Source: Harmothoe impar (lineage: Eukaryota; Annelida; Polychaeta; Phyllodocida; Polynoidae). From it: a DNA stretch of 64,000 nucleotides. Of the stretch, positions 1 through 64,000 are shown in pieces. Position 1 is the first letter of the stretch; each line of letters opens with the position of its first letter. A program made the translations under genes and the position numbers. The notes under the pieces were generated by a model, which worked only from the letters and a program-made list of their open reading frames with translations, did no database searches and was not told the DNA's origin. Location: positions 18,328,784-18,392,783 of the forward strand of contig OX381706.1 of the NCBI GenBank assembly GCA_947462335.1, written 5' to 3'.

Positions 1-154
1 GGGGCATAGATTTATGCTTTTTGGTGTGTCTAGGGTTCTAATGCAATTCATATCTGATGGTTTGCAGCAATACTGCATGGTCAGTTAACTTACATGCACT
101 TAGCTAAATCTTTTTGATTTTTATTGGTTTTACTGCTGCTGGTATAGTTTTTGG

Positions 155-545
155 AGGCCATCTTGGAAATTTCCCGGATTGAAAATCTAAGCCTGAAAAT
201 GGATTCTACATCCTAGAAAACCCTATTATCCATGTATCACACAAGGAAATCAGACAATCTTGAGTTTTTGGCGGCCATCTTGGCAACCATCTTGGAAATT
301 TCCCGGATTGAAAATCTGAGCATGAAAATGGATTCTGCATCCCAGAAAACCCTACTATCCATGTATCACACAAGGAAATCAGACAATTTTGAGTTTTTGG
401 TGGCCATCTTGGCAGCCATCTTGGTAATTTCCCAGACTGAAAATCTAAGCCTGAAAATGGATTCTACATCCTAGAAAACCCTATTATTCATTTATCACAC
501 AAGGAAATCAGACAATCTTGAGTTTTCGACAGCCATCTTGGCAGC
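155..545. repeat. Tandem repeat, about 130-bp unit, three copies and a partial fourth
   Basis: The word CCATCTTGG(A/T)AATTTCCC recurs at about 158, 288 and 417 with near-identical sequence between (AAAATGGATTCT..., ATGTATCACACAAGGAAATC). The array decays into the purine-rich tract at 541. It may continue to the left of 155. Confidence 0.85.
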
Positions 546-805
546 CAGAGGGAGGGGCAGAGGGAGGGGCAGAGGGAGAAGGGAGGGCAGAGGGAGGAGG
601 AGGGGGCAGAGGGGGAGTAGGTAACAGGAAGGAGGAAAATGGGGTAGAGGGGGGAGGAGGGGAAAGATGGGGTGGTAGGAGAGGGCAGAGGAAGGAGGAG
701 AGGACAGAGGGAGGAGAGGGCAGAGGGAGCAGGAGGAGGAAAGGGCAGAGGGAGGAGGAGGAGGGGGCACAGGGAGGAGAAGGAGGGGGCATAAGGAGGA
801 CTTGT
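541..805. repeat. Purine-rich GAGGGAGGGGCAG minisatellite
   Basis: A degenerate tandem array of AGAGGGAGGAGG-type units, almost all G and A on the plus strand. It could form G-quadruplex or triplex structures, and its long open frames are compositional artefacts. Confidence 0.85.
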
Positions 806-1357
806 GTTGGCAACATATTATTTTAGGGTTGTTGCATGTGGTTTCTTGCATGTGTGTGTGGGGTGGGGAGGGGTAATCAAGTTGGACTTCACAGTTTGTC
901 TTTGGGCGGGCTTGAGCGATTTCAAGAGCCACCCTGGACCACTCAACTTCTAGTACAGGTCCTGTATGTGCATAGTATGGGAATTGGCATTGACATTGAC
1001 AGCTTGGCTTGACATAGGAGTCAATAGTTATTGGGCTGGTACCTATCCTTGCCATTGACAGCCACATTAGAGAACTCAAAATATGGCTGTTCACAAGATG
1101 TCTAGGCCTTACCACAAGATACACTGGTACTACATGCAGTAACTGAAAACCAGATCTAGGTTAAATTAGTCTTGCACACACCTGCAAGGACACATGGGGA
1201 TACCAGTCCTAGGCAATGTTTAAGGGCCAGCTAGGGCTTAATTTAACAATGAACAAGGGGACCTATGCTAGTCTTTTCTTGCTACTTTTTCCAACTCTCT
1301 GTGTGTGGTGTCAATGGCTTTGGGGACAAGGTCCCAAAGCCAATAATGTGCCTATTA

Positions 1358-2087
1358 GGGAGGGTTCATTATTTATGGCAGGGGGGGGGGTGAGCATTTG
1401 AGGGGGGGGGCAAATTTTTTTAGGGGTATTCAAAGGGGGGGGGGGCCTTTTTTTTTTACCCTATTCTTAGGGGGGGGGCATTTTTTTAAAGGGTATTCCT
1501 AAAAATGTCGCGAATTTAGTACGTTGAAATGTCGCGAATTTAGGTAACAGCCTGTGTTATATTTTACCAAATTATGTCAATATTTTCAAAAATTTTCCTC
1601 AAACTCCTAGCAAATTTCTCACTGCATCACTTTTGACACTCAGAATAGCCCACCGTTTTGTCAGTCTTCAAAAAAGTGCCGGCCTCATGTAAGCACTGAG
1701 GGTAAGGGAGCTTCCAATTTATAAGCACTGGGGCCCTTAAACTCAACGGTATGTAAGTCAAGTGTCTGAGGTTTGACTATTATCACTCACCAGCGAGTAT
1801 CATGAGACGTTTACACTAAAACGAATGGATGTATTTGTTGCAAGGTAGTAAATTGTAGGTAAAAAAGTGCCAGGATTAAATGCATACAATAAGTAGACAC
1901 CAACATCGTTTTTGTAATAATGTTGAAAACGATCCAGGGTGGGGGGGGGCGCTTTTTTTTCAACCTATTCCGAGGGGGGGGGCCTTTTTTTTTCAACCTA
2001 TTCCGAGGGGGGGGGGCCAATTATTTTTGACGTATTCGATTTGCCAAACGCTCACCCCCCCCCCTGCCATAAATAATGAACCCTCCC
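1358..2087. mobile_element. 730-bp nonautonomous inverted-repeat element, TTA target duplication
   Basis: The left end GGGAGGGTTCATTATTTATG and its continuation through a G run to GTGAGC is mirrored by the complement at about 2050-2087. TTA flanks both ends (1355-1357 and 2088-2090). Inside are G runs alternating with TTTTTTTT and CCTATTC. The three-base TTA duplication is typical of PIF/Harbinger; no transposase is present. Confidence 0.8.
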
Positions 2088-2803
2088 TTATCTAAACGGT
2101 TACCACAGCAGCTGGACGTAAAGGTAAAACGCTTGCTACCCCTCCAGTAACAGTTGGAGCTGAGCGAGGACCGACACTCTGGGACTTTATAGAGGAGGTG
2201 GGGGTTTAAGATGGGGGTAGCACACACATGTCAGTCTACCTGTCCCCCATACCCCCCCCCCCCCCCCCACAAACACACGTCCCATGATGTCAGTTACCCT
2301 TAATTAAATACCACAAGGCACGGCAATGCAAACAAAGCACATGTGTCCATCCAAGACACAGCCTCGGCCCCCAGGTGGACTATGCAGACCAAGGGTGGAA
2401 TAGGGGCTGGATGGTCGAGCCTGGCCAAGACACAGCTGGGGCCAATATGGTGAATTCGCCACTGTCAGGCATATTTCTTATACACTGAGCTTTAGCCTCT
2501 AGTGTTGTGCTGTTAAAACTATCCGTACGGTACATGTATCTAAAATTTCGTGGAAATATATATGGAAAAGAAAATATGCTTGTCTATAGTATATGTTCTT
2601 CCAGGGTTATAATTATATAATCTACCGGTATATTCCATATAGTCTTTGAGTCTACTTTAAACCCGCATCTATGCATGATTTCACTGCCCTCAGCAGTGCA
2701 GGTAAGAGAGTGGTAATTTAACAGCATTGGGGGGTGGGGGGGGGGGGGGGTGGGGGTGCCAAATAAATTCGGACCCCTTGAGAGGGGGGACCAAAGGACT
2801 TAA

Positions 2804-2959
2804 AGGGCGACTAGCACCGCTAAGACTACCCGCCTTAGCAAGTCACGTGACCACCGATTGACCAATCAGGGCGCTGCTAACGGTCCGCTAGTTCCCGGCC
2901 GTTTTGCTGGGCCCTACGGGCAGGTACCAGTCTTTGCTACGATCCGTGCTAGCCCCCCT
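2804..2959. mobile_element. 156-bp MITE with TTAA target duplication
   Basis: Termini AGGGCGACTAGCAC and the complement of AGGGGGGCTAGCAC are each flanked by TTAA (2800-2803 and 2960-2963). TTAA targets are used by piggyBac and Kolobok; the superfamily cannot be decided. The interior contains CACGTG and CCAAT words, probably chance. Confidence 0.65.
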
Positions 2960-4639
2960 TTAAAAGGTCACAACTTTTTAGCGACTAAAGCAGCCACTAT
3001 ACTATAGCTATAAGGCATCAGCTACGATACATATAAACCCGGCTGGGGGGAGGGACGTCAAAATGTGAACCCCATCCCCCTATCCAGTTGTTAAAAAATG
3101 ACCATTGCCTATCTAAAACACCCTAGACTCTGGTACCGCTAGTCAACTCCAGAGTTAGCCCTATGGACCAACATGGGAACACTAGCATCCTCTGGTGTCA
3201 AGTACTGGTATGACAGTGAGACTTGTTAACACTAGGCGGCGTCATGGTTGAGCTCGGTGGGTGCACAGTTGTATTAGACTCAGAGGTCCCCTGGTTATTT
3301 CACACATGCAAATAACCACCGATTATGTCTAATATCAAAATTGAGATGTAAGATCTTATAAAAATCTCAGAAAAAAAGAAACACCTTTTGTCAAGGTTGA
3401 ACCTGTGATTTACTTCACAATTGACTCGGGCTGAGGGGTCATAGTGCTTAGGTGCTTTAATTGCATGGGAACTTATTGCCCATATCACTAGCCCCAACAT
3501 TATTATAAGACTCAGGTTGTAAACTCTAGTCAAATATGTATCACATCATAAGTTCTTCCTTACTTGTAGCTTAAACATTTCCCTTCCTTCAAAAAACTAT
3601 CATTCAAATTGAAATTTTAACTGAATTATTGTATAATATTTATCTTAATAAACTTCCTTTTTTTTAAAACTTAGACAAGACTGTCAACAATGTGCTCTTT
3701 GGGTATTAGATATTTATATCTAGTGTGGACAAACGTTCAACCAAAGCTTCAACCGACTTTAAAAGTGGTATACACCAAGTTTAGGCACAACTAAATCTGA
3801 CCAATTGTGACCATGACAATAGTGAACCTCAAATGTTTATTTTTGCAAGTGATATATTAGAGTAGTTTTAAGTGTGCTAACTAGAAACAGAGCCTCTTCT
3901 ACTGTTACTATATAACTATAGTGTACCAAGTGTACCTCCTGGACGAACAGTGCCGGATCTATACGGATAGCTATGTACCTAGACAATATGGAACAGGAAA
4001 CAACGTTAACCACTATTGATTTATGATCCCTATTTAGTCTGATTTTATCCCATAGTCTTACTCTCTTATCCTTCACTTAGCTAATTGCTCTACTTATAAT
4101 ATAATGTATTATTTTACTCCTTTTTACTTTTGAATCCTTTATATTATTGATATTTCTTACCGGTAACTTACACAAGTTACTTAGGGTTAAAAAAACGTTG
4201 CTAACGTCAGAGTAATTCTCTGACTTATCCGATTTTAAACTTGAATTGCAAGCTTCAGTTTACATCATGTATCACATGGTTTATGATTTATTGACACCTT
4301 GTTCAAATAATTATGAAATAGCCATGGCACGAATAGAAATGTTTCAGGTCAGAAAAGAAAAGACCACCCAAACTAGGATTTTAAATGATAGAAATGTAAA
4401 CATCTCTGAAGATGAGAATAAGAGACTGGGGTGTGTGGTCGACATGCATATCTGGGGGTAATAGAAGACCGAACCCACATTGAACTACCACCCTTCCACC
4501 TGTGCTCTTCACCTTCCTTTAATCATAGCAATGCCATTTTTCCATTTACCACCAAAACCGTCAAAAGTGACCTTAACATTGCTGGTATGGGGGATGCTAG
4601 TGATAGCATGGACGGGTGCATGAATTGAAGCCTTCTCCT

Positions 4640-4880
4640 CTTATCAAAACTCCTTTGAAGCTTTTACCCTTGAAAGGCTGCATACTGCTTCGATAATGTG
4701 CCCTCGGTCGGCACGCTGCATGAATGCAGCCCTTGCGAGTCTACTTCCCAGGGCTCCATTCATGCATCATGTCTACCCTTCCTGAGCATATCAACCCCAT
4801 AGGATCGACATGATGCTTGAAATGAACCCTGGCAAGTCTACTCCCCAGGGCTGCAGTCATGCATCATACCCACCAAGGGC
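4640..4880. repeat. Dispersed palindromic repeat, copies A and A'
   Basis: The core GCATGAATGCAGCCCT...CCAGGGCTCCATTCATGC is an inverted repeat. It is preceded by CTTATCAAAACTCCTTTGAA, shared with the copy near 5950. A second, partly degenerate core follows at about 4815-4870. Confidence 0.75.
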
Positions 4881-5142
4881 ATGAATCCTACATATCAAAG
4901 CACTATGCGGCCTCTGAAGCTTTAAATAGCTGCACTTGAAAGCACCTTGATCTCCCACTAAATAAAACACGTTCACCCTGAGACGCCCACCACTACACGG
5001 ATAGAGGCTGTTACCTGTCGTGACTCCCCTGGCGTCAGTTTTGATACAGAAGCGACACGCTTTAGGGGATAATAAATGGGAGAACGGTTACTAATCAGAG
5101 GTTCGCGGTGGTATAGAGACTAGCGTGTTGTATTTTACATAG

Positions 5143-5355
5143 GGTAGATTAACCATGAGTCGGACACGGACAGTGAAATTTGAGGTTATTCATGCACACT
5201 ACGACTTCTGTTTTTTGGTGTGTTTTTTGTTGGAAATAATGACATTTGAACTTTACTATTATTTACAAATAAAGAGCTTAAAATGTTTGAATAACCACAA
5301 AATCAAGTGTCCGTCTCAAGGTATGTTGTCCAATTCTAGGTGAATATACCCTAAG
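5143..5355. mobile_element. Candidate MITE, GATTAACCATGAGTC end
   Basis: The left end TAGATTAACCATGAGTCGGA is shared, with the same GGACAC continuation, by the element at 18236-18376. The right end (GTGTCCGTCTCAAGG...) is degenerate. No clear target duplication was found. Confidence 0.4.
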
Positions 5356-5696
5356 TTACCAGTAGTCTACACATGATGGACTGGGTATGAATTCCTTGTA
5401 ATCAGTTTTAAGAACTGCTTTAATTTATGTTTTTTAAACTGGTTTACTGTAGAACGTTCCCATTGTGATGTTAGTCCTTATGCATGACCAAAGCAAGGTT
5501 ATTGGTTTAAAATACTTTATTCAAGAAAATTTAAGATATCTCAAAACCAGCGGCAAAATTGCAATGAAAACTGTGGTTATATTTGAAACTTAATATGACA
5601 CACAATACAGAAAGAGCTATAGTCAGCGGGCAAACAGAAAAGTGACAAAATAGAACCAAGGAACACAATATCACCGACATATATATTATTACATAC

Positions 5697-5802
5697 CTTT
5701 GTATACGTTGAGGGTGATTGTGCGTACCGCGATGCGTACCATGCTTTCAGGGTGGTTGAAGAACTTGATCGCTTCTGTGTACAGCGCAAAGTCATTGGTA
5801 TG
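5697..5802 (-). CDS. CLEC16A: CLEC16A coding exon 6 (last one in the window)
   Basis: It encodes residues 164-198, [20 protein letters not shown] then [15 protein letters not shown]. The acceptor is GTTTCAG| and the donor AAAG|GTATGT. It leaves in phase 1, so the following exon beyond the left edge must start in phase 1. Confidence 0.94.
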
Positions 5803-8800
5803 CTGAAACATACAGAGATACAATAAATCAATTTCCAAAGGCATTTTTTAGCAATGGTGTTAAAATGTATTTTATTATTTCAGTATTGTTTAACTAACAC
5901 TGAGCACATTATGTGAAAAGAACGCATGTAACATTTTTGCACATATTGAAGCATTCTCTTATCAAAACTCCTTTGAAGCTTTAACCCTTGAAAGGCAAAA
6001 TACGCAGTATGTGGCCTCGGTGGGCATGGTGCATGAATGCAGCCCTCGAGAGTCTGCTTCCCAGGGCTCCATTCATGCATCATGCTGGCCCTTCCCAGAC
6101 ACAGTCAATTGTAATATATTGTGGACTTTTAATGCTTAATTATTGTGAGCTTTGGCTGTAAATGATGAATCACGTTTGTGGAATATCAACATTTCGACTT
6201 AATCTATAAATCTTCTTCAGGTATTAAAAGTTGTTTTGGGGAATCATGTGTGTCTGAAATATTTCAGTTCATGCTATGTTAATTGACCATGTCCTATAGC
6301 AACCAATTTTTTTTGTTAAATTTCCTCCAAATTCAGCCTTAACATCCTTACACCAATAGGGACATTTAAAAGAATGTATCTAAATTGGATCGACCCCAGA
6401 ATGCCCATTTATCTATGGGTTCAGTCAACATGTATCTTGATTTTCAATGGGGTTTGTAAGCTTTGCACTCCATCCATCTGGGGGCGCCATGGATTCTTTG
6501 GATCTAGTGAACCAGAATAGTATCAATTGATCTCCTTGACCCTTTAAGGGCTGCATGATGCTGATGGCTATGGTATTCATAGTTCATGATAAGAGAGAGG
6601 AAACTCTAGGTTGGTATAAGCTGGGAAGAATTTCTTTTTATAAAATAAAGAACTATACTATAAATGAGCAATTATTATCAAAAAGCTAAAGTGGGAAATG
6701 TTTGGAAAATGCCAGTGTTCTTTCTATACAGTCATGCGCTAGTGTGACTTGGTACTATGAGAAACACCAAAACTACTACGTAAGTTCCAATTTAGTCAAT
6801 AATGTTGTGGGAAAGGCAGAGGGGATATGCGGAACAGTATTGATGGAAACTATAAATTAACACGTAAGGTTCGCTATTGTTTTCTAGTAGACCTAACGAA
6901 TCAGAAGGGTACCCGAGAATGAATTTAAAATAGGAACAATACATGTGGGCCTATCTGTTTAAAAAAAAGACCGATGGTGACCACTTTCGCAGAGGAAAGC
7001 ACAACAGATTAGATAGCAGATGTGGTGGTAGTCTACTGTTGGTAACATTGATAGACTTATGACCTTAATCATTAAGATGATAAGAAGTCTTAAGCATTCT
7101 CATACACCATGCCCCTGGTGGCCCAGGTCCGCCACCCTTTGTTAATACTTATAATTGTGTATTTCATTGTTGACTCTTTTTGTGTGCCGATTGCGATAAT
7201 TGACCATGATCAAAGAGTATATGACGAAATGTATATATATATTCCCATAATTATAAATTCAAATTATGCCTGCAGATACTAACTCCTAACACATCTTCAA
7301 GTAGAGTAGGGTTGGGTATTACTGGCAGGGTGGAGATAAATAACACTGGCGATGTCCCATGTCCGCTGTGGGATTATCAGTAGTACCTTCATCCATACCA
7401 ATAGTATTAACACTTTCTGCAGTTGTGTACCGCAAATATCTACTGCTCAATACAATTCTATGGCTGTATCAAAAATTGATAAATGTACAAAAGACCCTGC
7501 ACCATGCATGTTTGAGGTGAAATAACCAAAATTAGTTCTTAGATCCGGCACCATGTGGGAAAAATCCTTAAGGTGCCAATAATACCCACCTCTACTCTAT
7601 ATGTGAATTTCTGCAGTGTGACTTTTAGATACTACAAAGTTTAATGTAGATTTTGCATTCACAAACTTTCTTGTCAAAACCAATGCCTAGTTAACTTGAA
7701 CTAGAGGGTTAGGTTTACGTATAAACATGCTTTACGTTACCTCATACTAGAGCACAGAAAGCATGGAACACATGTTACATTCAGCAGTTTACCCTTATAC
7801 ATGTACTATTAGAACATGATGCATTGACTCAACGGTGTGGTTCCACACTTACTAGTCACTTCTATGGGAGTGACAAGCTGAGGGCATTGGGACAAGGCTA
7901 ACGACTCAAGTCCCTCACATCTACCGTAAAACCTTGCGTACAAGCCCAAAGTTGTGTTTAAGCCGCACGCCTATTTTGACATAACCCAAAAAGCCATATG
8001 TGTGTATATAATCTGACAATAGGTACTTTAGTGCAATAGTATACTTCTAAAAGCCCTCGTATATACCGGATCCCCACCGTGGGAGGATCATGTAAGTCCC
8101 GCTGGGGTTCTGATTTGCACAAAAGCTGCGGCCTTTACGCAATGTTTTACGGTAGAAGATATTACACCCTGGGGACATGGCTCCATGGATGACTGCTACT
8201 GTAGTCTCCGGAGCAAACACTAGCAAATCCTGTTGTGCTTCACGTCACTGCTGGGAGCCAGAGTCTGCCGCATAGTAAATTCCCACAAGTACGATTTCGT
8301 ACGTGTGGGGCGCACTGACCAATGGGGGCGCCCGTACGTCCCAGCGGGCCCAATGAGTGCCTACGTCACAATCGTAGGCGGCAGACACTGCTCCGAGTAA
8401 CATAGCGTAGCGATGTGGATCGATCTGCAGTCGTTTGCTCTGGAGACTAACTGCTACTGCCCATAGTGAATGCTGATTGTTTGCCACGGTGACCATCACA
8501 CAGTATTAATAATACGTAATTTCATTGACTGAGTATGGCCATGGATTCTACTGACATGTTGCTTGGAGTTTGGACATACATGTATATATATATATATATG
8601 AATGAAATTAAATTTCAATCTGTATAGTACTGTCGTATTATTGCCAACGGCAAGTATTGATCTATTTGATTTTTTTATATTACCGTTGAACCCACAGGCA
8701 GGCAGCATTATGTTTTAAGAAAGTGTTTTTGGATATATCAACATATATATGGTTACTTCTAACATTAGGGTATATGAAAACAAAAACTGTGCAGACTCAC

Positions 8801-11571
8801 CTCATTGTAGAAAAAGTGTATGGTATGTTTGTTGAGTTTCAGAGACAGCGTCTTCAAAAATGATATGTAGTATGCCATAACCTAGAAAGTAAATACATAT
8901 TTTGTCTATATAACTCAAACAATAGTCACCATTTGCTTATGATTGGCCATGCCAGGCACGGATTATCAATCTCTTGCCATTGCATGTACATATAAGAAAT
9001 TTAATTATTAACTAGAGAAAATAAAACCACCATGACATAAACTATGCAGCAATCCGACTACTGTCACTAATAATTCCAATGTATGTGTGTATATATTCTA
9101 TACACCGGTACTACATATGTACAGAGATGATTTATATAATTTCAATTCTTGGCTATAACAACGCATTATCTGTCATTAAATTGTCATTTCACATCGTGCA
9201 GACATAAGAAAAATTAGTAATTTTCACAATGGCAGATAATGATTACTTTCCGTGCACACAATGTTTTCCTAATTCATATTTGACCTTTTCACTATGACTT
9301 ACCTCTTCATCCGAGAAGTCGAATTTATGTACAATAATGGAGTTGATGTGATTGTTTGATAGCAGATAGTCTGGAAAATAATGTGGATTGAAATAAAAGA
9401 GACTGTCCATAACATGTGTATTGTAGGACCATTCTTTCTGCATTGTTCTATTCAGGTATAAAGTCATGTGTAATAAGCCTCACGATTAGTCTCATTATAA
9501 ATATAGGGAAAAACAAATCAATAACCTTATACATGTACAAAAGGTCCAAATGGCCCTTTTTATCAGAAAGTATAATCATGTCTTTTTTTTAAAATAAATA
9601 ATCTTATTCCAAGCCATTTAAAAATAGATTTAAGCTTTAGAATAAAGTAAAATAACTTACAAACACTTGTTTCATTGCTGATGTTTTCAAACAAAATGTT
9701 GAGGGTCTGAAGTAATTGCACACAGATATACCGGCCAGATTTCTGACGCATGAAGCGCAGAAAGAATGCAAGCATATTCTTCTCCAGGAAAAAGCTGCAA
9801 ATTCGAGAGAAAATATATTAACATTTACAAAATAGCTATGGGAAATATGTACTGTTGCTACGCTTGAAATATACCTTTTCTGCGTATTAAGAGACTTGGA
9901 TGCAAAGACCGTCGATTCATCTTTTAAACACATCAGTGTATACTATCTTAGATAATCTAATCTATTCAAATTTTATATTGAAATTTACAATAAGAAGAAT
10001 ATGATACTTACTCAAAGACGGAACTGTCATTTTGGTCTCCCCAGATGAGAATTTCGGATATAGATCTTAATGTCTCCACCAGTAATGACTTGTTCTGCTC
10101 TGTAACTGTCTGGTTTTTACACAGCACGCTATACAGGAACCTTAACAAGGGGAAAAAAAGTAATGTTATTTTACAACTCTTTAACAACCTTTAATCATTT
10201 CACCACTGTCCACCGCCACTAATAAATAGACCAAGACAAACGTCCATTGATACAGTCTCTGTCGTATTTCACGAGTGTGGGCATGCACTACCCCACACTC
10301 ATGTAAAACGTCAAGAGACGGTATCAATGGGCATTGGCATTTGCGTGTTTGTTTTTTTTTCAATGAAGGAAAGACAACTTTTTCTTAACCTGTTGAATAC
10401 GGCCATATTGTATTCCATGTAGGGCATTGCATACGGCGCTTCCAATAAATCTTGTTCCACAAAAATAAAAAAAAGCAATCCCCAAAGGCCATGTTAGACT
10501 AGGTCTGCCTCCATCAAAGCCATGTGTTTTTTACTCAGCCAATCCTCAACTTTGGTGGAGGCAGATACTGTATATCTGACAAGTGGCATCTCTCTCTACC
10601 AGTGCTACCAGAATATTCCAAACATCCTCACATTGATAAACTTGTATCACGACTGTGGCCAGTTTGGACTAATCCTATTTTAAACCGTATGTTTTAGCGG
10701 GGTTTTAACAGAGTTAAAAGGAAGCTTTATGTAAAATCGAGGAGTAACTTAAATTCAAAGACAAAGTGACACATCGATAATCGACGATATAGATCTATGC
10801 AGAAAAATAGACCATGCAGCATGGATTTAGGGCAGCCTAGCTGTAGAACCATTACTGCCCGGGCATCAGTTGAGTATAGACTGTAGTGTACACTACACTA
10901 CAGACTACACTTTGGTCACTATACTATACAGTATAACGCATACAATGATACAGGCTTGAATAATTTTCCTTTGACTTGGACTCTTCAAGTTGGAGTTTTG
11001 TTCTGAGATGTTGGGAGACTTTCAAGTTTCATTCATTGATTCAATCATTCGTTTACCATTTGAATTACACGTCTTGTCAGCATAGTAGAGTCCCTTTGTC
11101 AGTTTGCATAGTCTGCATAGACTATATATAGACTATTATAGTTGTGATAATACCGTGGTTGGGGACACTTTCATAGTGAATTGACTATTGTTCAAAAATC
11201 GAATTCAATCAAGGAATGCAATCAAACTTCGAAGACAATGAATTCAATCAAACTCAAAGTCAAAGACGAAGTGAGATAAAGTGACACATCGTCATCTCAT
11301 TGCATCTGCAGATGGCATACACCACAACTATTAGAAATATAATTTACCGACCAAATTGCCTTTAAGTATCAAAGCATGACAGTCGGGATGTGGGTAGGTG
11401 TGGCTTTTGTCTTTCAAGCCTTTGTCAAATGACTCTGACAGTGTCAGTGGTGTGTCACTGTTTTGAAAACATCGAATGAAGCTGGCATACTCACTTGAGG
11501 TGTTCGAGGGAATGGAGGTTTTTCGGTTTCCAGATGGCTCCACTGAGCCATCCCTTCGGTTTCGAGAACAT
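5697..11571 (-). CDS. CLEC16A: CLEC16A (ema/Gop-1 family), N-terminal part, six exons; 3' part lies off the left edge
   Basis: Six exons join in frame (11495-11571, 10012-10140, 9661-9794, 9303-9370, 8801-8881, 5697-5802) to give 198 residues plus one base. The protein starts [11 protein letters not shown], and the rest matches the N-terminal FPL domain of CLEC16A nearly residue for residue as I remember the family: [50 protein letters not shown] and [20 protein letters not shown]. All introns are GT-AG. Known family role: an endosomal/lysosomal membrane-associated protein that regulates mitophagy and autophagosome maturation, with the E3 ligase Nrdp1 in mammals; despite its name it has no real C-type lectin domain. 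The exon that should follow (starting around SLDNQAML) was not found between 1 and 5696. The sequence shows the gene is intact as far as it is visible. Confidence 0.95.
5945..6105. repeat. Dispersed palindromic repeat, copy B
   Basis: It repeats copy A over about 150 bp, including the CTTATCAAAACTCCTTTGAA leader and the GCATGAATGCAGCCCT palindrome. Confidence 0.8.
7924..8152. mobile_element. MITE with CCGTAAAACCTTGCGTA termini, copy 1
   Basis: The left terminus CCGTAAAACCTTGCGTA is opposed by the complement of CCGTAAAACATTGCGTAAA. TA lies outside both ends (7922-7923 and 8153-8154), which would fit a Tc1/mariner-type TA target. Confidence 0.65.
8190..8480. mobile_element. Foldback-like inverted repeat
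   Basis: GTAGTCTCCGGAGCAAAC (near 8205) opposes GTTTGCTCTGGAGACTAAC (near 8433), and GTCTGCCGC (near 8263) opposes GCGGCAGAC (near 8377). The inner part holds a further hairpin, CCCACAAGTACG...CGTACGTGTGGG. Confidence 0.55.
8801..8881 (-). CDS. CLEC16A: CLEC16A coding exon 5
   Basis: A symmetric 81-nt exon encoding residues 137-163, [16 protein letters not shown] then [11 protein letters not shown]. The acceptor is TTCTAG| and the donor GAG|GTGAGT. Confidence 0.95.
9303..9370 (-). CDS. CLEC16A: CLEC16A coding exon 4
   Basis: It encodes residues 114-136, [12 protein letters not shown] followed by [11 protein letters not shown]. The acceptor is TTCCAG| and the donor GAG|GTAAGT. It enters in phase 1 and leaves in phase 0. 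Confidence 0.95.
9661..9794 (-). CDS. CLEC16A: CLEC16A coding exon 3
   Basis: It encodes residues 69-113, including [15 protein letters not shown] and [19 protein letters not shown]. The acceptor is TTTGCAG| and the donor T|GTAAGT. It leaves in phase 1. Confidence 0.95.
10012..10140 (-). CDS. CLEC16A: CLEC16A coding exon 2
   Basis: It encodes residues 27-68, including [17 protein letters not shown] and [12 protein letters not shown]. The acceptor is GTTAAG| and the donor GA|GTAAGT. The exon enters and leaves in phase 2. Confidence 0.95.
10141..11494 (-). other. Intron 1 of CLEC16A
   Basis: No coding signal was recognised. It holds an imperfect inverted repeat at 10242-10333 (arms about 38 bp, beginning CCATTGATAC) and short palindromes near 10885-10920. 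The shorter CLEC16A introns 8882-9302 and 9795-10011 show nothing of note. Confidence 0.5.
10242..10333. repeat. Imperfect inverted repeat
   Basis: CCATTGATACAGTCTCT with GAGTGTGGG is mirrored by CCCCACACTC with AGAGACGGTATCAATGG around a short CATGCACTA spacer. Confidence 0.65.
11495..11571 (-). CDS. CLEC16A: CLEC16A coding exon 1
   Basis: It carries the start codon and residues 1-25, ending ...LHSLEHLK with K26 split across the intron (phase 2). The donor is CTCAA|GTGAGT. The ATG was chosen because the family protein begins MF at this point, and the exon reads [14 protein letters not shown]. Confidence 0.93.
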
Positions 11572-12353
11572 TATGGTGTAATTTGGCTAAAGACAAACAA
11601 AATTATGGATAAAAATACGACGAAAGAGTAAAATTCACATGATGTATGTTGATACGTCAGCTTTCATTGACTAAAGTCGGCCATGTTTGTGTCCGACCGG
11701 AAGTGGGCTGATCTTGTAAACACGGCTCTGATTGGCTGCTCACAGTTACGTCATCAATACTCCCTTGTTTCGTAATTAATTGGGAATAAAAATCTGACAA
11801 ATATTTACTGTTGTTCCCTCTAGAAAAAAAGTTTTAGATATTATGTATTTTAGTTTACCTTAATTCTAATTTCGAATCCAGTTTCAACTAAGGAAAACAT
11901 CATGCAGAGTTAGCCGCAGTGGGGAGTTTTGCGTCTTGCCAAAGAAGAAGTCAGCTGTGAGTGTGACTGTCACTGTGTAACTGTGTGTTCCTTGTTGTGT
12001 TCGCCTTATACATAAACGGTACACCTTTTATACATCTTACCGGTAGTTAAAAAGCTTCTTAGAGGGGTGAGTGGACAATGTGACAACCCGCAGTGTCACT
12101 CGCAGCACCAGACGGAGTGACATGTAGTGTACAACAAAAAATAGAAAGGCACCCGCACATCCTTGGTCCAAACTCGTCCACGGTCCAGGTCGGGTAGTGT
12201 GCCCGTGTCCGGGGCCCAGGGCCCGTGTAGTGCGCCACGCCCCCTGCCTCCTTCATTAGGTCATTCATAGACTGAATTATGGGCTTTCAACGGAGGGTGT
12301 TTACTTTTAAGTACCTCAAATATAATATAGTACAGCAAGTATAATAAAGTACA

Positions 12354-12400
12354 GCAAAGCCTAGCCTGAAGCCACTTCGTGGCTTCAGGCTAGGCTTTGC
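12354..12400. repeat. Perfect 22-bp stem with a TTC loop
   Basis: The left arm begins GCAAAGCCTAGCCTGAAGCC; the right arm is its exact complement, separated by three bases. No mismatch was seen. Confidence 0.9.
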
Positions 12401-12474
12401 CTATAGGCTCACTTTAAAAAATTTGGCTCATTGTATATTTAGAATAATTTCTTACTAGCCGGAGGATGACCCAT

Positions 12475-12680
12475 GCGGCAGTCCATGATGGTCATGCTGC
12501 ATGCATCCTTCGGGAATGGATTAGCCCTGAATGATCGGTATGGTGCGAGTTACTCACCAGAGATGCATGAATGCAGTCCTGGTGAGTAACTCACCATGGC
12601 TGCATTGAAGCATCATACCGGCCCTACAGTGTTGAAACACTCCAGATAGGTCGGCATGATGCATCATAGGACAGTGGTAG
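12475..12680. repeat. Dispersed palindromic repeat, copy C
   Basis: It contains ATGCATGAATGCAGTCCTGG and the opposing arm GGCTGCATTGAAGCATCAT around a GAGTAACTC centre. Confidence 0.7.
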
Positions 12681-13189
12681 TGCATCAACCCTCCTGTTGA
12701 TTGATACAGATCACGTTCATTGATACAGATCACGTTCGTTGATACAGACCATGGTTGGATGTGCCTAGATGCAGTTTGCTCTAGATTTTTTATACACATC
12801 ATGTTTGCATAGTCAGATGTGATGTGTAGTTGATACACATCACATCATTGAGACACATCACGGTTCTACAACTTTCCTGAAGAGGGAGTTATTTTGGAGG
12901 CAACCTGGACTCGCTTTCTGTGTGTGTGTTCCATTTGAGCTGATTCTCAGTTCATCATTGTGGTGTATGTGGAAGAAATCCAGGGGAGAATAATAGAGAA
13001 AGACTGGAGGCAAGTCTACTTGTTGAATGGCTAATACGCCTTTCATCAGAGCACTAAATATATATATATATAACCTGGAGAGGACCTCTCCCGGGAAATG
13101 TGTGCACTAGCTCCAGGTAGAAAAGCCGAGTAGACAGTAGACATTACTCAGAAATACTGTGTATGAGATAAATATGTAATATCATGCCC

Positions 13190-13199
13190 CTACATATAT

Positions 13200-13231
<32 letters not shown>

Positions 13232-13270
13232 CATTATATATATACATTGTATATATATATATACATATAT
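13190..13270. repeat. AT microsatellite
   Basis: Runs of (TA)n interrupted by TACAT words; another short (AT)n tract lies at about 13056-13072. Confidence 0.85.
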
Positions 13271-13625
13271 CCCCTTGCCTACACGTGATCACAAGACGAC
13301 AACACAATCAGTACTTTTGCCCTAAGCTCTCGACAGAATCGAGGAGGCCTTTATTACTTAACATTCAGACGAACATGTGAGGAAGAAAAACAAAAATTTT
13401 CACGGCAAGCGACAGAGGAGGAGTGAGACGGGGGAGGTGGAGGAGACAGGTTGTACACTCCCCCTGGTGGATAGTTGGAGAACTGCCACTTTGTCTCTGG
13501 GTATATACTACAGTACCCGCCAAGGTTAGGTACTAGTTACATATCCCCTTGCCTACACGTGATCACAAGACGACAACACAGCCAATACTTTTGCCCTAAG
13601 CTCCCGACAGAATCGAGGAGGCCAA
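13269..13625. repeat. Direct duplication of a 79-bp segment, 275 bp apart
   Basis: CCCCTTGCCTACACGTGATC...CGACAGAATCGAGGAGGCC occurs at about 13270-13349 and again at 13545-13623 with few differences. It could be residual long terminal repeat sequence, but no flanking retroelement was seen. Confidence 0.75.
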
Positions 13626-13803
13626 GCCCAAAACACAAGACTTTTGCCCACTAATACGTAGATAGTTTTGCAACCACAAAGTGGTCTTTACATTTCCTAG
13701 ATAATAAGTGTCGGCGATATACAACAGAACAGACCAGGACTTCCAGTCCCCATAGGTCTTAACGTCATGGAGCGGCAAGAAGGTTGAGAGAAAGGACGGA
13801 GAT

Positions 13804-13879
13804 CAATGTAGATTGTCATTGGAGATCCTTTAAATCCAAGATGGCTGCCAAAAGGGTCTCCAATGGCAATCTACATTGG
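13804..13879. repeat. Inverted repeat around an AAGATGGCTGCC core
   Basis: CAATGTAGATTGTCATTGGA opposes TCCAATGGCAATCTACATTG across about 35 bases. Confidence 0.75.
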
Positions 13880-13959
13880 CTCTGCCTTTCTACATAGATT
13901 GTTCTCATCAATATCATCATTTTGAGCTATTACACGACCAGTTCCATTGACGAATGAGG

Positions 13960-14170
13960 ATATTAAAGTGAAAAGTATAAAATTCCAGCCCCATCGGCAG
14001 CCATCTTGGATTTAACGGTGTTCCCCAACCATGAAGAGGGGTGGGCAGCTGTCGCCATGTCGCCAAAAAGTGGCGACACTGGCCTTGATATTGGCGACAA
14101 TACCATCCTGAACTCAAGCTTTCCAAAACTGAAAGAATTTTGTAAATAGTCCAACTAGAACAAAAGTTAT
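13960..14170 (-). repeat. Protein-like dispersed repeat, copy 1
   Basis: Minus-strand translation reads MDYLQNSFSF...SPISRPVSPLFGDMATAAHP, resembling the plus-strand product of copy 2 at 21700-21830. The nucleotide core is a run of GTCGCCA/TGGCGAC words. No full gene is present around it. Confidence 0.55.
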
Positions 14171-14619
14171 AATACATTTTTTATTTGCACTAAAATACAT
14201 TATTTTGACTTCAAAATATGAGGGCACATTAGCTGCTGCGCTGTAAAAAATGCCCAAGGGGAAGGTTATTTTTTTTACATGTCCTTCCAATACTTGTCTT
14301 GGCTACAACTAGTCCTGTTTTGGCTCCACGGTGTTTAGATATGCCCACCCCTGGTGAAGTCTTAGGACTTTTAGTATGTCATTCCAGGGACTTCATAGAA
14401 ATGCATTGTGGTTAAAAACCTTTTGTTGCAATTTGTTAGTTAGCAAACCCTATTTTGCCTGGACTAGATACCTGACTTGTATACCATGCATGACATGATT
14501 AAATGCAGGCTGCAAGGGGTCCAGAAAACTATACCCATTTCATCCTACAAATCAATATAATATGCCATCATGACAACTAAGCAGCTAATAATCTTGGGGA
14601 ATACTACCTAGGTGGAAGT

Positions 14620-14847
14620 TTGTCTACACCATTTCAAGTTAGACCAGGCCCTGATAACGGGTTTCGCCATAGTCTTGAAGCCATCCCTATTGCCATCTAT
14701 CGTGGAATCGTACTGTGGAACAGTCTTCCGCCGGCCTGTAGGACATGTGTCAACCCTGTAAGCTTCAAAAGCCAAGCTAAAGCCTGTATAATTGCGCTAC
14801 ACCTTAAGAAGTGGCGAAAAATATATACCTGCAACACAAATGGCTAG
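14620..14847 (+). pseudogene. LINE retrotransposon fragment (C-terminal tail of the reverse-transcriptase ORF)
   Basis: The frame reads ...AIYRGIVLWNSLPPACRTCV then NPVSFKSQAKACIIALHLKK-W. The signature LWNSLPP...SFKS is the conserved end of non-LTR reverse-transcriptase proteins as I know them. No reverse-transcriptase catalytic motif is present nearby, so this is a 5'-truncated relic. Confidence 0.7.
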
Positions 14848-15399
14848 TGTCTGCAAAGACTGTAGTCACTGTTTTGTCATATACTATCCTGCTATAAGAT
14901 TTGTTTGTATAATTGGACCATGAGTCACTACTATTGTACTTGATACTGGTGACAACCGAAATGCACGGTTATACCATTTGAGTACATTGATGTTGTAATT
15001 GTATTTACGAAGATCATCTGATGAAAAATAAATACTCTTATCAAACTCAAAATTAAGTCTGCAATCAGGTGGCAACCTGTTCTATAAGTGCACTGCTCTA
15101 TACAATGGGATTTTCCGGTAGCTCAATTCTCTATCTCTAGGGTATTAACTTAACTCCACTGTATTCAGAGATCGTGCAGGCCTCGCAGCTGGATTGGTCC
15201 TCTTGCTGTTTTTATGGGCATCATCTTTTTTTTGTGTATTTTAAACAGCATATATATATGTAGTCTGTACCATACAGTACTAATGGTTTTCCCACTGTTT
15301 TATTGAAATTCAAATTTTTGTCTATTGTTGTACCCAGGTACTCATATTCGTCACAGACCTTCAGTGCACTACCATCCGCACCATTAAAATAACAGTCAC

Positions 15400-16215
15400 A
15401 GTTGTTTCAAGTTCACCGTAATTTTAATGGTGAAAGTCTGGCACCCAGTGGTGCCACTGAACCACCGGTATTCTAACAGAATACAGGACATCACCGTCAT
15501 TTCAATACAGTGCCTAAACAACAGTTTTAGTAATATTTAACTCATTTATCCCAGTATTTTTCCGTCCATTTATCTACCTATACCTAAATCTATGGTCAAT
15601 ATGGTTCCATGCCAAATTTGGTACCATGTCCAATCAGCAATAGCATCTTAGTGTCAAGACTCCAAGCCTAATCATTAGGAATCAGTCTATGAGAGCCTTA
15701 TAAAATGCTTCATGACACTTAGTAATGCCAGTCCATGAGAAGAAGTCACTCTAGGATGGCTACAGCTGTTTCTCTGTATATTTTTCTTATTACCACAAAA
15801 ATGGTGTTATTAGCCATGAAAATCTCCTCATGAACCAAACTGCTACCTGGTGTGATAAAACATCTATTAAACGAAGCTTTATCGTAAAATAGATAAACTG
15901 TGTTTCACTGTAAAATAAACTGTGTTTCACTGTGCTGAATTATGGATATTCAAAGTAAAATTGATCGATTTTCAATTGCCCCACTGTAATAATATATAAT
16001 GATGATCCACCATAAAATTTTACATTTATTCTCTGTAAATTCAATGGAATATTTTTACAAGACATAGCTTCACCGTAAATGAATAAACTGTGTTTCACCG
16101 TACTGGATTACAGATATTCACAGTAAAATTGGTTGACTTAACATTGCCTCACCGTAATCACATTTACGGTGACCCACCGTAAAGTTATGCATTGATTCTC
16201 CGTATCTTCAACGGT
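15400..16215. repeat. Region built of ACCGTAA/TTACGGT words, with a 170-bp tandem duplication
   Basis: AAACTGTGTTTCAC(T/C)GT(G/A)CTG...ATATTCA(A/C)AGTAAAATTG occurs near 15916 and again near 16086. CACCGTAAATTTACGGTG-like half-palindromes are scattered throughout (15415, 16074, 16165). Confidence 0.6.
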
Positions 16216-16499
16216 TATTGTTAGGGGTGGGTCATGCACTTACTTTTCTTTTTTGTATCATGTTACTAACCAATTGCTACTTTACACTGTGCCTCTTTAT
16301 GACTAAATAGTCTTATTTGAAAGCACATATGTAACACCTTTCATATGATTGCTCTCGCTTATCCGCTCCCATAGTGTGCTTACTCATTGGAAAAGTTAAA
16401 CATGGAAAGGGTATATAGCCTACAGAACAATACATACAATATAAGGATCTTCACAGTTTAGGTATTTCCCTCCCGGATTTCCCTCAAGTTCATTAATAG

Positions 16500-17759
16500 T
16501 CAAGCTTGCCTAAGTCGCTGTTGGAAACGGTTCATGGTTTTATTAACGACATTTTTCCAGAATATATTGGGTGCAAATGAAAACTCCTCATTATATGCAA
16601 AATATCGTCTAAAGTGATGGACTTGCCCCACTTCCGATGGTACTATAAAATGTTCTTTACCCGGTATAGAAGTAAAGGGCTTGTGAACTCCAATATGCCT
16701 CATATTCTGAGGGCGGATGATAATCTTAGACCTAATTTGTGGTCGTAGGGTATAATTCTTATATTTCTCAATATTGTCTATCTTCATTCCACTAATTTTG
16801 TTACGATGTGCGGAGACCATAAAATAGGCATGTAAGAACATGTAACTTGCATAGCCCTTGTCCTGGATAGTCTCCATCATCGGCCCCCAGGTGCCATGGC
16901 TGATGGGGGCAATGAATTCGTCAAGATCAGTAAAGACTAGAAATTCAGAGGAGGCCATTTGACGATAGAGGCAATCATTAATGGCAAGTTCCTGCCCAAA
17001 GTAATGACTGTAAGTTAGTACTGGCTCCTTCAGACCCCATGGCACTATCTCCAAGAGGCCTTCCTTGCGGTACACCTCGATGATCCTGTTGAGTGTGGAT
17101 GGGATACTGTTGTTATATAATGTAAAGTAATCTGCCCCAAAATGCATATTCACTTCAATCATCTCTACAAAATCTGCAACCCTAACATTCCCAAATATAG
17201 GACTTAGGCAAACCGTGAATTTCCTTTTTGGGGTGCGGTCGACAGGTGAGGCCCTCTTTATTGGTACTCCACCTTGAAGAATACTGGGCAGATTCCAAGG
17301 CCCCCCTGTCAGTAAACTGAGAAGTAATACCCCATTCCCATGGAGTACAGACTTTGGTATGTCGCAGGTGAGATCTGCTGGCAGCATGTATTTCTTGTCG
17401 TTATGTCTCATTTCTGGGTAGAAATATTGGATAATCAATTCCATATTTGCATCCGCAGAAAATACCACTGTATTTTCGTGAAGGAAGTAACAGACATATG
17501 GACGGGTATCATTGACGTGAAGAAAGGTAAGCACCCGTACCTGGGCCATACTTTTATTTGTGGAGAGTCTATCATCTTCAAATGCAGAGTAGGTGAATAT
17601 GTATGGGTCTCTAAACGGAGTAGGCCTGTAGTCCGAGATGTCATCGTGATTCAGGACGTTGTCATATGTTTTCTCGTTTAAATGTATAGCTTTCCAGAAT
17701 ATGAATAGGATAACCAGGATGGCTGCCCTTAGGGTATTTCTGATGTATTTTTTAGACAT
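16500..17759 (-). CDS. Glycosyltransferase family 92 (DUF23) type II membrane protein, single exon
   Basis: An intact 419-codon reading frame without introns. Residues 10-24 (LRAAILVILFIFWKA) form a signal anchor after a short basic N-terminus, which implies a Golgi type II protein with a lumenal catalytic domain. The GT92 core spans about residues 180-385: TVCLSPIFGNVRVADFVEMI, NMHFGADYFTLYNN, NDCLYR (261-266), a DxD-like FTDLDEFI (276-283) and IRSKIIIRP...GVH (342-359). Known GT92 enzymes include plant and animal beta-1,4-galactosyltransferases; the donor and acceptor here cannot be read from sequence. The start was chosen because the anchor follows directly and G is at -3. Length is normal for the family, and several N-x-S/T sequons are present. 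It ends RFQQRLRQA-stop and is not truncated. A parental intron-bearing copy elsewhere would indicate retroposition. Confidence 0.9.
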   Translation of the reverse strand: MSKKYIRNTLRAAILVILFIFWKAIHLNEKTYDNVLNHDDISDYRPTPFRDPYIFTYSAFEDDRLSTNKSMAQVRVLTFLHVNDTRPYVCYFLHENTVVFSADANMELIIQYFYPEMRHNDKKYMLPADLTCDIPKSVLHGNGVLLLSLLTGGPWNLPSILQGGVPIKRASPVDRTPKRKFTVCLSPIFGNVRVADFVEMIEVNMHFGADYFTLYNNSIPSTLNRIIEVYRKEGLLEIVPWGLKEPVLTYSHYFGQELAINDCLYRQMASSEFLVFTDLDEFIAPISHGTWGPMMETIQDKGYASYMFLHAYFMVSAHRNKISGMKIDNIEKYKNYTLRPQIRSKIIIRPQNMRHIGVHKPFTSIPGKEHFIVPSEVGQVHHFRRYFAYNEEFSFAPNIFWKNVVNKTMNRFQQRLRQA

Positions 17760-17778
17760 GGCTTTTTTTCGTCAGCAT
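17752..17778 (-). promoter_or_regulatory. Overlapping upstream ORF at the GT92 start
   Basis: An ATG at 17778 opens an eight-codon frame (MLTKKSHV-stop) whose stop lies three bases inside the main coding sequence, in another frame. It is present only if the transcript starts or is spliced upstream of it. The good acceptor TTTCCAG at about 17803-17809 would place it in the 5' UTR. Confidence 0.35.
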
Positions 17779-18235
17779 GGGTGTTGTCTGGTATGTTGTA
17801 TGCTGGAAATGAATGCGGAATTCAGTATGTAAAGTGTTTCTTTTGTGCAATAGCAAATATATGCAATAAAGAGAATCCTAGACGGAATGTACCACTGTCA
17901 CAATGTATCAGTCTTTGAGACTCCTGCTCGTAATGGCTTGAATATTAAGTGCACATGCCCGTATAAATGCCAATGGTATCATTTACCCTGCGCTTATACA
18001 AATGGCCCAAATTTTCATATCAATATTCTCATTTAACCTACACCTATTTGAGACCCCTGCTCGTATTCAAGTCACTTGGTATAGTTAATACACATCTATT
18101 ATATCTGATACCATGCAGTTAGCATAATATAGGACATGGTAGGCAAGGCACTATACCTCAACAACTTAATCACATACAGCATAATTTGTGATTTAAATGA
18201 TTGGAATGTACTACGTATATCCATAATAGTACTAG

Positions 18236-18376
18236 CCTAGATTAACCCTGAGTCTGACCTTAAAACGGACACATGAATTCATGCGTATTCAAGCTTTCTA
18301 ATCTATTTATCTGTGAATAATGGTAAAGTTTAATTGTCTCAGGGTGTGTGTCCGACTCATGGTAAGTTTACCTTAG
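18236..18376. mobile_element. Candidate MITE related to the 5143-5355 element
   Basis: The left part TAGATTAACCCTGAGTCTGA and the complement of the right part (CTTACCATGAGTCGGACACA) are inverted copies. The same word occurs near 5143, which supports a dispersed family. Confidence 0.5.
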
Positions 18377-18399
18377 TATCATGTACTATCCTCCTTGAA

Positions 18400-18480
18400 T
18401 TACCTACCTTCATTCGTCTCTACTGTAATACCAGCTGGTTCATAGACAGCAGCAGCACCAAGGTCGTATGAGTTAAGTTC
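18400..18480 (-). promoter_or_regulatory. Possible 5' UTR exon of the GT92 gene
   Basis: On the minus strand the text ...GAGACGAATGAAG|GTAGGTAATT is a good splice donor. A matching acceptor (CATTTCCAG|CATAC) lies about 45 bases upstream of the GT92 ATG. Together they would make a spliced leader. This is inference from splice signals alone; RNA reads would decide it. Confidence 0.25.
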
Positions 18481-19299
18481 TAGTACTAGTACTAGTAGAC
18501 GTCATGGCTATTCCAATCTCCTTCCTCATCAACTAGATATCATATCTATATGTAGTTCTGTCCAAATACTTATAAATCAGAAGCCCATATCCTACATATT
18601 CTCTTTGGTATACCAGCCTCCCCCTGGTAGTGATGTATATGTACACAATGTAACATTCACAACCCGAGGAGGGGGGGGGGGTTACTTAACATCTGAAATG
18701 GCTATATACCCGCTGCCAAAGGACCCCAGAGGCGGCAGTACAGCCTACAGGGTCTCAGAATCAGGAGGTAGTGACTGCATCCCTCAAACAGAGGACGTTA
18801 ACTAATAGAGAATGGAACAGTGTAATTGGGGATCAGAAAGGTGTTACTGATAACATTTAAGGAATAGAACTATTATTTATATCTGCTTTACTATTTGCAT
18901 CAGGAAATAAAGGTAAAAATACAGTTGTTCCTGAAATAAGAAAGAGGGGAATTGCTTTATCTGTAAGAAATCTGGGGCAGTCATCTACATTAATTTTAGG
19001 AGGGGCGATTGTTTGGGAGCTGCTATTTTCAGGTGGGTGGTAGTTTGGTGGTAAACTGATACAGAGATGAAGGCAATACACCCCCCCCCCCCCTCGGCTA
19101 ACTAGCCTCCGAAGTCTCCAAACGACATGCTCTACATGGCACTGTGGCCTTGATGTCTGTTGATGTGGAAGAATGTACCAGTTAGGTCGATGGTCATGGC
19201 ACACCTACCTTTCTTTACACTTGGATCCTTTTTAATAGCAAGAAGGGAGGAAGAGAATTGTGACATATAAAGCTAGAGTTATCAGGGCTGGGCATGTTG

Positions 19300-20880
19300 T
19301 GATTTGCTGGAGCAAACCTAGAAATCTTTGGAGCACACATCAACTAGATGTGCGTGTGGCAGCCTCTCCTCCCCCCCCCCCCCCCAAACCATATCTCCTT
19401 GTGAATTTTGGGTGTGAAATAAAGAAAAATATTGATATGTCTGTCTTAAGTTCGGTGTGCTCTGAGGGGTTTCAGGGCACATTGTTAAAAGGAATTCTCT
19501 AAATTCTACCTTTAAATTTGTGCATTCTGTTTTGGGCACATGCATTGCTCCCGGAAAATAACTTTAGAATGGTGCATTCTGAGAATTTGGTGGCACATCT
19601 CGGAAAATTTCGAAATTGTACTTTAAGATGTGCTTTCTATGAACCTTTGGGGGCATATCACTCCAGGATACTTTGGATTTCTATTTCTAGAATGATATAT
19701 TCTGAGGGTTTTGGGAGCATACTGCTCACCCAAAATTTGGAACTTCTACCTTTAAGATAGATGGTGTATGACGGTTTGGGGAGCATGTTCTTCTAGGAAA
19801 ATTTAGAAATGTCACATACTAGTATTAGCTAACTTTAATGTATTCTGATCATTTTAGAAGCACGTTGCTCCAGGAAAATTTTGAGAATCTACTTTTAGAT
19901 TGGTGCTTTCTATGAACTTTTGGGGCCATATCGCTCCAGGAAACTTTGGATTTCTATTTTTAGAATGATATATTCTGAGGGTTTTGGGAGCATACTGCTC
20001 ACCCAAAATTTGGAACTTCTACCTTTTAGATAGATGGTTTGGGGAGCATGTTCTCCTAGGAAAATTTAGAAATGTCACCTACTAGTATTAGGCCACTCAA
20101 AAAAAAAAAAGTTTCTCATCACCAAGCAGTGAAAAGTATGACGAGGGCGTTTTTTATCAAATTTTTTTTTTTTTACTCGGGGCTTAAATACATGGGGAAA
20201 TATGGACTTTTCACGATCAATTTTCCCATTTTAGTATTTCGGAGTTTATTGACCAGTAAAATTTGTTATAATGGAAGTTATTCCTAGCTGACTGCATTAC
20301 TGACAGCATAAGCTTTATTTTGATACCAAAATTGCCAATATTTTATGCAATTTTAACATATTTTTCATCAAGAATGTAAAAAAAAAAAAAAAAGTTTTCC
20401 CAAATCATGAATTTTATGATGCGCGCGGTGATGAGAAACAACTTTTTTTTTGAGTGGCCTTAGCTAACTCTGATGTATTCTGATCATTTTAGAAGCACGT
20501 TGCTCCAGGAAAATTTTGAAAATCTACCTTTAGATTGGTGCATTTTGTGGTGTTTTGGGGCATATTGTTCCAGGAGAAATTTGTAATTTAGGTCTGTTGA
20601 TTAGTATATTTTTGAGGTGATCATGAGACAATGTTCCAAGAAATTTTAGAAAATTAATTTTAGATTGGCTTATAGTTTCTGGGCATATTGCTCCAAAGAA
20701 TTTGGGCACATATTTTACTTTCAGATTTATGCATTCTGTGAGCATTTTGCTCCAGGAAAAATTTGGAATTCCACCTTGGGATTGGTGTATTTTGAGGGGT
20801 TTGCAGGTGTATTACATGTATATAGATCCAAGAAAAATCGAAAAAACATTGTTAGATGGGTGTATGTGAAATGTTAAAGG
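19300..20880. repeat. Minisatellite of degenerate GGGAGCATATTGCTCCAGGA units, split by a MITE
   Basis: Units of about 80-90 bp share GGTG(C/T)ATTCTGAGG, TTTTGGG(A/G)GCATATTGCTCC and GGAAAATTTAGAATTTCTACC. A larger period is visible: 19640-19870 is repeated closely at 19905-20090 and after 20460. Confidence 0.8.
20091..20459. mobile_element. 369-bp MITE with TTA target duplication, inserted in the minisatellite
   Basis: Termini GGCCACTCAAAAAAA...GTTTCTCATCACC are inverted copies of about 33 bp. TTA flanks both ends (20088-20090 and 20460-20462). The neighbouring minisatellite unit at about 19820-19835 reads TAGTATTAGCTAACT uninterrupted, i.e. the empty site with one TTA. This strongly suggests a PIF/Harbinger-type element. 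Confidence 0.9.
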
Positions 20881-21694
20881 CTAATGTGAAAGGCTTGTAA
20901 CTACATGAACTGTTGGCCAATGAAAATCAATCAATCATTTAATATGCTGAGGGGTTTAGGGGAATATTCTGTTACCCAGCAAATTAGTTTGACTTAGTTT
21001 CTGGAACGTACACTTTGTGTGACTGTGTCCTATGGAACTAATTAGCCCATAGGACAAGAAGTGGCACATACTCACACATATTCACACAAATTCACACATA
21101 TTCACACAGCATCATGTACCATGGCACAAAAATGTTTCCAACCATATTGTTTCACTTTTTAGATTTTTTGGAAAAAGAAAGGAAAGTCTGTTTAGTTTGT
21201 AATGCTCATTATATTTAGAAGTTGGCATAGGGCACCATGGCAGAAATCTGTTAGTGCACTCCCTGCTGTATATGGGCATACTATCTCATTCAGCAATATT
21301 CCTACCATGGTAGTGAAGGCCTGATGAAGTTGTGTACAATTCATGCCAATTATCGGCTGTATATATACACATGTAACAAAAGGTCAGACCTTTATCCAAA
21401 CAAGATTACCAGAGGAAAGGTGTCTGTGGTCTGTCCCTCTTAATGTCGCTTTAATCATATCATATGGTGTGTTTTTCAATCACTAATGGAACTTGATAGA
21501 ATTAGAGGTGTATAGCTAGGTCTAAGTTGCATTGACAACATGTTATTATGGTTATAAACAATGAAAATGATTCCATTTCACCCATGAGAATAACAAGGAA
21601 CAACAAAGATGACACCTGGTGTCAAAACCATGCACTATTCAACTGCAAAAGGAACACTGCAGGATGAAATCTATTGAAATAGTCCTAACTTTGG

Positions 21695-21830
21695 TTCTAA
21701 TTGGAATATTTACAAAATTCTTTCAGCTTTAGATATCCCAGACTTTCCCTGATGTCCCTGTCGCATTTTCCAAGACCCCTGTCGCATTTTATTTGCGACA
21801 TTGCTACAGCTGCCCAGCCCTGGTTATATG
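21695..21830 (+). repeat. Protein-like dispersed repeat, copy 2
   Basis: Plus-strand translation reads EYLQNSFSFR...SHFPRPLSHFICDIATAAQP, aligned with copy 1 over about 45 residues. GTCGCATTTT words replace the GTCGCCA words. Confidence 0.55.
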
Positions 21831-21839
21831 TTTATTACC

Positions 21840-22030
21840 CTCACATGTCTCTATATAATATTATGTTGGATGTGGTCTGTAGTGTATTTGCGCGAGATGA
21901 CCATCGGATCGAGATTAATTAAAGACTTCCGGCGAGACGAGCTGCGAGTCAACAACGTGTTTGTTTCCCCTCCGTGAATATTGATGCATATATGTACGGG
22001 AACACTTCAATGGCGACGAGGATGGGAATT
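21840..22030 (+). mobile_element. Possible LTR-retrotransposon relic (end of LTR and primer-binding site)
   Basis: CTATATAATA, an ATTAATTAAAGAC segment and then AATGGCGACGAGGATGGGAA resemble the end of a Ty3/gypsy (Mag/SURL-like) LTR followed by its leader. No gag or pol follows. Evidence is a remembered motif only. Confidence 0.3.
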
Positions 22031-22289
22031 TCAAATGATATGAAAAATAGCCTAATTTAAGCGTCACTCTCACCACTTAGCCTATACGCTACTCATTGAC
22101 TAGGATAGTATACTAGAAAGTTTAAGTGTGTGATTGATATCACAAATGACCCAGAGTAAGGGTGATTAGTGATTGAACTGATTGAAAGATTGATGGTACA
22201 CCATTTCAGGAACAATAGTGCTTGAACTGCGAGCAGTGCAGAGGAATGAAAACATGGTCCACATCAAGAGACTATATATGATTTTGAGT

Positions 22290-23135
22290 AGGCAAGCAGG
22301 TGGGTGTATATGAGTAGGTGGGTGTGGGCAAGCTGTTGGGTGTGGACAAGCAGGTGGATGTGGGCAAGCTGTTGGGTGTGGGCGAGCAGGTGGGTGTGGG
22401 CAAGCTGTTGGGTGTGGACAAGCAGGTGGATGTGGGCAAGCTGTTGGGTGTGGGCGAGCAGGTGGGTGTATATGAGTAGGTGGGTGTGGGCAAGCTGTTG
22501 GGTGTGGACAAGCAGGTGGATGTGGGCAAGCTGTTGGGTGTGGGCGAGCAGGTGGGTGTATATGAGTAGGTGGGTGTGGGCAAGCTGTTGGGTGTGGACA
22601 AGCAGGTGGATGTGGGCAAGCTGTTGGGTGTGGGCGAGCAGGTGGGTGTATATGAGTAGGTGGGTGTGGGCAAGCTGTTGGGTGTGGACAAGCAGGTGGG
22701 TGTGGGAAAGCTGTTGGGTGTGGGCAAGCTGTTGGGTGTGGGCGAGTAGGTGAGTGTGGGTAAGTAGGTGGGTGTGGGCAAGCTGTTGGGTGTGGACAAG
22801 CAGGTGGATGTTGGCAAGCTGTTGGATGTGGGCGAGCAGGTGGGTGTGGACAAGCTGTTGGGTGTGGACAAGCAGGTGGGTATGGGGGAGCGGTTGGGCG
22901 TGGGGGAGCAGGTGGGTGTGGGGGAGCAGGTGGGTGTGGGTGAGCAGGTGGGTGTGGGCAAGCTATTGGGTGTCGGCTAGCAGGTGGGTGTGAGCAAGCT
23001 GTTGGGTGTGGACAAGCAGGTGGGTATGGGGGAGCAGGTGGGTGTGGGCAAGCTGTTGGGTGTGGGCGAGTAGGTGGGTGTAGGTGGGTGTGGGCAAGCT
23101 GTTGGGTGTGGACAAGCAGGTAGGTGTGGGAATGT
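22290..23135. repeat. 18-bp minisatellite with a 90-bp higher-order unit
   Basis: 18-bp units such as GTGGGCAAGCTGTTGGGT and GTGGACAAGCAGGTGGAT alternate. A five-unit block marked by GTATATGAGTAGGTGGGT recurs at 22469, 22559 and 22649. Because 18 is a multiple of three, both strands stay open for hundreds of bases without being genes. Confidence 0.92.
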
Positions 23136-24636
23136 TTTATGCAGAGGACTGTGACCCATCTAGGGAAAAGACTCCTTCAGGAGGGATTGTTTGTGCTGGC
23201 TTTGGCCACCAGGGGGCACCAGAATGGCTAAAGTGTGCAAAATTCAATTAAAATGATAAAGGATGATTTTTGTGTAGAACTTGCTAGAATTATGCTATCT
23301 TTACTGCCAATGTTCCATATTTGGAATGCAAAAAGGACGTTTTTATGGACAATTAGTACATAAGACACTTTCTAAGTGCCATGGGAGCCATTCCATAACA
23401 CAGAATTGGAGATAATTGTACTAATTGTGTGTAAACGCGGCGTTATGTTCCTCCCAACACTACATACCAATCTGGCCGAGGTAAGTTCAATTTTGCCACT
23501 CTTTAGCTTTTGCTGGTCATGTGATACCCTGTGAGCGATTTGATTGGCTGCTTGGGGGCAGCTCTCCAAACATATGTTTAGTCATTTTTTTCACTAACAT
23601 AAATTCTATGTATTACTGAACGGTTATGAGCTTCATGTGAGACTCCTATATAAATAGAGCTAGTCTATTTATTTTTCAGAAATTTGGAAGGAATAGATAC
23701 ACAATCTGTGATAGGTCCTTGGTGATATGTCTTTAGTGGCCTCATCAGGTGTAATCTAGGGGTGGATGTATTTCTTTTTATAAAGGAAATTTTTCATATG
23801 GGTGCCTTACCAAATGAATACTCCTCTTGTTGACCTGTATGGTTTACCAAACTATGATGATTCAGACTTAGTGTGCCAGGTGGCTCTGGAGTGCATAGCA
23901 AAATGGCTACTCCTTAACCCAGGTAGGGGAACTTAACGATATAGGCCTAACTTAATGTTGTCGGTCAAAAAACGTATGGAGCTTTTGGTTAGACCAGTGG
24001 GTGCTCAGGTGAGGATTTTTCTTTAACAATTATTTTTACCGGTTGGGATATTTTCCAGTGAAAGAAAATGTCCACATATGCCGATAATTGTGCTAATTTC
24101 TTGTCAGTGAAATTTCCCTCTAGAACCAAATTTAGACTTAAAACCCCGGTTTTATTTGGTTATTTATCAATAAACCAGATTTTTTATAATTATGGGATGC
24201 AAAGCTTTTAATGCTTATTTACCATTTTCAGTTAGGGCAAAAAAAAGAAGGTTTGTTTAGCCCATGATATCTCATTTTAAAGGATATGCCACCAACTTTA
24301 AATACTAATTGCTTCTCAGATACATGCGTGGATAAACGGCATTACACTTATACATACATAATTATATATACACATAATTATGTGTGAATCAGTGCATGTG
24401 AGTCACACATTGATTGCGCTGTAAGGTGTAATTGCTGTAATGTTATACCATATGTGTTGTGCCAAACGATGCAAGCCGAGTGTCATGGTCTCCTATTAAC
24501 CTGTATGTTAATGGTTTGATGATAGTTATATTGTGTGCATATTGATGAGACTAGTCAACATCTTTACATACATGAAGTATCCTGTCATGTAAGCTCATCT
24601 TTTGAATCATGTACTGTATTTTGAAAATCACTTGAT

Positions 24637-24701
24637 GTATACAATGTTATACCATTATAGGAAGCATGATTTATACAATGTTATACCATTATAGGAAGCA
24701 A
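24637..24701. repeat. Short direct duplication
   Basis: TATACAATGTTATACCATTA followed by TAGGAAGCA occurs twice, about 35 bases apart. Confidence 0.85.
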
Positions 24702-25429
24702 ATCTTCATGGGGGGGGGGCAGGGGGCCTACCCCAAGCAGGTTTAGGCCCCCCTATGCATCAGCTTTTATGCTTGGTGTCGCATATATACAGGCTTATAT
24801 TGGAATTGTGAAGAAAAGTATTGTTTGAGCCCCCTTTAGTTCTGATTAGGGATTCATGCCCCTCTGCCCTCATGTCTTCCCATGTGGTAGAGGTAAGTTA
24901 AAATTAGTTTGGGAAATTTGTGTAAGATATGATAGGGTCTTGGCAAATTTGGGGGGGGCCCAAACATATTCAGGCCTGAATGCTGCGACTGACTTCCTGA
25001 TTGACCCAGAATGTATCTAATTATCTAGATGTTATTCTGACCCAAATCTCAATAGTCTTAGTTACCTCGCTACATGGCCTCACATGTATATTATATGCCA
25101 TACATGCGAGGCCGTAGTATATACAAAGTACACATTGCGCATTAAAGGTTTCTTTATTTCTTTATTTTACAGCTTTGTATTATTTTACATCACGTATGTG
25201 TTATATATCATGTTCCCATTTTGCTCCTATGTATTATGTATTTTTCCTTATGTAATGAAGTGTTTGATGATGTTTTAAAATACTGTAGGTCTGTATCCCT
25301 AAATGGTCAATCTCAAAGTTGATTGGAAATGGATTTAGCTGGCAGGGTACATATAGGACATATAGCAGGGGGAATCTTTAATTCTGAACCTCATTTTTAC
25401 GTTCAGATATCACGTTCTAGGCTGTGTCT

Positions 25430-25614
25430 CACCAGATCGATACAAGTTCATAGTCTTTGACTTTGTGACCTTTTTGACCGGGTGACCTCTTTGACCGGCA
25501 AGCTTAAAATCGGCTGTCTCCTTAGCCCCTCCTTTAGCTATTTTGACGCTTGCCACTCAAAGAGGTCATGTGGTCAAAGACTATCAACTTGTATCGATCC
25601 GGTGAGAGACAGCC
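25430..25614. mobile_element. MITE with GGCTGTGTCTCACC termini, copy 1
   Basis: The left arm GGCTGTGTCTCACCAGATCG continues with ATACAAGTTCATAGTCTTTG; the right arm is its complement. GACCGGGTGACCTCTTTGAC subrepeats lie inside. The four flanking bases are TCTA and TCTT. Confidence 0.8.
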
Positions 25615-25956
25615 TCTTTTGATTGTATATATTATTTAATGATCCGTTAATCAAAGCGAAACACATTTTATTACATAATCTGCACCAAGCTAACACAGCA
25701 TTTACCGATATTGGGCTAGTTGCCATGGAAACTTAACAAAACTAGAACAGTCATATACTTTCATCTGTAAACAGGATAAAAATAGCACACTTATAATCCC
25801 CCTTTAAGGAAATAAAGAAGCAGTACAGAAGATGTATAGGTAACAAGAAGTGTTAGTACTTCCTTTAATTGAATTATCCGTCTGATGAAAAAAAGGAAAT
25901 ATTATTATGACAAGCACATGTGGATATTTCTATATAGAAAAATATCAGGTTACACC

Positions 25957-26064
25957 TCATTTAAACTCGTGAAGCGATTCTGGTAGAGCCTTGGCAATAT
26001 CTGGAAGGGCTAAGTCAAGTCCGTCTTTTCCTGACAGCCAGTATGTAGACATTGGGTCTTTCCC
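25957..26064 (-). CDS. Guanylate cyclase exon 21: C-terminus and stop
   Basis: It encodes residues 995-1029, [20 protein letters not shown] then [19 protein letters not shown]. TYWLSG is the usual end of the cyclase domain. The nearest AATAAA found on this strand is at 25667-25672, about 285 bases past the stop, and is only a weak poly(A) candidate. Confidence 0.93.
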   Translation of the reverse strand, partial: GKDPMSTYWLSGKDGLDLALPDIAKALPESLHEFK

Positions 26065-29000
26065 CTGTAAAGATGGAAAAGAAATGTGTAAAGCATATCA
26101 CCCAGAGTGTTGAGGTTTCAGGGCCAAAAACTGTGCGGTCCGATTTGGACTACAGGCCGTCTGACATTCCTGATAATCATAATTGACAATACCAGATGTC
26201 AAGACTAGAAATTCGAGTTTGAACAATACATGTTGTGCATATATAAAATCTGACACAATTTTTGACGCCAATGGCCAGTCCTTAGTATCTATATGCAGCA
26301 AAGCCCTAAACTTATCCTTGGTGATAAGTCAGTCTAAATGTAGTTGTCAATCCTCTTGCTTTTAGGGCTGGTGGAAGTGGATAAAAAACATTTTCCACTC
26401 AGTCACCTTTTAATGCTACACTCTAAAAAATGTGTGTTAACTTAACACACGTTTGTAACACACTTTTTTGTATACTTATTTTACACACCCTTTTTTTTAA
26501 CACACTACACACTTTTGTCAAAAGTGTGTTAATCTTAAAAGTGTGTTGAGATAAAAAGTGTGTAAAATGTAAAGTGTGTAGGAGAAAGTGTGTAAGTGAT
26601 ATATATGTGTGTTGCTTTATAAAGTGTTTAAATATATTAAGCGTGTTATTCAACATTGACTGGCGCTGCCTGCTGGCGGAATACCCCTAGTGCACCTACA
26701 GGCAAAATTTCATTAACCACAGCATGTATAGCCACCAGTGCAATGGTAGCTAATTGTGGCAGCCATCCTACATAGCAAAGCCTTGTAAGGAATGACCTTA
26801 GGCAGGTTTTCAATTACACATTGACTTATATTATAGTTGAACACACAGGAAAGGTGTCCTATTCCTTCCACATTCATTAGACCTTCCTAGGACAAGATAT
26901 TCAGTCTTCAAAGAAAGTATAACTTCTTAGAGTCATGCATCCATTGAAGTTACACTTCATTATATCTTTAAAATTTGATATCAAATCATTTAACAAGATC
27001 AAAAGTGCAATTATAATCTTGAATTGTGCCTGACATTTCTAAAACAATGCTTGTGGTGCCATCTGGTGTCAATAAAAATGTGTGTATATCGTACACACTT
27101 TTATTCTCTACACACATTTGACAAAAAAGTGTGTAAGCGTGTTGAGAAAAGTGTGTTCACGCTCAAGTGTGTTAAATATATATGTGTGTTACCCTTTATC
27201 CATGTTCCCGCAACACACATTTTTTACAGTGTATGATTCAAACGGCACGGCATGGTTGTCATAGGCTAGGCCGTTCACAGTGGTCTCACACAGCGCGGAC
27301 AACAAGCTCTCTCCCCTCATCTCATAATTGACCCCAATGACCATGGATATCCTTATGCTGTTGGAAAGCTATGCGTGCAGTCTACACAATATGAGGTTTC
27401 TGCAATGATTTGTACATGTTGAGTAGTGATTCTATTTGAATGAGTAAGTGGGGACTGGGAAGTGTGAGCTGCCTGTGGAGTACCCACTTTTGGCACTGCA
27501 AATTGATAACAGAAACACTCTGTAGGTGAATGCCTATTAAAGCTGGGGTAAACTGCTCTGATCTTTTTGTAAATAACTGATTTGGAAAGCCATGATATAG
27601 GCCTACATTTTATGATGTCACACCATTTCCTCAGACTCATTCAATCAGAGCTGCAGTAAAATCTTTTCTAAAGTACATCAAATCACCTTTACATTTTAGG
27701 AGGGTAAAAGTGTGTTACCACTCATTTAAATTCTATATGTCTAGTATCTACTGTCCAAGAACCAAAATAAACCAATGAATATAAGTCAGCATAATACACA
27801 GATATGTGGAGCTATCCTGTCTGAGAGGTAGTACATTCCCTATGTAAGTCACCCTCCACTGCACCTGGATCACCACCAGCTACACTCTGGCAGGGGGGCC
27901 TATTTCTGACCCAATCCATTGCATGGTAAAAAAAAGGGTCCTCCTGTCCTGTCAAAGCCCCTTACCTTCTGCATGGAAAATTCATTTTAAACTGGTTCTA
28001 ATGGTGCTAGAGCTACAATTCTTCCAGCATTCTCTTAGTTAGGATTCCGCCTATCTGTCCTGCATGAAAACCACAGCCTTTCTGCACTCACTAAAAACCG
28101 TCTGAACACCCTACATAGGCACGTGTGTGCATGTGTGTTGGCATGGTTAGGAGCCAACTAATATTAATCAAGAAGTAATCCCAATAGCGGCGCGCTGGAT
28201 AGAGCAATTATATAGTTTATATTATAGAGTGCGCCTGAGATGGAGTTATATTCGACAATTATTTCAGTTTCTACTTTAATCTCATTTACCTTGACACTGA
28301 TGACACCCCTTGATTGAAGGTGGTAACCGCCCATTCCTTTTAATATCGCCACTGTTGTCGGACTGACATGAATCCTTAAGGCTGAAATTGTAATATTATT
28401 GTAATAAATACATTAGTACAAGAGCAGCTATAGATTAGTAGGCAAAAACGCAGCCCATGCATGTGCAATTTACCCTATATTCGCATACACAGTGGTTATG
28501 CTTAGAGTTAATCAGACGAATAGCACGTTTAATGCATGACCTGCACCATCCTCTACTATCCCTATATATCATACTTACACCAAGCTGGCCGGAATTCAAA
28601 TCTGTTTCCATCAAAAACATAGGGACATATTTTTAATGTTGATATGGGTATAAATAGAGAAATATTTCAAGTCGTTCGTTTTTTTTTTGTCCTGTATTTT
28701 AGCCTTAATATTTAAGAGATGGCATCATAATTTGGAACCATAAACATGTCATTTCTGAATACAGTAGTTTTCATAGCCTAGGGGGAATATAACCGATTCA
28801 TATCCTGTAATACATTGCATGGTATTCTATGTTTCTTTCTGCGAAGTAAAGCAAAAATGAAAAGGATCCTGCGTACAATCATCGTTTATGCCAATAAAAA
28901 TCAACAACAACAACACAATAATACTAGATTGTGGGCATCTTTAAACTGCATGTCATTAGAACAAAGATACCGGGTAATTGTTGGGATACATAAATGACGA

Positions 29001-32000
29001 TGGCTTTGAAGCCGTTATGATAATTGACTAATCATCATGACCCAAAGATGGTGAAATATAATATTATTATGGTCGAAATTTGGCATCGATCGTTGCTCGT
29101 GAATATCTGTTTCTCTTTTTTTTTTTTACTAAATTTCTCCAATTGTGTATGGCCTACCTAGTCCGCTCGACTCCATCCTTGAGGCGGTGTTGACGGTATC
29201 CCCAAACAGGCAGTAGCGCGGCATCTTGAGCCCCACTACTCCTGCCACCACTGGACCTGAGGGAGGGAAACATTATTGTATTTTTGATAACAAGTCACAG
29301 GCAGTTTGTCTATGTTGTAATCCACGAAAAAGGACGAGAAAATGGGGTGCATGGAGGGGGCCAATCAGAAGTTAAGACACCAGGCCAGCTATAACCATAG
29401 CTTTCCAATAGTGAACGAATTTTTCAGGTAGTAATATTAGAAGCAAAGTTATGGCCATGTAACCATTTTTCAATGAATTTAAACATTTCTTAATACATTT
29501 TGGCAGCTCTGGTTAAAAAACATCAGTATTTATCAATATAAATTAGAAGGAAATCCGTTCATATGACATCAATATATACCCGCTGGTTTTATGTGGCCTG
29601 TGTAGAAGTCAAATGGTCTGTGTAAGATCTCACTACACAGGCCACATTGGCCTGTGTGCATAAAAGGTTTTTGCCAACACTGATGCTCAAAGATGCACCC
29701 CTCCCATACAAAAATAGCTTCCAACCCCTCTAATACTACAACATGATTTTGAAAACACCATTCCGAGCTAAAAATCACCTTAGTCAACCCAAAACGGTTG
29801 GCCTAGCCTACCTGTATGGATGCCTATACGTATCTGTATGAGGACCCCTGCCATGTGAGGTATAGTGTACGAGCTGATGCCACTCAATACGTGCAGAGAC
29901 ATGGTAGCAATGTGGGCGGCGTGCTGGTCTCCATTAGGGTCTGGTAACCCTGAAACCACCATGTAGGCATCGCCAATCGTCTCCACCTGATGTGAGCAAT
30001 AACATTGATATTAGTGGCCTAGAAATATGATTCTGTTATGTTCAAGGTATTCCGCTAACTTTCCATGGTAAAGCGAGAGGTTTGTCAACATTGGTCTCAA
30101 TCAATGTAGCGTGCGCCACATAACCAAACATGTGAAAAATAGAACACAAAAGGATTCATTTGCTACTTGTTATAAATATAAACTATAATACTAATAGAGC
30201 TCTTCAATGATAGCACTTCTGTGCATAGCTGCCATATCTGGAACGTAAGGAGAACGTTCTGGGGTTTGAATGGGTTGTTGTCATGGGAACATATGCTTTT
30301 CAATCTGAATTTTAATAGAAAGTTCAATTAAGCCAATTGATAGAAGGGCTTAGAGGGAAGAAAAAAATAACAGAAATGCCAATTCAAGACCAAAACCAAG
30401 AAAAAGTATTGTCCATCGATAATCAGCATAACCAAGTGAGCACAGAACGTTGAATCAGCATATGGCTTGGACACATTGAGGCATGGGGGCCGCCATATTG
30501 GGGCAGAGCACCCCGACGGCCATATTGGATTTGGCAATGGATTGTGGGTAATGACTTATCTGCCCACTCCCTAGCCCAGAACAATGGGCATTGATAAGTA
30601 ATGTGATATGTGAGGTAAGATGGGATATGAATTAGAATTAAAAAATAAGGGGATATGAAGCTTAAGGGAAAGGAATGGCAGAGACATGTAGATGTGAAAG
30701 TCGCACATAGATTGAGGGACGTTCAGGGAAATGAATAAGAAAAATTTGGTAACTTGAAACTATTGTAAAGATAGGAACACACTAACCTCTCAATCTACAA
30801 CTCTCAAATGCACTAGAATGCACCATTTGATGTCTAAATGCGCTTGCGATAGTCCACCTCTTGACAACAACCCTCAGCCAGATCTTGCCCCCCCCCCCCC
30901 TCAGCAAATCCCTGGATCCGCCCCTGTTAATAAGACTGATACTAAAGGGTAATACAGCCAGGTTTCAACGCTGATTCAACACTCTGTGGCTTATAGTATT
31001 ATGCTAATTTACCATTGACAAGGGTACCCATGCATCAATGTGTTATATTCCACTTACTTTGTAAACATCAAAATCATCAGTGATCTCATCGAATGTCGAA
31101 TACAGGCCATTGAGCAGACTTACGACCTGAAATGAAGGAAAAGTGAAGTGTGGTGACTACTGGGCGTAGGATATTTTTCCATTCCATTATAAAAAATGGC
31201 TTGAATGTAGAAGGGAGGGTTCGGTCAATTTTGATCTACCAACAATTTCTTTTAATCACTTCGGACTATATTATTTTGATACATGATGATATAATAAAGG
31301 CAAAAAAAATCAATACTTAATAGTGCTAGATTTTGATATATTGGCAATTGAAGATAGGACACTCTTAACAATTGCAAGCTATGGGAAAATCCCTATTTCT
31401 TCAAAAGATGACAAGATGTGTAGAACACCATAATGTGGCATATAAAGGGTTCGTAAAGGTGAGTTGGGACATATACAAGATAGAAATTGCTTTTATCATG
31501 ATTATAGGTAGTTTCATTTTTTTGCCACCAGGTGCCCTATGCATAGACCCTGGCTTCTATCCTGCTACCTTTTATTCCACACTACTTTGATATGCCAATG
31601 CGTTCTTTATGCTAATGAAATTGATGTTAATCCCAATATATTGTTTTTAAAAAAATCATCGTTGCATTGAGATCCATACAACTCAACCAGAAGGAGCAGA
31701 GATGTCAAGTATTTTTGTGTGGTGTAGACATATGAACATTTCAAGGTTCTATGAGATTGACCACGTCCATCCCTGCACGTCGTGACGTGTCTGACACGTT
31801 GTCCTACCTGTAAAGGGGTGCTGGCAGCAGAGAGTTTGGTGAAGCCGACTATGTCGGAGAAGTAAATGGTGACCGCATCATACGACTCTGGCTGAACAAT
31901 TTGACCGAGCTTCAGCTGATCTGCTACCGTCCTGTTGAACGAGATAGGTGTATGACATGTAAGGCCAGAGAATAGTGACGATACTACCTAAAAATAGTTT

Positions 32001-35000
32001 AATGCCGTGCAAATAACTCAGAGGTTCTGAATGATGTAAGAAATTGTCTAAATAGCCATACATTGGCCACCCTGTGGGGTTTATGATATACTGACAACAC
32101 ATATTATACTTGGAAACAGGGTAGGGATGTGAACGTAGAACGGGACGTAGAAGCAGATTTTAAGGGTTAACGTCTGGACGATCCACAACTGGCTGAGCAG
32201 AACAACCTTTGCCTTATTACCACTTGCATGTATGATAATTGTAGAGAGGCTTGCATCGTACTTGTTTTCTTGTGGTTCACCCATCGAAGCCATAGACAGC
32301 ATCCATTTATGAATGGTGCATTATCAGCCTTGCCCTACTGATAATTCATCATTCCTGTGTGTTTGTTTGCGTAGTTTACCGTCTCAATCGACTATGCAGA
32401 GGAGGCTTTCTCAAGTTCAAGTTTTCCAAAGGTCAAGAATAATTGATAATTGTATTCAAAACAATATTGTTACGGCGTAAAGCAGAGCACCTGAGACAAG
32501 AATCCTATATATTAATTAGTTACCTAGGTAGTATGCTGTAGAGCAGGACCTCTACTTTTTTCTTTTCCTCATTAAGTTCAGTCGTGCGGCCAGCCACCAG
32601 GTCCTCCAGGTTCTCTGCATGTTCCTCCAGCATCTGGATCATCTTGTCAATCACGTTCAGCGGTCTAGAAACGATATATAGGAATAGAGAATATAATTCG
32701 ATGTAGGTGTGCTAGGAACGAATAATGACCGTGTCGGGTATAACGTAGGAGCTTGGGTTCTGGATTTCCAGGCATTCACTTGCGACAAGCCAAATGTTCA
32801 CCCGCAATATTAAATATCGTAGTTTCAGGATGATCTTCGTTAAAAGGCCAGATGAACTATATAGGAGAAGTCTTGAGTACCGCCTGTCCAGAGTTACACA
32901 ATGACACGAGAATTTTGAATACTAGAATAGCATGGAATTATCAAAATATTCAGGACCAATTGCCTGATCCCCTAATGCGGTGGAGGATATATGAGATAGG
33001 TCATGTACATGTACTACCGACATGTCACACTATACTTAATATAAGAGAAAAAGAAAGCCCCCATTCACCGTCCACCATTGATGTCTATGAGGAATTTGAT
33101 GACTTTGTTGAAGCTGGGCCTCTTCTCTGGGACCTCGTCCCAACATGACGTCATCAAGTGTCGCCACAAGTCGCAGCAGTCGTCTTGAGGTACGGCGGGT
33201 CGGAATGGACACGGCAAACCAGCCCCGACCTTTTCAATGATCTCTGTACAAGTTAGAACATAGGAAGAAAGAATTTAGTTAGCCTACACGGAAAAGTAAT
33301 GGAGTCAGAGCCATTGTCCAGACTCTGGAAGGTGAGTCCAGCATTGCCAGGCAATATTAGTATTCAGAGAGAGAGAGGGAGAGTCCAGCATTGCCTGATA
33401 TTTATGAGTTCAGTATTGCCCTCACTTTTTTGAACGAAATCTTAAAACTCTAGATGAGAAACCCCACTTTATACAGGTACAATTCATGTTGATCTGATCA
33501 TCCCTTTGAAGACGGAATGAATTAATATATCATGCTCCTAATCGTCTTGATGCATGAATGCAGCCCTGGCAAGTAACCGGCTAGTGCTGCATTCAAGCAT
33601 CATGACGACCCGGGGTTGAGACACTCCCAAAGTGTAAGGACGATGCAGCAATGGCGAGTAACTTGCCGGGCTGCATTAATGAATCATGAAGACAAATGTC
33701 ATCTTTTAGCGATTCTTGTTTGGTCAGACATTTGCAGAAAGTTTATGAAGTGTGGCTGACCTGAGTACTCTAGTTCTGTGTCCCGTGCATAGGGTCCGTC
33801 ATGGAGCGCTATCTCCTGCAGAATGATGCCATACGCATACACGTCCCCCGACGCCGTCCCGTATGGACCAGGGGGTGCACGTCTCAGTAGTTCGGGACTC
33901 TTCCACAGGAGGGCTGCAAGTTTAGGGTGAGATACACTGTTGATCTAACAATGGTGAATTTATTCTGTTTTGAGCAAGGTGGTCCTTGTACGTCATTCTA
34001 TCAATGGGCTTTATTAGTCATGTTGCCATGGCAACACATATCAACAAGGACACCCATTTAGGCGTTGACAACTTCTTTTTACATTGCAAATATGGAAGGT
34101 TTATACTGAAATTGGAAGTACCCTATAGAGCAAGTTCTGGTATGTTCCCATCCTTGGTGGCTAAGGTTGGTACACATGTTCTTATCCCTCATTTCTGCTT
34201 GACTCACATATATATAGAGCAAATAACGAGAGAAAATGATACAGGAACGGAATATAATCAAATAGCTGCACAATTATCTTTTTAATTCAATTAACACAGA
34301 GATTAACGGCAGCAAACTTGCCATGAAGGAAGACTTATAGACAGCAACCATGCACATGCTCACAGAAATAGTTGGTGGTGTCTGTTTCATTGGTGGAGCC
34401 TGCCTTGAACCTGGCCAGTCCGTAGTCTGTAACCTTACATATCCACCTGCTGTCCACCAGGCAGTTGGAGCTGGTCAGGTTACCATGGGAACCAAAGGGA
34501 CTCTCGTGCAGATAGGCCATCCCCTGTCACATAAAATGAAATGGAGCACTTTGTTCCAATGCATTCGCTATGAGGAGTGGGCACTGGTTTATTCATGGGT
34601 GTTATAGAGTGTGCTCGGTGTATTGAAATTGCTTTGTTGCAGTGTGCATGCATTTTAGAATGGAAACAAGGTATTTGCTTTAACATGGGATCAACCTTAA
34701 AGTCCATATTATCCCAGGTTAAAAGGGTTGTATTTAGTGTACCTACTTTCTATTATCAAAAGACTGAATATAGAGATTTAGGCAGATTGTCTAGATTTAA
34801 ACCAGTTATTGCCGCACATACACCTTGGTTGCCGATTTATTGATTATTGAAACTATATGTATCTGACCTGATGCAGGTACAATTCATTTATCATTATTAT
34901 CTTAAATAACTGTCACACTTTGGGTGTGAGCGTATATGATTATCTCTTCATCTAATACATTTATTTCACTTTATTATTCTGATGGAATATTTCGTTAAGT

Positions 35001-38000
35001 TAAGCTACATGAATATATATGCTCCTTTCTGTTGGCTGCCATTATTTTGGCCTTAAGATACCAGTTATTGTGTTGAATATCATTCAATTATACACGGCCT
35101 ACCTTGGCAATGTCAGTCGCTATTCCAATCTTGAAGTCATTAGAAAGGTTTATATCCTCGTTTTGAAGTATATCCTGCAAGTAGCAATTAGCATAGTCAA
35201 TGAATATAATCATAAGAGGCCTACAGACCCTCCCAAGGATCCAAAAGTTTAGCATTACCAGACTCTGACACAAGGGTTCAGTCGCCCAGGATTGCCTGAT
35301 TCTCGTGAAATGCCTGATGTTTGAGAGAATTCTTCTTGGAGGCCTTTCGAAGTAAGTGATTGAATTTTATATGAGACATTTGTCGCTAAAACTATTGAAA
35401 GACAGTGTATATTAGAGGGATCGTTACATCGTTCTACATTGGCTACATTGAAATGCAATTTTGAAGACATTTTCTTACTTTTACCCTTTTTTGGTCAACC
35501 TTAGGGTCTTCGGAAACGCTGGCTAGTACTTTCATGTTAAAAAAAAATAAAAATACGACCTACCGACCCTACGTTTTCTTGCCATGTTACCTGAAACATA
35601 TACATTTTTTTGGCCTTACCTGAAGACTGCCTTTTTGTGCATAGGACATGACGATGAAGACTTTAGGCGCCTCTGTACAGGCCCCCACAAACTGGTTGAT
35701 GTTCTCATGGTGTAGGCTACGCATCTGGGCATGGACAATGTAAAGAGGAACTAGCATTTTGAGTCTGATGTTAACGTATCTTATTTATACTGTATAAAGA
35801 TAGGATGTCTAGATTCACATTTGTATACTATTGAAAATGACATATAATAGTATGTGCTGAAAGTAGCAGGACATTGTATTGTGTAGCTATTATGATGAAA
35901 GACAAGTAGGGGAGTCTTAAATGGGCGATAAGAATTCTTGTAGAGTTCGTCTATTATTTAGTTTTGAATTAAATTATTTAGTTTTGTATTAAATCATTTT
36001 GCTTTTGTGTGTGAAGCCCTTTTCTTTAACACAATGACACAACACGGGGTACTATGTTGTTACATAATACACCTTAAGAATTTCGCAGTGAAGTCAAGGG
36101 AATTATTTCATTAGTCGGAAATGTATTCTGTCAAACGCCTATACAAGAGCTGTCATGAGGTGTATCATAAAGTACTTACATTTTTCATTTCGGTTAGAAT
36201 CCCAATGTCACGAACATCAACTGATGGCTTGTTCAGCTTTTTCAGTGCCACCATCTTCCCCTAAAGATAAAATGGAATTTCATTACAGTTGTATACCGTT
36301 GCTGGGATTGGTCTACCTGTATGGCTTTATACAGTAGGACATTTTAGCAGCACAAAGTGAGTACACATCACCAACAATGGTCTGTCGGAGTTGTACCTTC
36401 TCACTGAATCATTCAAATACATCAATGGCACATCTCTAATATACAAGGTACGCCGTGGGGCCAAAAAAGAGAGGTTTGTTTCAGGTCACCTGACCGACCC
36501 AGAACAGGGCCGACCATACGTTTCATATGCAACTTTGACATTTTGACATTTTTACCCTTTTTTTGGTCAATTTTAGGGTATTCAAAACAGTTGGTTAACA
36601 CGTTCATGCTAAAAAAATAAGTTAAAAAAAATTCGACCTACTGACCCGACAATTTCCTCCCATGTTACCTGAAACTAGCCTTTCTTTTGGCCGACGTACA
36701 CAATGGGATTATAGTTGTAATAATGCATCTCTATAAAGCTATGGTACAAAAGGTATAAGCCTTTCCTGCTTGATAATCATTTCAAATATAATTTACCCTC
36801 CTTGTGCCATGAAAGAGCCATGCACCATTGCATGGATTGATCAAATGTGTAGCTACCAGTACACGTCTACATCCCCCAATACCCGATGTATTCTGCGTCA
36901 TTCTCTGCTCTACTGTAGACTATGGTGTAGGACTGGAATCCAGTCTGGCATGTTAGAGTCTCATTTATTAGAGATTAGAGTACATCTATCCCCAAACAAC
37001 ACTCAACAGTTAAAACATTTAGCATTCACTATGTAATTACACTGCCTCATCCTGGTTGATATGAACTAACATGAATGACCGGAATGCTCGTTTTTCCCAG
37101 CGTTTTTCTACTATTGTTTACAATGGGTGTCACTATCCATTTATCCTATTCTTATTGAAAGTCTACAGTTATTTATAATAAATACGCCTTGTGTTACAAA
37201 GAAATGCTTCATTTCTTAAATATAGGGTATACATATAATGCATCTACATTGCATGCTATTCTTTATCGGTCATAGTCAGTTATTTATCACTATGAATATG
37301 CATGGAAATCAATGTTGAACAAGAATGAATGAATGAATGAATGAATGACAATTGATTGGTCATCAACATAGACCTACACCGATCATCACCAGACACAACC
37401 ATCTCTTAGATATATACACCTGTTCCCATGAGAACCCTTATATAAGACACTATACCTGTTTTTCTTGTTAGGAGAATGCCCTTCTGAGGGTGGATCATCT
37501 AAGGGGATGAGGACCTACATGACAGTGGTATACATAGTAAGGTAATACAACAGGTGAGGTATGGGGTGACCCCACCTTATGGTCTATACCTTTGTAGTCA
37601 GCCACTTCAGAACCCCTATATATTGACCCACCCTTCAGGGGTTGCCTTTCTATCTATCTAAACATTTTAAAGCTTCTCGTAAAATCGATTTAGTGACAGC
37701 ACTACATGGCCAGTTATGGCTAGTGTGTATGGTAATATGGAATTCGCCTGATATGAAGATGCATATGGGCGGGAAGAAGCGGGGGAGAAAAAGAGGAGAT
37801 TTGGGTTTATTGAGGATGGATAAATCTGTGAATGCACCGACGCATGTACAAGAGGACACCTTCAAAGTGGAGGGCACAACGGGGTAAAACTATACTACTT
37901 CAAAAAGGATATATACCAACCACCCACATAATTTGCGAATTTCGCCCCCCTCCCCCGACTGGTCTGATTATCCCTTTTACGTATTGTTCATGGTAAGAAC

Positions 38001-41000
38001 TATCTTTGTCCTCGCCAAAAAAGTCGCTATCTGTATAGAACTTTATTAGCAAAATTACATGTAAATTCTTGGTGAGAATGCTGCTTTGAAGTGTATTTTG
38101 TTCTACAATTTCCTCCTACCCCCGCCACTGCCCCCTACACGGTATGACCTGCTGTACCTCGTCCTCCTGTATGTATTGGCGTCTTGATGTCTAACATTGA
38201 CTTCTCTCTCCCTTTACTCATGTCCTTGTCTGCTAGTTCAGGCTAGCATTAAAGGAGCGTTTGGACCATGTGGTTAGCGACTGGAAATACCCACCACCAT
38301 GCTACCAAAGAGCAACAAATGTTCTTTGGTGCAACCCAGATCCAATGCAGGACCATTGAATTTTGCTAACTTCAAAGAGCAAAGTTCAAGAGGAAATCAT
38401 GACGACATTCTATAGTTATCTATAAAGCAATGTAATGAGGGATGTTGAGACTTTTTGATTGATATATTTTGATAGTGGTGTTGGTTATAATGGGCAGAGA
38501 GTTCCAGGTGAATTTAAATGAATATGAAAGAATAGATTTATTTCATGTAAGAGTTACCCCATAAATGCATGTTTAGCGTATGTGCTAGGAAGCACCAATA
38601 TTGTCTTTCATGTTCACTTCTCAGTGTAGTAGCAGAGGACAGCAACCCGCCATATATATCTACTTATACTTATTCGTTTTTCGCAAGAAAGGGTAAACAT
38701 GCTTAGTCTATGCCATAGATAAAGGTCCTGGCCTGCACTACTGCGGCAAAATGACAGTGCACCATCAACCAAGATAGTGCAACAATGACGCCATACCCTC
38801 CTTGATCCATACCCTGCGTGTACCCTGTGTCTTAGCATCAATATAACGACCTCAACACAACCCCATCACAAGCAGTATTAGCCTGGCTACAGGGTCGGTG
38901 TGTGTGTGCGAGGGAGTGTTTACTTGGTTACGTAGTGTCTGTCCCCACCATTGCCTTCATACATGTATTGTAGGAAATATGAAAATATTGAATGACCTTA
39001 TACTTGCAATGGATTTTTGCCATCGTAAAATGCAAACTCTTACAGTGATGAAAGCCTACACTTGTAGAGCTATAGTATATGTCCCATAGAGCAAGCTTTA
39101 CCTGCGTCATAAAGGACAGTTATGTATACTTCAACTGCAGTAAAACAATGTTATATGAAAGCGTGCGCTTGAGTGAGGAATTGCGTGTGTAAACGTGGGA
39201 TGTAAAGTCTATCTGTTTGAATGCAGCGATCACACAATACATAAAACTATCCACTTAATCAAAAAGCCATACAATAGACAGTCTCTGCCATATGTGCCCC
39301 ATTGCACTCCATTCAATAAGACCTTGAATACCTGGGTATCTCTGTATTATTATATTGAATGCATTGATAAGGTGATGAATATTAATACAAAATTAAAAAA
39401 AATATAAAGTTAAAAAAAAGTCATCTTCATGCAGCTGTGAACAATAGCCCAGCCATGAAAGGGTCATCATTAACTCTTAAACAGTTTTAAAGTCTATCAT
39501 TGATTAAATAACATAAGAAGAGTCATGGTCAAAGATACAATGACTTACTCTGAACAGAGCGACTCGTGTGAAAAGTTGCTCTGGCATGATGTGCTCGCTG
39601 GACCGGATGCTCTTCTGGGACCCGATTATTTGGGACTTGATCATCTGGCTGCCCTGCAATTTAGGAAAATTGATTTAACATAATATTTAGTCCCAAGAAT
39701 TAACAGATGTTTCAGTTTACATTATCTCAAAATGCATGGTAGGTAGGTAGGCTTTATTTTACATTTTACTTAGGCCTAAAAGGTTGTCAGAAATTGAATT
39801 GCGGCAGCGGTAGCGATTCATGGACTACGGCCTCGACTCGTGGATCATTGAATTGACTCTAAAATACCCAAAAAGGGCCTAAAGTAATTTTTTTCATTTT
39901 TTTATGGGGCATTATAAGACCCATTTTCCATTAGCTGATAATGCAAGTCCTGTCGCTCCTCTAACCGACTGATGCACCACTGCTCAAAATGGGACCGGGT
40001 CCCTAGATATGTTATCCACGCTCTATTCATCAAGCAGTAGCTAATTACCTTTTTGAATTATACATAGCCTTAAGCCCAAGTCCATACGTTCATAAATCGC
40101 TTGTAACGGCTGTTCAAACAATTTCCAGTCTGATATAGCTTGCAGGGTATTGATTTTGCATTCGTGAAGGGAGTGGCCCCGGGTAGTGGCTATTCCTCAA
40201 CAACAGCTATGGGCTGGGCGTCTTCCGTGTAATTGATAATAAATATTGATAGCACAAATTTCGCACATTGATGAAGTATAAGCTCCTGGTCTATAAATCT
40301 TCTAGCAATCCATTTCATGTAGACACTGGCACAGCTGATAAACTAAGTGCATGGCTAACACAAGATTTGATCCTTACCATTCTCCTTATGCTAGTCTGCA
40401 AGTATAAATCGATACACATAATTGAGTCCTGTTGTCGATGCGGTAACTTTATTCCATTAATCAGTATAGCATTCACACCTTTTTTAAACTAGATTGGACA
40501 TCTGTATTCATAGATATTAATTGGGGATGTTATACTACACATATTAAGGTAAAACTCTTTATTTATCTTTTTGGCGATTTTAAGCGAGGAATATCAAGTC
40601 TTAATGGTATCGCTAATCATTGTGCACCAGAAGATGATTCAATGTGTTGGATTATGTGTAACTTTATGTCTGACCGTTTTGAAGCTTGTCTTTCCGGAAA
40701 GCTCACTCCAATCAATCTTCCAACTTGAAATCATATGCAGCTCAGCTAAATCTCGTTTCCGTCTGCATTTTAAGACAACATAGAACCAGTAAACATTAAG
40801 CAAGATTTGCATCCAGTAAAGTGAGATATACATAGATGTAATATTATGCCTTGGGTCATCATGCTTTAAAGAATTGAACATTCAATTACAAGATAAATGC
40901 CTTAGATAATATCATAACAATAAAATAGTTCTTATTTGATACACAACAGACAAGAGTACTACATCCCATTTTAGGAAATGTGTGTTAGCAGTAATGGTTA

Positions 41001-44000
41001 TGAATGTTTACAAGATAGGGGTACAGAAGGTATGATTGGTAGTCAGCGACATCACCATGTTGTACATGTATACTAATGACAAGAGTCTGTAACATCCGAC
41101 GATACATGATCATAACATCTCCCATGTCTCCATTCTCATTACTTGAATACCTGTACTGTATTTTTGAAAATCATTTCATGAATAAAAATACTTTATAAAT
41201 TCAAAAATTCAAGGTAAATGATTTGGTATTAAAAATGTGTACTTACTTGTATACCAGGAACACGGTTACGACACAAACAATGATGAGGCCTGTGAGGGCT
41301 ACAACTGTGATCATGGTGTAGGCCTCTGTAAAAACAAACACGCGTCCAGCAATCACCTCCACACTCAGCATCATCACCATTTTTAAATAGTTTTATTGAC
41401 AACATTTCAAATCTATTTGAGACCAACTTGAGTTTTTCTTATAATTTTTTTCAGCACTTTTTGAATGCACACATCCTTTTGGGTAGAAACAATAGTAGAA
41501 TGAAACAGATTTTATATTTTTATTTTATAGAGAACATTATAAGTAGATATAGCCCCATGCATGTCAGGGGTGGATCCAGGGCGGGGAGTCATGGCGGTCT
41601 GCCCCTTTGAAACAGCAAAAATCCTAAATATAATGTATTTTGATCCTTGACACTTTTTAGTACTTCTTTAGCGTTTAGTGGACCCCCACCCCTCTTTTTT
41701 TTAAATTGATCAGATTACACCCCTGTGCTTGTATGTAACATGTATAAATATAACAGAAATAAGCATTACGTGTGTTGTCCGGACAGAGTTCATTGTCCCA
41801 GCCACAGGGCGGAGAGTCAGATGGGGGTGAGGTCCTGCCTCCCTTGAACCTGACCCCTGGGTGGGGGACCCTGTGTAGGCGTCCTTCCCGAGCGTCCCAC
41901 CAGAACAGGGTGTGCCACTCATTGTCCCTGAAGATCTGGATGACGTAGTCTGCCATCCTGTCACCCTGACTGTTTACAAGTACGTCACCAGTGATACCTG
42001 TGGTATAGGGACCGTATGAATTACGTCACACAAATATGGCCAATTTTGAACATCCACCCACCCCCTAGCTGCCACGCCTTCTCCCATACTTTCATCATTG
42101 TACGTCACACCCAGAACAAAATCTCCAGCATGACGTAATTTATGGAAGGTAGCATCCTCAGATCACATCGGATAGGGGCCACACCCTCTTCGATCTCTGC
42201 AGTATTATATTTTCTTTTGTAGGCAAATTATAGAACCAATGTATCATCCTCCCATCACATCTAATAGGGGCCACTCCCTCTTCTATCCCTGCAGTAATAA
42301 TTATGTTAACATTTGTATTATGATTGCTTATGATACACTGATGCTATTGGGCATGCTATTATAATAGTACATTGTACGCCCTAAATGGTGAGTACAAGTA
42401 CAGCTGATTTACATGATAATTCTCTTATAGCCCTAATGTAGTATATACACATGTAATTGGGGTTGGGGACACACCCACGTACTATTCACACCATATGTCA
42501 TGTATGGTACCATTGGAAAGAGACCATTTCGATCTATATTTTAGGGGGATTTACAAACTAAAATCATTCAGATATCATGCAGTGAACATGCCACATTCAC
42601 AAAATACCTTTATTGGGACCCTATTTCCGAATTTTCTGTTAGATTTGCTGATAAGAATAAACATACAGAGTAGTAGCATAGACACTGATATATCACTGCG
42701 TTTTGGTTTTATGTCCTAATAGAATGGTAAGGTCACAAAAAGGGAAACTCATAAGAAAGTGTGGGATTCTCTCTCCCAACACATACCCTCAGTATTGGTA
42801 TAGATAATATCCATTTTTCTGTGATTACAGATAAGGCACTGAAGGGGTGCACACCTTCCCATGGGTTAATGTTCATGGTCTAATGATCACACCAAATGTA
42901 CCAATTAAATGGTACAGCCAAGAACCATGCACAGTACCATAATACTGGTATATTATAAAGTAATTTAGAGGAATGTACCACAATAGTGGTACGTACCAAC
43001 AATATATCCCTATCCCCTACCATAGCGCCTAATGTTAAGAGATTCTTTAGGCTGATTCACAAAAATAAATTACATGTTATGCTTTTTAAAAAGGACATTG
43101 AAATTGGAAATATCACCAGAAACATTAGTAGTAGGTATAATGCCTTGTCATATCCATGATTAGAATCCATGTTCAATGCAATATACCTCAGATTCACAAA
43201 GTAGTTTAGCATGCAGGAAGCATATTCAAAAATAAATTTATGTTTAAACATGTGGAAATGTACATCAAAACTCATACAACAAAATAAGATTAATGTAGAC
43301 ATGTTTGCCAAAAAACAATCTGACCTTGGAAGGTGATATTGAGGATGTTCTGTGTAATGTTGTAGCCATCGTCGTACCGACCACCGTTCTCCACTGTCCG
43401 ATTCACTCCCCATGCCCACTGCAGAATGGCGTCATGTAGAAACCCAGCATGGACGTCCACCTGTATGGGGTGGGATACAACACTAACTCATAATGGTCTT
43501 CTAACAAATCATCTTTACTCCTGTGGGGGTTGATTCACAAAAGGAAAGTAGTGTATAATGGAAAAAAAGCGTGTTCAAAAATGTGTTTAAACATGTGGAA
43601 AAGTTCATGAAAATGGTGTTCAGGTCAGTAAAATCTTCAAGTGCATGTGGTTTGTCGTTCATAGATAGAAATATTTTATACCAGCTGTTTAAACTTTGTG
43701 AATCAGCCACCTGAGAGACCTATTCGGCTTCAGGAAATAAATGACAACTAACAAAAAATCGTTATTTTACGTCAAAATAGATTTAGGGGTTTGCTCAAGG
43801 AGGGACGGGAGATTCTATATAGGAGACCATCCCGGAAATTTACCCCGAGAATTTAGCCATATCTTTCACGTCCTTCCCCCTGACCCTAACGCATTGTGTA
43901 ATCATCTCGAATTCTAAACCTACTGTACTTTGGGAAATAACTTCGTCAAAAAAACTTAAAGTCACTTCATGTGATAGGCCTGTGTCCACTTGAATTTATT

Positions 44001-46133
44001 ATACTGTTTTGGCACTGACAAAACGGTTGACACAGGCCTAATAAGAAAAAAAATCAGAATATCGTAAATAGATTTGGAAAAATAAAGTAGCCATATGGTA
44101 CGGTTGATGTATTAGGATATTTTGGGATATATTATGTATCAATCATTTTATTATTATTTTCTGGTCAGATGGATTTGACAAAAGAAAATATTTGGAAAAC
44201 GCGACTCTATATCAAGTCGACGCCAAATATTGATGGTAATCTACACGATGTTGCAGGCCCAAACCCTACAGTGTTCGACTTGGTTATTGTAAAGCAGAAT
44301 ACAGTATAGAATGTCGGCTAAAATGTATACAATGGATCATATCAGGGAGGCTATAGAACTCTCCCTGATCATATATAGCCCATGTATTAAATTAGTGAGG
44401 CCTCGACGGACTGCCAAAGGGGAGGGCAATGAATGAACACACACGGCTATAGTACATCTATATAGACTGGTCTCTTTTGATGTCATCTCAGCACTAAAAT
44501 CCCCAAACCAGTATTCACATTGTAGCTGTGAAACTGTTGGGACACTGTCCAGCCTAGTATAGCCTGCATTACCCAGGGCTCTAGCGTTGTGGGCATATTA
44601 TGCTTTTAGTGCCTGAAAAGCTCTGGAGGGACTTTCAGAACCGATTCGTCAGTCGTCATAATTGGCTTTTCGTTAAAACATGCCATCAGTGCAAATTTGG
44701 GAGTTGACAAGCAAGGCATATTTCACGGGCGTTAATATAAAGTGATCCCCCACCTTTTTATGTTTTTAGAATTTGCAAGTTTATAGCTTTTTCCTTTATG
44801 GACGATTTAATCGTTTGTTGGCCATAGAAACCAAAGGAGATTAATTAAAACTCCTGGGTATAGCACTGGTGACAGAGTCAGTAGCGCTTCTGTACGCTGA
44901 CATGTTATCACCAGTGGCAGTGATACTTTACAACTTTTCACCTTTTAGTTTTTAATCGATCACAACACGCGGCATGTTTTTCAAGAAACCCTGTTATACA
45001 ATTGCTTCTTTGAGAGGGCAATAAGGCAGTGGAACAAAGCTTATCCTTTTGGTTATCTTAAGTTATTATACGATTGGGGCTCTGATCGTGCTTTTGTAGG
45101 ATAACACAGTTCTGTTATCACACGATAACAGGCACTGCTAGTTCCAAATTTCGACTTAGTTAAAATCGTGCATTTCGTAGCAGGATCGAACCCGGGGCCG
45201 CAAGACTGCGAGTCCGACGCCCTATCCACTATACCGTGTTGGCCATACAGATGAAGGGGGTAAAACAAGAAGTCTACAGACACATTCTCAGGCCTCTAGC
45301 TCTTATATTAACGGAGATACAGCAATTTTTACACTTTTTGTTATAACTTCTCCTAAAATCAAATTATTTTTATAATTTCTTTTTTACAATAAAGGTAGTA
45401 GTTGGACTTTACTTATCTATTCGTTAAAATAATTCTAGGGATTTTTTTTCACATAAATATAGGCACTTAAGAAATGGTACGTTTCCACTCGGATTCGAAC
45501 CGGGGATCTCTGGTGTGTGAGGCGAACACTCTGGCGCCCATTCATTTCTGGCAGTGGTAGAAGGGTAGGGAAATGCTGGCTATATTGAAGTATACAGGGG
45601 AGCAGTTAGTAACCAAAACGGCAGGTGGCTCCCTGCGCCTAGCTTGCTCTTCCTCACCTCCGCTACTGAAGATTTCCACAACATGGCGACTGCACCCACC
45701 GTACAAGACGACTTAAATATCATTCAAAATGGCTAAATTAGGACGTTTTAAAGGTAAATAAGGGCATTTGAATGGAAAAATCGTATAATAAACCTAATAA
45801 TACATGGATAACAGGCACACTCGGGCCTATATACGTGTATAATGCCCTCGGTGCTTCGCACCTCGGGCATTATACACGCATATAGGCCCTCGTGTGCCTG
45901 TTATCCATGTATTATTGGTTAATTATAGGCCCTACACCTAGAATAACCAAAACTCCCAGTCCACTTTTAAAGTGGGATGACACTCTCTGTCTGTCTGTCT
46001 GTCTGTCGGTCTCTGTCTGTCTGTTTGTCATGCTGTCGTGCTGTCTCTGCCTCTCCACCTGTCTCTTCCTCTGCCTGTCTGTATTATGTATGTATGTCTC
46101 CCCCCTCCCTCTCTCCTTCCCTCTCTCTCTCTC

Positions 46134-46164
<31 letters not shown>

Positions 46165-46195
46165 GTCTCTGTCTCTGTCTGTCTGTCTGTCTCTC

Positions 46196-46267
<72 letters not shown>

Positions 46268-49200
46268 TCTCTCCCCTCTCTCTCCCCAGATTTTGTATTA
46301 GCCACCAGGTGCGTCAGTGCTTAAGTTTCTTGCCCCACCCAAGCACTGACGATATATATTGAATAAGCCCCTGATGTGTATAAGTGCCTGTGGAAATTTG
46401 GCCTCCAAAGAGAATGGCCTTCCATAAAGTGTGTTATCATGTTCATGGCGCCATTGTTCTCTTGTATAAGGGGACTAACAATATTTGTACGCCTGGCAGC
46501 TCTCTCATGCATCATCTACATGTTCCTATACCACACTTGGACAGGTATACAATCCATACAATGAAAGTAATTAATAGTGGTATAAACCAGTTATATCGGC
46601 ATGGATGGTCATGGCTAAATACACCCGAGCCTTGATCTTGTGCATACACTGCCAATATAATGAATATAGAGCTGTGGGTGTGGTATAATTACTAACTAAT
46701 CTGTGCTATGACGACACACGTTTATAATATTGTTTTATCATTATTTACGTAAAATATATGAAAACCGAGGCCAAGATCCTTTAAAATGTATACCGTAAAA
46801 CCTTGCGTACAAGCCCAACTCGCGTATAAGCCACCTAACGCTGCACAGAGAGAAGAAACAGCATCAAAATGGAGTCCAGGTTCCTCCAAAATGACTCCCC
46901 AGTATAAGGCAGTCCAGGTCGCCTAAGAGAGCCTAGGTGACTTTCTGAGTGACCTAAGGGAGTCACCTCGGGGAGTCATATAGCTCTCTGGGCCATATGA
47001 CTCACCCAGGTGACTCCCTTAGGTCAGCTAGAGTCAGCTAGGCTCTGTTAGGCGACCCTAAAAAGGGGAGTCATGCTGGAGGAAACCTGGACTCCCTTTT
47101 GACGCTGTTTCTTTTCTCTGTGTTGAGAATCATATAAGCCTCACATGGGATCTGATTATGGCTACTTTACTGTAATATACATCTAAACTTAAGCCACACT
47201 GGCGATCTGACTTGCGTACTAGCCACGGCCTATATTATGCGTAAGGTTTTACGGTGATCAACATTAAAAGCGAATCTATACCCCCCATACACGTATAACA
47301 CCACCCCTGCTGCACTGCTATTGAATTCGAAGTATTTGTCCAATATTCTGTCAGTTATGCCCACCGTCCACAGAGCATAAATTGGCCGTATGTGGATAAA
47401 ATTGCCCTATATTTCCTACGCAAATTGCGTATATATATAATAGCCGATTTATGCTCTGTGCACGGTGGCCCTATTAAGGGGAATCGGTGCTTACCGGATC
47501 CTTGCTTGTGAGCTTTGGTAGAGATGAATCGTTGAAGACAGGATTGTTCATCTCCTGCCTGACCTGTCGCTTGAACTCTTCCCATTCTTCACCCTCGGGT
47601 GCTGACAGTTTGCAACAAAGCAGCGGGTTACACAATTTACATCACTAAAGTTGTATTTGTATTTTTAATGAAAGATTAAATAATTTAAAAATAGTGGGAT
47701 AAAATACAGTTTTATGTCATTTGGTATGTTGGAAATTGTAAATAGGCTATAACTATGTAGGCCTACCTCCCTCCCATTGTTAATCTAATCTCTTGTAACG
47801 ATAATCGCTGGATGCGATAATTAGAGTAACTCTATGTCCCTGGCCCATTAGTATAATAGTCAGAGTTGGGAGGAGAGAATGTGATAAATATGGGTGATCA
47901 AGAGACAATGATAACAATTACATCCCTCGTAGCAAGCCCACTTGGGGCCAATTCAGGTTTTGCCTGGGTTTCAGGTTGGGCAGATGGCCGGGTACGAAAC
48001 AATATCTACCGCCCTACCCCTCTGTTGTTAAAATATAACCACTCTCTAATTACAATTCAAAAAAACAGCAAATATGGGATTAATTCTTAAACCATTATTT
48101 TCCCCCAGTGGCGCCACGCGGCCAAATTGGGCAGCCTGGTTAGAGCCCAAAGCGAACCAAAATTAATTAGCCCAAGTGGGCCCACAGCAACAACCAATGA
48201 CCAATCCCCTTGGTCTGATGCCAGGCAGCCCACTTGGCCCCCCGTGGGCCCACCTTGTGGAGTCACATTTTGTCCACATGCTACAAAGTGTCTACACACA
48301 TTATCAAACTCTTTTTGGGAACTTGATTTATTTCTTCAGACAGGAAATTGGCAAGGTCCTTTATCAGTTTTGATAAGTACATTAAAAAGGATCTCATTAG
48401 CCCCGCAATACACATAGACAAATGTCAACCCCCCTTGATACCATCTTTGCCATATTTCACGAGGGTGGTCGGGGGGGGGGGGGGGGCTGGGGCCATATTC
48501 CACGAAGCCACAGGCTTTTGTTACTGATATTTATTGTCAGGGTGGGTCCAGAAGTTGCCTGTAGGGTGAAAACATCCTTTTTGATAGCAAAGATATTATA
48601 CTCTAAATGAAAACACAAGTCATTTTTACAGCACCAATTTGTGTCTTTCAATGACCTGCGAGGACCCTGTGGACACTTTGTGGCCTGTGAACAAAACGTG
48701 ACTGCAAACACCTCTACAAGTGATGTAGCCTTTAATTCACTATTCGCCCCCTAGGTTACCTACGTTTGGCGTTAGCAGATAGGTGGCCTTCAAATGACTG
48801 GAGCGTAGCATTAGGTCGGTACTTGCTGAATCGGGTGGCTATCAACAAAAAGATGCATGCTACTCTTTTAAGTTCAAAATTTGAAATGAGATAAAGTGAA
48901 ACAATTATTTTACCTATAGTCTTATCCGCTCTTTCTTTATGAAGTCTTTATTTTAATGTATTATTAATACTGTTACATTAATAACAGGTAGATGTTAAAA
49001 TTTGCCTTCTGGAACTTCTAAGTAGATATACTAGAATAAGTATTTGTGCATCTTCCGAAAGACAATACTAGTTATTCGATTGCCAAATGAAAATATTTAA
49101 AACTCAAACTCATAGGCGGGTTGTCTATTGGCTCTTTCGGAATTGACAACTTCCTTCTCGTGGGTTCAGTTAGTGCACACTAGAGCTATTTCTAGACTGC

Positions 49201-52200
49201 AAAGGTAGTGTATTAATGTGCACCTTCTACATATTATCAAGAGCGAACATCATGATCAAAATTTCAAATTGAAATCTGATGAAAATTACTGACTAATCAA
49301 GCAAAATAGGAGATACCGATGTCTTAATACACCTTGACACAAAGTTAGTTTAAATGGGTAATGTTAATGAGAAATGGTCAAAAATGAACAGTCATAATTA
49401 TAAACCCGGTTGTAAACCCACATTGAATAGCACATATTCAAAAACAGATCTGGGACCACGGCACATATACAAGTATTTTTCACGTATGGTGCGGATGACA
49501 CATCATTGACAAAATTGATTCAGTATAATTATTACAACTACTATATAACTATATAACTACCTAGGAATCCTGATCAATACTATAGTCAAACCTTGTAAAA
49601 AGTATCTACTGACTCAAATAACAACACAGACACCACTCTCACCCAAAACTGGCAACAAGACAAACGATAAGTGGCTACTGTGCAAAGGGAGGGGGGTTGT
49701 TGAGGCCATCATCCTCATTAAAGAAGTAAAAAGTTATCATAGTTGACAGATTTTAATCCTAAAGCTCTTGTTTATCTTGCCATATCCAAAATCAGAAGAA
49801 AGTCTTCATCAATGTCAGTTTACATTCCCAGTATGAAAATACTAGTCATCGATATACTTTAAAAAAAACTATTATTTATCAACAACCGTCGAACATGCAG
49901 TACTATATACTATCGCACTGCTGAGCACACAATCATTTTTTGTGTAAATTGTACTCTGCCAATATATAGGCCATAAATAGCACTTTAAAAAGGTATGCTC
50001 TTGAACAGAGTATACGTACTTCATTAATTGGAAAGGTAGACTTACAAGGGTCGGCATCAAAACTGATGAACACGTATTCTCCATTATGCATACTGTGATT
50101 GTGGGTGAAGAGCAGAAACCGCATCAGGTCCCGGGGGTACATGCAACATATGATGACTGTAGGAGCAGGAAAGTATTATTTACATAGTAGTATTAACGCT
50201 GATGTATATAGGCCTTGTCTGGGGACTGTTACGGAAAACAAAGTAAGAAATAGCGTGAATATAGCAAATTTACGTCAACGATTAACGTTATTCAATAACT
50301 CACGCTAATACCAGCGTGTATTTGATAATTAACGTTAATGTCTTCAAATTTACATTAATCTTTTCAAATTTACGCTGTTTAGGCTAAATAATTATCAGCA
50401 CCATGTCTGAAGGGGTGCCAATTTTTACGTGAAAATTTACGTTGATTAATGTAAAATCAACATCGTTAATTCTTTCTGTAACACCTATTTGGGAAAAGGA
50501 ACTTTCTGTAACACCCTATACTTACGTTGTTAAACTTACATTGTTTATTCAGTAACAGCCCCCTGTTTATATATGTTTTATCATGGCATTAATTGACGTT
50601 GGTAGTGCTGATGAATTCACTATACCATTCCGATGATAATTGACATCGACAATAGATTATTAAACAACAGTTAGGTGGAACAGAAATGATAAATTAAGAC
50701 CATTGTTTTTTATTCTATGACGACCCATTTATGAAACTCTCATATGGAATAGAATATACAAAAGAAAATAAATCAATTTATATAATGTTCCTGCCAGTTT
50801 CCAGGCAGCAAATCGCGGAAGATCAGCCTCAAGCAGGCCCCCATGTTGTAATTTTATTTTCTGTTTTACTTCCAAAATAAATTCTAGTTGCCGTCATGAA
50901 ATAAATAACAAAGGGTCAGGACAATATACGTCTGATATATGAATCCATCCAGCGTATACGGGCTTTGTAAGTAGAGCTCTGGGTAGTGAAATAAGTGTAG
51001 GGATTGGACATGGGGTGGCCAGGAACAGAATTTTATTATTTGGGAAACAATATGGGAAAGACTACTCTTAATGTCTTATGCAAATATCTTTTCGAAAAAT
51101 GACAAACATGAAGTCTTCATAATACTGATGCACGTTTAATATTAACCGTTAGATTTAATCAAGTTCAGATTCACTGAAATATCAATCTAACATACATTGA
51201 AATAACAAAAAGCTGTTTGAAAAAAAGTGTCAAAAGAGGGTTCTAAAGATAGACTGCCATAGTCAACCGACGGATAACGATTCATAGATCAGGAACCTTA
51301 AGTTAACACATAAACAATGGAATATCTCTCAGAGCAGATACGTGGAGCAATTGAATTCTGCTTGGAGAGTGTATCATGGGTCTGTCTTACCATGGTCCCA
51401 GTCTAATGTTATAAACATATAGTCGCCATTGTGCATGCCAAGGTCGTAGGCATGAAGGAGAAGACGCGCCTCGTCAAGCGGATACATGCACAGGATGACG
51501 ACTAAGGTCAAAAGGCAAAGGTCAGGAAAAGGCAAGGTCAATGTTAAGGTGATATACCCGAGGAAGAAAAGCGGACGTCATGGAATGGACGTATTTTTGA
51601 GTCATGCACATGCAATGAGATTTCCTTGTCACCAATGGGGATTTCTTTCTTATTTAAAAAAACGGGCATAATGTCCTTTCTATATTTACGACATACAGAG
51701 ATGATTTTATTCTTTTTCTAAGTCATACAAACACAAAACGATGTCTTAATGATCACAGAGTCTGCCACAGCATCGGCATTGGGATTCATATAAGATACCA
51801 CTATATCGTAGACCTCGTTGGATATACCTAGTATAATTGATCAAATGTGTCTATTCTTGTGCATCACCTTATAGATTGCTATAGGAAAAGTGGGCATAAA
51901 ATAATAAAATAGCATGGTTATGTCATGTATACCTTTACCTAGATTTATTCAGTCAAAATCAATAAGCACCATTTTAACGATCAATATTATACCCCATCTG
52001 GGTTACACCTGGGCTATCTTCATAGCAAAATGTGGTATAAAGTGTGGTCTGATGTTATCTTTCTAAAGACTCAGGACATATGTAGGCCTATATAGCGGGT
52101 CGTTCATGTCAAGTATGTCATTAATAAATGTTTATCAAACAACTGATTGTCGATAGAATCTATACGTTGGACCAATATATGAACACATGGGTCAGACATG

Positions 52201-53952
52201 ACCTAATTTGAGTGTTATCAATATTAATGATTATTGTGTTGACAATTCGGCTGAGTCAATAGATGCATGTTTGGAGTATAGGCCTTACTATAGTATAGGG
52301 CAGTTATGAAAGCATATGCGCTGTCGATCCCTGGACCTCCCCATCTTTTAGAGGTGGTGTAGATATGTGAGACAAAATTGCATTTTTTACAGCATACCGA
52401 ACTAAGCCAATTTCAGACTACACCGGTGTGTCGACCAATTGTATTTTCTTTAGTTGAGCTAAGAAGAGATGGCGCCACAAATCAAACGGCCATGTTTAAA
52501 TTGGAACACAGCGTGATAGTGTATAAGAGAAATGGAGTAGGTATTACTTGTGTAGGCATCTTGGCTGCATCAGCTAATATTTTCTCTCGCGAATATTAAT
52601 CCAAATAGCATAGCGTGATTTGAGACATGATATTTGTGGATGGTATTTCAGCAGGAGGCAGGTTGGCTGGACTGTCCTTATGAAATTCCAGCATTCACAG
52701 ACTTTACATAGTTTGGCAATGCTGGACTCTCATTTCAGAGTCAGGCAATGCTGGACTGCTCAGAGTCTGACAATGCTGGACTCTCGACTTTTAGAGTCAG
52801 GCAATGCTGGACTGTAATCAGAGTCTGACAATGCTGGACTCTCTTTTCAGAGTCTGGAAAGGCTGGACATTTTAAGCAATGAAAGAGAGTCATAGACCAG
52901 TGGAAATGTCTGACAGGAAGGAGTGTCGATTTGGCGATATGCAGGGGAGGGGGGTGATGTCAAGTTAAGAATATAGTGAGACGATAAAGGAGCCATAACA
53001 GTGAAATCTATAGTATTTCATTTTAGAAAGAACTGACAGTGGGATACTCTTTGGCCTGGCTCAAAAAATAAGTATATGTACGATGACGATGTGAAAATAT
53101 AAATAATTTTTCATATGAAAATGTAGATCTGATTAACATACCGTAGTGGTTGGTTCAGGTTTAGTATGTAAAACTTATTTAAATACTCCTATATCGATGG
53201 CGCTTATTTGAGACCGGAATTAATTTAAATACCTGGTGTTTGAGGGAGCCATTATAAAAGAGCTACTCACTTCTGACCTGGTCCTTGAGGGCCCTGACCA
53301 CCTGTTCCTGCTGTCTGAGCAGCTCATCCACCACCTCGTCCCCCTCGTAGACGCTCCGCATGGCGTGGAACTTCACCTCCTTGCCGTTCCGCTCCAGTTC
53401 TGCGGCTATAGCCTTACAGGTAAGATGGTTGATGTTCTGGTCGGTGGTCACCACACCGACCCGCTCCCAGCCGTTAAGCTCCACCCACTGGTCGAACATG
53501 GGCGCTAGTGCCAGCCAGGTCCCCACTGTGCGGGAAAAGGTCGGGTAGGTGAACTTGTTGCTGAGGCTCTCCGAGGTGCAGCCGAACGACACGAAGGGGA
53601 TATTGAGCGCGTCGGCCATATTGGCAACGGGCTCGCAGACCACGCTACATGCGCTACCCACAATGCCATGCATCTCAGATTGGAAGAGCGACCACATATC
53701 CATGGTCATGCGCATGCCCTGTCGCGAGCGGCAATGGTCGTCCCGCCATTCCCATTTGAGAGTGAGGTTATCCGGGAGGAGGGAGAGCTCCTGCACTTTT
53801 TTCACCCCCAGGACAGCACCTCCGGCCATGTATGGCCCCAGCTCCCACTCCCGCGTCCAGGGGATCAGGATACCCAGGTTAATGTCCTCCCCTGCCACTA
53901 GGGGCACCACCAGGCAGCTCACCAAGAGCAGCTCCACCAGGTGGCGTGCCAT
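25957..53952 (-). CDS. Receptor (particulate) guanylate cyclase, natriuretic-peptide-receptor type, 21 coding exons plus one alternative exon
   Basis: The exons join without a stop into 3090 nt, 1029 residues. Order: signal peptide (1-21), ANF-receptor ligand-binding domain (about 24-410), a juxtamembrane Cys segment ([11 protein letters not shown]), one membrane helix (about 425-446), kinase-homology domain (about 500-755), a coiled-coil linker (about 765-805) and a class III cyclase domain (about 810-1000). The pseudokinase keeps the VALKK lysine but has HGNL for HRD and DYG for DFG. The cyclase keeps both metal aspartates (D834 in SDIVGFT, D878), the guanine-selecting E874 and C946, and N953 and R957 ([10 protein letters not shown]), so it should be an active homodimeric GTP-to-cGMP cyclase at the plasma membrane. 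The ligand is unknown. Exon 2 is duplicated in tandem. I found no exon for the segment that follows it in vertebrate receptors (see findings). Length is typical of the family. Confidence 0.93.
26065..28289 (-). other. Guanylate cyclase intron 20
   Basis: The last intron contains an 815-bp inverted-repeat element (26418-27232). No coding signal was recognised. The other cyclase introns of 400-1100 bp (within 28382-35619, 35725-36179, 39654-41246, 41326-41769 and 41998-43324) show only the short repeats listed separately. Confidence 0.5.
26418..27232. mobile_element. 815-bp inverted-repeat element rich in AAGTGTGTTAA words
   Basis: Termini ACACTCTAAAAAATGTGTGT and the complement of ACACTGTAAAAAATGTGTGT. 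Both halves repeat AAGTGTGT and its complement many times. No transposase and no clear target duplication. Confidence 0.75.
28290..28381 (-). CDS. Guanylate cyclase exon 20
   Basis: It encodes residues 964-994 ([31 protein letters not shown]). The acceptor is ATTTCAG| and the donor AAG|GTAAAT; it leaves in phase 0. Confidence 0.93.
29158..29256 (-). CDS. Guanylate cyclase exon 19: catalytic Asn/Arg
   Basis: It encodes residues 931-963 ([33 protein letters not shown]). C946 selects guanine, and N953 and R957 serve transition-state stabilisation in the family. The acceptor is CCCTCAG| and the donor CTAG|GTAGGC. Confidence 0.94.
29812..29986 (-). CDS. Guanylate cyclase exon 18: second metal-binding Asp
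   Basis: It encodes residues 873-930 ([29 protein letters not shown]). E874 is the guanine-contacting residue and D878 the second metal ligand. The acceptor is CACATCAG| and the donor ACAG|GTAGGC. Confidence 0.94.
31058..31126 (-). CDS. Guanylate cyclase exon 17
   Basis: It encodes residues 850-872, [20 protein letters not shown] then VYK. The acceptor is TTTCAG| and the donor AAA|GTAAGT; symmetric phase 0. Confidence 0.93.
31808..31931 (-). CDS. Guanylate cyclase exon 16: first metal-binding Asp
   Basis: It encodes residues 808-849 ([40 protein letters not shown]). D834 is the first metal-binding aspartate. The acceptor is TCAACAG| and the donor CAG|GTAGGA. Confidence 0.94.
32524..32664 (-). 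CDS. Guanylate cyclase exon 15: coiled-coil dimerisation linker
   Basis: It encodes residues 761-807 ([40 protein letters not shown]). The heptad-bearing helix is the signalling linker before the cyclase domain. The acceptor is GTTTCTAG| and the donor CCTAG|GTAACT; phase 2 in and out. Confidence 0.94.
33069..33243 (-). CDS. Guanylate cyclase exon 14: end of kinase-homology domain
   Basis: It encodes residues 703-760 ([40 protein letters not shown]). [12 protein letters not shown] is the typical last helix of the domain. The acceptor is TGTACAG| and the donor CG|GTGAAT; it leaves in phase 2. Confidence 0.92.
33540..33690. repeat. Dispersed palindromic repeat, copy D (guanylate cyclase intron 13)
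   Basis: GATGCATGAATGCAGCCCTG and GCTGCATTCAAGCATCATGA oppose each other, followed by a second half-palindrome to about 33690. Confidence 0.75.
33761..33913 (-). CDS. Guanylate cyclase exon 13
   Basis: It encodes residues 652-702 ([40 protein letters not shown]). SPE stands for the kinase APE motif. The acceptor is CTTGCAG| and the donor TCAG|GTCAGC. Confidence 0.93.
34364..34523 (-). CDS. Guanylate cyclase exon 12: pseudo-catalytic loop
   Basis: It encodes residues 599-651 ([29 protein letters not shown]). The catalytic Asp of HRD is absent (HGNL) and DFG is DYG, as in other receptor cyclases. The acceptor is GTGACAG| and the donor TTCT|GTGAGC; it leaves in phase 1. Confidence 0.93.
35103..35174 (-). 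CDS. Guanylate cyclase exon 11
   Basis: It encodes residues 575-598, [20 protein letters not shown] then DIAK. The acceptor is TTGCAG| and the donor AAG|GTAGGC; symmetric phase 0. Confidence 0.92.
35440..35615 (-). mobile_element. Inverted-repeat element copy adjoining the exon 10 donor
   Basis: On the minus strand it begins GGCCAAAAAAATGTATATGT then TTCAGGTAACATGG and aligns with the 36459-36692 element; the far end is truncated or diverged. It starts immediately after exon 10 and GTAA. Confidence 0.7.
35620..35724 (-). CDS. Guanylate cyclase exon 10
   Basis: It encodes residues 540-574 ([35 protein letters not shown]). The acceptor is TGCCCAG| and the donor CAG|GTAAGG. The +5 and +6 donor bases belong to an inverted-repeat element that begins right there. 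Confidence 0.93.
36180..36260 (-). CDS. Guanylate cyclase exon 9
   Basis: It encodes residues 513-539 ([25 protein letters not shown]), including the VALKK lysine of the pseudokinase. The acceptor is CTTTAG| and the donor AAT|GTAAGT. Confidence 0.93.
36261..39548 (-). other. Guanylate cyclase intron 8
   Basis: No exon was recognised. It holds a 234-bp inverted-repeat element (36459-36692) and a short (GAAT)n tract at about 37322-37348. Otherwise nothing notable was seen. Confidence 0.5.
36459..36692 (-). mobile_element. 234-bp inverted-repeat element, intact copy
   Basis: The ends GGCCAAAAAAGAGAGGTTTG and the complement of GGCCAAAAGAAAGGCTAGTT are followed on both sides by TTTCAGGT and CTGACC/GGTCAG. 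No unambiguous target duplication. Confidence 0.7.
39549..39653 (-). CDS. Guanylate cyclase exon 8: start of kinase-homology domain
   Basis: It encodes residues 478-512 ([30 protein letters not shown]). The serine-rich stretch corresponds to the phosphorylated, glycine-rich-loop region of NPR-type receptors. The acceptor is ATTGCAG| and the donor AGA|GTAAGT; symmetric phase 0. Confidence 0.9.
40675..40762 (-). CDS. Guanylate cyclase exon 7: juxtamembrane W-x-V/I-x-W segment
   Basis: It encodes residues 448-477 ([29 protein letters not shown]). SSWKIDW matches the LWRVRW signature just inside the membrane in NPR receptors. The acceptor is ATGCAG|. A nearer donor (TGGA|GTGAGC) would break the frame into exon 8, so ACG|GTCAGA was chosen, which leaves in phase 0. 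Confidence 0.82.
41247..41325 (-). CDS. Guanylate cyclase exon 6: transmembrane helix
   Basis: It encodes residues 422-447, [20 protein letters not shown] then TVFLVYK, a single hydrophobic helix followed by a basic stop-transfer end. The acceptor is TTTACAG| and the donor ACAA|GTAAGT; it leaves in phase 2. Confidence 0.92.
41565..41728. mobile_element. Candidate short element with CAGGGGTGGATCCAGGG end
   Basis: The left end CAGGGGTGGATCCAGGG opposes CACCCCTG at the right. The same word (complement of CAGGGGCGGATCCAGGG) occurs at about 30908-30927 next to a C run, so a dispersed family is likely. Confidence 0.45.
41770..41997 (-). CDS. Guanylate cyclase exon 5: end of ligand-binding domain and juxtamembrane Cys pair
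   Basis: It encodes residues 346-421: [20 protein letters not shown], then [11 protein letters not shown] and [18 protein letters not shown]. The two cysteines match the juxtamembrane disulphide hinge of the family. The acceptor is ACCACAG| and the donor ACAC|GTAATG, phase 1 in and out. Confidence 0.93.
42150..42300. repeat. Direct duplication, period about 93 bp
   Basis: ATCACATC(G/T)(G/A)ATAGGGGCCA with CCCTCTTC(G/T)ATC and CTGCAGTA occurs twice in intron 4. Confidence 0.7.
43040..43320. repeat. GCTGATTCACAAA repeat, downstream side of exon 4
   Basis: GGCTGATTCACAAA, CAGATTCACAAAG and TTTAAACATGTGGAAATG recur here and in the stretch at 43505-43710. The two lie on opposite sides of guanylate cyclase exon 4. 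Confidence 0.55.
43325..43460 (-). CDS. Guanylate cyclase exon 4
   Basis: It encodes residues 301-345 ([34 protein letters not shown]) with sequons. The acceptor is CATACAG| and the donor is the weaker CAAG|GTCAGA. Related GATTCACAAA-containing repeats lie on both sides of this exon. Confidence 0.92.
43505..43712. repeat. GCTGATTCACAAA repeat, upstream side of exon 4
   Basis: The left end GTTGATTCACAAA opposes TTTGTGAATCAGCC at the right, a terminal inverted repeat. The interior TTTAAACATGTGGAAAAGTT matches the 43040-43320 stretch. Confidence 0.6.
45150..45245 (-). repeat. tRNA-derived SINE-like head
   Basis: The minus strand reads GGCCAACACGGTATAGTGGA then a box B GGTTCGATCC, with spacing of a tRNA gene. 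The anticodon stem does not pair normally and the sequence continues into non-tRNA DNA, so a tRNA-derived repeat is likelier than a functional tRNA. Confidence 0.5.
45478..45541 (-). pseudogene. tRNA-Val(CAC)-like fragment
   Basis: The minus strand has TGTTCGCCTCACAC (anticodon CAC), then CCCCGGTTCGAATCC and GTGGAAAC, matching the 3' two-thirds of tRNA-Val. The 5' third with the D arm and acceptor half is missing or unrecognisable, and the T stem has a mismatch. Confidence 0.5.
45791..45920. repeat. Long palindrome (arms about 58 bp)
   Basis: AATAATACATGGATAACAGG at the left and CCTGTTATCCATGTATTATT at the right continue inward to a CCCTCGGTGC-TTC-GCACCTCGGG centre with few mismatches. Confidence 0.85.
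45985..46290. repeat. CTGT/CT microsatellite
   Basis: (CTGT)n at 45985-46085 passes into (CT)n to about 46285. Open frames in all phases are artefacts. Confidence 0.95.
46793..47254. mobile_element. MITE with CCGTAAAACCTTGCGTA termini, copy 2, carrying a nested foldback
   Basis: The left end CCGTAAAACCTTGCGTACAA and the right end GCGTAAGGTTTTACGG are inverted copies shared with the 7924 element. TA is present on the left but TG on the right, so the target duplication has decayed. The middle is occupied by another palindromic element. Confidence 0.65.
46844..47122. mobile_element. Foldback element inside the MITE
   Basis: Nearly the whole 279 bp is one imperfect palindrome: CACAGAGAGAAGAAACAGC at the left and GCTGTTTCTTTTCTCTGTG at the right, and inside GGAGTCCAGG/CCTGGACTCC and GACCTAAGGGAGTCACC matched by its complement. 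Arms are about 130 bp. Confidence 0.7.
47495..47601 (-). CDS. Guanylate cyclase exon 3
   Basis: It encodes residues 265-300 ([35 protein letters not shown]). The acceptor is CTGTCAG| and the donor CCG|GTAAGC, phase 1 in and 0 out. Its first residue is Ala after exon 2a and Ser after exon 2b. Confidence 0.88.
47602..50045 (-). other. Guanylate cyclase intron between exon 2b and exon 3
   Basis: No further coding exon was found, although vertebrate receptors have extra sequence at this point. A pair of inverted 30-bp words (GTCACATTTTGTCC... near 48268-48300 and its complement near 48660-48705) and a G run at 48471-48486 are the only structures noted. Confidence 0.45.
50046..50156 (-). CDS. Guanylate cyclase exon 2b (alternative copy of exon 2)
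   Basis: 111 nt, phase 1 at both ends, acceptor CTCCTACAG|, donor CCTT|GTAAGT. It encodes [20 protein letters not shown] then [17 protein letters not shown], identical to exon 2a at 19 of 37 positions. Either copy joins exon 1 to exon 3 in frame, and inclusion of both also stays open. Open reading, conserved Cys, Tyr-Pro and MHNG residues and good splice sites argue against a pseudo-exon. A 342-bp inverted-repeat element lies just upstream in the transcript direction. Confidence 0.85.
50221..50562. mobile_element. 342-bp inverted-repeat element between guanylate cyclase exons 2a and 2b
   Basis: The left end GGGGACTGTTACGGA opposes the complement of GGGGGCTGTTACTGA. AATTTACGTTAA-like words recur inside. 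It starts about 65 bases upstream of exon 2b in the direction of transcription. Confidence 0.6.
51391..51501 (-). CDS. Guanylate cyclase exon 2a (first of a duplicated exon pair)
   Basis: 111 nt, phase 1 at both ends, acceptor CCTTAG|, donor CATG|GTAAGA. It encodes residues 228-264: [20 protein letters not shown] then [17 protein letters not shown]. It belongs to the second half of the extracellular domain, matching the position of the V-x-I/L-C...NGDYVF segment of the family. Confidence 0.92.
51502..53270 (-). other. Guanylate cyclase intron 1
   Basis: No third copy of exon 2 was seen here. It carries a tandem array of GAGTCAGGCAATGCTGGACT-like units (about 52690-52870). Confidence 0.55.
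52690..52870. repeat. Tandem GAGTCAGGCAATGCTGGACT array
   Basis: At least five degenerate units of about 33 bp. The same word in either orientation occurs at 33330-33420, 35255-35320 and inside the hairpin at 59047-59160. Confidence 0.8.
53271..53952 (-). CDS. Guanylate cyclase exon 1: signal peptide and distal ligand-binding lobe
   Basis: It starts [20 protein letters not shown], a clear signal peptide, and continues through the first half of the ANF-receptor domain ([62 protein letters not shown]). It ends phase 1 at AGA A|GTGAGT and encodes 227 residues. Base composition is richer in G+C than the flanks, as usual for a coding exon here. Confidence 0.93.
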
Positions 53953-55344
53953 TTCCGGTTTCTTGGTACTTCCGGTTTTCTGTACAGAAGGGAGAGTTTG
54001 GATGACACCCTCAATCGTGACTCAGAAGGAGTTTTGTGTCACAAGCGTTATGTACACTCAATTTTGGTTTAGATGTTCCCATTGCGCCCTGAGAATAGCA
54101 ACAAGTCCAGTGTTACCATCCAAATGCAGATATGCATAATTGAATATAATATGACGCATGTTATGGTTCATTACATTTATTTGTATACATTGTATTGGGA
54201 TGCTTGTTATGTTGGCTGCAACTATCAAAATAATTTGTCAATGCCTTAAAAACAGAAATGTCCAAATAGTAAGAGTTTACATGATGTTCCTATTCAGGAA
54301 CATGAGAATGGAACATGCGCTAAAAGGGTCATGTTCAAAGCTATTTTTATAATGTGACTTTGATTGTGCTACTGTTGAACTCTGATAGATTATGATGGTA
54401 AAATATGCATTCAGGTGGTCACACTTTCCATAGACATGTCAGATCCATTCCAAATCATTGAAATGAAAGTTTTACATTACTGAAAAGAGCATACTATTAG
54501 ATATTCGCATTTTATATATTCGCATTTCAGAAACTTTCCAAGACTTTATCAACACCCTCTCTTGCTGTATTGGTCTATAGTCCCTGCATGGCTGTGTGAT
54601 TTGAGGACATTGATTTTTGGGAGGTCCTGCTCCACATGTTACCATCCCACAGACATATTATCATCAAAGTAGAACATTGGTGCCTCTTGCATTTAGATGA
54701 TGCCTTTGCCTACTAACTCTCAACCTTTATTATCTCTTATGCTGCTGGTTTTTAGTTTTTAGAGAAGCCTACCCAACATTAGGGTTGTAAACCTCAATAT
54801 CTATAGTAATTCATAGAAAAGTGATATAGGCCTTATATTATAGTGACCATGAGCTGGAACCTGAAATGACGATGGTTCAATAAAACAGATCACATGTACC
54901 TATCCAACCACGTTAAGGCAGACCCCTCAAAGGCCTCTGATGTCCATCTAGCTATGGTCATCTATCTAGTCAGTGATAGATCTCTGGTCCTTTGATGCCA
55001 GGATATACCTATAAAGGTTCTCACACAGGGAAGGTTTGCAGGCCGTGACAGGGTGGGCAAATAGGGAATAGACCTGGTTAGGTAGCTGTACTATGGGAAC
55101 CACACACCAGGAGCATTTCTCTGAACTTCATTATTAATGTATATATGTATATATGTCATCGCCCACCTCATATTTACAAGACATGCCTATCTGGCAAATC
55201 TATATGTGACATAACTGACCCTTGTATTTACCTAGGGGTCACACCCCAACGGTTTGTATGCTTACCTGTTTGCTTATTTTCATGCACCTCAGGAGGAAAT
55301 TCACATATGTTTGAGCATCTTGATAACTCTAGATGACAGGGTTC

Positions 55345-55605
55345 CCACGTGTCATGGAATGTCATGGAATTTGAAAGTTGTCTGGAAAGTCATGGAATGT
55401 CATGGAATTTTGTAAAAGAAATTACTATATGTCATGAAATGTCATGGAATATGAAAATAGTGGAAATAATATTACAAAATCTCCTAGGATGTACCATTCG
55501 CTTTCTAGATTTGCGAAATTTCCGTGGGGGCCAAGACCCCCGACCTCCACATGAATGTCATGGAAAATTGAGATTTTTGTCATGGAAATGTCATGGAATT
55601 CAATT
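55345..55605. repeat. GTCATGGAAT simple repeat
   Basis: GTCATGGAATGTCATGGAAT and related words recur about ten times with a gap containing unrelated sequence. Confidence 0.85.
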
Positions 55606-57475
55606 TGCTTTTTTTTTTTTTGGGGGGGGGGACCCTGAGATGAGCTAGATTTTGTTTCATGCCTGATGGAATATTTACTCTTAATGTTCCTTTCCCACCT
55701 TTCCCATCCAATTCATGTAACATGTAGTTTTTCCCGGAATGTCCCCCCTATATCTATATACGATAAATTATAAACTGTGCACTTTGTAGGTATAGCAGCG
55801 ATTGCCAGATTTAAACCAATATTCAGCCTATAGTGTATGAATGCCAAAACTCACCGATGCTCAGCGTTGAAGTACAAACTCTCCGAGTTAATATTGAATT
55901 GGTGCGGCTACACCAACCACTCCCTTAGTCCTATGGTAATGCCATGGAGGCTAGTCCGGTATAGTCAACAGTAGAATCTCCATAGAGCTCCCATTGCCCA
56001 ACCAACGACCAGGTATGTTGCCTACTAAGTACTATATGGCCTCTAGGTAGATGAGGTTTGTGTGTATAGCCACACTGTGGCTGTCCAAGCCACACTGAGC
56101 TGCTCTTATAATGCTCCCCCACATGCCCTGAGTGACTCACACTGATTAGTACTGCTCACTACCGGAGATGGCGCTACAGTCTCTGGGTCCTGCCAAAAAG
56201 CCATTGTGCCTCTATATGTGACATGTACAGGGAAAAGAGACCTTAGTGCTCCCTGCACCATACAGGGACCTTTTCGCAGATCGTGTCAAATTATTATGCT
56301 TTATCCCTGATTGTTTTGCAATTGTGCTGCAATTGATTGACAGGAGCCAATTTAGTTATTTGTTTGGAAACCATTATAATCAGCTGCTTCGAGCTTTACT
56401 TTTCCTTACTTACGAGATCATCTCCATTAGAATGTTGTTTTATGAGTAGTCTAGGTCCATGTGACATTGATTTCGACAAAATGACAGTTATGTCGTTCGG
56501 CTCTCTATCATTGTTTCCTTATTTTACTGTGGTACATATAGTTGGCGTGCTTCTTCCCTATTTACATCAACATATTCGTGTTACAATAAACCTAGCTTTA
56601 GCATTTATGACTTTCTGCCAACGTTACTTACAGTAACATTGACTTTCAGGCTCATGTACAGATTTTTTTTTCACACACGATCTGTATTGAAGCTGCAAGG
56701 AAACCAGTCATAAATCGTTAACGGCAACGATTGTGGGCTCGTAGTCGTATATTTAGCTGTTTAGGGGAGAATGGACCATCAACGGGGGTTTTCGATTCCA
56801 TTTAGGTCTGCATTGTCGTTTACCTAATGTCCTTTTAGTATTGATTCACTGTGGCTTTTAGCGGTGCACCTAGGTCATCTAAGGGTCACCGAGGTGCCAA
56901 GTATTTTGATTATAGTATGTTATAAGACAAAATACACGTATGACACTGAAATACAGTGCATAGAATCCTCCATTCCACATTATATGGCTTACACCTAAAA
57001 TGTTAATTTATAAATGATTTTTCTCTGGTCATACGATGATTAGCTCAGTACTCGGTGTATTGAGGTCAGATATGTAACTGTCCGCCTATTCAGCCCATCG
57101 GCACCTATATACCTATGACTACCTTTGGGGAGTTTGTTGTGTCATATAGCCTTGGCAATTCAATTTTTCATTTGTTGATAAATAAACACGTTGTTTGTAA
57201 CCATAAACCTATGGCAGGATTTGTGAATAAAATAGGTTAGTGGAGCCCCACCTTATGACTACCTTTGGGGGATTTGGTGTGACGATTATGAAACGGCTTT
57301 ATTCATACTGGAGGTTACGGATTCATGAATGTCCCCTAAGAATCTATGTGGCGGACTAGGTCACCCGAAATGCACAGATTACCGCCTTGGCATTGTAACA
57401 GAGGACCAGTAAGTGTCCATTGCGGGAGGTAAATCAAGAGCACGCCATTCACCGCTTTGGCAGAAGGATATAGGA

Positions 57476-57760
57476 GGCGGTGTCTCAGCAGATCGATACA
57501 AGTTGATAGTCTTTGACCGGGTGACCTCTTTGACCGGGTGACCTCTTTGACCGGGTGACCTCTTTGACCGGCAACTGTCAAAGGCTTATAATTATAACGA
57601 AATCGAAATTATATTTGTATATATATAGTGTTGAAATATTCATTAATTTCCCCCCGGCATTTCTGTCTAATACACATCTATGGTCAAAGAGAAGTCACCC
57701 GGTCAAAGAGTACACCCGGTCAAAGACTATTCACTTGTGTCGATTTGGTGAGACACAGCC
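57476..57760. mobile_element. MITE with GGCTGTGTCTCACC termini, copy 2
   Basis: Same arms as the 25430 element, with the GACCGGGTGACCTCTTT subrepeat expanded to three tandem copies in the left arm. An exact four-base AGGA flanks both ends (57472-57475 and 57761-57764). Confidence 0.82.
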
Positions 57761-59046
57761 AGGAGTTCTGACTTCAGTTTCGGTGCCACCAGAGAGCCCG
57801 GGACGCCCATCTTATTTATGTCTACAGTGTTATATGTTTAATTCACCGCAATTTCTTTTACCTTTATCATAGGAGCCAAATTTAACAAAAAGGGCAACTA
57901 GGGAAAGCTTATTAGGTGGAAGCAGGGGCACGTGGATACACGTCTAAGAAAATGTTGGGGTTAAGGAGTCAGATGCAGTATTTTGATACATATTTTACCA
58001 AGGAGATTGCTCACATTTATCGGATGAATTTAATTATGCATAAATTTCCCTTACTGTGTTCTCAATGGTTACTACGGACACCCATTTGTCACGCTGAGGC
58101 TCAGTCGTATTGACACAATGTCATGTACTGGGGGAGGTGATGCGGTTATGAGTTATGGCCCTCATATAGGAGCGATGACACTCTCGGGTGCCCCGAGGAC
58201 AAGGTCGCACGAGCTTGGCTTTATAGACAGAAACCACTTCGGGAGAGGATAGGGACAGGAGTGTGGGTCGTCAGGTGAAAATCTGACAGGTGCGTGTTTA
58301 GTTCACTTTATTGGACACAGGTGGGGCATGTGTGTACAGGATGGGAGGTCGGGGGATGGTACAGGAGGATCGACAGCATCACCAATATAGGGCTCATAGT
58401 TGTTAGGCCATGGGCACATCCATGTTGAAGGGTTACACAATCAATTAGGTAACAACAGGTGGACGCTCCATAGACTTACCATTGAATAACCCCTGATACA
58501 TAGCACCCTCTTCTAGGTATATGGTAATTCCTACAGCTTCTTTACTCTACCGCCTGATGGGGGGCGCGACAGTAAGACCCAGGACTCAGCAGAGCGAACA
58601 CTTATAGGACTATGACATCTTAGTTCACCTGAACCATTGCAAATCCAATTATCTAACTGATAGCACTAATATCAGTTAAACTTCAGTTATACACTAACCG
58701 TGGTAAGTCGGATGTGACAGCTTATATAAAACATTTCACCCCCATACACAGACCCCCATGACCCCCAACAATGTGCACCAGTGTTTGAATGCATGTATGA
58801 TTACATGTACCATGTGGAAATTATTTGTAAACGCCATGAACACTTACAGTTCATTAATTTCTGATAACATATACCGATTTTTTGAGGATTATCGATTATT
58901 CGATTAATTCAATTTGTTAACACCTCGCTTATTTTATGTGTGGTTAGAGGGGAAAACTAATATTATACTTCATAGAAAGACGGCTTATACTCGAGTAAAA
59001 TCGAGGTTTAACTATAGCTATATATATGTTCTGCACCTACCTACAC

Positions 59047-59160
59047 ACACAGAAAAGTGAGAGTCATTGTCGCTAAAACTACCCTCACCTGAGGGTCAGG
59101 CACTGCCTGACTCTCAGGTGAGGGTAGTTTTAGCGACAATGACTCACTTTTCTGAGGGTG
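59047..59160. repeat. Hairpin with about 52-bp arms
   Basis: AGAAAAGTGAGAGTCATTGT...GAGGGTCAGGCA is mirrored almost exactly by its complement around a two-to-three-base centre; one two-base indel and one mismatch were seen. Confidence 0.88.
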
Positions 59161-59409
59161 TACATATACTTTGTCTCGTGCACGATTTTGAAAGAGGCAT
59201 ATACCATAGTGTACCATTGTAGTAAATTGAGTTAAGCTTTTATATCTCGAATTTTATCCAGTTTTTAAAGATGCCATGCCATGTAAGTCACACGTGCCTG
59301 TATCTCACGCATATCTCCCCTTCTCTCCTCGTCATTCTCTGTCTTCAAGGGCACAAAAAAAAACAACTCAGTTTTCTATAAATAATTTTATTTCAGACAA
59401 ATTCAACTT

Positions 59410-59790
59410 TAAAGCATGTCAATTATTCAAGCTCCTCTTATCTAGATTAAATACTGAATTCTAGATTAAATAATGTCGGGTACATTACGCCTTTTGATAC
59501 ATTACAACTGCTAGATTTTTCTAGGTACAGATTTTCTCGATTTTGTCACTACTATTTACAATTTGTCATAGTAAGCTTAAGGGTGTGAGTTCATTTTTTA
59601 TATAAATAATCTCACCACAGCATGTCAATCATTTAAGGTTCTGGCTTCAGGCTTAATGTTCTGGCTTCAATTACTTCAGTGTCAATCATTTAAAGTTTAA
59701 AGAAATACAATGTCAATCATTTAAGGTTCTCTTACCTAGATATATGTTTGTCAACGAATTCTAGATTAAATAATGTCAGGTACGTTTTCA
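59410..59790. repeat. Direct repeats of ATGTCAATCATTTAAGGTTCT and CTAGATTAAATAATGTC
   Basis: GAATTCTAGATTAAATAATG occurs at about 59455 and 59757. TGTCAAT(C/T)ATT(T/C)AAG(G/C)T recurs four times between, suggesting an approximately 300-bp tandem duplication with decay. Confidence 0.65.
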
Positions 59791-60260
59791 TTATGCATTT
59801 AAATACGTCTAGTACGTATAAAGTAAATTCAACATTGCTTTTCACAATCGTCAAGGTGAAAAGAAGCCTGCTACCTTGATAATTAATTGTTCACTGAGAA
59901 ACATCTGCTGGGTTTATTTACATACAGATTTTCTCTATTTTTTACAACAGGGATTTAGTCGATTTCAGGGGGGGGGGGGGGAGAGGCTCAGCAATCTTTT
60001 ACCCCTCTATGCAGCTCCGTCACCCATTTTTTCAGTTGGAACACTCGTGTAATACTACAGTTTAAAGAAGGAGGGAGAGGTCCGACGAATGTTGACCCCC
60101 ATCAAAGGGGGTCGGACGTTTTTATGTGCTCGCGTGAAAATCCACCAAGCCCCTGTTGTTGAATGAAAATCCGATAATTAATGAATTGCGTCCCATTAGA
60201 TATACTGTTAATTATGCACACGGCATCAATTATAGCATCAGGGATAATACTTTATGATGA

Positions 60261-60346
60261 CTACATTTTATTATAAAAATCCCTTAACGTAGTGAGCGCC
60301 AGTAGAAGCAGTACACATATGTAGTATGGTGTGACAGTCCCAGCTC
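60261..60346 (-). CDS. Mesothelin-like gene, last exon with hydrophobic tail
   Basis: Phase 1 entry after CTATTCCAG|; it encodes AGTVTPYYICVLLLLALTTL then RDFYNKM-stop. Frame and phase agree with the previous exon. A C-terminal hydrophobic stretch followed by a few polar residues suits GPI attachment, but a single-pass membrane anchor is equally possible. Confidence 0.7.
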
Positions 60347-63300
60347 CTGGAATAGTGAGAAAGTGCAATCCTTACCAAGAATGTAAATAAGGCATCTGTA
60401 TCATCACCTAATCCATTTAAGAGAAAATGTCTTTATATTATCACTAATGTTACTGTAAAATTAAGGTATAAGGATTGATTATTATCATCATAACCGACAT
60501 TTCTTAAAATCAGCTGAGGATATTTATGGGCTCCCCACCTCTTTTTTTTTTAAAGAAGGTTCATTGACACATCTCATGTAAATTACAAGGTCCTTCAAGG
60601 ATGAACAAAATGCGCAATAAATAATTTGTGCCAAATAACCTAGACCCCCATTATAGTCACAATGTAAGGTTACATTGTGTTGAATATGTAGCTACACACC
60701 TGCACATAGATGCTCCAACTGTCCCTCCTGTTTGTGTTGATCAGATAACCATGAACACAAACCACGCCGACTGAGGGCCAGCGACACATCGTAACTAAAC
60801 AGGGACGTCTGTTCAGGAGTCAGCTTCTGTAAAGTACACAAGGAGATGTCAAGAGTTGATCGAAGTATGAAACCACACCTTCCTCGTCTACCGGTCCCCC
60901 TTAAGCGAATACAGTTATCATACAAATTCAGGAAAAGCCCTAGATTCTATAAAGAACTGGCTGATGAGGCTATAAGAAATATTTGCTCAAAGGGGAGGGT
61001 GGATATTAGATATAAGTCAATAATTATATAACTTACATACCCCACTTGATACATAGTATAGAGCTCAACAATAATTATTCAGACTTAGTGTTTCTTTATG
61101 AGTTGACATTGAATCAAGTGAAATGCTCTAACTCTTAAATCTGATAGTACTGAAGGACAGTAATTCCTTTCTAAACATGAAACAGTAATATTTCTTTCAC
61201 CAGATGATCATGACAACAAGTGAATGAACTTACCCGGAATTCTGTAGGCCGTATGTGATTGACAACCGACACGGTCACATGGTCTGCTAATGCTGGTCCC
61301 ACGTCCTTCAGGTTTTCACCCGGGAGACCGGCTGGGGATATCAAATATTCAGACAGTGAGTGCTCATTCTAGCAATTATACATTCATATCGATAACCGCG
61401 AAATTGAGTTATTAGATACAAGCTATCACATTTATAGCAAGGTTTAGTAATAATTATAGAAAGCATTGTTTACCTGATATCATTATTTTCAGATGACTAG
61501 GAAACAGAGTCACTTATACTACACCATAATTATACATCATCTCATACTAATGCTGAACGCACATTCTAATGCTATTTAATACCTATACATGTATATCAAT
61601 TTTAGCTACCAGTTGTTCTATAGCATTCGAAATCACAATCTCAACATGAACTCACCTAGCATGATGCCAAATTCACTAAAGTGGTCCTCAGGCCAAGTGG
61701 CAACAGGGCCGTAGTAGAGAGTGAGACGCTGTGCCAGGACCTCCAGCACCTCAATCTCACACCGCTGCATCCTGCCCAGGATGGCTGTCGTATTTCTGTA
61801 GGGTAACAATATTTGCATACCATGTTTATTTTTGCTAATATTAGTGTATGTATCTGGGGCTCTGTCCCAACCTCTCTTTTCTTTCTTTCTTTCTCTTTAT
61901 TTGTGAGACTGATAACACAATTATAACCAAACCCATTTACATTTAAGAGTATGCAAAGTATGCAGTTTGTATTTCCTATATAACTTCAACCAAATAAATA
62001 AGTCCAGCAGAAGGCATTACAGTTGGAGTGGGAAGACAACATATAGAAGTGACCAGCTAGATAGGTTACTGAGTATGAAGAACTCACAGGATGGCCTGAC
62101 CAGTTATCCCCTCCACAAACTTGGCCGAGAAGCCACAAACAATGTGCTTTAGCCGTGCCAGGTCAAAGGACTTCAGTCGATGTGGTTCTGACTCGGAGAT
62201 GTTGTTGTCTCTGAGGTATCTCTGAGCCAGTGTGTGTAACTGCAATTGTCATGGTTGGCATATTAACTTCACTTGGATACTTTTGTATGTGCATTACTAT
62301 GTATAATGTACAAGGTACACTGTAAGAAGTTACTGTATTTAAACAGCACAATGTGCTGTACATTTACAGCACTTTTTGCTGTAGTTGGTATTACAATACT
62401 ATTTGCTGTATAATTACAGCATTATATACTGTAAATTGGGTCTCCGGCAATGTTGCTGTACATTTACAGTACATTGTGCTGTAGATTTCCGCCGCTAGGT
62501 GGCAGCAGTAGACTATTTCTGTATTAATTATTCCACCAAACCCTTTCCCGGGTCAAATAAAGCCTCACAAACTCTCTAGACATCGTAGAATAAGAATGGA
62601 TGAGAGAGACTGAATGCAGTTATCATTAAGTGTATTGATATTTTCATAATGATACAAAAAATAATACAAAAAAACAGCAAAAGTATTGAATAGACACCAC
62701 ATTGGTGGGAAAAGTAAAATACTTAAGTGCCCGGACTGGGGAAAAGCTGGTATCAAATACGGTTCAGCTGTATTGAAGCAGGATTAAACCATTATATTGT
62801 GTAGTGTGTATTATCCTAGCTGAGATTGAACTATTATGCAGGAAAGTACTCTCCATGCATGCATATTAATTGATATGAATTGATGAGAACAACAATATGA
62901 AACCTACAGTAGAAGTTGCTGTAACTTTACAGCACCCAGTTGCTGTACATGTACAGCAAAATCTACTGGAACAAAAGTTGCCAGCAACTTTTGCTGTAGA
63001 TGCACAGTAGAAGTTGCTGTAAATTTACAGAAGAAGTTGCTGTAAATTAACAGTAGAAGTTGCTGTAAATTGACAGCAAGTCAGTTGCTGTACACCTACA
63101 GCAAAATCTACTGGAACAAAAGTTGCCAGCAACTTTTGCTGTAGGTGTACAGTACTTACTTCTTACAGTGTAAGCCATATTGACCCTACACTGGCGATTT
63201 TAACCTCACTAGGATGCTTTTATACAAAGCAAATGATATCAACTTAATAAGGATACAGTGTAGCAGACATCATAAAAAATAAAATATCCTTCCTCACTAG

Positions 63301-63532
63301 ATGTATTAATCTCAATAAAGTTGATTAACTAATTAATTAATTATGCTCTAGTATAAATAGGTTTGCCTACCTGTTCAGGGGACCATCCATAAGCTGCACC
63401 AAAGGTGCCATAAGTACTTTGAGAAAGTCCTGCCATATCTTTCAGTTCATCAGGCGTGAAGCCAAGCCCAATAAAACCGAGTACTTCAACCTCCGAGCTG
63501 CTCCAATTATTGGTTGCGGATAAGGAACGGGT
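60261..63532 (-). CDS. Mesothelin/otoancorin/stereocilin-family protein, C-terminal six exons; 5' part off the right edge
   Basis: Exons 63371-63532, 62088-62239, 61656-61795, 61234-61331, 60700-60826 and 60261-60346 join in frame into 254 residues plus stop. The repeating helical pattern (LARLKHIVCGFSAKFVEGI; CEIEVLEVLAQRLTLYYGPV; WPEDHFSEFGIMLAGL; PTEFRKLTPEQ) is that of the mesothelin superhelical family, whose members are GPI-anchored or secreted surface proteins such as otoancorin and stereocilin of the inner ear. The last exon ends with a hydrophobic run (YYICVLLLLALTTL) suited to a GPI-anchor signal or membrane tail. Which member it corresponds to cannot be decided, and homology to inner-ear proteins does not imply an inner-ear function here. 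AATAAA overlaps the final sense codons. Confidence 0.75.
60700..60826 (-). CDS. Mesothelin-like gene, fifth visible exon
   Basis: It encodes KLTPEQTSLFSYDVSLALSR then RGLCSWLSDQHKQEGQLEHL and CA. The acceptor is CTTTACAG| and the donor GCAG|GTGTGT; it leaves in phase 1. Confidence 0.78.
61234..61331 (-). CDS. Mesothelin-like gene, fourth visible exon
   Basis: It encodes AGLPGENLKDVGPALADHVT then VSVVNHIRPTEFR. The acceptor is ATCCCCAG| and the donor CGG|GTAAGT; it leaves in phase 0. Confidence 0.82.
61656..61795 (-). CDS. Mesothelin-like gene, third visible exon
   Basis: It encodes NTTAILGRMQRCEIEVLEVL, AQRLTLYYGPVATWPEDHFS and EFGIML. The W preceded by YYGPVAT is characteristic of the family. 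The acceptor is TTCTACAG-like (ctacag) and the donor CTAG|GTGAGT; it leaves in phase 1. Confidence 0.82.
62088..62239 (-). CDS. Mesothelin-like gene, second visible exon
   Basis: It encodes LHTLAQRYLRDNNISESEPH, LKSFDLARLKHIVCGFSAKF and VEGITGQAIL. The acceptor is AATTGCAG| and the donor CCT|GTGAGT; it leaves in phase 2. Confidence 0.82.
62240..63370 (-). other. Mesothelin-like gene intron with an 855-bp element
   Basis: Most of this intron is one inverted-repeat element (62317-63171). The introns 61332-61655, 61796-62087 and 60827-61233 show nothing notable except a short CTTT tract near 61878-61896. The edge stretch 63533-64000 shows no exon. Confidence 0.5.
62317..63171. mobile_element. 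855-bp inverted-repeat element rich in TTGCTGTAAATTTACAGC words
   Basis: It begins ACACTGTAAGAAGT and ends CTTCTTACAGTGT. Inside, GCTGTA...TACAGC half-palindromes recur at least ten times, concentrated near both ends. It occupies an intron of the mesothelin-like gene. Confidence 0.75.
63371..63532 (-). CDS. Mesothelin-like gene, first visible exon
   Basis: 54 codons, symmetric phase 0: WSSSEVEVLGFIGLGFTPDE, LKDMAGLSQSTYGTFGAAYG. The acceptor is ATTTACAG| and the donor CAG|GTAGGC. Upstream exons must lie beyond 64000. Confidence 0.8.
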
Positions 63533-64000
63533 CTGTAAATATAGACAAAATAGCTGCTGATAAAAGAGTTACAAACAAAACCCCATCATATTGGGTTCAT
63601 GCCAGATACAGTATCCATCTCTAATCTGCAAAGTTGTTAAAACATTATGGTACACAGTTGATGTAATATAAGTATCAGACTCAACTGGCGATTGGATCTT
63701 TCTGTTTGGAGCTAAGTACCATTTGATTGCTTTTATTTACACTAAATATGGCATTAGGTTTGTCTATGATTTAAATCATCCCCAGTTGATGGTTTAAATG
63801 CTAAATTCCCTTACAATACATATTGTTGCGTACTAACTGTACGATATGATATAACATGAAAAATAAAAATATAGAAAGGCTCAGGGTCATAATTTATTTC
63901 AAATAGCAGGGGTTCCAAGATGTTAGTATAATAATTTTTAGGACTGATATTGGTAGTCCAGGGCCCATGGGCCAGTGTTAGTTGACACTGGGCCATGGGG

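Follow-up and report, generated by a model that had tools for sequence, protein, structure and literature searches.

The receptors of solved structure closest by sequence to the one described here are the natriuretic peptide receptors NPR1/NPR-A and NPR3/NPR-C. NPR1 scores 350 bits against 374 residues stitched from the intracellular exon pieces of the present gene, and binding of a natriuretic peptide by its product is only putative. Unlike the natriuretic peptide receptors, this receptor carries Ser and Thr at the class C amino-acid positions, and its gene contains two copies of one block of ectodomain lobe 2. To our knowledge, most invertebrate receptor guanylate cyclases are without a known ligand. 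The Venus kinase receptors of invertebrates differ in carrying a tyrosine kinase where this receptor has a guanylate cyclase.

The Venus flytrap of GABA-B1 offers a further comparison. Its Trp65, Ser130, Ser153 (as Thr) and Tyr250 recur in this receptor, as does Trp278 in one copy of the block (2a) only. In contrast, His170 and Glu349 are replaced here, and the cyclase has one transmembrane stretch (called by eye), whereas GABA-B1 is a seven-transmembrane receptor; we know of no duplicated exon in GABA-B1. As an exon arrangement, the pair described below resembles the type represented by Snap25 exon 5 (PMC2581893), in which internal, neighbouring, homologous exons share length and phase (criteria in PMC3228551). 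Exons of the Snap25 type are mutually exclusive, and exclusive use is presumed here. Tandem exon swaps are a known kind of arrangement; what is new here is that one cassette takes in the two lobe-2 ligand positions of the fold. Within a partial set of open-licence literature, taken as titles and the beginnings of abstracts, no duplicated or mutually exclusive exons were described for a receptor guanylate cyclase.

The gene lies in a window of 64,000 nucleotides of the polychaete Harmothoe impar (contig OX381706.1, positions 18,328,784 to 18,392,783), the whole stretch of DNA analyzed; searches of the genome covered 1.51 Gb in 736 contigs. It was modelled through spliced alignment of P0001, a receptor cyclase of 1064 residues and the only protein retrieved from the 7996 candidates that were scored. 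The alignment used 2a for the duplicated block, and 21 of its exons were kept. The terminal exon it proposed (27029-26946) was dropped in favor of one found by motif and joined in phase 0. The gene occupies the minus strand and has 23 exons counting both copies, as follows:

53271..53952, minus strand: exon 1, 682 nt, with the start codon, a signal-peptide-like start (judged by eye) and the first part of the ANF-receptor domain
51391..51501, minus strand: exon 2a, 111 nt, phase 1-1, the first of its 37 residues coming from a split codon
50214..50566, no strand assigned: dispersed repeat of 353 bp in the intron between 2a and 2b, its end some 57 nt upstream from the acceptor of 2b
50046..50156, minus strand: exon 2b, 111 nt, phase 1-1, a block of 37 residues
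48764..48838, minus strand: exon 3, 75 nt, phase 1-1, from the spliced alignment
47495..47601, minus strand: exon 4, 107 nt, entered in phase 1 and left in phase 0
43325..43460, minus strand: exon 5, from the spliced alignment
41770..41997, minus strand: exon 6, end of the ectodomain (GITGDV...), from the spliced alignment
41247..41325, minus strand: exon 7, transmembrane segment (by eye), from the spliced alignment
31058..40762, minus strand: exons 8 to 18, kinase-homology domain, linker and beginning of the cyclase domain, in the two groups below
40762-40675, 37653-37576, 36260-36180, 35724-35620 and 35174-35103, minus strand: exons 8 to 12
34523-34364, 33913-33761, 33243-33069, 32664-32524, 31931-31808 and 31126-31058, minus strand: exons 13 to 18
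29986-29812, 29256-29158, 28381-28290 and 26064-25957 (with the stop codon), minus strand: exons 19 to 22, remainder of the cyclase domain, then the C-terminus

The reading frame is open with either copy and encodes 1045 residues either way, so that the open frame proposed in the earlier note stands, while the length of 1029 residues given there does not. Inclusion of both copies yields 1082 residues, in frame and open, and omission of both yields 1008. A model lacking the 75-nt exon 3 gives 1020 residues. Direct splicing of exon 2 to 47601-47495, perhaps what the earlier note used, is in frame and leaves out a segment that P0001, P0002 and the paralogue on contig C1 all have; it was rejected, the missing segment being supplied by 48838-48764 in the spliced alignment. 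Another candidate from early scans, 48825-48760, was dropped because its phase is wrong for the homologous frame.

Along the chain, matches to PF01094 (157 bits), PF07714 (158 bits) and PF00211 (229 bits) follow in that order, and ANF_receptor, kinase-homology, HNOBA and Guanylate_cyc all score above the Pfam cut-offs. The hydrophobic stretch of exon 7 aligns to that of P0001, the transmembrane call itself being made by eye. Over 1030 residues the protein shares 52.5% identity with P0002, named atrial natriuretic peptide receptor A by its source. The ANF-receptor ectodomain, kinase-homology domain and cyclase domain are thus found in one chain, in agreement with the family assignment made earlier; as read from its sequence, the gene is intact and codes for an animal receptor guanylate cyclase with a predicted cGMP output. 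Two tracts of simple sequence lie in its introns, in intron 1 a minisatellite with six units spaced at about 28 bp (52706-52872) and a GA-rich microsatellite in intron 4 (46084-46320) that opens long false frames.

Both copies of exon 2 were reproduced on the minus strand with the length, coordinates, phase and splice sites reported before, each having an AG acceptor and a GT donor. The spacing, put earlier at about 1.2 kb, measures 1234 nt, and the recount of identical residues again gave 19 of 37, the split first codon included; at the nucleotide level, 67 of 111 positions are identical. The pair is internal, adjacent, equal in phase, similar in length and homologous, and each member has its own splice sites. 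Ranked among the gene's modelled sites, 2b has acceptor 9 of 21 and donor 17 of 22, and 2a has acceptor 19 of 21 and donor 13 of 22. The dispersed repeat between the copies occurs at 39 other places at 77-84% identity (40 scored of 268 candidates) and contains imperfect inverted arms; lying so near the 2b acceptor, it could affect splicing.

A profile of the exon-2 family, built from six blocks with 2a and 2b among them, was scanned across 27-54 kb on both strands. It scored 100.7 at 2a and 100.5 at 2b. Elsewhere the best values were 8.7 (minus strand) and 12.2 (plus strand), and three shuffles peaked at 2.0 to 13.3; no third copy was seen in the scanned interval. Independently of the profile, a tblastn search of the window with P0001 matched both exons (E 0.005 for 2a, 0.079 for 2b), and 2b as query matched the exon-2 blocks of the paralogues on C1 (E 6.8e-6) and C21 (E 3.3e-5). 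The resemblance is therefore not due to chance. A chance likeness or pseudo-exon is ruled out by the profile scan together with the codon test and decay simulation that follow.

Pairwise codon maximum likelihood on 2a and 2b gave an omega of 0.05, and neutrality was rejected (2dlnL 20.3 against omega 1). Identities at codon positions 1, 2 and 3 number 24/36, 27/36 and 14/36, so that the copies differ at 22/36 third positions and only 9/36 second positions, and synonymous sites are near saturation. The pair of 2a and C1 alone gave an omega of 0.33 with a 2dlnL of only 2.8, and the fit for 2b and C1 was degenerate. Branch models that relax either copy recently, fitted with a quick optimizer, do as well as a single omega (lnL −486.8 with 2b evolving neutrally along a short, recent branch, −486.2 with 2a relaxed, −488.1 with one omega) and leave room for recent relaxation of either 2a or 2b. 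Decay was also simulated in 20,000 runs under a simple substitution model, one copy being neutral and 2a held fixed. Retention of at least 18 of 36 residues, absence of a stop and presence of both splice sites coincided in 0.00025 of the 20,000 runs at half the third-position divergence, and in 0.018 at d 0.4, 0.079 at d 0.3 and 0.23 at d 0.2; the simulation thus accommodates decay of one copy if a smaller neutral divergence is assumed.

The relatives of the block point to the age of the duplication. Exon 2 of the C1 paralogue is also exactly 111 nt long and in phase 1-1, and exon 2 is therefore an old unit. No direct repeats of at least 25 nt linking the flanks of 2a and 2b were listed, in a repeat search too coarse to list the exons themselves; together with the saturation of synonymous sites, this makes the duplication look old. 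Residue identities out of 37, given for 2a and 2b in turn, are 15 and 14 to C1, 16 and 13 to P0001, 21 and 19 to P0002, and 13 and 12 to C21, so that 2b is farther than 2a from all four, by 1, 3, 2 and 1 residues. Among the 18 sites at which the copies differ, a relative is matched by 2a only at 7, by 2b only at 5, by both at 2 and by neither at 4. Codon constraint, near-saturated synonymous sites and like distances to the outgroups make it most likely that 2b is a functional exon and the pair alternative.

Single blocks are found elsewhere. P0001 and P0002, distant relatives from the database, have one block per protein. One exon-2 block each was found at C1 (in the stretches read), C21 and C5, three of the four receptor-cyclase-like loci examined, C21 and C5 being classed as such from ectodomain pieces; at the fourth, on C2, the block was not located in the 29.8 kb downstream of the match. 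C1 at 58.4 Mb and C6, metabotropic-glutamate-receptor-like by motif, were left out of this count. No tandem second block was seen at C1, C21 or C5; the C5 block was recognized by eye and scores low, so that a diverged second copy there could be missed. From the single blocks at these loci, the duplication looks specific to the lineage of this gene, or else was lost elsewhere.

Placement of the block in the ANF-receptor-fold ectodomain, claimed earlier, is supported by the domain match and by the ectodomain alignment. The position of the 37 residues relative to the ligand cleft, which the earlier note left partly to structure prediction, could be assigned by sequence alignment to the side of the inter-lobe cleft that lobe 2 forms. 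A profile built on the ectodomain matches NPR-C (112 bits), NPR-A (104) and GABA-B1 (100); when only exon 1 and 2a are used, GABA-B1 (37 bits) and NPR-C (36.5 bits) score alike. The alignment to GABA-B1 is ungapped through the block, and a single offset of 47 fits chain residues 203 and 231, 28 apart, to Tyr250 and Trp278, which a review (passages of PMC7411975) describes as lobe-2 ligand residues critical for agonist binding. Their equivalents are block residues 7 and 35, the former Tyr in both copies, the latter either Trp (2a) or Ala (2b). In the four relatives, position 35 is Ala in three and Leu in one, so that the Trp, found in 2a only, may be incidental. The same offset places Trp65, Ser130, Ser153, His170 and Glu349, which we take to be orthosteric residues of GABA-B1: the lobe-1 equivalents of the first four are Trp, Ser, Thr and Val, and that of Glu349 is His. 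Matches at the seven positions thus number five with 2a (Thr counted for Ser153) and four with 2b. The helix end of the block reads AYDLG in 2a and THNHS in 2b. The predicted structure of P0002, taken with two further rows, has a mean pLDDT of 32, too poor to bear on this placement; it shows a strand-helix-strand in the region of the block, where pLDDT is 50-65.

The block of NPR-A equivalent to exon 2 covers approximately residues 210-245 of the chain, outside the peptide-docking residues given in passages of PMC9699598, an in silico study, which span 62 to 187. Taken with the GABA-B1 alignment, this would make the block a fair candidate for part of a cleft pocket and a poor candidate for a peptide site of the natriuretic receptor style. 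In the wider subfamily, the Trp65 position is Trp in this receptor, P0001 and P0002. At Ser130 these three and the C1 paralogue all have Ser; at Ser153 the four have, in that order, Thr, Asn, Thr and Ser. This pattern hints at amino-acid-like ligands for the subfamily.

The length of the exons sets no limit on their joint use: because 111 is 3 x 37, double inclusion and double skipping both stay possible. Exclusion through a too-short intron has no room in a gap of 1234 nt. Competing intronic RNA pairing, sought in this one species, was clearly beyond shuffles in 0 of 21 segment pairs, the lowest z of −1.7 being reached by 2 of 40 shuffles. With neither frame, spacing nor pairing to force exclusion, a splicing-factor switch is the default guess. 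On the Drosophila X chromosome, according to passages of PMC3228551, such features are confined to 90 (0.56%) of the 16180 non-exclusive exons, spread over 6 of 1705 genes, and this rarity gives a prior in favor of exclusive use; a human study warns, in passages of PMC9741552, that many homology-predicted exclusive exons were not true splice events. Mutually exclusive splicing of 2a and 2b is inferred, and the interpretation given in the earlier note is supported in part.

Our best explanation is a model in which exon 2 would have been duplicated in tandem long ago, both copies would have stayed functional, and each mRNA would carry 2a or 2b. Exon 2 would form one strand-helix-strand unit in lobe 2 of the Venus-flytrap ectodomain, and exon choice would exchange both the wall that lobe 2 contributes to the inter-lobe cleft and the helix end. 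With these replaced and the rest of the receptor shared, the isoforms should differ in ligand preference or in the ease with which the cleft closes. The core of the model, that 2a and 2b are both functional and used as alternatives, we regard as probable. Its fuller form, in which the functional alternatives swap the lobe-2 wall of a cleft pocket, is held tentatively, at rather less than even confidence; in that form the ligand would lie in the cleft, and exon choice would affect the response to it. A stricter version, with a class-C-like amino-acid pocket whose lobe-2 wall is swapped by exclusive splicing, giving two small-molecule receptors of different specificity and the same cGMP output, is rather unlikely.

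The probable core is shared by a rival in which the alternative splicing is real and the block, instead of shaping the ligand pocket, serves to adjust folding, the packing of the dimer or trafficking, a peptide ligand being bound at the dimer interface as in the natriuretic peptide receptors. The top ectodomain matches to NPR-C and NPR-A, with GABA-B1 behind them, and the NPR-A docking residues outside the block both agree with it; the retention of the GABA-B1 lobe-1 positions (Trp for Trp65, Ser for Ser130, Thr for Ser153) argues against it, NPR-C having neither Ser nor Thr at either of the two Ser positions. We consider this account a serious possibility, short of an even chance.

Two further rivals were considered. 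In one, 2b is a once-functional duplicate, recently dead or rarely used, and the receptor is made with 2a only. Its low-ranking donor, the repeat close to its acceptor, its greater distance from each relative and the change of A18, D20 and G22, which are kept in all four relatives, speak for it, as does the fit of the model that lets 2b be neutral on a short, recent branch, which equals that of one omega. Against it, the frame is open, both splice sites are present and the acceptor ranks 9 of 21; the family-profile score equals that of 2a (2b being part of the profile), and the mirror model relaxing 2a fits equally well. A dead or rarely used 2b is judged improbable. More improbable still is a receptor with a doubled block, made from mRNAs that contain both copies or take up 2b as an optional extra cassette. 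Double inclusion is in frame and open at 1082 residues and no device enforcing exclusion was found; on the other hand, the block makes up a single strand-helix-strand unit within a compact lobe, one block is what the P0001 and P0002 proteins contain and what the C1, C21 and C5 loci show, and homologous neighboring exons of like length and frame are rarely co-included in the Drosophila X survey cited above.

If exon choice is real, the isoform pair would differ at 18 residues of the block and at the junction residue with which exon 3 begins, Ala when 2a precedes it and Ser when 2b does. A comparison of the two would be a ready-made experiment on whether the block sets ligand choice and whether small molecules are sensed in the cleft. 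The pair would also bring diversification by exon swapping to a receptor family whose growth here seems to have come from gene duplication, as judged from the many cyclase- and kinase-like exons scattered over the genome. Contigs C3, C10, C14, C19, C20, C21 and others carry many further cyclase-like or kinase-homology-like exons, and the receptor guanylate cyclase family is probably expanded in this genome. Downstream of the gene, on the minus strand, lie a minisatellite with a CPHPPA-type repeat that gives long open frames (22166-23176) and an intronless open frame of 423 residues (16503-17771) that matches glycosyltransferase family 92 (PF01697, 143 bits).
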